From: Oehlia diaphana
Taxonomy: Eukaryota; Glomeromycota; Glomeromycetes; Glomerales; Glomeraceae
Assembly (NCBI GenBank): GCA_003833135.1
Contig: QZLH01000189.1
Location: 8,288 to 72,287 of the forward strand
Length of the DNA: 64,000 nt
Direction: 5' to 3'
Shown: piece after piece, positions 1-64,000 of the stretch
Position numbering within the stretch: the stretch's first letter is position 1
Layout: every line of letters starts with the position of its first letter
Translations under genes and position numbers: made by a program
Notes under the pieces: generated by a model
Seen by the model: the letters and a program-made list of their open reading frames with translations, nothing else
Databases searched by the model: none
Told to the model about the DNA's origin: nothing

Positions 1-159
1 ATTGTATACCTATCAAGTATCTGATATATGTATGATATATATATTAATACCCGATATGTGTATGATATGTGTATTATTTGTGTATGATTTTCTACATTTT
101 GAGTACCCGATATGTGTAAGATATGTGTAGGATAAATCATTTTTTTACCAGTGCTATAG

Positions 160-700
160 GATTCGGTATTCAACTTTGGAACTGATTCTTTATAATAGAT
201 TATTAGGAAAAAAGAATGTTAAAATTTTTTTAATAGTTTCAAAAAAATTTTTTAAAACTAACTTATGGGTTTCAGTATCCAACTTTGGAACTGATTTCCT
301 ACAATAAAATTATACATGCCACCCAAATTATTTTGGGCTGCCATAATTATAAATAAAATCCCAAATTCAATTATAGCATTCCAAATTATTTTGGCATTTT
401 ACATAATAAATTATATATAAACTGAATGAATTACAGCATCCCAAATTATAATTATGACATCCCAAAATAATTTGGGCAGCATGTATAAATAAAATGTTAA
501 AAAAATATTAAAAATCGTTTAATGAATAATTTTTTAAGTTTAATAAAGTTTTGAAAGTAAAATGTTTGAAATATGAGATTTTGGTATTCAAATCGGAACC
601 AATTTCCTAGAAAAAAATTTTTTTAAAAATAGTTTCAAAAGTAAATGTTTGAAAAAAAATGTTAAAGATAGTATGAAATAGTTTAGTTAAACTTTTTTTA
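160..700. repeat. Degenerate tandem repeat block
   Basis: Loosely repeated blocks share the words 'tattcaactttggaactga', 'aatttcctag' and 'agtttcaaaagtaaat', giving about three diverged copies; the block resumes at about 2745-2820. One copy is split by the small inverted-repeat element at 311-487, and the block as a whole is split by the element at 702-2744. No coding potential seen. Confidence 0.5.
303..495. mobile_element. 177-bp MITE with 8-bp target duplication
   Basis: The element spans 311-487. Its left end reads tatacatgccacccaaatta, and the reverse complement of the right end reads tatacatgctgcccaaatta; the match continues for about 35 bases. The 8-mer aataaaat lies directly outside both ends (303-310 and 488-495). 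Short length, terminal inverted repeats, no ORF and an 8-bp duplication fit a non-autonomous hAT-type element. Because the duplicated 8-mer is AT-only, chance contributes some doubt. Confidence 0.6.
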
Positions 701-701
701 T

Positions 702-2744
702 TAAGGCTGTTCCAAATTAATTGTTTGTTTAACGTCCAGACCTTTTAAAAAAATTAAGGGGTGAGGAGACTTAAGTTAAACAAACCAAATAAATAAACAT
801 AGAAAAATTTGAAAATTTCAGGTAAACTTTAAAGGCACTACAGTCAATCTTTGATATAGTGAACTCTTGATATAGTGAATTTTTCAGACAATTATAATAA
901 ATTTCCCCTTACTATAATGAATTAACCAATTAAATCTCTTAAAATTTTCACTATAACTTTATAGCGAAGTTTAGGTCTAGACACTAGGGTTCGTTATATC
1001 AAGGTTTGACTGTATATATTTATTAGCTTTTAAATTTTTTCAAAAATAGAGGGGTATTTGTTAATATGTGTTTATTAAATTTCAAATTTTTTAAAAAATA
1101 GAGGGGAAGGAAGACATTAAACAAATAATCAAGTTAGAACTAAGAATGGGTTCACAAATGATTTTCAAATTTCGCAATATTGCAGATTTTGGAGTTGAAT
1201 TGCAGTTAGTAGCCCGCAATTCCACAATTCTAATTGCTACCCATAACTGTCAGTTTCGTATAATTATAAAAATGCTAGAACTATGGATTTTGGCATTTTC
1301 TTTTAATTTTTTTTACATAAAAAATGCCAGAATTATAGTCCTGGCATTTTCTTTTAATTTTTTTTTACATAAAAATGCCAGAACTATGGGTTCTGGCATT
1401 TTCTTTTATTTTTTTATATAAAAATGCCGGAACTATAGTTCTGGCATTTTCTTTTATTTTTTTTTACATAAAAGCGCTGGTACTATAATCCCGGCATTTT
1501 CTTTTATTTTTTTTACATAAAAACGCTGGTACTACATTTTCTTTTGATTTTTTTTGTATAAAAATGCTGGTACTATAGTTCCAGCATTTTCTTTTGATTT
1601 TTTTTGCATAAAAATGCCAGTACTATAGTGCTGGCATTTTCTTTTGATTTTTTTTACATAAAAACGCCGGTACTATAGTTCTGGCATTTTCTTTTGATTT
1701 TTTTTACATAAAAACACTGGAACTATAGTTCCAGCATTTTCTTTTGATTTTTTTACATAAAAAATGCCAGAACTATAGGTTCCAGCAGTTTCTTTTATTT
1801 TTTTTACATAAAAATGCTAGAACTATGGGTTCCAGCATTTTCTGTTATTTTTTTTACATAAAAACGCTGGTACTATGGTTCTGGCATTTTCTTTAATTTT
1901 TTTTTACATAAAAAATGCTGGAACTATAGTTCTAATAATTTTTTTTATATAAAAATGCTGGTACTATAGTTCTGGTATTTTTTATTGATTTTTTTTACAT
2001 AAAAATACTGGTACTATGATTCCAGCATTTTCTTTTGATTTTTTTTACATAAAAACGCCAGAACTATGATTCTGGCATTTTCTTTTGATTTTTTTTTACA
2101 TAAAAACACCAGAACTATGCGTTTTCTTTTGATTTTTTTTACATAAAAATGCCAGAACTATAGGTTCTGACATTTTCTTTTATTTTTTTATGTAAAAATG
2201 CCAGAACTATGAGTTCTGGCATTTTTTTAAATTTTTTTTATGTAAAAACGCTAAAACTATTATTTCCAGCATTTTTTTTATTTTTTTTTATTAAAATTGC
2301 TAGAACTATTAGTTCCAGCATTTTTTTTTGCAGTTATAATAAGAGAAAATGCCGTTTCTGGCAGTTTTTCCAATTACCAATCCATCTTTTTCTAAAAAAT
2401 AATATCATTTTTTTTTAAATTTTGTTAATGAAAATGATTTTTTTTATGATTAATAATAAGAGAAAATATATTTTTTATTAGTTAAATTAAAAAATTATAT
2501 TTCATTAAAAAAAAAATAGTTTTTTTTGCGGACATTCCTCAAATCTGCAAATATTCTGCAATTGAATTGTGGTACTTTAGATATTTGCGAATTTGCAGAA
2601 TATTTGCAGGATTGCGGATAATTGCAGATTTGCAAATCTGTGGATTTTAGATTTAAAAATCCGCAATATTCTGCAATACCATAAATCACAATTATTCCGC
2701 AATTACATATTTGTGATACCATCCTTACAAGTTGGAACAGCCTA
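702..2744. mobile_element. 2-kb non-autonomous element with inverted ends carrying a minisatellite
   Basis: The left end starts taaggctgttcc; the right end, reverse complemented, starts taggctgttcc. The interior holds 'ttgcag/ctgcaa'-rich subterminal DNA (about 1150-1260 and 2520-2740) and the hairpin minisatellite. No transposase ORF is visible. About 65 bp beginning agtttcaaaagtaaat occur on both sides (631-700 and 2745-2815); these belong to the surrounding tandem repeat, so no clean short target duplication can be claimed. The end sequence resembles hAT termini. Confidence 0.45.
1263..2340. repeat. Minisatellite of about 50-bp hairpin units
   Basis: About 20 imperfect copies of a roughly 50-bp unit. 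Each has a self-complementary core such as 'gccagaactatagttctggc' followed by a T-rich stretch and 'acataaaaa'. Both arms of the core often change together (ccag/ctgg, cgctgg variants), so each unit can fold into a small hairpin. Apparent ORFs across it are by-products of the repeat. Confidence 0.85.
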
Positions 2745-2984
2745 AGTTTCAAAAGTAAATATTTGAAAAAATGTTAGTATAAATTTCAATAGTATGAAAT
2801 AGTTTAATTTTAGTTAAAGTAAAATTTTTATCAATAGTCTAATTGAAACAATAGAAATCAATCAGTAAATTTGAACTGAACAATAGTTATCAATTGGGTA
2901 TTAACCTGATTGATACCTAATTGAAGTGTACACCAATTTTTAACTATTGAATGAATCAGATAACTGATCAAAAAAAAAGTTACC

Positions 2985-3362
2985 AATCGCACAGGTCGAA
3001 ATTAGTTAAATAAGGTATCAATAGGTTATCAATAGGTTATCAATCGGCTATCAATAGGCTACCCTATTGGTAGCCTATTGAACTTGCACCATAATTAGTC
3101 ACCAATCAGGCAGGCTGATTGATAACCTATTGATAACCTACTAATACCTTATTAATAACTAATTTGATAAAAATACCAATAGGATACTAATAGGTTATCA
3201 ATAAGTTATCAATTGGCTAACAATCAGCCTGCCTGATTGGTGATGGATTATGGCGCAAGTTCAATAGGCTACCAATAGGGTAGCCTATTGATAACCGATT
3301 GATAACCTATTGATACCCTATTGATACCCTATTTAACTAATTTCGACCTGTGTCGGATAGAT
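2985..3362. repeat. Long palindrome (about 180-bp arms)
   Basis: The left arm (about 2985-3165) and right arm (about 3180-3362) are near-perfect reverse complements, from 'acaggtcgaaattagttaaa' on the left to 'tttaactaatttcgacctgt' on the right, with a centre of about 15 bp. The arms consist of repeated 'ggttatcaatagg' words and contain a Tn-like 'caggcaggctg' core. It could extrude as a hairpin. No ORF; probably a fold-back or MITE-derived element. Confidence 0.75.
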
Positions 3363-4651
3363 ACCCGATTGGTCAGCATTTTACCTGTGTTTTAAATTAC
3401 AAGTAAGATTATAACTTAACTTGTATTTAAAATTTGTTTGGACATATTATTAAAGTATTATGAGGAGTCGGTAGAGAAATTAGCCATTGGTTCATTAATA
3501 GTAAATGTTTATATCTTATACTTATATAAAAGTAGTAGACTTGTAGCATAAATTACGTGTTCATATTATGCAGTAAATATACAGGATAAGGTATTCAGTT
3601 TAAATATTCAAATCAAATTTTAATGACAAATCAAATTTAAAACTTAGTTTAAAATCTGGTTGATTATTTTAATCTGAAATTCGAATTTTGATTCAGATTT
3701 TACATTTGTTTACAATATGCAATTCGATTGTATAATTCAGATTTAAATTCAATTTATTTTTCAAATTTAGTAAATCACTTATTTGATTATGAAAATCTCA
3801 TTCAGAATTTGAAAAATCTGAATTTAAACTGGAATTCATGAATTTGATTTCATGTCCTAGTTGGTAGTATTATACAGATAATCATTCTTTAACGTTATAC
3901 AATATAGTATCAAAAATCAATATATTTTTTTATTACTCTTCAATGAGAATTGACTTTATTTTATCGATTTTGATTCCATAGTATAATCTAATTTATTTGA
4001 TTATATTTAGTACCCGCCATTAGAAAATATAGTGCATTGAACGAGTTATCGACAAAGACATATGAAACACTGCATAAGTCATATGTAAAAAACCCATATT
4101 GAGGAAAAATATGATGCAACAACAGGTAAATGCTGTTAGTTAAAAATTTTGATTTTCTTTAAAATAAATATAAAAAAATGTAAATTAATTATAAAATTAT
4201 AAATTTTACAGGTAAAACGTAAAGAATTGATCCCTTCAGATAAAAAACTTGTTTACCATAAAGCAGAAGGCTTTGGTAAAGTATTTTGGAAGTTATCGTT
4301 AGATTGTATCGATTAAAAATTAGAATCATGGAAAAAAATGAGAGTAAACTACATTCAAATTTTATTGAAGGTTTATTGCAGATAATTACAACTTTGGATA
4401 TTTTCTTGGACACATCTTCGCAGGAGTCTGAAAATGACAAAATTTACATTAAAATTTATGATTCAGTACACCTGAAAAATGGACAAATTTTAAGAATAAT
4501 AGGAGAATTTCAGGGTAAAGAATGGTTTCTAATATTGTGATGACACTTGCAGAAAATCAAGATCAATATAGCTTCGATAAAGGAGCTAGTACAGAAAAGT
4601 AAGTAAATAAAGAAAATTAGAAAAATGCAAATTTTTAGTTTTGCCTGGTCT

Positions 4652-6429
4652 TAGTGTTTCAAAAAAAATCTGATCTGATTCGTATCCATGGATCTAATCC
4701 AAAATGGATCAGATTGGACCAGCTTTTTTATAATCTGTGATCTGATTCGAATCAAAAAAATTTGATCCGTTTTAAATTGAATCGGATCAGATCAATTATT
4801 CATTCAAATCAAATCAGATCGAATCAGATTCAAACAGATTCAGATCAGATTCAGATCGGATCTGAATCTTAGAAAATAAAAAATATTTTGCGCAATGTTT
4901 TTTATTAAGACAATTAAAAACCGTTGCAAAACAGTTATTTTTAGCTGAATAAACCGTTTCACAACGGTTTATATTAAAATAATTTAAAAAACTATTGCGA
5001 AATGGTTCTTTTTAGTTAAATAAACCATTTTGCAACAGTTTATATTAAAATAATTTAAAAACTGTTGCGAAACAATTCTTTTTAATTAAATAAACCATTT
5101 CGCAACAGTTTATATTAAAATAATTTAAAAACTGTTGCGAAATGGTTCTTTTTAGTTAAATAAACCGTTCACAATGGTTTATACTAAAACAATTTAAAAA
5201 ACTGTTGCAAAACAGTTCTTTTAGTTAAATAAACCATTTCGCAACAGTTTATATTAAAATATTTTAAAAAACTGTTGCGAAATGGTTCTTTTAGTTAAAT
5301 AAACCATTTCGCAACAGTTTATATTAAAATATTTTAAAAAACCGTTGTGAAATAGTTCTTTTTAATTAAATAAACCATTTCGTAACAGTTTATATTAAAA
5401 CAATTAAAAAAACTATTTCACAACAGTTTATATTAAAATAATTTAAAAAACCATTACAAAACAGTTTTTTTAGTTAAATAAACCATTTCGCAACAGTTTA
5501 TATTAAAAATAATTTAAAAAACTGTTGCGAAATGGTTTTTTTTAGTTAAATAAACCATTTTGCAATGGTTTATATTAAAATAATTTAAAAATCATTGCAA
5601 AACGATTTATTTACTAAAAAGAACCGTTTTGCAACGGTTTATATTAAAATCGTTAAAAAAACCATTGCGAAATGGTTTTTTAGTTAAATAAACCGTTTTG
5701 CAATGGTTTACATTAAAATTATTAAAAAAACTGTTACTAAATGGTTCTTTTTAGTTAAATAAACCGTTCACAATGGTTTATACTAAAACAATTTAATAAA
5801 CTGTTGCGAAATGGTTCTTTTTTGTTAAATAAACTATTTTGCAACAGTTTTTATTAAAATAGTTTAAAAAACCGTTGTAAACCAGTTCTTTTTAATTACT
5901 AAATAAACTGTTTCGCAACAGTTTATATTAAAATATTTTAAATAAGCGTTGCAAAACAGTTCTTTTTAATTAAATAAACCATTTCACAATGGTTTATATT
6001 AAAATATTTTAAAAAACTGTTGCAAAATGGTTCTTTTTAGTTAAATAAACCATTTCGCAACAGTTTTTATTAAATTTGTTAAAAAACCATTTTGCAACGA
6101 TTTTTATTAAATTCGTTAAAAAATTATTTCGCAATGGTTTTTTTCGTTTAAATTGAAGTTTTGCAACATTTTTTATTAAATAAATCTTTAAAAAAATGTT
6201 GCAAAACATTTTTTAACTTCTGATTCAAATCGGATTCGAATTAGATCAGTTTTATCTGAATTGGATTTAGACCGAATCGAATCAAGCTCATTTCAGATTC
6301 AGATCAGATCAGATCCAATTATTTTTGATCTGAATTCGAATCAGATCAAATCCAACTTTTTTTGATCTGAATTCAGATCAGATCAGATTCATCTCAAATC
6401 TGATCTGATTCAATCCGTTCAGAACACTA
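4652..6429. mobile_element. 1.8-kb hAT-like non-autonomous element with internal minisatellite
   Basis: The left end starts tagtgtttc and the right end, reverse complemented, starts tagtgttctg. Both subterminal regions (4660-4870 and 6220-6420) are dense in GATC/'cagatcagat' words in inverted orientation. The flanking 8-mers are cctggtct (4644-4651) and cccagtct (6430-6437), a 6/8 match consistent with an aged 8-bp target duplication. Removing the element brings the host ORF back into one frame (see findings). It has no coding capacity. Confidence 0.6.
4890..6215. repeat. Minisatellite of about 68-bp palindromic units
   Basis: About 18-19 copies of a unit built from 'aaactgttgcgaaatggttc', a short A/T spacer 'tttagttaaataaa', 'ccatttcgcaacagttt' and 'atattaaaataattt'. 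The two cores are complementary, so every unit can fold. Single-base variants (cgttgc/gcaacg, attgc/gcaat) tend to occur as matched pairs between the arms. Confidence 0.85.
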
Positions 6430-7089
6430 CCCAGTCTTCAGGAAAGTTACAAATAATGTGTCTTTGAATTTTGAGATGCAGTAAGTTTAGTTAGTTAAAA
6501 ACCAATAAATGGTAAAGTTTGGACTTTATTCCATCTTTTTAAGACTAAAATTTACCAATTTTTGACCCTTAACCAGTTCTGCTACTCTGCAAAAATAATC
6601 CTTTTACTTTTCAAAATTTTCTAAAGACTGACCAAAGACTGTCAGGACTGACTGATTATTAACAATTTTTTTTTATTTTTAAAAGGTATTACTATTGTTT
6701 AAATTTTTTTGGGGGCCACTTAAAGAGCCATACGAACTTGCTCTTATTCGCTGATATGATATTAAAATAATACTAGAACCTGAACTTTACGGTTGCCTGA
6801 AACTTTATTATACTAAAGAATATAACACTATACTGATTGGATCTATCAATGCCAAAGTACATATTATTCCATAGTTTGGTAAAGAAAATTATTATTTATT
6901 AAATAAATATATGTTTTAATAAAATTCAAAACTTTAAATTTTAATAAAATTTGAAAAACTTTAATTAAATTCAAAAACTTTAAAATTAATTAAATTTGAA
7001 AACAATAAAATTTTAAATTTTAAATAAAGTCAAAAAGTTTGACTTTTAGTAAAACTGCAAATTGTAATTGGTTGATTGATTATTTTTTT

Positions 7090-7375
7090 GTAAAGTTTTT
7101 TTAGAATTCTGCAATTTTGCAAATTACTGTAGAAATTTTTTTTAATAAATCTGCAGAAACATGTAAAATTGCAGAATTTCGCAGAATTTTTTTAATAAAT
7201 CTTAAAAAACCTGTAAAATTGCAGAATTTTGCAAATTTTGTGAAAAAATTCTGCAGTAATCTGCAAAATTGCAAAATTTGCAAAACTTTGCAGAATTGCA
7301 TCAAAAAAAGTGCAAAAAAAATACAGAGAATTGCAAATTTTACAGTTTTCTGCAATTCTGCATCCTAAAAAATTC
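7090..7375. repeat. TGCAGAATT-rich repeat patch
   Basis: Dense short repeats of 'tgcagaattt', 'aaattgca' and their complements. They create overlapping ORFs on both strands of similar composition, a sign of low-complexity repeat rather than genes. The same words occur in the subterminal parts of the 702-2744 element, so this may be a solo end of a related element. Confidence 0.5.
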
Positions 7376-7507
7376 CCTGATGTAGATTTAATTTGTTGAA
7401 CAACTTTACTCAAATATAAAAAGAAATTTTACTGTATATAATTAAAGTAATGAGTAGTGAAATTATTTAAAGTGAAATATATTTACAGTAATTTTATTTA
7501 ATAAAAT

Positions 7508-8030
7508 TATCAGAAAATTTGTTTAGACATAATTTAGTGTAATATTTTAGAGGTGGTGTAAAATTTTGAAATATTACACTAAAAATGTAATATTACAGAA
7601 GTTTACATTTTTAAATTTAAATAATTATAGTAATTCAATAATATTTCGCTATTTACTAATCTAATCAAGATGATCTATAGCTCATTGGAATCAGCTCATC
7701 AAGATGAATCAAATGGTAGTAAAATCACATCTCTACATTTGATAGATAATTTTCTATTAATTTAAAAATTTATTGCATAGTATAAAGCATTCTATCAACT
7801 GTAAAAATGCAATTTTACTACTATTCGATTCATCTTGATGAACTGATTCCAATGAGCTATAAATCGTCTTGATTGGATCAGTAGATAGCAAGATATTATT
7901 AAATTTCTATAATTATTCAAATTTAAGATTGTAAACTTCTGTAATATTACATTTTTAGTGTAATATTCAAAATTTTACATTACCTCCAAAATATTACACT
8001 AAATTACACCTAAACAAATTTCCTGATGAT
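7508..8030. mobile_element. Fold-back element with about 230-bp inverted arms
   Basis: The left arm starts ttatcagaaaatttgtttag; the right end reverse complements to ttatcatcaggaaatttgtt, with long matching arms containing 'agtgtaatatt' repeats and 'gatctatagctcattggaat' (7671 onward; its complement at about 7826-7870). A central 80-90 bp is unpaired. No ORF. A diverged relative appears at about 49600-50100. Confidence 0.7.
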
Positions 8031-8964
8031 AAACATATATAATATAGTAATTTATATTAAAAATGGTATACTGAGTTTAATAAAAAGATAATTAAAAAAA
8101 CATTGAAAAAAAAAAATCTGAAATTTTGTCAAAAAAATTTTTTTATATATTTATATAAATTGTAAAATATAGTACAAAATTAATTAAAAGTAAAATTATT
8201 GAAATAAAAATTAATTATTAATAATTCAATATATAATATTTTAAAGAGTTCTATAAATATGAAAATTAAGCAACTAAAAACTTTTAGTATACTAAAAATA
8301 TGCAATTTAGTTATCTTATATATTACAAAATTTTCTCAAAATTAAGCATTATAAAATTCTTAAATTTTTCTATGATGGCTAAGCATCTTGATACCTTACA
8401 TATATAAGTATTTTCCAGAGTCCTGTTTTAAATGCCATTTTTGCAAAATTCATCATTTTGAAAAATACTGTATATAAAAAAACTAGATTACCCTAAGTAA
8501 ACTTGTAGAAGTATATAAATTTTATATCTTCATATTTTAGGAAATGATCGGTAAAAATTGTCACGTGATTGAAGAATTTTTCTGGGTTAAAAAAAACGCA
8601 GCCACACGTGATTGCGTGTCGCTCAAAAGTATGGTTTGCGTGTTAGAATTCGATTTAGGCTGAATTCCGAGGTGTCACAGAGGATAAGGTCCAGCAGAAG
8701 TCTTCGCTCAGAGTATCAAACAGCTCGAAAGTTCATATCTGTTAATAAAATCATATGATTTATAAATATTGTAACTTAATTGGTTGTTAAATCTAACAAG
8801 GGTTATATTAAAAACTGAATATTTCGTGATATGTGTGAGTCTCCTAAATCATTGCCTTTTTATCAAAAAAAATATTTACACCTTATGAAGCGAAATGAGA
8901 AACGCTTTTGCAACTTTGAACAATCCATATGACAAACCTAACCAGTTTATATTAACCAGGTAGG

Positions 8965-9361
8965 CTGGTAGGTAAGGATGGTCACCGGTCCTAGAAGACC
9001 ACGGTCTCACCGGTCCTACACCCCAAAAAGACGGACCGGTCCATCTCGCGTAGGACTGCGGTCTTTCGGTCCTGGGCTAATTCTGGCCAGATACATAGTG
9101 TCGGCCGGAATTACTAAATACGGCCGTCACGTGATCCCGGATAAATAGTTTAGCCACCGGGCAAAAAATTTTTTACTGGTTCTGCCATTGTAACACAAAA
9201 TTTTTTGTGTTACATTTTCTTGTAATTCTGGCCAGCACTATAAGTTCGGCCTGAATTAACAGCAGGACCGAAAAGACCGAAAGACCGCGGTCCGGTCTTA
9301 AGACCGGCAGTCCTGGGACCGAGTAGGACCGGTAGGACCGATGACCATCTTTACTGGTAGG
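8965..9361. mobile_element. 381-bp hAT-type MITE with perfect 8-bp target duplication
   Basis: The element spans 8973-9353. The left end reads taaggatggtcaccggtcct and the right end, reverse complemented, taaagatggtcatcggtcct. Both sides are flanked directly by ctggtagg (8965-8972 and 9354-9361). It is far richer in GC (ggtcc/ggacc words) than its surroundings. An 8-bp duplication with short TIRs is the signature of hAT elements. No ORF. Confidence 0.85.
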
Positions 9362-9946
9362 GCGTTCGAGATAATTAACTTATTTGGATTTTGAATGCGT
9401 TAATGCAATCCTATATTGATGTCTGCGTTTAATTCGCATTTGTTTTATTGATCGTAATGAAAATAGGGAAAACAATCCAAGGAACAAAGGAAATCCAAAT
9501 CCATTTATTGTTACTATACTATCAGTTTTCTTTAATATAACATTAACTCATGGTCCGGTTTCATTTGTTATCTTGCTAAATTTCGTCCTAATCAATGATA
9601 TTTATTCTGTAAGTTCAAAAGTCATTTTTACATAATATCAATTTCTTGGCTCTCGGAACTTACATCTACGTACTTGATTGTCTCGTCCGGAACTTTCGTG
9701 TCCAATATTTGAGTTCAATATAATGCTTCGGAAGAAATAATGTGCTTGAAAATCTTACTTCTAAAAAAAAATCGTCATAATTTAAACGATACCAACTGCA
9801 AAAGTATCGATCTTGATAATATGAAGATGAATAAATATATGTCTCAAGATCGATACTTTTGCAAGACAACTATCAAATAGGTATGATCGACAAATATTTA
9901 CTTTTGGAATCCTGATAATCGAAAAAAAAAAAAATATATCTTTCCA

Positions 9947-10384
9947 ATGGCTAGCGCTATAGTATCGTCAAAGATAAAAATGCTCGTACCAGCTGGTAAT
10001 GCAAGACCAACACCACCAATAGGGCCAATTTTAGGACAAAGAGGATTAAAAGCAATAGATTTTTGTAAACAATTTAATGAATTTACAAAAAAATATGAAG
10101 TAGATACACCAATTCCAACGATACTCACAATGCAACCCGATCGTAAATTTACATTTACTTGTAATATGCCGCCAACAACTTGGCTATTGAAAAGAGCTGC
10201 TAAAATTGATAAAGGTGCAGCTAAGCCAAAACATGAAATTGCTGGTAAAGTTAGTTTAAAACATATTTATGAAATTGCTAAAATTAAACAAAATCAAGAT
10301 AATATGAAGGATTTTGATTTAAGATCCATTTGTAAAAGTATTGTTGCTACTTGTGGTAGTATTGGAATTGAAGTTGTACCATAA
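9947..10384 (+). CDS. Mitochondrial large-subunit ribosomal protein uL11m
   Basis: A single-exon 145-residue protein of the bacterial L11 family. It binds the GTPase-associated centre of large-subunit rRNA and helps factor-dependent steps of translation, here in the mitochondrial ribosome. The N-terminal lobe is plain: VPAGNARPTPPIGPILGQRG (residues 14-33), the proline-glycine motif of L11, followed by the RNA-binding C-terminal lobe ending SICKSIVATCGSIGIEVVP. The length matches bacterial and mitochondrial L11 (about 140-150) rather than cytosolic uL11. The ATG at 9947 puts the conserved KIKMLVPAG at its usual distance from the start. There is no long presequence; a short basic N-terminus may serve for import. 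Downstream, the F-box/WD gene converges on it from the minus strand (312-bp gap). Confidence 0.93.
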   Translation: MASAIVSSKIKMLVPAGNARPTPPIGPILGQRGLKAIDFCKQFNEFTKKYEVDTPIPTILTMQPDRKFTFTCNMPPTTWLLKRAAKIDKGAAKPKHEIAGKVSLKHIYEIAKIKQNQDNMKDFDLRSICKSIVATCGSIGIEVVP

Positions 10385-10696
10385 TTATCTTAAAGAAGAA
10401 AACTTAAACTAAGAGGAGACTACAAAAGGGGTGTTAGGTTTTATTTAGAGCCTTGGAAGCGTATTCTCGAAGGCTATGTAAAGCTAAATGAAAGAACAAA
10501 AACAACAAAACAAAATACGGGAAATTTATTAATCATAACTGTAAAATAATTACATTGCCGAGATAAAAATATGATTTTATTAGAAATTCTTATCAGTGTT
10601 TAGAATAATTATTAAAATAAATTATCTATAAATCAGTTGGCATAATATTAAATACAATAAATAAAATAAAATAAATAGTTAAACCACCAAGAAAAG
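10385..10696. other. Convergent intergenic gap
   Basis: AT-rich DNA between the 3' ends of the uL11m gene and the F-box/WD gene. It must hold both 3' UTRs; aataaa-type words occur at about 10655-10670. Nothing else seen. Confidence 0.5.
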
Positions 10697-13425
10697 TTAT
10701 AAATTGTTTTTATCATTCAAGTTCTCTTGAATTTCCAGTGATCTTTTTATAGCTTCAGCAATTTGATCATCTTCAGTCTGATGTTCTTCTTTAGATACCA
10801 TTAAAGCATATGCTAACATTTCATCATTTGTTAATCCAGGAATTGGTGTATACTTTTGCATTTTTGCAAGATGCTCTTCACGTTCTCGTTCTTCTATTTC
10901 AAACATTTGTGTTGACTCTCTTACATCGTTTTGTATTTCTAGACGTTCTAAAAGAAAGAAGTTTTTAAGAAAACAAAATTAATAATTCCATAGCAAATAA
11001 TTTAAACGACACTTACTCATATATTTAGGTGTTGATGAAGTGTTCTTTTTCTTTGGCTGTTTAACTTTATTTCCTGTAATAAATATACATAATGTATTGA
11101 TTTAACATTTTGCGTAATATATGATTTTATTGAAATATTAGATCTTACCTGTAATAGCACTACCGGGTGTAAAATCCCAAGTTTTTATTTGTCCTCCTAT
11201 ATTTAACACAGTTCGGTAGTCTTTTGAATAAATACAATTAACGGCTGAAGTATTTTCCTGTGTTTGGGTGGCCCGATTAGCTGTTCTTCGTGATCTCTGT
11301 GAGCTGAAAAAAAACTAGATAAGCAATGATTAAAAATAGGCCAAAAAATTAATTTTATAATACCTATGACATAATATACAAATTATTTTCGAAGTCAATG
11401 GATCAAAAACGGTTACAGCTCCATCCAAACTAGATAAGGCAAACAATACGCGGATTATTAAAAATTAAAAATAATTTATGAAATACAACAATTATTTCAT
11501 TAGTCTAACCTTCCAATTATCATCTTAAAGGTGTCAAGATGGATAGCAGTAACAGATGATAGATGTCCTTCGATTGTTCTAAAAAATTTAAAAGTAAAAA
11601 TTATTAAAATTAACTACAAAAAAAGATTGCATCATTTATACATACTTAAAGGGCTTTTGAATTTTGTCTATACCACAGCCATTAGCATCCCATAAGCAAA
11701 CAACACCTAAAGTATCTCCACTTGCTAAAATATTCAGTGGTTTAATTCCATTTTCATTTGAGGTTTCACTATTTTCTTGTATGTCAATGATAGTACGTGT
11801 CACATTACCCGAATGGCCATTTGTGAACACACAAATACATTCCATTGTTTCCAAATCGAATTTTCTCAATTCTGAAGATTTTTCATACGCGATGATCAAA
11901 GCATTTGAAGATTCAACGTAATGCAATGAAGTTACTCCACTTGTGCCAGTAATTTTAGTAGGTGATATATCTTCATAATTGTCGGGCGATGATGATATGA
12001 GTGTGGAATCAATTGACCAAATATAAACAGTGCCATCTGTTGTTCCTGCTATTATGTATTTTTTCACGCTCCAAGCCAAAGTGGTGATTATTGTATCATT
12101 ACCGAGTGTTTCATCTAAACAATATTAAATAGAATAGTTAAAAGAAAATTTCCAAAATTGAGAGAATACAAGAATCTATTTACCTGTACGAAGACTTTTA
12201 ATGCATCTTCCTGAATTAACATCCCAAAGAATAACTAAACCGTCTTCTCCGCCACTCACAATAGTATTCGTAAATTGGTTTGACCAAGCAAGAACTGAAA
12301 CAGGTCCTGCATGGAAATCAAGAAATTGTTTGAAAAATCGGTTTGAACCTTGTTTATTCAAGATAGTAAGTCCAATTGCGCCTGATTTATAACCCCAAAG
12401 AATCCTATGCCTTTTTTTCAAAATTTGAATGAAAAAAAGCATACACCATATTGGCGCAAAATAAATATGACTATGATTATCTTAAGTCCTCATTACCAGG
12501 ATTAATTAATTCTAACCTACAGATTAACTTATATGTAATTCAAAATGAAAAGTAATTTATTACCTGTCTACTAACATAGCCGAAATACTATGACTAACAT
12601 TCTCCCGCGTTGAAAATATAAAATCCTTGCTAATCCTTCCGGTACTAGGATCACATCTCGAGACCATGCCTTTGTCTAAAGAACCAGCCAACATCCAAGA
12701 ATTAACAAAATCAACGTAAAGATTATGAATTATACCAACTCTTGGATCAAAACTTAGAGTTAATCCTCGTCCTCTTTCCCATATTCTATACAAACATAAA
12801 AAAAATAGAATCATAAAATCTTATAAATGATAAAAGAAATCGTTCACATTATTAATAATATTAATACCTAAGTAATTTTGTACGAGTCATATATTCATTT
12901 TTCCAACTATCACTAGCTAATCGTCTTTGTGTAAGATAATAGTTAATCCATTTGTCTTGAGAATTTAAGAACAAGTAAATTCACTCACCTAAACGGGACG
13001 GATCCGAAAAACTGAATTAATGCACTCTTCCAACATGAATCATCAGTAATTATCCATCGCCAATGTTTACATATTTGAGCCGCAGCATTCTAATTCCGGA
13101 TAAAAAGAAAATTAATTTATATTAAAATAAATCAAAATGAATATTGGAGGAGATTTTTACCAATTCGGTTGGTTCAAGTTGAGAAAAAATGTGAGTAAGT
13201 ATTTCTGTAGGAATCTCATTTATATAACAACGACCACTATAATAAATACAAATAAATTATCCCAATAATTTACATTTAATAAAGACAAGTTGATCAAATA
13301 ATATACTTTATAGGAATTTCAAAGGCATTATCAATTGCTATGCCACCTTTAGTTCGCTTTCCTTTTGTGCTTTTCTTTTTGAAAGGTAAATTTTTATCAT
13401 TTCTTCTTGAGTTATCACGAGACAT
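10697..13425 (-). CDS. F-box/WD40-repeat protein with C-terminal ubiquitin-interacting motifs
   Basis: Hand-joined model of 12 exons (13425-13307, 13236-13161, 13089-12989, 12924-12868, 12785-12564, 12404-12184, 12114-11646, 11578-11510, 11429-11364, 11303-11149, 11073-11017, 10947-10697) giving 620 residues with every junction in phase. A basic N-terminus (SRDNSRRNDKNLPFKKK) leads to an F-box (INEIPTEILTHIFSQLEPTE ... ICKHWRWII), a linker RLASDSWKNEYMTRTKLLR typical of F-box/WD proteins, then WD40 blades (for example IVSGGEDGLVILWDVNSGRC and IIAGTTDGTVYIWSID). The tail carries two UIM-like helices, DEMLAYALMVSKEEH and DQIAEAIKRSLEIQE. F-box/WD proteins are substrate receptors of SCF (Skp1-Cullin-F-box) ubiquitin ligases. 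The acceptor of intron 3 was set at 12925/12924 because a nearer AG would give a 33-nt intron and a stop. Confidence 0.87.
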
Positions 13426-13588
13426 TTTTCGTGAATTTTTATTGATAATTTTAATATCTTAAAAAGAGCTCTTACACAATGCTTCTCTATGACGTTTAAA
13501 TGGTTTGATCGATCGACGGATTAATCAGCGTACATATTATGTCAGTCCGACGATCATTTTTAGATAAGGTTTTATTTTTCGAGAAAAA
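13426..13588. promoter_or_regulatory. Shared divergent promoter region
   Basis: Only 163 bp separate the ATG of the F-box/WD gene (13425, minus) from the ATG of the MTHFR gene (13589, plus). It contains 'gatcgatcgacgg' and 'tcagtccgacgatc' and is less AT-rich than usual here. Both promoters must overlap; that it is bidirectional is inference. Confidence 0.5.
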
Positions 13589-16228
<2,640 letters not shown>

Positions 16229-17068
16229 ATAATAAATTATATAATTTATTATAAAAAAAAAAAGAAATCTAAAATTATTTGCTTAGCCGTATTAAATACT
16301 AAATATTATATATATATGTAACATATTTATGTAAATACTAAAATGTATTGTTATTATTGAACATCGAAATAATAATTGTATTAATACAGCAAAATCCAAT
16401 TTTAAATTCACGTGATTAATTAAAGAACGTTTATTTATATGATTTTAATTTTAATTTACCCATAAATTTTATTAAACTTTTAAGACTTATTTGGTAAATA
16501 TCACACTATATAAGAATATGTTAAGTTGATAATCTCCTTAGATAATCAAACTTTATTTTATTGCTGATGTAGATAATCTTACAAGTTTTTTTGAATTTAA
16601 TTAAAGTTTAAACCTAATTTTTTCAACTTCTCTTGTACAATATATCTTGATTATTAAATTTGTTTTTTTTTGTTATAAAAAACAAAAAAAAAAGAATTTA
16701 TTATTAAGTTTGAAATAAATTTTACTTGTTTAACAATTAAATTCAATATATCATATGTTTATATTTAGCAAAGAATCTTAAATTTTATTTTCTTTAAAAT
16801 TTTCAAAAATTTTCGTCGAATAGTTCAAAAAAAAAAAAACAAAAGTTTTTGTTATATACATACATACATTCCTATCTCCACCTTTTTTTCAAAAAAAAAA
16901 AAAAAAAAGTGTCCGATTTAAATCCTTTCATTATATCAAAAAGATAATAAATTGTTCAATTGTATAGAAATATATTATTAATAAGACCTCTGAAAAAAAT
17001 ACAATAAGATATATTTCTGATTTCATCTTTCTTAACTTTTCTTTCCCAATCAATTTTTATATAATCTC
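16229..17068. other. Convergent intergenic region
   Basis: Very AT-rich stretch between the 3' ends of the MTHFR and zinc-finger genes, with several A-runs (16252-16263, 16830-16840, 16892-16908). It presumably holds both 3' UTRs. No gene or repeat family recognised. Confidence 0.5.
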
Positions 17069-18036
17069 TCAAGATCTTTGTTCATCTTCAACAATTCCAT
17101 CTGTAAGAAAACATTTATATATGTATTTATATTAATAACAATTTGCACAACATACTACAATTTCAAATTCATCAACTTACCTTCAAAGTTAGGATGAGGA
17201 TGAGTCATATTATGTTTTTTCCAATGGTAAGTAGATTTAAATTCTTTACCACAATCTTCATATTTACATTTAAATTTAATGGCAGTACCATCACTCATTT
17301 TTTTATGAGTTTTAAACATATGTCTAGATAAGCTGTCTGGATGAAAAAATTTTTTATCACAACCAATTTCATTACAATTAAAAGTTTTATCTTTTGAATG
17401 TTTTCTATAGTGAGCGACCAAATGTTTAAATTTATCAAAAGACTTAGTACAACCAATTTCAGTGCATTTAAAAGCTTTATCTACAGTAGGCAAATTGATA
17501 ATTTGTTTTTCGTGAGATTCTTTATGTTTTTCTAAACTTGATAATAATGAAAATGATCGGACACATCCTGTTATGTCACATTGATATATAGGAGTTGCCC
17601 TTTCTTTCTTTTTATTACTGCTAGAAGATGATGATGACGTATCATTTCCAGAAGAGTTATCCTGATTCGTCTGTGCGTGATATCGTCTGATATGATTGTT
17701 TAAACTATTCTGTGACTTGAATAATGTCCAACATTTTGGGAATTTACAAGCCCACATTATTTGACCTTCATGTACTACAACTTCTTTAAGATGTTGATCA
17801 GTATCTTCTGCTTGTTGAAGAGCTGATAATGTTGTAGAAGGGTATGATCTTGTCATGGGTAAATTAATTAAAGTAGTAGGGAGTGTAGTCGAAGTTAATG
17901 GTGATTGTAGATAACTTGTAGCCGGAACAACATTATTAGTGAAAGTATTAGTAATGGTAGGTGTAGAGTCAAATGATTGAGAAGCTTGCGAAGTAGTCAT
18001 AGTCGTATTTGAACTTGTATTATTATTTGTACTCAT
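17069..18036 (-). CDS. C2H2 zinc-finger protein (five TFIIIA-type fingers)
   Basis: Two exons (18036-17181 and 17100-17069) joined across an 80-nt intron with a GTAAGT donor and CAG acceptor; 295 residues. Reading through the donor would end as KLMNLKL; the spliced tail is DGIVEDEQRS. The first 90 residues are Ser/Thr/Asn-rich and disordered. Fingers follow at about residues 95-120 (MWACKFPKCWTLF...HIRRYH), 151-175, 188-213, 219-244 and 254-279, all with the C-x4-C ... H-x3/4-H spacing of TFIIIA-type fingers. A run of serines and KKKERA separates fingers 1 and 2. It is probably a nuclear DNA-binding regulator; its target is unknown. A GA-rich tract (18332-18360) lies upstream of the start. 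Confidence 0.85.
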
Positions 18037-18573
18037 AATTTGTTTTTCCGTATTTATTATATTCTGACAATGATTCGATAATTCCCATACACGTTTACCC
18101 CTTTTTTTTTAAAAAAAGAATTTAAGATACTCGAAATATCATTTCGGTAAATTTCGATAAAAAAAAAAAAAAACTTTTTATTTTTCCTAAAAAAAAAAAG
18201 AAAAAGAAAAAGAAAACTTACCTTTAAGAAATTTACTTAAAAAAATTTCATAATTCAAAAGAAGGGAGTTTTTTAAATCAAGAGTGAAATGTTAAAAAAA
18301 AATAAAAAAAGTAGTATCGAAAGAAAAAAATTTGAGAGAGAGAGAAAGAGAGAGAGGGAAATAAACGATTCAAACGATAAAAAGCGTCATTGCGGCTGAT
18401 TACATAATTTCGGCTAAAAAACGAGGTATAATAACCGATATCACATGATATAACGTCATAAAATTATTTTCGCGTACATACAGTATATTTGTGTACATGT
18501 ATTAATAATAAAATTACCATCGGCCGGTACAGGCCTTAAAAAATGTTTTTTTTTTATTAGGACATAATTTTTT
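18037..18573. promoter_or_regulatory. Upstream region of the zinc-finger gene
   Basis: Contains a T9-A7 block at 18103-18118, poly-A tracts at 18160-18200 and an (AG)-rich tract at 18332-18360, then DNA reaching the 3' end of the next gene. No motif can be assigned to a factor; promoter function is inferred from position. Confidence 0.35.
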
Positions 18574-19780
18574 TTAAATATCGTTAAATTCATCAATATT
18601 TTTTATCCAATCACAAACATTAGTATGAAATTTTCCAATACTAGCATATTCTCTTAATAAATCAATTTTATCTTGACCCAACCATTCATTAGCATTATGA
18701 AAATATAATTCTAAACCAACAGCAGAAGAAGATAAATCATTTAAATCATAAGGTAAAATAGGAATATCATCAAGAAAATTTTTAAATTCTTTTAAATTAC
18801 AAATAAATTTACAATAAAAACCCAATAAAGATAATTTTGTAGTTAATTTTTTTGCAATTTTTGGTAACCAAATATTTAAATCTAAATTATTTACCAAAGA
18901 ATCAATTTCTAAAATTTCCAAATATTTAAAATTTTCCAAAAAATTAATTAAATAATTTACAGTATGAGGAGATACAGAAATAAAAATATCAATTAAGTTT
19001 GGACAAGAAGATAAAATAATTTCAAATAATACTTGAGCATGTTCAGGATCTTGTTCAATTTCCCATTTTAAACATAAATATTTAATACTACCATTTGTTT
19101 TTAATATAATATTTGATAAATGATATAAATTTATTTTAGTATCTATACATAAACTAAATTCCACAAGTTGAGTATATGCAGGACCATTAGAAAAAGGTTG
19201 TAAAGTATTTAATGACCAAAAAGATTTTGTTGTATTAGGAATATGAGAATCTGTTATCCTTAAATTTAAAAGATTCTTGCATTCAGAAAAAATATTTAAA
19301 GGTATTGTTCCACCTTGTTTAATCCAAAGATATGTTAAATCTTCATAATTGGATTCTAAAAGATTTTTTAAAGCATTCGTTAAATTTGGCATTTGTTGAT
19401 CGTTTAAACGAATTTTTAAGAAATGGATTTTTGGTAAAGTATTTAAAAAATTAGATAAATTTTCATCATCGTCTTTACATTTAATCATTAATTTATCAAT
19501 AATATAAAAAAGATTTTTAAATTTATTAAAAAATGAATGAAAATTATTTGTAGTTAATTTTAATAATTCAAGATGTGATCTTTCTGGTAAAATTTCGTTT
19601 AAACAATCAAGGTAAGAAAATGATCCAATCCCTTCCGGTATTGTTAATTTATATCGTTTTACTGAACTTTTTTTGACAATCATTTTAATTAATTCTTGAT
19701 AAATAATTAATTGTGTATTAGAAACATGTTGATATTTTTTTAAAAAATTTTTCATAACTTGTTGCTGTTGATTTTGTTGC

Positions 19781-19811
<31 letters not shown>

Positions 19812-20244
19812 GCTGCTGCTGCTGTTGTTGTTGCCGTTGTTGTTGTTGCTGCTCTTGTTCTTGTTCAATTATAATTTTACGAATCCAATTTGCTACTGCC
19901 GTAAATAATGTTGTAAATTCTATTCCCTTTAAATATATTATATAATTACATAAAAGTGTATTGTTACTTTCTTTTAATATGTTAACTTTTTCTAATCCAT
20001 TTTGTCTAATAATAGATTTTGATTGTTGTGAGAGACATGAAACATATATTTCAATTATATTGATCGCTCTAAGATTTCTATCCCGATAAGTTTTTCCAAA
20101 TGTTTTTTCTAATGGGTTTTCCCATAATATGGGTAATATATTTGTACACCAATATCTATTCACCAATAAACAATTAAATAAATCTGTGTAATTTCCAACT
20201 TCTTTAAATATATTTTGAAGAATTTCCGGTGGGAACTGTATCAT
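18574..20244 (-). CDS. F-box protein with poly-glutamine tract and LRR-like C-terminal part
   Basis: A single-exon 556-residue protein. The first 45 residues form an F-box (FPPEILQNIFKEVGNYTDLF, LLVNRYWCTNILPILWENP), the Skp1-binding module of SCF ubiquitin ligases. Residues 127-162 are nearly pure glutamine, coded by mixed CAA/CAG. From about 200 on, leucine-rich segments with spacing like irregular LRRs occur (LLKLTTNNFHSFF, KIHFLKIRLNDQQMPN, LLNLRITDSHI, YLEILEIDSL), the pattern of the large F-box families expanded in Glomeromycotina. The ATG at 20244 directly starts the F-box. No substrate can be predicted. Confidence 0.82.
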
Positions 20245-22969
20245 TTTATTACTTTAAATAAAAGGAAAAGAGAAGAAGAAGAAGAAAGAAAAAGAAAAAA
20301 AAAAAATTTTTTTTTTAAAAAAAAGGAAGAAAGCCAACTTAAATTAGTCGAGAAGCTTATTTTGGTGAAACTAAAAAGAAGAATGCGATTATTTAACTTA
20401 TTGAACCTATTACACGTTACATATCAGGTTTTTTTTTTCTATTTAAACCAATAAAGTTTTTACCTTGTTCTCATTACTTTGTTCTGGGGTTTTAAATTTG
20501 GTAATTAATTCATGACAAATTTTGTTAATAATACAATACTTTATAATAAATATAAAGATAATATTTTCGGCTTTTAATAAAAAATTTTATTATTAATCGT
20601 TCCGAGAATATATAACTATAGTTTAAAAAAATTTTTTTTTTTCTGTGATCGAGATAAACAGGGGTTTGGTTTCGTTAGCAGGAGCCAATTATCTGTATAA
20701 TTATATAAATACGGTTTAGAACATTATAAATATAGTTTTATTGTGGCTCGGTGAATTTAGAGAATTTGTCCGTTGGTGTAACATTATATCCCAATTTGTT
20801 ATACCAAAGAATAATCAAAAAAGCAATTCAATAAATACGATTTTGATCTGTTTGTTGTTTCGTTAGCGTATTTCATTGTATTAATGAATTAGAATAATGT
20901 ATATTATTATTATTATTAAAAAAATGGTCATTAAAACAATACTTCCTTAGATAATGTGGAATACTTCAATATTATTATGTTAAATTATTTGGATTTGCAA
21001 TTTTATTTTTTATTTGTGATTGTTAAAATTTTCAAGGGTTTAAAGTGTAAATCCATAATTCTGTAGTTGCATTGGGTTAGTCGTTTGCATTGGGTTAGCT
21101 GTTTGGTCATTCTGTCAATGATGTGGAATATAATACGTTGAATTAATTATTTGGATTCCCATTGACAAATTGAAATCTTTCGTAATTTTAAAAAGTGACA
21201 AAAATCGGTTTTTTTAGTTGCGTTTTCTACGTGACATCTAAATAATTAATGTGGATTAGTAATCTCATTCTTTTTACCTTATGAAAATATAGGTTGATTC
21301 GCCTACTTAGTCTGCCTTTGGTTTGATTTGCGGTTTTCGAGTGAAAAGAGCCCTACAGTGGGGAGTCTTACAGTGATGAAAATCAACACCGGTCAATGCC
21401 TCTTCTTGGAATACTTTTTAGAAACATCCATGAATATTATAATATCATAAGTGACTTCCACAAATCCTCGGATTTATAATAACTTTTTAAATAGTTTTAT
21501 CATATCAGATAAGGTCAAATATACAGGTCACGATAATATTGATAAGTACTTTCTCTTTTTTCTTTGTTGAAATTTCTTAGCTTTTATAAAAACTTACAAA
21601 AAGTTCTTTCGCTTTTATTTAGTCTTGGATAATTCGATGCTGTGCTGTAAAATATAGATTGTAAATACAAAGGTTCCGGTCATCTTGTATAATGAATATG
21701 AAAGCAAAAAATTCACACTACTAGAGAATATTATGATTTAATTATTTTGTAATTTAAAATCCATGATGCTAGGAAAACAACTGGGCGCGTATAAAAGTAT
21801 TTATTATTTAATTATTTTGTAATTTCTTTAAATCTATAATGCTAATAAGGATTAGGTTAAGAATCGCTAATACTCATTCTAACTTCTCCGACTCATGAAA
21901 TAGAAACGTGGTATTTCGTTGCCTCTACTGAAAGGTTTCGTACGTACAAGTTGTAAATATGTAGAATAATATTAGTTAGATCATTGGAAAGTGGACCGCA
22001 CTTGTTTTTGATCACTTCAAGTAGTTATCAGTCGTTGAATCGGCTAGTATGATCTAAAGGTTCTTTGTAAAGCTATGCGAGAGAAATATCTGAAGAGATA
22101 AGAAGAAATAAGTTCCAGTATTGGAAGTATTGGACCTGGCCGCCTGAGAACTGAATAATATTATTATGAACTACTGAGATTATTATTATGAACCTTACTT
22201 ACCTTGTTCTTATTACAACGAACCTTATAGTTAAATGCACGCATTGTGTACTCCTTAAGTGCACACCTGATTCGGTCTCAACCGCCTTTTAAGCGGTTTT
22301 GTTGGGAATGATCTATAGTCCCAAGGAATGTTGCATTTATAGTCAAAAATATGAAACTTGACCAAACACATGTTATTAATATTGACATTCTCATTATATA
22401 CTAATATACAATATAAATGGATTAAGATCAATATATTTATAGTGTATTCCTATTCTTTATAATTTATAAAGTTTTACATTAATAAGTCGATCCTGGGACT
22501 TCGCGTACAACTGACGTAGCCTAACATTCCCATCCATTGGTCTTGATATCTCCTGCCACCATGTTCAGAGAGGGACTTAAAATGAACTCTGGCGGTTCTA
22601 AGAGCCGCCGCTTGACTGGTTTCCCGACTGATTGCAAGTTTGCTTTTATACGATGAATCTTTTGTTGTACGATAGACGCTTGTGTGCGATATGATTTAAA
22701 TTGGTTAGACCGGTGTTTCTACCAAGCCGAGTCATTGAATAACTTAGTTTCATTTTCTCTCCTTTCCTAAAAAATTTTTTACTATTTCTAATAATTAAAA
22801 TTAACTCCATATGGATTAATTCAGAAATATGTGTTACTCCATTATATTCAATTTTTTGGCCGAGTGTCATGAATGTACTATGAAAATAATTGTGACAATA
22901 AATTATGTATTAAATTTTTATAGTTTTATAGTCTAAACTTTAATTGATAGAATTTTAGCTGTCATTTCA

Positions 22970-23235
22970 AAAGGATTAAATACGATTGATACGATTGATA
23001 CGATTAATAATTACATAAATATGTTCCATTATAAAGTAGTCCTATTCGATCGTACTACTTGTTGAAAAATTCAGTAAGCAAGAACTTTTTTTAAAAAATT
23101 AACCAAAATTAAATCTTCTTGAATTAATATGAATATATGATGATACGATTGATAAAAAAAATCTTTTAATTACATAATTATATTTCTCTTATAAAGTAGT
23201 AGTTACCTTTCTCCCTTTTCGATCGTACTAACTTG
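22970..23235. repeat. Direct duplication of about 90 bp
   Basis: Two diverged copies share, in order, gatacgattgata, aattacataa, ttataaagtagt and tcgatcgtacta, with starts about 165 bp apart. Origin unknown. Confidence 0.5.
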
Positions 23236-23414
23236 GATGACCTTTTTTGGTCTCGCCAACCTTTTTACTCATTCAATTACTATCAGTTAAGTAACAATAT
23301 AATTGGTCAAAAAGGATATGATTGTTAAAATCCATGTAATCCTTGTGTATCCAAAAGTTTACATTATTCATTATGAAATTTATTTATGGTTAGAAAAAAA
23401 ATAAGATTTAACCC

Positions 23415-23545
23415 AATAAAATCCGTTAAAAAATCGTTAAAATCCAATAAAATCCAATCAAATCCAATAAGTTAAATCCAATAAAATCCGTTAAACCTAA
23501 TAATATCCAATAAAATCCAATAAAATCCGTTAAAATCCGTAGTAA
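23415..23545. repeat. Short tandem array of AATCCAATAAA-like units
   Basis: About a dozen imperfect 9-12-bp units alternate between 'aaatccaataa' and 'aaatccgtt'. Non-coding. Confidence 0.7.
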
Positions 23546-23907
23546 CATAAATCTGCAATAGCAACATTTAGATCAAAAATTGTAACTTTTATTAAGTTCG
23601 CTTTAACTTCAATAAAAAAAATGTACTTTTAATAATGGATATTTAAGAACAATTATTTGATATTTGATATATATAGGTTTCTCATACAATCTTAAGAGTT
23701 TAAATGATTTATGAATTACAATTTATTTTTAAGAACGATTATTTGACGTAATTTTATAATTATGCCCATACAATCATAATAAATTTTTAATGATTGTAAT
23801 CAATTATTTGATTACAATTTATTCTTAAAGAACAATTATTTTCCCATACAATCTTAAGAGTTAAGAACAATTATTTGATGTAATTTTCCTATATAAAATC
23901 TTAATAA

Positions 23908-25406
23908 CTAAATTTTCGTATTATTATTAACATTTCTTCTATTATTACCCATATATTTATGAGTACTTTTATGTATACCAAATTCTCTTCCTGTCTTAAA
24001 TATTTGTCCACAACAGGAATAAGTACGAACGGTACCAGGATTTCTTTTTCTTTTCGTTTGTCTTGAAGTCCTCCTTTTCGGTTTCTTCTTAATATAATTA
24101 TCATGAACTTTTTCATCATGAAGTTGTACTTTATTCGTATGGAATGAAACTCTATTGCTTATCTTGTAAATAAACTTATGATCATTTTTAATATGTTTCT
24201 CCCTAGAATTTATATCAGAAAATTCCTTATCACATTGAGTACATTTTAACAATTTAACATTACTAATATCAAAAAAATCAACTTGATTAAAAGAATCCCT
24301 CTCATCATTTGAAGAATAATCATTATTCTCTTGTATATTCGTAAAATCCTTAGAAGCTGAATGATAAAATTCTAAAATTTTTTGAACCCTTTCCACAGTC
24401 AAAGTTGAAGATTTCGACTTAAATTTATAATCGGACAATCTTTCGTTATTATTATTAATATTAAAATGATGATGGACGGATTCTTCCTTAGGTATGGACA
24501 TATTAAGTAAGGTTACATTAGGTATGGAAACATTACTGACATTAGGTATATTAGATACATTAGGTAAATCTCCATCCAAAGGTTTATCCTCTAAAGGAAT
24601 CGAAAGATTCCTAAGTTTGGTAAATTTATTTTGTTCATCAACAGGTTTAGTCAACACATCTTTGCTCGGTACGCTTTGTACATTTTGTACAATTTGTACG
24701 TTTTGTACGTTTTGTACGTTCAATCTTCTATTCTCAAATTTATTCAACATCAAATTATTATTTACATTCTTCAAAGAATTATTAAATTCTAATGAAGGTT
24801 TTTTGAGAATAGAACGTACATAAGAGAAATCATCATCCTTTTTGGTGATAATGGAATCATTTTGTCGTTGAATTTCACATGATGATTTTGTAAGATCAAT
24901 AAAAGGACAACAAGAACAATTTTGAGATACCAACTTTTCTTTTTTGTTGATCCTATTAAACAAGAGATCATAATGAAATAATGAATAAAATTGGTTGTTC
25001 CCATAAAATCTCTCAGTCGTATCTTTTTTAAAAATAGAATTCTCATGTATATGATTGATTCCTAAATATGAAAATCCTCGATTAATTTCTCTCATTTCTT
25101 TTTGATTAGAAGAATCAAAAGTTTGACGATAAGAATAAATTTGATTCAATTCAAATAATGAAGGAAATCCATATTGAAAACAAGAATTATCAAGTTTAAC
25201 GGGAGAACCATTTTCAGGAGATACCATCCTTTTAATAGAATCATTCGAATTATTTGATCGTAAAGAAGGTTTCTCTTGATTTTTCCATATTGAATCATTC
25301 AAAGTTAAACCAAAGATATCTTGCTTTTTCTAAAAAAAGGAAGATTAAATAATAAATAAATAAAAATAATATATTAACAAATAATTCCATTGAACAAATA
25401 ATGACT

Positions 25407-25484
<78 letters not shown>

Positions 25485-25657
25485 AAAAAAAAAAAAAAAA
25501 AAAAAAAAAATAAAAAAAAAAATTCAAAAAAAAAAAAAATGACTTTTTTTTAAAAAAAAAAAAAAAAAATAAATAAATAATAATAATAAATAAAATAAAA
25601 ATAAAAATTATAAATAAATAAAATATAATAATTATAACTTACTCGTACAAAAGACAT
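23908..25657 (-). CDS. Putative C2H2 zinc-finger protein
   Basis: Two exons. A short first exon, 25657-25643 (ATG TCT TTT GTA CGA), is followed by a GTAAGT donor; the acceptor TTTTTTTAG lies at about 25331 and leads into KKQDIFGLTLNDSIWKNQ. Phase is 0 at both sites and the protein is about 478 residues. Most of it is low-complexity and Asn/Ser-rich, with small tandem repeats NVQNVQNVQIVQNVQ and IPNVSNVSIPNV. One canonical finger is near the C-terminus (LKCTQCDKEF...HIKNDH). A second is odd because its two cysteines are adjacent (YSCCGQIF...HKSTH). A strongly basic stretch KKKPKRRTSRQTKRKRN between them looks like a nuclear localisation signal. The intron carries the long poly-A tract. Function unknown; a nuclear regulator is likely. 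Confidence 0.7.
25409..25570. repeat. About 160-bp nearly pure poly-A tract
   Basis: Two long A-runs, the first unbroken for about 73 bases, with single T interruptions, lie in the first intron of the zinc-finger gene (T-rich on its sense strand). Two 'tgactttttttt' boundaries flank it. It may be a polypyrimidine tract, slippage product or assembly-inflated homopolymer. Confidence 0.85.
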
Positions 25658-26283
25658 TTTTTTTCCCCCATAAAAAAAAAAAAAAAGAGAAAAAATTTTT
25701 TTTATAAATAAAAAAGTGTTTATATATAAGAAAAAAGAGAGAAAGAGTGGGTAATTTACTCATTTGACTTGTAACCACTAAAACAGGTTATCAAAAATAG
25801 GAATATTGTAACACCATTTATAGTTCGTGAGAAATTTTTTTATAATCATATGACCTTCCAAAGTAGTTTTTCCGCATCATAAAAATTCATAGATATTTCC
25901 TCTTAATATTTTTTTCTTTGTAAACGTTAATAATAATTGTGTAAACCTTTCAGGTTTATTTCCAGTTAAATATTGTACTACATTATTTTTTTTTTTTTCA
26001 TTACAATACAAAATTATAATATTCATATGAATATCCTTACATAGGTTGATCATGTCTATCATATCTTAATATGTAAGAATGAAGAAAAAGAGACGAAGAG
26101 AGACGAATCATTTTATTTAATAAATAGCCTTTGAAAAATCAAAATATTTTTATTATTTTTTTTTTTTTAAAAAAAAGGATATAAAAATATATATAATAAT
26201 TTTTTATTTTGTTTTGAATCGGAAATATATATAAAAAAAACGCGAATTTTTTTAAAAAAATCCTTCACGTAAATTAAATAATA

Positions 26284-27314
26284 ATGGGTAGATGTAAATC
26301 TTCCAAAAGAATTACCACTCATCGAAAATCTAAAAATTCTATTCAAGGCATTGAAAAGTCCAATAAGACTTCTAATACTAACGATAAAGATGTTAAGGGA
26401 GTTTCTGACATCATAGACATCATAGATCACACAATTTAGATGGTAACTTATACATATACATATACATATACATACATACATACATACTGTATATACTCAT
26501 GTGTTTGACCGTATAATTGATCATTTTTATTTATTTATTATAGTAATCTTTGTTGGAGTAGTCCCATCTTGTAAGAATGCTGCGAGGAAGGAGCATTATT
26601 ATTGTAGTTCAAGTAATCAGTTTTATAAATTATTGTATGAAAGTGGTAAGATATTCAATTTTTATGGTGAACTTTCAAAATGCTTTAATTTCAAACTTTG
26701 AAAAATTTCATTTTTCTTAAATTTCTTTCTTTTTAACTGTTAAGGATTTACTGAAAGAAAACTTAAACCTGAAGAAGATGGATCATTGTTAAATTATAAG
26801 ATTGGATTGATGAATATTCGTACCAATTCATTCAAAAGAATCTTGTAATTATCTTTTTAATTATCTTATCTTTCGATCTCTGATATCTGATATCTGATAA
26901 CTGATAACTGATAACTGATAATTTTGATAATTAGATATTCATCATTTTTAATTGATTGATCCTAAAGAAGAGATTAAAGAAGAAATCGAAACTTTTATTG
27001 AAAAAATAAGAAATTATAAACCAAAATTCATTTGTTTTAATGGAAAAGATGGATTTGCCACTTTTATGTCAATTAAAAATGATGTGGCAATTAATAAAAA
27101 ATATGAATTTGGATTTAAAAATGATGATAAAATTGATTGGATTGATGAAAATGGTTTTACAAAGATTTATTTATTATCATCAACTGGAGGATTAAATAGT
27201 TCTTTTCTTTATGATGAGAAGAAAGAATTTGCAAAAGAATTAAAATCATTGATTAAATCTGATAATGATGACGTTGATAACATTGATGACGTTAAAATTA
27301 TTGATAATGACTAA
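26284..27314 (+). pseudogene. Uracil/mismatch-DNA glycosylase (TDG/MUG superfamily), frameshifted
   Basis: Exons 26284-26442, 26544-26645, 26745-26844 and 26935-27314 are bounded by good splice sites (GTAACT, GTAAGA, GTAATT donors; TAG/AAG acceptors). The product aligns by eye with the uracil-DNA glycosylase superfamily: basic N-terminus, then VIFVGVVPS, KEHYYCSSSNQFYKLLYESG, FTERKLKPEEDGSLLNYKIG, KPKFICFNGKDGFATFM and IYLLSSTGG. Such enzymes excise uracil or mismatched thymine in base-excision repair. Two lesions break it: an extra CA in CACACA (26428-26433) puts exon 1 out of frame and yields TAG, and a duplicated TGAT (26953-26960) shifts exon 4. The motif-1 Asn of classical TDG/MUG (GINPG) is replaced (GVVPS). 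Either a recent pseudogene or sequence errors. Confidence 0.72.
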
Positions 27315-27864
27315 AAATATGTATATCTTTTATTTGTATTATCATATAATAATTAACTTTTATAAATATTAATGGTATAAAAGAATAAATCATATGAAAG
27401 TTCAGTTAAGTGACGAAATAAAAAATACACGTGATGAAACTTTAAAATAGTAAAATTTATTGTGTAAAAATGATGATTATCTTTTTTTTTTTTTTTTTTT
27501 TTTTTTTTTGACAATGGTGAATTGATCTATCATAAAGCTTCGAGAGAAAAAAAATTAAAGTAGTTTAAGACTAAAAAAAATTTTCATTTAACTTTCTATA
27601 TACAGATCAAATTAAAATAAATCTTATTTTTACGTCAAAGCTCAATGAAAGTTTCTTTTCAAGTAAACAAAATATCGTGCTTAAAAACGTAACCGTTACA
27701 CGATAAATTCTTCACGTTTTCTATTACCCTTCCTTTTTTTTTTTAAAAAAAAAAATTTTTTTTTTTTTTTTCACATCTTCCGTGTTTTATATCTTTTTCC
27801 TCATATAAAAAGTGGCGATTTATACTCTCCCCCAAAAAAATTATAAAAAAAAAAAAGAATAAAT
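27315..27864. promoter_or_regulatory. Upstream region of the small unknown gene
   Basis: Contains a T28 run (27482-27509), a T10-A11-T13 block (27734-27771) and, close to the start, 'tcatataaaaagtggcgattt' (about 27803-27822), which could serve as a TATA-type element about 50 bp before the ATG. Assignment is by position only. Confidence 0.35.
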
Positions 27865-28386
27865 ATGTCGGCGAAACTTTCTTTACTTAATCTTCACCTT
27901 CGTTTACTTCCAAGTAAAGTTGAGTCTTTTATAGACAAGACGAAAAAAGAATTTAAGGAGGTTGTAAATAGAGAAGATTGTTCGGAAGAAGACGTACCAC
28001 TTGATTTTGATTTAATATTTAGTAATCCAAGAGTTGATTTGTATTCATTTGATATGGAAACTACTCAAAATGAAGTTATGAATGATCCTGAATCTATGGA
28101 TAATAATGATGATTCCAAGAAACAAAAAAAGGTGATATTATAATCATTTTTTTTTTTTTTTTATTCTTTTCATATTAAAGTTTATTAAAATTTTTATTAT
28201 CATTATTAGAAGACAATGTATAATCGTGTCAAGAAACGTATTATTGATCAACTATCCAAAGATAAAATGGATAAAATCAAATCAAAGGAACCTTCAACTT
28301 CCAGTAACCTCCCTTCTAATCGTGTAACGTTGGTCAAAGGAATTCGCGTTCACGTTTATTGTGATGATGGAAATGTTAAACTGTAA
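27865..28386 (+). CDS. Small unknown protein, two exons
   Basis: Exon 1 is 27865-28131 (donor GTGATA) and exon 2 is 28210-28386 (acceptor TTAG), phase 0; 147 residues. Without splicing the ORF would end VIL after 92 residues, so a retained-intron form is possible. The N-terminal third is mixed and leucine-containing (SAKLSLLNLHLRLLPSKVES), the middle acidic (NREDCSEEDVPLDFDLIF), and the C-terminus basic and lysine-rich (YNRVKKRIIDQLSKDKMDKI), ending GIRVHVYCDDGNVKL. No signal peptide, membrane segment or known domain is visible, and I do not recognise the family. Confidence 0.6.
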
Positions 28387-29135
28387 ATATGTTATTTAAA
28401 AAAATGATTGATTCTTACATGATTGTAAATATTTTGTTGTAAATGTTTGAATCATTCATATACGCGTTTATATTTGATATTTGTTGAAATATTTGAATAT
28501 TTGTGTAATATATGTACATAAAAAAAAATTATTTTTGCTTAAAAAAAAAACCTTTTTCCTTTTTTTTTTTTTTTACAAATGTGAATATTGTGATATAAAT
28601 AATTTTATCGATTCTTTTAAATCATGATCATTTTATGATTATTATTTTTAACTGAGTGAAAATAAATAATCGGTAAAGTTTGAACCGTGATAATTTACTA
28701 GGTGATAAAGGTGATGAAACGAAATTTTTATAATTATGTAAACATGATATAAAGTTATTATAATCAATAAATCAATAATGATTATGGGATCATTTGTTTT
28801 TCATTTTTTTAATTATTGAAAATATCCATATGATTTTAATAATTCTCTTATTTTATTAATATATTAATATAAGATCTCTTCTCTTCATTTTCATATTTTT
28901 TAATCTACAAATTTTCAACAAAGTATTGTAAATCTTCGATATACATAATATATAAATTACTAATAAATATATCCTTACATATCCTTTTAGGAAATATCCC
29001 TCGATCAATTAGGCATGTGCTCAAAGTTACACAAATTAATCTATAAAAAGTAATTCTAATTTCATTCAATTTTCATTTTGTTTACTTTATACTTTCATTT
29101 CTTTTACTATTAAAGAAAAACAAAAGGAAAAAAAT
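28387..29135. other. Intergenic region
   Basis: AT-rich, with T/A homopolymers (28540-28575) and no ORF. The last 100 bp, with 'ctttactttcatttcttt'-type pyrimidine tracts, presumably holds the promoter of the NTPase gene. Confidence 0.45.
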
Positions 29136-29801
29136 ATGCCATCCCTTTTCTTGACAGGAAAACCCAGAGTTGGTAAATCTACTATAATTAGAAATTTGAT
29201 AAAATATTTACAAACTACTTATTCAGAAACAATTTCAACTCATGGTTTTTATACATCTGAAGTATCAAAAGAACCAAATAATTTTAGGATAGGATTTGAT
29301 ATAATCACAATAGATGGACAAAAAGGTGTACTTTCACGTAAAAAAGAGTATTGGATAGGAAATCCTCCTGATAATAATACACCAAAAGTTGGAAATTATA
29401 TAATTAATTTAAAAGAATTTGAAAGGTTAGCAATACCTTCAATTACTACTACTATTCATAATAAGGAGAAAAAGATTGAAAAAAATAAATTAGATGTGAT
29501 TATAATTGATGAAGTTGGTAAAATGGAATGTTTTTCAAATGATTTTAATGAAATTGTTAGAAATTTAGTATTAAAAGATAATGATAATAATAATAAAGGA
29601 AATGAAAATATTTATGTTATTGGTACTGTTGCGATGAATCATGATGGTTTAGCGAAAGAGATTAGAAATAAAGCTGGATTTGGAAATTTTTGTGAATCAA
29701 AAGATATAAATAAAAATCTCATAATTTGGGAGGTTACTTATGATAATAGAGATTATATAGTTGATAATATTGTTTATGAATTAGAAAAAATGATTAAATG
29801 A
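29136..29801 (+). CDS. THEP1-family nucleoside-triphosphatase (NTPCR-like)
   Basis: A single exon of 221 residues. The Walker A motif GKPRVGKST lies at residues 8-16, directly after the start, as in the THEP1/NTPCR family. GFYTSEV (about 37-43) is the family's next landmark, and Walker B LDVIIIDEVGKMEC spans about 119-132, including the characteristic DEVGKME. IYVIGTVAM follows near 155-165. The family hydrolyses NTPs in vitro with low turnover; its cellular role is not settled. The length is close to the usual 180-200 with a few extra asparagine-rich loops (NDNNNKGNEN). The ATG at 29136 is the only one that keeps Walker A intact. Confidence 0.88.
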   Translation: MPSLFLTGKPRVGKSTIIRNLIKYLQTTYSETISTHGFYTSEVSKEPNNFRIGFDIITIDGQKGVLSRKKEYWIGNPPDNNTPKVGNYIINLKEFERLAIPSITTTIHNKEKKIEKNKLDVIIIDEVGKMECFSNDFNEIVRNLVLKDNDNNNKGNENIYVIGTVAMNHDGLAKEIRNKAGFGNFCESKDINKNLIIWEVTYDNRDYIVDNIVYELEKMIK

Positions 29802-30043
29802 CGGGAATTTAATGGGTACCTTTAATTCATAGGGTTCAATTTATCTAAATTTAGTACATTTAGTCAATTAGTCGAAATTTGTTACTGCGCCTCATTTATG
29901 AAAAATCGCGTTTATTAACAAAGTGCTTAATTGTCTTTTATAGCATTTATTATCAATTATAATATTATTATAATAATATTATTATTATTAAAAGTAAAAA
30001 AAAAAATTATCCTTTCATCTATATTTATTCTCAACCCAAATTA

Positions 30044-30622
30044 TTATCCTTGACAATAAGCTTTTAAATATACTGAAACATCTTTTTCCTCCAAAATTCC
30101 CAAAGCTTCAGAAATAACATCTTCTCTACCATTAAATTGTCTAATAATATCTAAACAATGAATCATATCTCTTCTAAGATTAAGTTCTCTTGTATCTTCA
30201 GTCCAATACCCACTTCCCCAAGGATCACATAACCAAATATCATCTTCAAAATCATATTTATTATGTCTATGTAAATAAGGTGCCATCCATCTCATAACTA
30301 ATTCTCTTGTAGGTGTAAGTATTTCTGCTAAACATTCAAATGTTTGAAGATTATAAGAAACACTTGTTAATAAAGTAACAAAAGCATCCATACCACATGC
30401 TGAAGTTGGTGCTTCATCCCATACTTTTAATGATAATTCTTCATTAAAAGGTGATGTTGTAGTTGCTGTTCTACGTTTATATGATAACCATAATTCTTGT
30501 CCTGGTAATATATTTGATTTTAATATGATTAAAAAATTTCTTTCTTGATGTTCGTTTGGAGCTTGGTAAACTTGTACAAAACGTTCAACGAACCGTCTTA
30601 AATCAGCTCCTTTTGGATTCAT
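30044..30622 (-). CDS. Unknown 192-residue protein
   Basis: An intact single-exon ORF with good coding character: mixed composition, tryptophans and cysteines (SYKRRTATTTSPFNEELSLK, VMRWMAPYLHRHNKYDFEDD, WLCDPWGSGYWTEDT). Mostly helical by appearance, no signal peptide or membrane segment, no motif I recognise. The start ATG at 30622 is followed by NPKGADLRRFVERFVQVYQ. Its 3' end faces the NTPase gene across about 240 bp containing (ATT)n-rich DNA. Confidence 0.6.
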   Translation of the reverse strand: MNPKGADLRRFVERFVQVYQAPNEHQERNFLIILKSNILPGQELWLSYKRRTATTTSPFNEELSLKVWDEAPTSACGMDAFVTLLTSVSYNLQTFECLAEILTPTRELVMRWMAPYLHRHNKYDFEDDIWLCDPWGSGYWTEDTRELNLRRDMIHCLDIIRQFNGREDVISEALGILEEKDVSVYLKAYCQG

Positions 30623-31292
30623 TTAAAAAGAAAATCACGGGCTGAAAATTATTTATTATTATTATTATTATAGTTAATTAAAAGAGTTTAAAAAAAAAAA
30701 AATTATATATATTTGGTCCTTTTTTTTTTTTTTTACGGAAAAAATCTCGAAATTATAAAGGTTTGTATGAAAAAAAAAGATTTACGAACTTTTTTTAGTC
30801 AAAAATAAGATCGACAACGTAATACTAATGTAATGAAGGTGGTACTACACATTTTTTTTTATTGCCGAAATCATGCGAATCATGCGATTATAATGACGAT
30901 GATAGTGTTACCCAATTTATTAGTTTTTAATCATATTTAGGTTGGCTTATTTACTATTTGAAGGAAATAACTTTTATTCGTCAAAAAAATTTATCAAAAA
31001 AGTAGTATAATATTAAATATTCTCCGGAATACAGTTTTTTTTTTAAATTCTGACATGCCGATGTATCATTGTATCAATTGTACGACCACCGCGCCGTAAT
31101 TCAGTAATAATAGTAATAATTTGAAACTTTAATTTCATGTAATAATTATATGACCCTCGGATTACCCTCCGTATTTTATTATATAATATATATATAAATT
31201 AAAAAAAAATTACAAATATAATATTAAATCTATAAATAAATTATTATTAAGTAATACATAATAGAAGGTTTTGTAAATAATAAAATTCTTTT
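30623..31292. other. Intergenic region
   Basis: Upstream DNA of the unknown 192-residue gene (T-runs at 30720-30735) followed by AT-rich DNA up to the 3' end of the glycosyltransferase gene. No gene seen. Confidence 0.45.
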
Positions 31293-33447
31293 TTAATTAA
31301 GTTTTTTTCTTAATTTTAATAAAGCTGTTCGATAAACTTTAATATATTCTTCAATAGGTCCACCAGGTCTATTCCATCCTAATTTTAATGCATCTTTAAT
31401 TATTTTTCTAATAAAAATTTCTTTTTCTATAGGATTATTATTTAATCTTATCATATCATCTACAGAATTATTTAATGCTATTTTCATTTCGTTAATTGAA
31501 AGTTCGGAATTATTTTCATCTTTTAAATTATATAAATAAGAATTATAACTATTCATATTTGTCTTATTAACTAAATATTCTTTTAATTTTTCAGATCCAA
31601 TACTAACTATTGGACTTCCAAATAATAATCCTTCAACTGCTGCCATTAACCCAAAACTTTCCGTTTTACTTGGTACAAATAATATATCTGCTGCTGTTCT
31701 ATATAAATTTCCCCAACTCAATTTAAAATCTACATCGTCTATAATTATAAGATTATTGGGATAATAGTTTACAAGATGTTTTAATGAACTTATAGGAAAA
31801 TCACTATCTTCCATAATTATAAATTTAATATTTCTTGATACTAAAAGATCTATCGCCGCTTGGAAAAATTCTATTCCTTTAGTATACTGAAAATTTCCAA
31901 TAAATAAAACTATTGTACGATTTAAATCTTCCTTTAATAGTAATCCTTCTCTGACTAAATGAAGTTTTGCGTTAAATTTTGATGTGGTAATAAGTGGTTG
32001 TGTAGAATTTTCTATTGATTCGGCATATAAAAGAGCTGGATCAAAATTATGAATGTTTTTTGGAAAATTCGAATTGGTTTCTACTAACAGTATATCATTA
32101 AATGGATTATATAAATTAAAATCAAGTCCATTTGAGATACCAATCCACTCTCCTTTAATAGCTCTTTTAAGAATACTTGGCATTATAAGTTCTTTTGCAT
32201 AGAAATCCATCGAGTCTTCAACCATTTCTTGAGCGATAATTTTGGAAGTAAAAGTTACCATTTGTGCTTGATCGATTCCAATTGCTGATGTATACAATTG
32301 ACGCCCATTAAAATATTGTGATCTTACTTTAGGATAATTTTTTAATTCTATAAATTTCTGTACATTAACGATCGAATTTGAATATAAATGTTCTTTAAGA
32401 TGATCATGTATAGTATAAACAATTGATGGTGGTGCCATTTTAAATTTTCCTCCTACATATAATGATTTCATAAATTCAATTACAAGAGCATTTGGTGATC
32501 CATGAAGGTGCACAACATCTACACCTCTAGCTTCCTTTAAATCAAAAAGTGGTGTATCGATATCCGTATTAAGATATGTAATCAGTTCAGCAGCTGCTTT
32601 ACAAAAAAATATATCTTGCCAATCTTGTGATAATGGATATCGTGAAGAATAAATTTCCGAAGCATCATCAGCTATAAAAGATAAATCAAGAGGAAATACG
32701 CCTTTTGGTGATCCAATTAAGTAAACTTGAACCGAACGAGGTTCCGAAAGGTTCGTGATCTTAACATTTGGATCATCTGGATTACTTGTAATATTCCACA
32801 AAAATCTGTGAACAAAAAATTTTACAGGTATCCAATTTTGATGACTATCACGAACTTGTATTTCTAATTGAACAAATTTTTGTAACTTATATAATCTCTT
32901 TATATAAGAATAATAAGGTATTATCACATTCACATCAAGTGAACCATTATTCGCTTGTGATGATGCCAAACTTGTTACTACTTGACCCACATTACTCAAT
33001 GTTGCTGGTCCAAATTCTTTACTAACGTGATAAATTGTTGTACCTTCTATCAATTCAGCTGGTATATTTTGATCTAATCCAATATATGGTATCGAATCAT
33101 ATTTCTGTTTTTCTATAAAAATTTAAATTTATTTAATATATATTAAATACATATAAATAAAAAAATTTTTTAAAATATTATATACACTTACCTATTAAAA
33201 GTTGGTGATATTCCCCTCCAGGGAATATTGGACTTAAAATAGTATGAAATAAAGCAAGACAAAAAAATAATAAAATAAAAAATATAATAGGTTTATATCT
33301 TCTTTTTTCAAATAAAGATGATATTTGATTAATGGTACGCTTAAAAAAAGAGGACCTATTCGCAAATGAAGATTTTAAAGGATTATGTTCAGATGGTACA
33401 CGAATACTTGGTGAAACTGATCGTGTTCTAGCTTTCAAAGGTTTCAT
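31293..33447 (-). CDS. Membrane-anchored glycosyltransferase, GT5 (glycogen/starch/alpha-glucan synthase-like)
   Basis: Two exons (33447-33192 and 33112-31293), GTAAGT donor and TAG acceptor, phase 1; 691 residues. A basic cytosolic N-terminus (KPLKARTRSVSPSIRVPSE) precedes one hydrophobic segment at about residues 52-73 (PIIFFILLFFCLALFHTILS), the layout of a type II membrane protein. The catalytic part starts IYHVSKEFGPATLSNVGQVV, the position of the nucleotide-sugar-binding K-x-G-G-like motif of GT5 enzymes; VHLHGSPNALV, IVYTIHD, TIVLFIGNFQYTKGIEFFQA and PSKTESFGLMAAVEGLLFGS follow, the last resembling the GT-B acid motif. The classical KxGG here reads ATLSNVG, so donor use may differ. A role in wall or Golgi glucan synthesis is plausible but unproved. 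Confidence 0.75.
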
Positions 33448-33863
33448 ATTATTTTTTTTTTTTTTTTTTATTAATTTATTTTAATTGTATATTCTTTTAA
33501 ATAAAATAAATAAAATAAAACCAAATACAGAAATATTGAGAAAAAATTATTTATTTTAAAAAAGAATGGGAAATTTGTTTTAAAGTGATGTTTAATATGG
33601 AAATCCAATTTATTTTATCGTCGTACTCATGAAAATCAGTGTAAATCGTGACTAACCAATAAGAGATATAAAACGAAATCTAGAATTATTATTCAAGTTT
33701 GGAATTTGGGTTTTTCTAACGTACATAAGATTAACCCAATTAACTAAATGATGTAATAATTTATGCTCATTACCACATCTGGCGCGTCCTGCTTAATCTG
33801 GTACAACCCCATTTTTCGAATCTATAAAAGCAAGCTGATGTGCTGCTAAAAATCAATACAACA
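33448..33863. promoter_or_regulatory. Divergent promoter of the GT5 and P-type ATPase genes
   Basis: 416 bp separate the two start codons. T12 (33453-33468) lies next to the GT5 start and 'tctataaaagcaagctg' (33820-33836) lies about 40 bp before the ATPase ATG, a good TATA-like position. Promoter function is inferred. Confidence 0.5.
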
Positions 33864-38614
<4,751 letters not shown>

Positions 38615-39911
38615 ATCTTAAAATATTTTATTCTTCTTTAATAATTATAATTACTTGCTAGATAAATTACTTTTATAATTTTTTTTTTTTTTTTTACCAG
38701 TAGGATAATTGTATATATTTTATTGTTGTTTCTTTTTAAAAATAAGTAATCAAATAATGACATTTGCAAATTTTATATTTTTGTTGCAATTTTTCATATC
38801 AACATAAAAAAAAATAAAAATAAAGAAAATAAAAAGAATAAAAAATCAAATAACGTGGAAATTTTTTAAATTTTATATCTCACTATAACTTTTTTAACCA
38901 ATCATTTTCTCAATCCACTCTAATAAAAAAAAAGCCCAACTCGTGTCAAAAAATTTATTGAGATTTTTTTATTGACTAGATTTACTCGATCAACCACATG
39001 AAATCTGATCGATCTGATCGAGTTAGATTCGATTAAAAAATTAATGTAATCACCGATTCACCGTTAATACTGAAGATTCGAGAAAATTATAATTGTGCAT
39101 TTCCAAATTGTAAAAAAAAAAAATTTTAAAAGCGAAGTTATTTAATAAATAATATAACTCATTCAAATAAGAAACCATTCATTTCTGGACGCGGAATCAA
39201 TGCTCTTTTAGTAAATTATTTAAGAAAAACACAATAAAATGAAACTTTTAGGCATTTGAAATTGGACCGTCATAAGATCATGTTGAGACAACAGCCAATT
39301 GATAATCATGGTGTTTTTTAAAGTCCAATAGATGAAAAAAATGGTTGCAATAAAATAAAACAAAGAAAAGAGGTTTGATGGATCATTTAGCAATCAATAC
39401 AAGTGAAAAGTTTTATCGTGGGTGTAGAATAAGTTCGTAGTATTAGATTGCTTAAAAACATTAAAGACGATGACATAAATTGAAACAATGACATTGAAAA
39501 TCAATAGCTGGCGTTGTTAATAAATCGAAGAGACGATTCTGCAGAAAATATTAATATTTAACCAATGAACTTCTTAGAGATCATCAGAATGTAATAAAAG
39601 TCTTTATTTGTAAAGCGTGTCTTAGACATTTTTACATACATATTCGGATGAATTTGGAATTACAACCGTTTTTAGATTTACTATAACAAGATTTATTCTG
39701 ATTTGTTCTTCAAAAAAAATTACGAATGTTAATTCTTGCTAAACTTCGAAACGAAATGATTTTGTGAATATTTATTAATATCTATTTTTTTTACAAACGT
39801 GTGGTATTTGCGTGACATTATTTACAATATAGATCACAAAAGAAAAATGTCTTCTATGAAATAAAAATAAAAATAAAAATTCTAAAGAAAAAATTACAAA
39901 GAAAATTTCTT
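38615..39911. other. Intergenic region before the tandem gene array
   Basis: AT-rich; T14 at 38682-38695. The last part (about 39600-39800) resembles 53040-53230 between copies B and C ('ttaattcttg', 'aaacttcgaaacgaaat' versus 'aaactttgaaatgaaat'), so the duplicated unit includes 3' flanking DNA. No ORF. Confidence 0.45.
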
Positions 39912-42900
39912 TTAGGAGTATAAACCTCCTTTTCCTATTTGTTCCCTTTCTTCATCAGATAGTTTAGGTTTACTTGGATTACTGGATAATCTTCTCCTTT
40001 TTTCATTTTCAACAGCTGCTTGATGAGCTTTAGCAGCCTTATCAACTATATTTTCTACTTCTTTAATGATTTTTTTGAAAGTTTTGTACCATGATGGATC
40101 GTCATCTTCCACATTATTATTCCCTTGTTGTTGTATATTCATTATATAATTTTTTTGAATAACATTAACTATGGTAATTTTGTCTAATTTATTATAACCG
40201 GGTGGCAACATATTTTTTAATGTGCTTATATCATATTCATTATAAGGAGAGGGTAATAATTCTTTTAATGCAATTAAATTCTCATCATCCTTTTCACTAT
40301 AAGGGGGTGGTGGTGGCATTTCTTCACTATTCATTTCATAATCATTTGGACACAATTCATTTAGACACAATTCATCAACAAACTCTTCTGCAACATTATA
40401 ATAATTATATAGATAATTTTTTGTTGAAATATTGAATAAAATCTTAGCATCATTCGCATCATCCGCATCATTCAAATCGGTTGCAATTTTAACTGCATTA
40501 TCTGAAATAACTACATCATCCAAATAATTCTGATGATTAAGTATTTCATCAATATCAAAAATTACTTCATAATTATCTAGATATAATGAATCGTCAATTT
40601 CTTCTATAAGTTTATAATAGTCATATTGATTTTCTGAAATTATGGATAAATCGTTCACATCGTTCACATCGTTCACAACTGTACCATTTGAAATAAATAC
40701 ATTATCATCTAAATGTTTCTGGTGATTAAGTATTTCATCGACGTCAAAAATCACTTCGTAATTATCCAGGTATAATGCATCATCAAATTCTTCTATAAAA
40801 TTACGATTATAGCATTGAATTAAATCCTTTGTATTCTTCGCGTCATTTTTATCGTTCACAATATTTACATCTTTTGTATCTTTTACAACTGCATTATTTG
40901 GAATAAATACATTATCATCTAAATGTTTCTGGTGATTAAGTATTTCATCGATGTCAAAAATTACTTCGTAATTATCCAGATATAATGCATCATCAAATTC
41001 TTCTATAAGATTATGATTACAATATTGAAGTAAATCCTTTGTATTCTTCGCGTCATTTTTATCGTTCACAATATTTACATCTTTTGTATCTTTTACAACT
41101 GCATTATTTGAGATAATTACATCATTATCCAAATATTTCTGGTGATTAAGTGTTTCATCAACATCAAAAATCGCTTCAAAATTATTCAGACGCTTAAATA
41201 TATTCTCACTCTCAGCATAATTATTCTCTTCAACTCCATCGTCATTTGTATCATCAGCATCTTCCACCTCGATAGTTGGTACTTCTTCGATGGATGATCC
41301 CCCAATGGATGATTCCTCGAAGTTTGGCTCCTCTCCGAAGTTTGACTCTTCCTCGGAGTTTGGCTCCTCCTCGATATTTCTCTCTAAAATTTCTTTTAGC
41401 CCCATTAACATCGATCTAACTTCACTTCCGTCTCTAATTCCTTCTAAAATTTCTTTTAATTTTGATAAAATAGGTTCAATTTCGTCTTTTCTTTCGCTTT
41501 CTTCCTTTAACATTTCTTTTAATTTCATTAAAATATGTTCATCAATAGCTTTACCCCGTAACGATACAATATATTCAATTTGAAGTTTTCTTTCATTTTC
41601 TTTTCTTTCGATTTCTTTTTTTTCGATTTCTTTTCTTTCCCTTTCTTTTCTTTTTTCTTCAAATATTTCTACTAGCTCTGATAAAAGATCCTCAACACTT
41701 TTATTCATATTATTATTTGATAGCTTACTATATTCTTCATTCATTTCATTAATATGCTCATCAATTTTACGTCGCTCTTTAAATAATTTGTTTACCCCTT
41801 CAACAATTTGCTTAATTTGTTTACGTTGTTGCTGATGTTCTTTTTGGGAATTCGATAAAGTAGTTATTAATTTTTTAGGAAAACTCAATCTACGAGTTTT
41901 CTCCCCAGGAGAATTAGGGGGAGTAAGGTGAGTAGAGTCAATAGAGTGAGTAGAATGAGTAGAGTGAATAGTGTAAGTAGAGCGAGTAGAATAAATAGAG
42001 CATGAAGATAAAGGTCGTGAAGAAATATTCGTAGAGCTAGTCGTAGGGCTAGACCAGCTGTTGAATTTCGATTCGATCTACAAATAAAAATTTATTTCTC
42101 GTTATAAAAAAAGATTATATATATTTAATGAAGAAAGATTTTTTTTTTTAAATTTTACCTCTTCTTTGAATTCTTGTTTTGTGGTTTTTTCTTTTATAAC
42201 ATATAAAACTTCTACGGCCTTGAAAGTTAATTGTTTTTTAACGTGAGTTTCAATTATTTCATTACAAAAAGGAATTATTTTTTTAATATATTTTTTTATT
42301 TGAGGGAAAAATTCTTCAAGAATTCGTTGGATTAAATGTAAATATCCGATTAAAAGAGTATCGATATTGTCAGGTAAAGAATATCCTAATATTTCCCTAA
42401 AAAAAAAAAAGAAGAAAAAAAAAAAAGGTTTAACGATTACCAATAATTATTTTTTTTTTTTTTTTAAAAAAAAAGAATTCATACATACCCTCCAGATTTA
42501 AGCACTTTATATTCAATATTTCGGTAACTTGTATTCTTTACTTTTACTTTTTCAAATTCTTTGATTGATAATTTAAATAATTTTTTGGCAAATTTTTTAA
42601 TATTTTCTGAATTTGATTGTTGACGTAATGTGAAGTAAGTTTCGTGCATTTCTCTCCAATCATTATACCATTTCCCAGCGGAATATTCAAACTAAACGTT
42701 TTTGAAAGTGGCGCAGCGTTAAAAAATTTGTGGCGAAGTAAAATAAAATATTAAAAAAAAAGATTTTTTTTTTTTTGTTACTTACGTCCAAAACATCAGT
42801 TAAGGAAGAAAGAGCGGAAAAATATTCACTATTCACAACATTAACAACAGTTTCTATAACTTTACTACTTGTTGATACAAAAATATCAAGATTTGATTGA

Positions 42901-43592
42901 TCATCTTTAATTTTTCGCAAACAATTTCGAATTTCACGAAGTCTGAACATGACATTAGCATTAATGCATTTCGTATTTCTATTCGTATTTCTATAAGTTG
43001 ACCAAAATTTCGCGAGAGATTTATAAAAAGAAGTACGAGTATCTTTATCAATCATTTTAACAGATTGAGACAGTACGTATAATACTGATGACATAACGTT
43101 TCTACATATAAATGTGATTGTGTTAAAAGGAAATGAATTGGTAATTGAACAACTTTTACATACTATAAAATTGTACTTACAGAAAAAGTTCCAATTGTGC
43201 TATCGTAGATTCATCATAACATTCCCATTTATGATCCGAAAGAAGTTTTGCCGCTTTAATAGCGAAACATATCACTAAATAGAAAAAAAAAACAAAATTT
43301 AGATTAATTTTTAAATGATAAAATACACGATATAAAGAAACCATACCTTTCTCATCTCCAATACTCTCACTAGGACGACTTATTGAATCTTCCATTAAAA
43401 GAATTGTTTTATGTAAAGCATAATTATAAATTCTAAAATAGTATATTTTTTCAAAAAATAAAAATTTAGTATATACGCTAACATTTTCTTAATCTTTTAC
43501 TATACTTACAAACTATTTTTATCTGCCAACACTTTAAGAATTTCATGATATTCTTTAAATCGTGATTCTGATATTATTGTGTTTGAAGACAT
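39912..43592 (-). CDS. Array gene copy A: unrecognised helical protein with acidic repeats and PPxY tail
   Basis: Seven exons (43592-43510, 43432-43347, 43274-43181, 43101-42786, 42691-42489, 42396-42159, 42077-39912), all GT-AG and in phase; 1061 residues. Residues 1 to about 340 (exons 1-6) are predicted mostly helical by eye, with MEDSISRPSESIGDEKG, FYKSLAKFWSTYRNT, LREIRNCLRKIKDDQ, FEYSAGKWYNDWREM, LPDNIDTLLIGYL and ETHVKKQLTFKAVEVLY. Exon 7 gives a Ser/Thr-rich linker (TIHSTHSTHSIDSTHLTPP), a basic coiled coil (KQIKQIVEGVNKLFKERRKI), four roughly 70-residue acidic repeats, the PPPPPY...LPSPY...LPPGY region and a conserved amphipathic tail KKIIKEVENIVDKAAKAHQ. No signal peptide or membrane segment. 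No family recognised; function unknown. Confidence 0.78.
40540..41220 (-). repeat. 210-bp tandem repeats inside exon 7 of copy A
   Basis: About four units of about 70 codons, each with LDNYEVIFDIDEILNHQ and (in two) VVKDTKDVNIVNDKNDAKNT. The two central units (around 40831 and 41041, 210 bp apart) are almost identical in DNA, so expansion is recent. Related, more diverged units occur in copies B and C. Confidence 0.85.
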
Positions 43593-43639
43593 TTTTTTTT
43601 TTTTTTTCGAAAAGAATGTAAAAATGAATAGTATAAATA

Positions 43640-43690
43640 ACTTTTTGACGTTGTTACACGAATGACACTATTGTTGTTTAATCATGCAGT
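43640..43690 (-). promoter_or_regulatory. Candidate shared promoter element of the array
   Basis: The motif 'ttgttacacgaatgacacta' (43656-43675, plus-strand spelling) about 65-80 bp upstream of copy A recurs upstream of copy C as 'ttgttacacaaatgacgcta' (from about 57082), and in shortened form upstream of the copy B C-terminal ORF ('ttgttacacggtaacac', from 48652). Conservation at like distance suggests a functional element; it could also be recent duplication. Confidence 0.4.
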
Positions 43691-45849
43691 TGACGTCGGG
43701 GTAAATTGAATTATTAAATGGCTATTAGTATTTTTAATAAACTTAGGTAGTATGGAAACTTATTTTGTTTTAGCATTGAAAGGAGAAAAGTTCTCACAGC
43801 AATAAAGAATTAGGAAAGAATAGTAAGCAATTATATGCACATTATCATAAACAATCTTGATTGAACCTTGATTAAAATAAGTAAACTTGAAAGAAATAAG
43901 TATATGTAATATAATTTAAAATATCGGAATTTCGGCAATCCCCTACTTCTTATTGCATCTTCTTATTATTATTATATCATTTAAAAAAATATATATAAAA
44001 AAAAAATTATACCCTGTAAATAAATACATTATAAGCGAATAAACGAATTCATTTTTTATTTTTTATACCTAGTTTCAAATTTAACCAAAAAAGGGGGTTC
44101 GAACCAAAATCAATTAATCAAACGCATATTTTTTTTAGATGAATTCGCCAAGAAAGATTCCATCAATCACATAAAGTAAATCCATTATCCGAATAAGTTT
44201 GACTACGCATATCTAATAATGTACAAGTGTGTTTACATTGTGTACGACGTAATATCATATGCATCATACATATGAAAGTATAATATTAGATGCACAGACT
44301 TTGATCAGAAAATTATTTGGTAAAAAAGTCTCAAAAATAGCGGGATTTTTTTCTTAAAAAATAAAATCAAGTGGAGAAAAGATTCGATTTTAATCCCAAA
44401 AACAGGTAAAAAATTATACCACGAGCGTAAATATTAAGTACAACAAAAAAAAAATTCCCGAAACTTTGATTTTCAAAGTAATTATTAATTATAAAACTTT
44501 TAAAGAACCCCTTTTCAGAACTGATGGGAAAAAAAAACTGTGACTCCCTAAAATATAAACACTTTTCTTTATTTATTTCCCCATGCATAAAATCATACGA
44601 AAATAATTTATCTATGAGTTGATTATTTCGTTCTAATGAACATAAATGGTAAGGAATCCTTTTTTTTTTGTGTTTCATAACATCATGGGACTCGTGTTAC
44701 ATCAATTGTAAAAAATACGATTTCATAAGAATTACGTAGAACGTAGATAAGATTGGAATCAACCATCTTACTAATCGAAAATTAAATTGATTATCTAAAC
44801 CAAGAAAATTAATTTTCTTTTTTTTTTTTTTTTTTGAATGTTAATTTTAGAAACTTAAAATGCACTATTTTTGAAGCAAAAAATTGATCGCCGTCCGACA
44901 TACTAACGCGCAGATATCTTTCATACTTCTCATTACTTGGTATAATAAGTGCCATGTGTTTAGATATTAGAATCAAAAATTCAGAATAAAAATTCCATTA
45001 AGGTTGATTTTTGACTGAATTGAATCGCGACCTTTAAAAGAAAAATGATAATTGAATTTTGTCGCAATTACACAAAATGTTTTTTTAAATCCGAATGATT
45101 TAGTATACAGCCAATTATAAATCATCACTAAATAATGTCAAAGTATAAATTATTAGATTAGGATAAGATTTTTTTTTTTTATTTATATTTTTTAATGTTG
45201 AATCTTCTAAAATTTCACCTTCAAAGAGTACTGTACTACAATTATGTTTTCGATTTCATAATATAATATACTTGTATATGTATAATATTTTTTCAAAATT
45301 TTTTACTTATTATTATTCACAAATTTTTGTTTATATAAGTGTAGATTCAAAACATGAAAGATTTAAAATTGAATTAAAGAGTTTTTTCAACTTTGCCATA
45401 TGCGGTAGTGTAAAAAGTTTGTACTAAAATTAGCTTATAATGGTTACTACTAATTACAGTCTCTATTTTTTTTTTATCAAGTATTTTATAGTAAATTTGC
45501 ATATTTTTTCTCGTATGTGCTTCAAAGATCAGTCTTCATGTCATTTCGACCTCCCGAGAATGTCCCGGTATGTCTAGGAAACGTTCGGGAAATATCTAGA
45601 ACGTTTGGAAAATGTACCGAAATGGGAAAGATTCCTTTCATAGGGATTTCATTATTAAAAAAAAATCAATAAATTTTTATATTACATCAAGAGATTAGTC
45701 AAATAAATTATATTGAACAGTATACTGTACGTTGATTTTTTTTATTTTCTATTTATATCTTAAATCTACTTAAAAAATGATCTTAGATTTAAAGTACTAA
45801 ACAACTTTTTCAATTCAACAATTATCTCTTATCTCTTCACACTTCACTA

Positions 45850-46085
45850 ATTATTATTAACAGCAGCTTGGTGAGTTTCAATGATTTAATTAAAAGTTTT
45901 GAAAATGATTTTTCGTCATATCAGTTGCACATTATCTAATTGTACATTATAATTATTTTGAATAATTAATTATGGTGATGTATGTAATTTGTATGCTATA
46001 TTACTATAAAGAGAGGGCAATGATTCTTTTAGTGCAATTGATATATTAGAATTATTGGAATTCAAGTTTTCTAAAATCGAAATAA
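45850..46085 (-). pseudogene. Relic of the array gene C-terminus
   Basis: Pieces match the tail-coding DNA of copy A in order: 'cagcagcttggtgagtttc' (compare 'cagctgcttgatgagcttt'), 'aagttttgaaaatgattt', 'ttattttgaataattaatta' and 'aaagagagggcaatgattct' followed by 'ttttagtgcaatt' (compare 'aaggagagggtaataattct', 'ttttaatgcaatt'). The frame is destroyed. It shows that the array once had a further copy or that a 3' end was left behind. Confidence 0.6.
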
Positions 46086-47050
46086 ATTTTAAATGAACTA
46101 CTTTACATAATAATTACTCATTATACGAAGGCTTTCAATATTTATTTGTTCTCGCGTTGTAACGAGTGATATAACAAGCTCCTTTGATTCACTCTTGAAT
46201 ATATTTTACTAATCCTATGGTGCATAACATCTAAAGGCATCAAATAAAATTAATGATTTTAAAATATTAACTACTTAATAAAATTTTATGATAATTGAAA
46301 ATATAAACTGATAATTATACTTTAAGTTCTTCTCTTTCAAATTATTGGATTATTTTTTCCATAACTGTCATATTTCAGGAGCTATTAAGATTTAAAGTTG
46401 ATGTATTTTCATATTAATTTATATAATTTTATATGTAAATGGGAAAAATTCGGAATTTTTAATCACGTGAAAATGATTTTAACCAATCATATTAATTTAA
46501 TTTATAATACATAAAATGATCAACATCTTTATTACCAAATTTAGTAATAATCTAACTTTATTTAGTAATAATCTAACTATATTTAGTAATGATCAGCATA
46601 AAATAAATTTCGGACTATTGATGCCTTTAGGTGTTATGAACCATAACTCGTAGAATTAATCACCTGGTCACATGACATTGTCAATAGGAAAATTTCATCG
46701 CACGTGTATATAAATATTTTTTTTCACCTACAATACCTCCCGTTTCTGCCATTTCTTCCATCACTGCGATTGAAAATGCGCCACTCACCCATTTTAGAAT
46801 GGCAGGACCCAAACCTTACTGATACTTTAATAATTTTACAAAAACAAGGGGTTATTGGTTATCTTTAGGAAGTGTATAGCTAACAAGATAGGAGACGAGA
46901 TTGATAGAAGAAATCTTATTTATCAAGTATACAGGAGCTTCTATGCAATATTGAAGCAAGAAATAGTATTTAGGAATAAATTTAAAAATTAAAAAGTGGC
47001 ATATTGTTTATTAATCTAATTAAATTTATATAATAAAATTTTTCAAATCA

Positions 47051-47158
47051 CCGGGGGTGATCATCACCGTTGGCCAGAATTATCAATTTTTACCGGCACT
47101 ATATTTTATAATGCTGGTTGATTGTCATAATTTCAGTCACCGGTGATCAACACCCCTG
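47051..47158. mobile_element. Small inverted-repeat element (about 108 bp)
   Basis: The left end reads ccgggggtgatcatcaccg; the right end, reverse complemented, gcaggggtgttgatcaccgg. Both continue to 'gaaattat/gaattat'. GC-richer than the flanks. No 8-bp duplication is seen, so boundaries are approximate. Confidence 0.55.
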
Positions 47159-47361
47159 CGATAGTTAGAAAAATTCCTTTTAAATTACTATATACTGCAT
47201 AAATTTAACATTTTAACCTTTTCATTAGTTACATTAAGCTTTAGCATAATACATTCAACCTTAATTTTTTAAAAAAATTATTTTAAAGAAACATATTTCT
47301 AAGTATTTTTACTATATCTACTTTTTACGATATTTGTTCCTTTGCAACTTCAGGTTTTACA

Positions 47362-48576
47362 TTAGCAGAAGAGATTATCTATTTCATCAACAAACTCTTC
47401 TGCAACATTATAATAATTATATAGATAATTTTTTGTTTTAATAGTGAGTAAAATCCTCGTATCATTCGTATCATTCAAATCGGTTGCAATTTTAACTGCA
47501 TTATCTGAAATAACTACATCATTCAAATAATTCTGATGTTTAAATATTTCATCAACATCAGAAATTACTTCATAATTATCTATATTATCATCTAAATTTT
47601 TCTGATGTCCAAGTATTTCATCAACCTCATATTTATCTTTATGCATTGAATCATCAATTTCTTCCGTAAGATTATAATTACTATGTTGAATTAAGTCCTT
47701 CGCATCACTCACTGCGTTTATAGCTTCCTTTTCTTTTTCAGATAATTCAGGTTTACTTGGATTACTAGATAATCTTTTTTTTTCAATATTGACAGCAGCT
47801 TGATGAGCTTTAGCAGCTTTATCTACTAGATTTTCTACTTCTTTAACGATTTTTTTGATAGTTTTGAACCATGATGGTTCGTTATCTTGAACATTATTCT
47901 CTTGAACATTATTATTATTCTCTTGTACATTATTCTCTTGTACATTGTTCTCTTGTACATATTTATGGATAATATTAATTATGATATTATTATCTAATTT
48001 ATTATAATCAGGTGGTAATATATTTTTTAACGTACTTATATCACATTCGTTATAAGGGGAAGGCAACAATTCTTTTAATGCAGTTAAATTCTCAATATCC
48101 TTTTCACTGTAAGGAGAAGGTGGTGGTATTTCTTCACCAAACATTTCATAATCAATTAGACATAATTTATCATCAAACTCTTCTACGGAATTATAATAAT
48201 TATATAAATAATTTTTTGCTGAAATATTGAGTAAAATCTTCGTATCATTCGCATCATTCGCATCATTCAAATCTGTTGCAATTTTAACTGCATTATCTGA
48301 AATAACTACATCATCCAAATAATTCTGATGTTTAAGTATTTCATCAACATCAGAAATTACTTCATAATTATCTATATTATCATCCAAATTTTTCTGATGT
48401 CCTCCAAGTATTTCATCAACATCAAAAATTACTTCATAATTATCTACATTATCATTCAAATATTTCTGATGTTTCGTAATATTATGATCACTATTAGTTT
48501 CATATTTTTTGATCGGTATTTTACCAATTAAATCTATATGTTCATCGTTAGTAGAGGTGAATATTGGGGATGACAT
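47362..48576 (-). CDS. Array copy B, C-terminal-only ORF
   Basis: An intact 404-residue ORF with its own ATG (48576) that contains only repeat and tail modules of the family. It runs from a short novel start (SSPIFTSTNDEHIDLIGKIP) through NYEVIFDVDEIL repeats, IPPPSPYSEKDIENL, LPPDYNKLD, VQENN repeats, and the conserved tail TIKKIVKEVENLVDKAAKAH. After that comes a second block of repeats ending EEFVDEIDNLFC, so the order of modules is rearranged. It lacks the helical N-terminal domain, whose broken copy lies 1.7 kb upstream. The upstream TTGTTACAC motif suggests it could be expressed; it may equally be a 5'-truncated fragment that still happens to be open. Confidence 0.55.
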   Translation of the reverse strand: MSSPIFTSTNDEHIDLIGKIPIKKYETNSDHNITKHQKYLNDNVDNYEVIFDVDEILGGHQKNLDDNIDNYEVISDVDEILKHQNYLDDVVISDNAVKIATDLNDANDANDTKILLNISAKNYLYNYYNSVEEFDDKLCLIDYEMFGEEIPPPSPYSEKDIENLTALKELLPSPYNECDISTLKNILPPDYNKLDNNIIINIIHKYVQENNVQENNVQENNNNVQENNVQDNEPSWFKTIKKIVKEVENLVDKAAKAHQAAVNIEKKRLSSNPSKPELSEKEKEAINAVSDAKDLIQHSNYNLTEEIDDSMHKDKYEVDEILGHQKNLDDNIDNYEVISDVDEIFKHQNYLNDVVISDNAVKIATDLNDTNDTRILLTIKTKNYLYNYYNVAEEFVDEIDNLFC

Positions 48577-50180
48577 TTTGAAAAAAATAAGAAAAAAAAC
48601 AGATGGGAATTTTTTAAATTTGAGAAAATGTTAAGAAATAATTTATATTGTTACACGGTAACACAAACTTACACACAAGTATATGCATGAACTTTGTCAT
48701 TTCCATACAACCGAGAATATCTATTTCAATGAAATATTTTTAGTTTCTAACTTGGAAATTTTGAACGCTAATAAGCTATTTAAGTTAGTTACCAAATTAA
48801 CTTTTATAATTCTCTGCTAGGATTATTATCTTTTTGATTATAAAATAACGAACCATAAAATAATAATAGGGAATGACTCGATTCACACAAGAATTGGAAG
48901 GCATGAAGCCATAGTTGCAAAACTTATGCAGTGTGATTTGTTTTCTATAAAAGATCTTTAGAATGATTGTCCAATAAAATCCGAGAAAAAAAAAATTTAT
49001 ACTGCATTAAGTTAGAGATACCCGATTGCCTATTTACCTTGTTGGATTTTTATGTGAATTGTAAAACTATTAATAATACGATAATTCCAGGATTAAAATT
49101 TCTTTTTTTTTTGATAAAATTTGAAACAGTTCCTAGATATATATAATACGTTTTACAATCTAAAATGCTTTTTAAAAGTTATTTAACGCTTAATCTCAGA
49201 ATCAATCTAAAAAAAATATACGAAATGATAAAACAATGCACGCCGATCTGAGGGAATTTTATCTTTTGTCCATTTACCCAATAGAAAGTGTGATGTTGAA
49301 AATATTGAAAATCTACTTCATATATATACAGTGATAGCGGAAAAAACTGACAATTAATAATGGGAATTATCTCGTGTGATTTTTGTCCAAAAATCTTAAA
49401 AATTTAACATAATGCACTTCATAGTACATATTTTAAGGGTATCAATACTTATTAATATATCATGTCATCTTCACTCTCTATTAATAATTCTATAGTTTAA
49501 ATATGAATTTTATTAAATTAAGAGCATAAATTCCTATTAATACCTTTATTTACATGATATTTTTCCACATTTAGTGATTATAAAAAAATAAAATATAGAT
49601 TATCGGAATCGTCTCATCAAGACGAATCAATTGGTGGTAGTTTCATGTTTCTAAATGCAATAGATAAGGAATTATATGTCAAAATGTCAAAATATTAGCA
49701 TTTTTCTTTATTATTTACTGTGTCACTTAAGATTTTAAGATGTTGTCACCAAAATTAAGTCAATTTTTCAAAATGATCAAAATGGATAAATTAATTCGAT
49801 CTTAACACTCAAAAGTCAAAATAGTTGAATTAAAATGTTAATGACTATCATCACCATAAAAAATAACAAAAGTGTTTTAAGGATATTCAGCTTCTAATCA
49901 TCCAATTTTAATGATCTATAGCTCATTTGAAAGACCTATTTAAGAAGATTCAAATGATGATAAGATCATAGCGATAGCATTAATATTGACAGTGCTATCA
50001 TTGTTTAAAGATATAGATGTTTTGCTTATTATTACAGGATCTGCTCAATGATTTTTATACGATAAGATTCATCTCATCGAGAGGATTCTAAAGACATGTA
50101 TTTTATATCTGTAACTATAATATCGACGAAGTTATTGTAGTTTGAAAATTATGTTCTTTCATGATCATTTGAAAATCAAG
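48577..50180. other. DNA separating the two halves of copy B
   Basis: About 1.6 kb with no match to the other copies apart from the first 100 bp (promoter-like). Around 49600-50100 it contains 'ctcatcaagacgaatcaa' and 'atgatctatagctcatttga', diverged pieces of the fold-back element at 7508-8030. Insertion or rearrangement through such an element may have split the gene. No ORF. Confidence 0.45.
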
Positions 50181-50241
50181 TAATATTTTCTTTCGATTTC
50201 TTTTCTTTCTCTTTCTTTTCTTCTTTCTTCAAATATTTCTA

Positions 50242-52196
50242 CTACAGTAGCTCTGAAAAAAGATCCTCAACATTTTTATTCCTTTTATTATTTGATAGCT
50301 TACTATATACTTCATTAATTTCATTAATATGCTCAATTTTACGTTGCTCTTTAAATAATTTGTTTACTCCTTCAACAATTTGCTTAATTTGCTTACGTTG
50401 CTGCTGATGTTCTTTTTGGGGATTCGATAAAGTAGTTATTAATTTTTTAGGAAAACTAAATCTACGAGATTTCTCCCCAGGAGAATTAGGAGGAGTAAGG
50501 TGAGTAGAATCAATAGAGTGAGTAGAATAAGTAGAGTGAATAGTGTAAGTAGAGCGAGTAGAATAAATAGAGTATGAAGATAAAGGTCGTGAAGAAATAG
50601 TCATAGGGATCGAAGTGAAAGAAGAATTAGACCAGTTCATAGAAAAATGTTGTAAATTAGTAGTTACAGGGATCGAATTGACAGAAAGCGGTCGTGAAGA
50701 TAAAGGTCGTGAAGTAATATTCGTAGAGCTAGTCGTAGGGCTAGAAGAAATAGACCAGCTGTTGAATTTCAATTCGATCTACAAATAAAAATTCATTTCT
50801 CGTTATAAAAAAAGATTATATATATTTAATGAAGAAAGATTTTTTTATAAATTTTACCACTTCTTTGAATTCTTGTTTTGTGGTTTTTTCTTTTATTACA
50901 TATAAAACTTCTACGGCCTTGAAAGTTAATTGTTTTTTTACGTGAGTTTCGATTATTTCATTACAATAAGGTAATATATTTTTTTATTTGAGGGAAAAAT
51001 TCTTCAAGAATTCGTTGGCTCAAATGTAAACATCCGATTCCTAATATTTCCCTAAAAAAAAAAGAAAAAAAAAAGGTTTAATGATTACCAATAATTATTT
51101 TTTTTTTAAAAAAAAAAAATTCATACATACCCTCCAGATTTAAGCACTTTATATTCAATATTTCGGAAACTTGTATTCTTCTCTTTTACTCTTTCAAATT
51201 CTTTGATTGATAATTTAAATAATTTCTTGGAAAATTTTTTAATATTTTCTGAATTTGATTGTTGCATTTCTCTCCAATCATTATACCATTTCCCAGCGGA
51301 ATATTCAAACTAATCGTTTTTTTAAAGTGGCGCAGCGTTAAAATTTTGTGGCGAAGTAAAATAAAATATTAAAAAAAAAAGATTTTTTTTTTGTTACTTA
51401 CGTCCAAAACATCAGTTAAGGAAGAAAGAGCGGAAAAATATTCACTATTCACAACATTAACAACAGTTTCTAAAACTTTACTACTTGCTGATACAAATGA
51501 TCAAGATTATCTTTAATTTTTCGTAAACAATTTCGAATTTCACGAAGTCTGAACATGACATTAGCATTAATGCATTTCGTATTACTATACGTATTTCTAT
51601 AAGTTGACCAAAATTTCGCGAGAGATTTATAAAAAGAAGAACGAATAACTGTATTAATCATTTTAACAGATTGAGACAGTACGTATAATACTGATGACAT
51701 GACGTTTCTACATAAATGTGATTGTGTTAAAAGGAAATAAATCGGTATTTGAACAACTTTATGTACTATAAAATTGTACTTACAGAAAAAGTTCCAATTG
51801 TGCTATAGTAGAATCATCATAACATTCCCATTTATGATCCGAAAGATGTTTTGCCGCTTTAATAGCGAATTCTATATCACTAAATAGAAAAAACAAATTT
51901 TTAGATTAATTTTAAATGATAAAACACACAATATAAAGAAACCATACCTTTCTCATTGACTTCAATACTCTCATCAGGACGACTTATTGAATCTTCCATT
52001 AAACGATTTGTTTTATGTAAAGCATAATTATAAATTCTAAATAGTATTTTTTCAAAAAATAAAATTTTAGTATATACGTTAACATTTTCTTAATCTTTTA
52101 TTTGTATGCTTACAAACTATTTTTATCTGCCAAAAATTTAAGAATTTCATTATATTCTTTAAATTGTGTTTCTGATATTATTGTGTTTGAAGACAT
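50242..52196 (-). pseudogene. Array copy B, N-terminal pseudogene
   Basis: Exons 1-7 of the family are present in order (52196-52114, 52036-51948, 51871-51784, 51707-51402, 51309-51131, 51051-50858, then from about 50778 down). Compared with copy A, exon 4 is 10 nt short (306 versus 316) and runs into TAG at 51470; exon 5 lacks 24 nt in frame; exon 6 lacks 44 nt (194 versus 238), out of frame; and exon 7 has a 5-nt insertion (about 50242-50247) creating TAG. Exon 3 would need an acceptor shifted by 8 nt to keep frame. Homology stops at about 50180. It cannot code the family protein. Confidence 0.8.
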
Positions 52197-53398
52197 TTTT
52201 TTTTTTTTTGAAAAAAAAAAACTACGTGTAAAATAATAAGCAAAAGTATTATTAGTTTGTCAGACTCATATAATCATACATTGCATTATATAAAATAAGT
52301 AATTTTAAATAAGGAATATATAAATATAGTCGCATTTTTAAGTTTCAGTTTCAGTTGTTCCGAATCTGCCGAAACCTGGCGAAATTTCCGAAACTTGATA
52401 TAGTGAATTTATCCTTAAAGAATAAAATTAAGCGAAGAAAAGATTTCTACAAGATTCCAAGGCGGTCAGTCGAGAGTGTAGACATTTATTCAAAGTAATT
52501 AATAATATAACTTTAACACTGATGTTTGAAACCCTAACAGATTTTCATGTCACATGAAAACTATTTTATATACTCTCGTTCTAATGAACATGCTGTAAAT
52601 GGTAAAGGATCAATATTATTTATGTTTCAGGACTCGTGCTACGTCAATTAATAAATACATTTCAACGAAATTTCGTAGGTAGAATTTGAAACAAAATCTT
52701 ACTAATTGAAAGTCGATTCGAATCGATTCGAATCAATTTAAATTTTAAAATTATTAGAACAACATACAGTATATGCGATGTTTTTTGAAAATTAAGTTAC
52801 AAAGACACTGATCGACGTACATCGCCACTATCACGCGAATATTTTATTGCGTATGAATAGATTTAGAGCGAATATTTATAATTGGAAAATTAGAAACACT
52901 TAAAACGATCAATCCAATTTTAATTGATTTTTAAAGATTTGATTTTCAACTGAATCGATTAAAAAAAAAATTTCAAAACGAGTTTTTACTGGACATCAGT
53001 TACTTACAAATCTGGATATTAAAATGTGGAATTAATGAAAACTACAAAACGCTTAGATCATTTAGAACACACGAAAGAGCAATTCACCTAAATCATCAAT
53101 CGCAAGTGTACAATAATACTCAGGATAAAGGTAAAATACATTCACTGTACGAAAGTTATTCTTTGAAAAAATTAATTCTTGTCAAACTTTGAAATGAAAT
53201 AATTTCATGAAGACAATCAATATCCAAAGAGAGAAAGTTATTTTTGTGCTTAATATTAGCGTGAATACATTAGTTTTTATTAATAAATACAATAAATAAG
53301 ATACAAAAAAAAAAAATAATAATAAATTTTTTCTATATCTTGTGTCGCGAGTAAATTAGTAAATTTTTTGAATACATATAAAACTTAAAGCCTTAGAG
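52197..53398. other. Region between array copies B and C
   Basis: The first part is the 5' flank of copy B with matches to the flanks of A and C ('aagcgaagaaaagattt', 'cgttctaatgaacat', 'actcgtgctacgtcaatt'). The part next to copy C (53040-53300) resembles the 3' flank of copy A. No gene seen. Confidence 0.5.
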
Positions 53399-56300
53399 TT
53401 ACATATAATTGTGCTCCACAGGAATGCTTGCGTTTATAGCAGCTTCCTTGTCTTTTTCAGATAATTCAGGTTTACTTGGATTACTAGATAATCTTCTTTT
53501 TTTTTCTATATCGACAGCAGCTTGATGAGCTTTAGCAGCTTTATCTACTAGATTTTCTACTTCTTTAACGATTTTTTTGATGGTTTTGAACCATGATGGT
53601 TCGTTATCTTGAACATTATTCTCTTGAACATTATTCTCTTGTTCATTGTTCTTTTGTACATTGTTCTCTTGTACATATATATGGATAATATTAATTATGA
53701 TATTATTATCTAATTTATTATAATCAGGTGGTAATATATTTTTTAACGTACTTATATCACATTCATTATAAGGGGAGGGCAACGATTCTTTTAATGCAGT
53801 TAAATTCTCATCATCCTTTTCACTGTAAGGAGGAGGTGGTGGTATTTCTTCACCAAACATTTCATAATCAATTAGACATAATTTTTCATCAAATTCTTCT
53901 ACGGAATTATAATAATTATATAAATAATTTTTTGCTGAAATATTGAGTAAAATCTTCGTATCATTCGCATCATTCGCATCATTCAAATCGGTTGCAATTT
54001 TAACTGCATTCTCTGAAATCACTATATCATCCAAATAATTCTGATGTTTAAGTATTTCATCAACATCAAAACTCACTTCATAATTATCCAGATACAATGT
54101 ATCATCAAATTCATCTGTAAAAGAATGATTTCTGTATTGAGGTAAATCCTCCACATCAACATCATTTACATATTTTACAATATTCACATCGCTCACGACT
54201 GCATCATATAAAATATTTACATTATCATCCAAATATTTCTGATGTCCAAGTATTTCATCAACATCAAAAATTATTTCATAGTTATCTATATACAATGTAT
54301 AATCAAATCCTTCCGTAAGATTATAATTATTATGTTGAAGTAAGTCCTTCGCATCGCTCACATCACTCACATTATTTACAACTGCGTATTTTGAAATAAT
54401 TACATCATCATCTAAATATTTCTGATGTTCGAGTATTTTATCAACATCAAAAATTATTTCATGGTTATCTATATACGATGTATCATCAAACTCTTCCGTA
54501 TGATGATCGCTATAGTGAGATAAATCCTTTACGTCATTCATATCATTCACTTCATTTACATCATTTACATCATTCACATCATTTGCAACTGCATTATATG
54601 AAATTATTATATCATCTGAATAATTCCGACGTTTAAGCATTTCATCGTTAAAAATATTATCTAGATGATTCACATTATTCATATCATTTACTACCGCATC
54701 TGTATTATCTGGAATAACTATATCCTGTTTAACAGCCTTAATCTCTTCTATGACATTAGCATTTGCAGCTTCTTGTTCAGCATCATCTGCGTCATTTGTA
54801 TTGTCAGTGCTGGGTATTTTCTTTTCTGTGGACGGTTTCTTCTCGATGGTTGATTCCTCAAAGATTGATTCCTCCTCGACATTACTTTCTAAGATTTCTT
54901 TTAATTTCGATAAATTCGATATAATTTCACCCCCTTTTCTATTTCCCTCTAAAATTTCTTTTAAATTTGATAAAATCAGTTCAATTTCATCTTTTCTTTC
55001 ACTTTCTCTCCCTAATACTTCTTTTAATTTTAATAAAGTTTGTTCATCAATAACTTTATCCTCTAACGATTTGATATATTCAATTTTATCCTTTCTCTCG
55101 TTTTCTTTTCTTTTTTTATCTAAAATTTCTTTTAGTTTCGATATAATCGAATGCTCATTAATAGCTCTGTCCTCTAATAATTTAATATATTCAATTTCAG
55201 TTTCATTAATATTCTTATAAATTTTACGTCGTTCTTCAAATAACTTGTTTACTCTTTCAATAATTTGTTTACGTTGTTGCTGAGGATCTTTTTGAGGATT
55301 AGTCTTTTTTATTTTTGGAAAACCTAATTTACGATTTTTTGAAATCGAAGTGGGAGTATCAGGAGTAGTGGAAGTAGAGTAAAAAGTGTAAGAAGATAAA
55401 GGTCGTGAAGGGGTAGTCATGGAAGTTGAAGTGACAGGGAAATTAGACCAGATATCGAAATTCGATTCAATCTATTATAAAAAATTTATAAGAAAAACAT
55501 TCATATACGTTTATTTATAATAAGAAAGATTTATTTTTTTATTTACCTCATTTTTGATTTCTACTTTTTGAGTATTTTCTTTTACAACATATAGGACTTC
55601 TACAGCTTTAAAAGTTAATTGTTTTTTCACATGAGTATTAATTATATCATTACAAAGGGGAGTTATTTTTTTAATGTATCCTTTTATTTGAGGGAAAAAT
55701 TCTTCAAGAATACGTTGGATTAAATGTAAGTATCCGATTAAAAGGGTATCGATATTGTCAGGTAAAGAATATCCTAATATTTCCCTAAAAAAAAAAAAAA
55801 AAGGTTTTTAATGGTTTCCAGTAAAATTCGAAAAAAAAGAACGAAAATGAAATTTATTCTTACCCTCCAGTTTTAAGAACTTTATATTCAAGGTTTCGAT
55901 ATTTTGTATTTTTTCTTTTTACTCTTTCAAATTCTTTAGTTGATAATTTAATCAATTTTCTAATAAATTTTTTAATACTATCTAATTGAAGATTATTTTC
56001 CAAAGATTGTTGATGTAATTTAAAATAAATTTCATGCATTTCTTTCCAATCATCATACCACAACCCAGCGGAATATTCGAACTAAATTAAAGTGGCGCAG
56101 CAATAAAGTTTCAATTTTGTGGCTGGATATAACATTTTGAAAGAAAAAAAAATTTTTTTTTTTTTATGTCACTTACGTTCAAGACATGAGCAACGGAAGA
56201 AAAAGCGGACAAATATTCGCTATTCACAACATTATAAATAGTTTCAATAACTTTGCCACCTGTTGATACAGCATTTTCAAATTTTGATTGATCATCTTCA

Positions 56301-56993
56301 ATTATTCGCAAGCAAGTTCGAATTTCACGAAGTCTGAAGATAATATTAGCATTAATATAATTTGATTTTCTGTAAACTTTCCAGGATTTCGAGACAGTTT
56401 TGTATAAAGAAACACGAGTATCTGAATGGATCATATCAACAGATTGAAAAAGTATGCATAATACTGAAGACATGGCGTTTCTAAATATAAAAAGTGTTTA
56501 ATATGATTGGTTAAAGCATTTGAATAACTTTACATACTATAATTTATAGTAACATGTTTGAAAAAAGTGTACATACAGAAATAATTCTAATTGTACTATA
56601 GTTGAGTCATTGTAATGAGTCCATTTATAATCTGAAAGATGGTTTGCAGCTTTAAGAGCGAAGTCTATCACTAAATATATGAAAAAAAAAAGTTAAAATA
56701 AAGAAGAATTAAAATGATAAAAATCGTATAATATAAACAAAATTACCATGCCTATCTTCAATTCTTTCATTAGGACGTACCAAGTCTTCCATTAAACGAA
56801 TTGTTTCACTCAAAGCATAGTTATAAGCTCTAAATAGGTAATGTTTTCAGGAAAGAAAGAAATTTAGCAATTAGCACATACTTTCTTTTTTTATTCATTT
56901 GCATACTTACAAACAATTTTCATCGGCTAATAATTTAAGAATATCATGATATTTTTTACTATGCGTGTCTAATATAGCTATGTTCGAAGTCAT
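53399..56993 (-). CDS. Array gene copy C
   Basis: Seven exons (56993-56911, 56829-56747, 56670-56577, 56480-56177, 56081-55864, 55784-55547, 55471-53399), all in phase; 1030 residues. Exon lengths 83/83/94/304/218/238/2073 mirror copy A (83/86/94/316/203/238/2166). The N-terminal landmarks are kept (REIRTCLRIIEDDQS, FEYSAGLWYDDWKEM, LKTGG). Exon 7 has a short linker (RPLSSYTFYSTSTTPDTPTS), charged coiled-coil repeats (LEDKVIDEQTLLKLKEVL), then several DNYEIIFDVDEILGHQKYL-type acidic repeats, PPPPPYSEKDDENL, LPPDYNKLD, four or five VQENN copies and the tail KTIKKIVKEVENLVDKAAKA. Function unknown; almost certainly a recent duplicate of A. Confidence 0.78.
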
Positions 56994-59602
56994 TTTTTTT
57001 TTTTTTTTGAAAAAAAAAAGACAACTACAGTAGCTATAATGTCTTAGTAAAAATGATACGATAAATAAATAGCTTTTGGCCTTGTTACACAAATGACGCT
57101 ATTGTTAATGAATCGTGCTGGTTTAAAAATGGGTATATTGACTTTCTTATTTTACAATAGTTTTTAATTACCAATCATATATTAAAATATTTTAAAACAT
57201 GTAAACCGTGTTTTATTTTAGGTTTGAAAGTAAAATCACATATTAATTAGGAGAAAAAAATAATAAAATGTTAAAATATATTAATAGTTCTTCCGACAAT
57301 CGTAATCGTAATTATGCAAGTAATTGCTAATCATACATGATCTTTAGACAATCTTAAAAATATTTCTGATTAAATTGATTAAATGATAAAATAGGTAGCC
57401 TTGAATGACAAAAATATATTAATTTGTTTTTTTTTTTGGCAACTATACACATCGTATTGTATTATATTATTCTTATTAATATTATCGTTATATATATAGC
57501 ATTAAAAAAAAAAAGACCAATAAAAAAAAATATACATATTTAGTTATTAAAAAAAATAAAAAATAAATTATTAATATGACCTAATAATAAATAGTTAAAT
57601 ACTAAAAAAGTGATTTGAACAAAGTTCACCTATTATCCTAAGTAAAACTATAACTTTATGATGATATGAAAGATTTTCATCTTGCTAATCTAATAATGTA
57701 CTATTCCGTTTACATTGTGTACGGAGTACATAACATATGCACTCACGGCGGCATCACGCATTAGATGCACAGACATGATAAGAAATCCTTTGAAAAAACA
57801 TCTCAATAGTGGAATATTCGTAAAGAATAAATTAAGCGAAGAAAAGATTTCCTACAGAGATCGATACTAGTCTAAAAAACGGTCAAAAAATACCACGAGT
57901 GTAGATATTGAATATCATAAGAAAAAATTCTCCGAACTGTGTGATGTAGCTATGATGTCAAAGCCAACTATTTTAACAAACTTAAAGAACCCTTTTTCAG
58001 ATTGATAAAAAAAATTTTGAAACCCAAAAGAAAAGCATTTTTCTTTATTTATATTTCCATGCATAAAATCACACCAAAATTGTTTTTTTCTATGACTTAT
58101 TGATTGATTCGTTCTAATAAGTATAAATGGCGAAGTGGTTTCTTGTGTTTCAAAACGGATAGGGCTCGTGTTACGTGCTACGTTCAATAGAATTTACGTC
58201 AAAATCTGACTAATCGAATTCCGAACTCTTAACATCAATTACATCGATTTTTTTTTTTGAATTTTAACTTTTATAGTAAAAGACAATTGATGCTATTTTG
58301 AAGCTAGAAAATAATTATAGTAACAGATAGATATGGTAAAATAAAATTGCAAAAAAAAAATTGATAGACGCCCGACATGTCTACCGTCTAATATTAATTG
58401 CATGTAGAATCGATTTAGAATAGCCGGAATCAAATATTCAGATCATTATTCAGAATTAGAAGATTAAAACCAATTAGAAACGATTAAATCAATTCTTAAA
58501 TCAATCTTAAAGGTTTGATTATCGACTCGACCTTTAAAAAAAAAATGATAATTGAATTTTTGTCGCCATATTTAAGAATTCAGACGAAGGATTTTTCATA
58601 AATCATTATTATTAGATTAGGATAGGACAATTTTTAAATATTTAAAATAATTATTTTATATCTTTCGATTTCATAATATACTGTATATATATATATATAA
58701 AATTATTACAAATAAAAATCAAAGAAAGAAATTCTTGTACTTATTATCATTCGCAAATTCGGAATGAAAATGAATTCAGTACTGAATTGAAGAATTTTTC
58801 CAATTTTTCCACTACTTTGTCACATAATGTAAATGTTGAATTAAAATAGTTTTTAACGATTATTACTAACTATAATTTCTTAAATGTTATAATTAGTATT
58901 TTAAAACATATCGGCATATTTCTTAATTGAAGATTGCTGTGGTTGATTATATATTAACGAATTTATTTCTTTCAAATTCTTAAATCAATATACGTAACGG
59001 ATACTTTCAGTAGTAGTAGTGAAATAAACAAATATGCTTCTCCTGAGTTTGCGAGTTTGCGAAAAATCCATGATGTGATAAACGCATGCACACAAAGATT
59101 TTTACGTTCATGAGAACGGTGAGAACAGAACAGACTTAAAGAAGTCGTTATAAGGAGCTAAATTAAAGAGATAAAGAGAGTCATAAGCAACTTAAAATTA
59201 ATACCAACTTGAAAGCAGGATGAACATCTATTGAAGATTAGGATTATCAAAATTTCGCGGAATTTTACTCTATATTTACCGATACTCCGATAGTACATGT
59301 ACTGATAATTTTTGCTATTTTATTATGAAAATTCAGCTAAACTTTTAAGAGTAACGTCCCTCGTACATATAGAGTATCGTACATTGAAAAATAAATTATA
59401 AATTATTTTTTTATTTATTTTAATAAATACAGTATATTATGTATGATCTGAAATAAATTACATAAGAGAAATTAAAAGAAATTAAGTAGTTATATTGAAA
59501 CTACATGATGAATTTTTTTTTTTTGATGATTATTAAACTACATAAAATTATCTTAAAATTTACTTAGAAAAAAAAACTTTTTTCTTAGATTTTTTCTTAG
59601 AT
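56994..59602. other. Region between array copies C and D
   Basis: 57000-58600 is homologous to 43600-45100 upstream of copy A, including the TTGTTACAC motif (about 57082) and 'tttacattgtgtacg'. The remainder is AT-rich, with (TA)n at 58686-58703. No convincing gene. Confidence 0.5.
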
Positions 59603-62600
59603 TTAAAATGCAACTTCTTCCTTTTCAATTACTTTTTCAATTATTTCTTCTTTTTCAACCATTTTTTCAATTATTTCTTCTTTTTCAACCATTTTTTCAA
59701 TTATTTCTTCTTTTTCAACTATTTCTTCAATTATTTCTTCATCTTCCTTTATTTCATTAACGGATAAACTAGAATTATTATCATATAAACTAGATCTTAA
59801 AACAGCCTCCCTGTGAGCTTTGGCGGCTTTATCAACAATATTTTCAACTTCCTTAACTATTTTCCTAACGGTTTTTAAAAATACTGAACCTTCATAATCA
59901 TCTGGTTGTTGCGGTTGTTGCACATTATTTACATTTTGGACATTTTGGATAATATTATATTGATTTATTTGATTTATTTGATTTACTTGATTTACTTGAT
60001 TTACTGTAACTATATTTTCTATGTTCGGATTATTGCTTTCCTTCACTTCTGAATCTTCTGAATGAGTTAAAATTATTTCAGGAAGGATTACTTTCTCACT
60101 ATCACTATGTACACTGTCCCCATCATCACATTTTCTACATTCTTCTCTCTCATTCTCTTCAACATTCATATTAATCTCGTCTTTCTTAAGTTGTTGTTCT
60201 TCTGAATGAGACTCGGATGAAATTATATTTTCAACAACATCATTATTTTCATCATTTTTCTCTTTCTCATTCTCCTCAACATCTATATTATTATCTTTCT
60301 TAGGTTCTTCCTCTTCTGAATGAGACTCGGATGAATTTATATTCTCAACAACAACATGGTTTTCATCATTTTCCTCTTTCTCGTTTTCCTCAACATCTAT
60401 ATTATTATCTTTCTTGAGTTGTTCTTCTTCTGAATGAGACTCGGAAGGATTTATACTCTGAATATCAACATTATTTTCATTGCTTTCCTTTTTCTCGTTC
60501 TCATCAATCTCTAGATTATCGCTTTTCACTTCTTTTAAATCATTAATTTCTCTAGTCAAAATAGTTTCAAAAGGTTTTACTTCGTCTACTTCCTCTTTAG
60601 TATTGTCTACACTCTTATCGGGATTCATTTCAACTTCACTAATTTCTTTAGTCAAAACTGTTTCAGCAGAAGATTCTATTTCTTTATGTACATTAATTTC
60701 ACGACTCTCTTCAATTTTTTTACTTTCTTCTTTTATTTCAAAATTATTTACATCCTTATTAGTGATTTTCGTGTTATTATTACTTTCTATATATTTATAT
60801 ATAATAATTTCGCGAGTTTCTGGAGGAGTATTATATATATTCTTGATCTCGTAATTATTATAAATAATTGGTTCAGGTTCAGAAACGAATGGAATTTGTG
60901 GTAATGAAGGTGATGATGTTTCTTTTCTTTTTTCCTCTAAAATTTCATTCAATTTTGCCAAAATTGAATCTGAAAAATTATCAGAATTTTTATCAAAAAC
61001 TTTATCTTCATCTTTAGTATTCACTAGTAATTCGTTATAATGTTTCTTAGTAAGCTCAATATCTTTTTTAATCTTAAGTCTTTCTTCAAATAATCTTTTT
61101 ACGTCATCGATTATACGTTTACGTGTACATTGTTGTTTTAAACTTGATAAAGATCTCGTTACTTTTGTTGGAATTTCTCGAACGCTTATTCTACGACGTT
61201 TTTTTGATTTTTCCTCTTGGGATGGAGAAGTTTTTTCCTCTTTGGGTAAAGAAATCTTTTCCTCATGAGATAAAGGAGTTAAGGTACGAGTTGGAGTATT
61301 TGGAGCAGGATTATAAATAGATTGTGATGGGGAAGAAAATGAAGTATATGCCGAAACAGGAGTGTCGGGAGGCATATTATGTTGAAAAGGTTCTCCATTA
61401 GGCGAAGAAGTAATGATGTCATTTGGTTTATTTTGTGAAGAAGCATAATGAAAAGAAGGAGGAGCGGATAAAGATCGTACAGGAGGAGTTGGTGAAGGAA
61501 CATGATAACTGGACCATTTTTCAAAACTTAATTCAACCTAATGTTGTTTTTTAAATTTCGTATGTTAATAAAAAAAAAAAATAGTTTTAATAATTTAAAA
61601 CATGAAATCAAATATTTACCTCATTTTTGATTTCTACGTTTTCAGTACTTTCTTTTATAAAATATAAAATTTCTATAGCTTTAAATGTTAATTGTTTTTT
61701 CACATGGGTTTCAACTATTTCATTGCAGAATGAAATCAAATCTTTAATATATTTTTTTAATTGAAGAGGGAATTTTTCAAAAAGTTTTTGAATTAATTGT
61801 AAGTATCCAAATAAAAGAGTTTCAATATTATCAGGTAAAGAATATCCTCCTATTAAGCTGTAAATAAATAAAATAAATTAAATAAATTAAATAAATTAAT
61901 TAATTAATTTTGTAAAATAAAAAAGGTATATAAACATATTATAATAAAAAGAAAAGTATTTACCCTCCAGATTTTAGCATTTTGTATTCAAATTTTCGAT
62001 ACTTAGTATTCTTTCTTTTCACTCTTACGAATTCTTTCTTTGATAATTTCATTAATTTTCTATAAAACTTTCTAATGGATCTTGATTCGGGAATATTTTG
62101 ATTTTGTGAACATAATAAAAAAAATTTTTCACGTCTATCTATCCAATCGTAATACCATTCCCCAGCAGGATATTCAAACTATTGATGTAGAGGAATAAAT
62201 AAATAAATAAATAAAAATAAATAAATTTATTTATAAAAAAAAGTAAATTAATACTCACATCTAAAACTTTAATAAAAGAACCAAAAGCGGACAAATATTC
62301 TTTTTGAGCAACACTAACGACAACATCAAAAAAATTACCGCCTATCTTGAATGCTAAATCAGCATTAGATTTGTCATCTTTAATCTTTCGTAAACAATTT
62401 CTAATTTCACGAAGACTGAATATGATATTTGAGTTAATTATACTCGTATTCCTATAAATTGCCCAAAATTTTGAAATTGATTTATAAAAAGTAGCACGAG
62501 TCTTTGAATCTATCATTTTAATAGATTTGGAAAGTATGTGCAACACTGAAGACATGGCGTGACTGCATAAATAAATTGAAAAATGATTAAATGATTAGTA

Positions 62601-62970
62601 AAAGTGAAATGAGTCAACATAATACATTATTTTATTAAATTAAACTTACAGAAAAAATTCTAGTTGCGCTATAGTTGAATTATCATAACAAATCCATTCA
62701 TAATTTGAAAGATGTCCTGCTGCTTTAAAAGCAAAGTTCACCACTAAAAAGAAAAAAAAAAATATTAGGATAAGCGAAGTGAATCAAGTGATATTAAAAC
62801 GAAGGGTAATGAGAAAAACCATACCTATCCTATCTTCAATATCCTCTTTAGGACAACCAACCAAATTATCCATTAAACGAATAGTTTCTTCTAACGCATA
62901 ATTATATGCTCTAAGAAGAGATAATATTTTAAGAGAAAATTTAGTGTGTGCGCATATATATATTTTTTTC

Positions 62971-63001
<31 letters not shown>

Positions 63002-63147
63002 CATAAACAAACTTACAAACTATGGTTATCTGCCAACAACTTGAGAGTCTCATCATATTCTCTAATTTGTATATCCGATAATCTAGTTTCTAAAATAATT
63101 GAATTATCATCTGAATGTTCACTATGAATGCTATGGATTGAACTCAT
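59603..63147 (-). CDS. Array gene copy D (diverged)
   Basis: Seven exons (63147-63017, 62910-62825, 62743-62650, 62562-62259, 62178-61964, 61857-61620, 61537-59603), in phase; 1000 residues. Exons 3 and 6 keep exactly 94 and 238 nt. Exon 1 has 16 extra codons (SIHSIHSEHSDDNS). N-terminal landmarks: MSSVLHILSKSIKMIDSKTR, FEYPAGEWYYDWIDR, ETHVKKQLTFKAIEILY. Exon 7 is wholly different in its middle: a Pro/Ser linker (VPSPTPPVRSLSAPP), then about three 41-residue repeats with EENEKEENDENHVVVENINS and SESHSEEE, yet it retains the family tail KTVRKIVKEVENIVDKAAKA. It ends in about five 10-residue EEIIEKMVEK repeats. The PPxY region is missing. It is the oldest branch of the array. Function unknown. 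Confidence 0.76.
59620..60520 (-). repeat. Two internal coding repeats in copy D
   Basis: Glu/Lys 30-bp units (EEIIEKMVEK type) at about 59620-59740 and 123-bp acidic units (41 codons, SESHSEEE) at about 60150-60520. Both are absent from copies A-C, showing independent repeat turnover in exon 7. Confidence 0.8.
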
Positions 63148-64000
63148 GTTTATATCTAAGAAAAGTTTTTAAAATTTTTTTTGATGAAAATAAAAAAAAG
63201 ATAAAACGTGCTTTTTAAAAAAAAATTTCGATTATGAATGTAACATTTATAAAACGGAGTTAATAAACCGAAATTTGAAAAAAAGCGTCGTTTTTTTTAA
63301 CAAGGAGATAGGATTTGCAATTTTAATTGTGTTTTAAATAATTTATTCACCCTGTATGGACATTTAAATTCACACAAATAATACTAAATGTTTACGCATA
63401 ATCGAAAAAGAAAAAAAATAAAGAGATGGACATAATCATACAATACATGAATATTTATTTATTACACAAATTATTTGTCCAATGTAATACATATTAATTG
63501 AGATATAAACAATAATAATATAACGATTAATAATATTACATGTAAATCTATAAAAGAAAAAGGAAAAGTTAACATGGTCGCACTGATATAAAAATCTTAT
63601 TTCACAAGCTTTTCATGAGAAAATTTTAATAAATTTTATAAAACTGTGTTTGATCAAAATTTCTTTGTTAAAGTTTTAAAAAATTCAATTTGGAAATTAA
63701 TTCAATCCCATAAAGTCCATCAATATGTAAGAATAAATAAATAAATTAATTCCGCATAAGCCCTGAATGTTTTAGCTTTTAAATAAAGTATTTCCGGTTA
63801 ATCGGCATCTCCGGTACATATACCCAAAAATAATATTATAATTGTTTCTAAAAACATATTTATGGAGAACATTATTGGTTAATTTCCATCTTGTGTAATT
63901 TGAGCAACGTTACATTCGGTATATACTACTAAAATATCTAAAATATCTGGACATGGATTGTTTTTATGAAAGTTACACTTCATTTAGTTATTTTTGTTTC
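63148..64000. other. 5' flank of copy D and window end
   Basis: AT-rich. No clear match to the shared upstream block of A-C and no TTGTTACAC motif. No gene seen to the end of the window. Confidence 0.45.

Follow-up and report, generated by a model that had tools for sequence, protein, structure and literature searches.

We describe a family of proteins, encoded by a tandem array of genes, whose members are quite probably two-ended intracellular scaffolds. The array occupies the minus strand from position 63147 to position 39912 of the window (i.e., the whole 64,000-nucleotide stretch that was analysed, C189:8288-72287), in a genome of 108.8 Mb in 1672 contigs. We propose that these proteins act as cytosolic scaffolds in arbuscular mycorrhizal fungi. 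Their head of about 340 residues, helical and ARM/HEAT-like in its predicted structure, may bind a partner; it would be followed by a Ser/Pro-rich basic linker, a helical stretch, a long spacer of acidic repeats that would be free to change in length and, at the C-terminus, a basic amphipathic helix by which the protein is probably anchored on a membrane or docked on another helix. We lean slightly towards a scaffold that docks in this way by its tail, on a membrane or on a helix.

We know of no precedent for this order of parts, the parts themselves being of known kinds. Six locus tags of the family occur in none of the papers searched, and no description of it was recognised in the titles and abstract starts returned for Rhizophagus with amyloid motifs, tandem or lineage-specific families, and armadillo or orphan genes. 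Many proteins of arbuscular mycorrhizal fungi are without assigned domains, and this family offers a concrete anatomy that can be tested, from head and spacer to PPxY and tail helix, as well as a small locus for following how such genes arise, decay, and recombine.

Intact, Broken, and Mosaic Genes in the Array

Three copies are intact in the window, all on the minus strand. Copy A (39912..43592) encodes 1061 residues in a spliced model with exons at 43592-43510, 43432-43347, 43274-43181, 43101-42786, 42691-42489, 42396-42159, and 42077-39912. Copy C (53399..56993) encodes 1030 residues, also in a spliced model, with exons at 56993-56911, 56829-56747, 56670-56577, 56480-56177, 56081-55864, 55784-55547, and 55471-53399. 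Copy D (59603..63147) encodes 1000 residues, its exons lying at 63147-63017, 62910-62825, 62743-62650, 62562-62259, 62178-61964, 61857-61620, and 61537-59603. Seven exons, GT..AG introns and the intron phases 2,1,2,0,2,0 are common to the three models, and their splicing is supported by the fact that model D is identical, letter for letter, to a database protein of Rhizophagus diaphanus, P0002 (C1646_749375, annotated as hypothetical). The window thus comes from this species.

The original prediction, made from this DNA alone, had counted at least four copies; the array in a single orientation is real, but the copies intact in the window number three. It had also set exon 3 at 94 nt and exon 6 at 238 nt, with identical phases, and models A, C, and D bear this out. 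A fifth copy, E, begins outside the window on the same strand (C189:81511 downwards) and encodes 887 residues. Its exons before the last measure 137, 80, 94, 292, 215, and 232 nt, with the same phases as in A, C, and D; exon 3 is thus still 94 nt long there, and exon 6 is 232 nt.

What had been taken for a single gene, copy B, proved to be two pieces, a broken A-like head and a separate headless ORF. The head, for which we keep the name B (50186..52196, minus strand), was delimited by exon-by-exon DNA alignment to A and is 85-97% identical to it, the comparison for exon 7 being made with the first 478 nt of that exon in A; the best local alignments start only after base 8 of exon 3, base 45 of exon 6, and base 43 of exon 7. 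Its frame is broken in exons 4, 6, and 7 by indels whose lengths are not divisible by three, and its match to A stops at 50186. The headless ORF (47362..48576, minus strand, 404 residues from its ATG) combines an E-like start, C-like repeats with a tail, and further repeats. The stretch upstream of it, together with its first codons, matches copy E (66%, 48984-48495); its body (48396-47713) is 93.4% identical to the repeats and tail of C, with more repeats beyond; and an E-like patch (89%, 47369-47305) follows past its end. On these matches, it resembles a gene of the E type in which the interior was swapped for C-type repeats and tail. The broken B and this mosaic of E and C indicate that duplication, decay, and recombination shape the array.

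When the head was searched in its own genome, at least 22 matches were obtained, 21 of these 22 lying on contig C189. The remaining one is a 102-nt fragment (C201 about 41974-42075; L038:4975-5076), 97% identical to window 62352-62251; it runs from the last part of exon 4 into the intron that follows, and is therefore a DNA-level copy.

Elsewhere in the window, satellite-like tandem arrays with units of ~50 bp and 70 bp are found at 1266-2329 and 4903-6142. The neighbouring genes at 9800-38300, recognised by eye from their ORFs, include ribosomal L11-like, WD40-like, zinc-finger, and poly-Q F-box-like genes, along with P-loop NTPase, glycogen/starch-synthase-like, and P-type ATPase genes.

Relatives of the Family

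Protein searches gave 27 distinct relatives, from Rhizophagus irregularis, R. diaphanus, R. clarus, Glomus cerebriforme, three Funneliformis species, one metagenome protein, and Dentiscutata erythropus, whose protein P0027 shows by eye the same order of parts. As far as these searches tell, the family appears lineage-restricted among the ~8000 candidates with most shared words that each of them scored, a scope that leaves room for carriers among other fungi. A viral or transposon gene was rejected as an explanation, since the genes are spliced, their relatives occur in four genera and a viral structure library gave 0 matches at E<=0.001.

When 22 heads were placed in a tree, D clustered with P0003 of R. 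irregularis, P0004 of R. clarus, and P0005 of G. cerebriforme (100/100), A with P0008 and P0015 (100/99), and C with P0021 and P0011 (100/100), while E sits on a long branch and its placement is not firm. The R. clarus relatives bear the locus tags 00250018, 20, 26, and 27. One contig size (1,265,072) is given for tags 18, 26, and 27 and for P0022, a near-twin of 20, so that an array is likely in R. clarus also. One relative, P0011 (R. irregularis, 1695 aa), is annotated as a fusion in which, by eye, a protein kinase is joined to repeats, to a first exon like that of D, and to a head of the C type; it is either a gene-model artefact or another recombinant.

A Predicted Helical Head without a Recognised Domain

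The earlier statement that no known domain could be assigned agrees with the precomputed Pfam column, which is empty in 26 of the 27 relatives, the exception being P0011 (kinase). Searching Pfam with A and with the first 527 residues of D returned Tau95 (E 0.015), PoNi_N (E 0.021), and HTH_70 (E 0.34), all under the cut-offs, and the best values for P0026 and P0027 (E 0.081 and 0.17) were likewise under the cut-off. Searched singly, 23 relatives matched 20 families at E<=1, in a table that carries no cut-offs; the best was Med15_N (E 0.002, two members), all others being at 0.022 or worse. A profile compared with PDB sequences found at best the UPF0335 protein 6jyk (E 0.21), followed by design constructs.

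The predicted structure of the head contains helices only (pTM 0.71). It resembles ARM/HEAT solenoids, with no significant match and with fold scores below the level that the tool regards as meaningful. By sequence, no ARM/HEAT profile matched A, the part of D, P0026, or P0027, and the 23 relatives yielded only Arm_PDR in one member (E 0.15). The fold prediction for full-length D was too poor for use.

A Middle That Changes Mainly in Length

The acidic repeats had been described as units of 70 residues in A, B, and C and of 41 and 10 residues in D. Their spacing is in fact 70, 70, and 63 in A and 61 and 68 in C, and the units of D measure 38 (not 41) and 10 residues. We compared head, middle, and 30-residue tail in 15 pairs, eight of which are reported here. 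Their respective identities are 97, 95, and 100% for D-P0003; 80, 66, and 93% for D-P0004; 75, 60, and 73% for D-P0005; 70, 59, and 80% for A-C; 60, 26, and 63% for A-D; 55, 34, and 47% for D-E; 52, 30, and 33% for D-P0016; and 40, 32, and 21% for D-P0027. From these values, only close relatives have a tail that is more conserved than the head; further out it persists as a pattern, less well kept than the head.

The close A-type proteins of R. irregularis (P0008, P0009, P0010, and P0012; six pairs), whose locus-tag prefixes suggest different strains, have heads that are 99.4-100% identical and tails that are 100% identical, both gap-free. Their middles are 97.0-99.8% identical where aligned, with 0-77 gap columns. 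In one pair, the middles differ by one 70-residue unit, and five units are recognisable in P0008 as against four in P0009 and P0012. Two other proteins are less comparable, P0015, with a head at about 95%, and P0020, whose model lacks 44 residues of the head. Between species, A of R. diaphanus and P0008 of R. irregularis are 89.8% identical in the head and 90.5% in the middle, the latter with 104 gap columns. P0001 and P0003 have heads and tails of equal length, and middles of 891 and 550 residues, respectively; the long internal duplication in P0001 may be real or an effect of assembly or annotation.

Between paralogues (NG86, six pairs), dN/dS is below 1 in 22 of the 23 defined values. It amounts to 0.37-0.46 in the heads, 0.45-1.08 in the linker, and 0.25-0.71 in the tail for five pairs, the sixth being undefined. 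For the middle, it is 0.26-0.94 and below 1 in all six pairs, which is a weak indication as dS exceeds 1 in five of them.

These data bear on a different reading, in which the array is a self/non-self or allorecognition locus and the middle of exon 7 a diversifying display, as the original prediction had suggested. A tandem array with decay and recombination would suit such a locus, and so would middles that are 26-34% identical in the pairs A-D, C-D, D-E, and A-E and repeats whose length varies among R. irregularis proteins. Against it, the middle is as similar as the head between A and P0008, the close R. irregularis middles are nearly identical where aligned, the middle dN/dS points, weakly, the same way, and neither NLR nor HeLo is among the 20 Pfam families that the 23 relatives matched at E<=1. 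Since head and tail are fixed in the R. irregularis A-type proteins and the middle varies mainly in length, the evidence argues against a diversifying display, and we consider an allorecognition locus very unlikely. The volatility once ascribed to exon 7 is confirmed for length, within species; its sequence differs chiefly between old paralogue types. The two-ended scaffold of the original prediction is retained as to its conserved helical head and tail, its changeable middle, and an adaptor or scaffold role, but not as to the diversifying display.

The Tail Helix and the Motif before It

The tail helix is strongly amphipathic and basic. Its sequence is exactly KEVENIVDKAAKAH for A and D, while copy C and the headless ORF have KEVENLVDKAAKAH; said earlier to be kept in all copies, it is indeed present in these four, but B has none. 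Outside the array, a search with the tail gave C937 (E 0.46) and C1492 (E 0.76); the C937 frame starts, by eye, with an apparent MYND zinc finger. RRLS or RRIS is carried by A, C, and D, and the C-terminus of the Dentiscutata protein P0027 has DDEAKRKST repeats after the tail helix, all of these resembling kinase sites.

No membrane span was found in the array proteins. In a plain hydropathy scan of A, C, D, and E, the highest 19-residue mean within the first 48 residues was 0.75; a secreted effector was rejected because this N-terminal scan shows no signal peptide.

Directly before the tail helix lies an Asn/Gln-rich hydrophobic motif (residues about 875-900 of D), which in D has a three-residue period (VNQVNQINQINQ). 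It could be taken to mean that these are signalling proteins assembling by the tail, with the motif forming a beta- or amyloid-like stack in the style of HET-S. It speaks for this that the motif (INQYNIIQNVQNV in D; P0007 of R. clarus has INVIKENYVINIQQ) stands, by eye, ahead of the tail helix in all of A, C, D, and E as well as in relatives, in altered form in Dentiscutata. However, the structure model gives a low-confidence helix at the motif, and Pfam finds no cell-death domain in the 23 relatives; we regard assembly by the tail as very improbable.

PPxY Motifs and a Candidate Ligase

Near the tail, A has two PPxY motifs, and C has two plus one LPQY. Such numbers of [LP]PxY (2 in A, 3 in C) were reached in 0.7% and 0% of 300 shuffles, respectively. 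PPxY is absent from D and E, and present in four Funneliformis proteins. By eye, the Funneliformis proteins P0016-P0019 carry an ~80-residue module, with PPPY at its start, twice before the tail; in P0018 and P0019 the PPPY is gone from the second copy of the module. The headless ORF has PPPSPY where C has PPPPPY, and retains a second PPxY (LPPDY).

In the A and C types, the PPxY module just before the tail may recruit an Rsp5/NEDD4-type ubiquitin ligase, and, by analogy with PPxY adaptors, the ligase would be brought to a cargo held by the head. A candidate with three WW domains is found on the minus strand of C7, where WW matches (134860 to 134192) and HECT exons (133854-132712) lie side by side in a putative single gene. 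We put forward the ligase-adaptor role of the A/C type tentatively, and as D and E are without PPxY, ligase recruitment is not the function of the whole family. If this reading of PPxY is true, Rsp5-like ligases would gain a further type of adaptor in organisms where the turnover of nutrient transporters is central to symbiosis.

The acidic repeats might instead be a passive spacer that separates two helical ends, with no ligase involved and PPxY binding another WW protein or nothing. This would fit a length that changes at ordinary substitution rates, the lack of PPxY in D and E, and the position of 12 of the 15 WW matches of the genome outside the HECT locus. Yet PPxY is retained from the Rhizophagus A/C types to Funneliformis within an otherwise changing part, and we find a passive spacer rather unlikely. 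The scaffold reading can also be carried further, to a ubiquitin-ligase adaptor that is specific to Glomeromycota, tethered to a membrane, and equipped with an alpha-solenoid head for cargo in place of the arrestin fold, encoded by a recombining array whose recruiting A/C and non-recruiting D/E types stem from a PPxY-bearing ancestor, and whose repeat number tunes its reach; taken as a whole, this is unlikely.

Comparison with Known Systems

The array proteins are like HET-S/HeLo cell-death proteins, by eye only, in that their N-terminal part is helical and a motif containing Asn and Gln lies close to the C-terminus. They differ in the long acidic spacer between the two parts and in the amphipathic helix after the motif; moreover, HeLo had no Pfam match in the 23 relatives, and its absence from the structure matches listed carries no weight either way. 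With ARM/HEAT alpha-solenoid scaffolds (importins, beta-catenin, APC, CNOT9, TOG domains), the predicted head would share the arrangement of its helices, at fold scores below the meaningful level and with no sequence match to ARM/HEAT beyond Arm_PDR at E 0.15.

The alpha-arrestin fold is a beta-sandwich. The head of the array proteins is predicted to be all-helical, and no arrestin family is among the Pfam matches at E<=1, which sets them apart from the ARTs. Unlike the array proteins, Sna3 has a membrane span, and D and E, being without PPxY, depart from the Rsp5/NEDD4 adaptors in this respect. In yeast, a report on Sna3 describes a PPXY motif that mediates binding to the WW domains of Rsp5 (PMC2171029). 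A and C resemble these adaptors (alpha-arrestins/ARTs, Sna3) in having PPxY in a flexible C-terminal part, in a possible link to the membrane, and in coming from a genome where WW and HECT matches adjoin.
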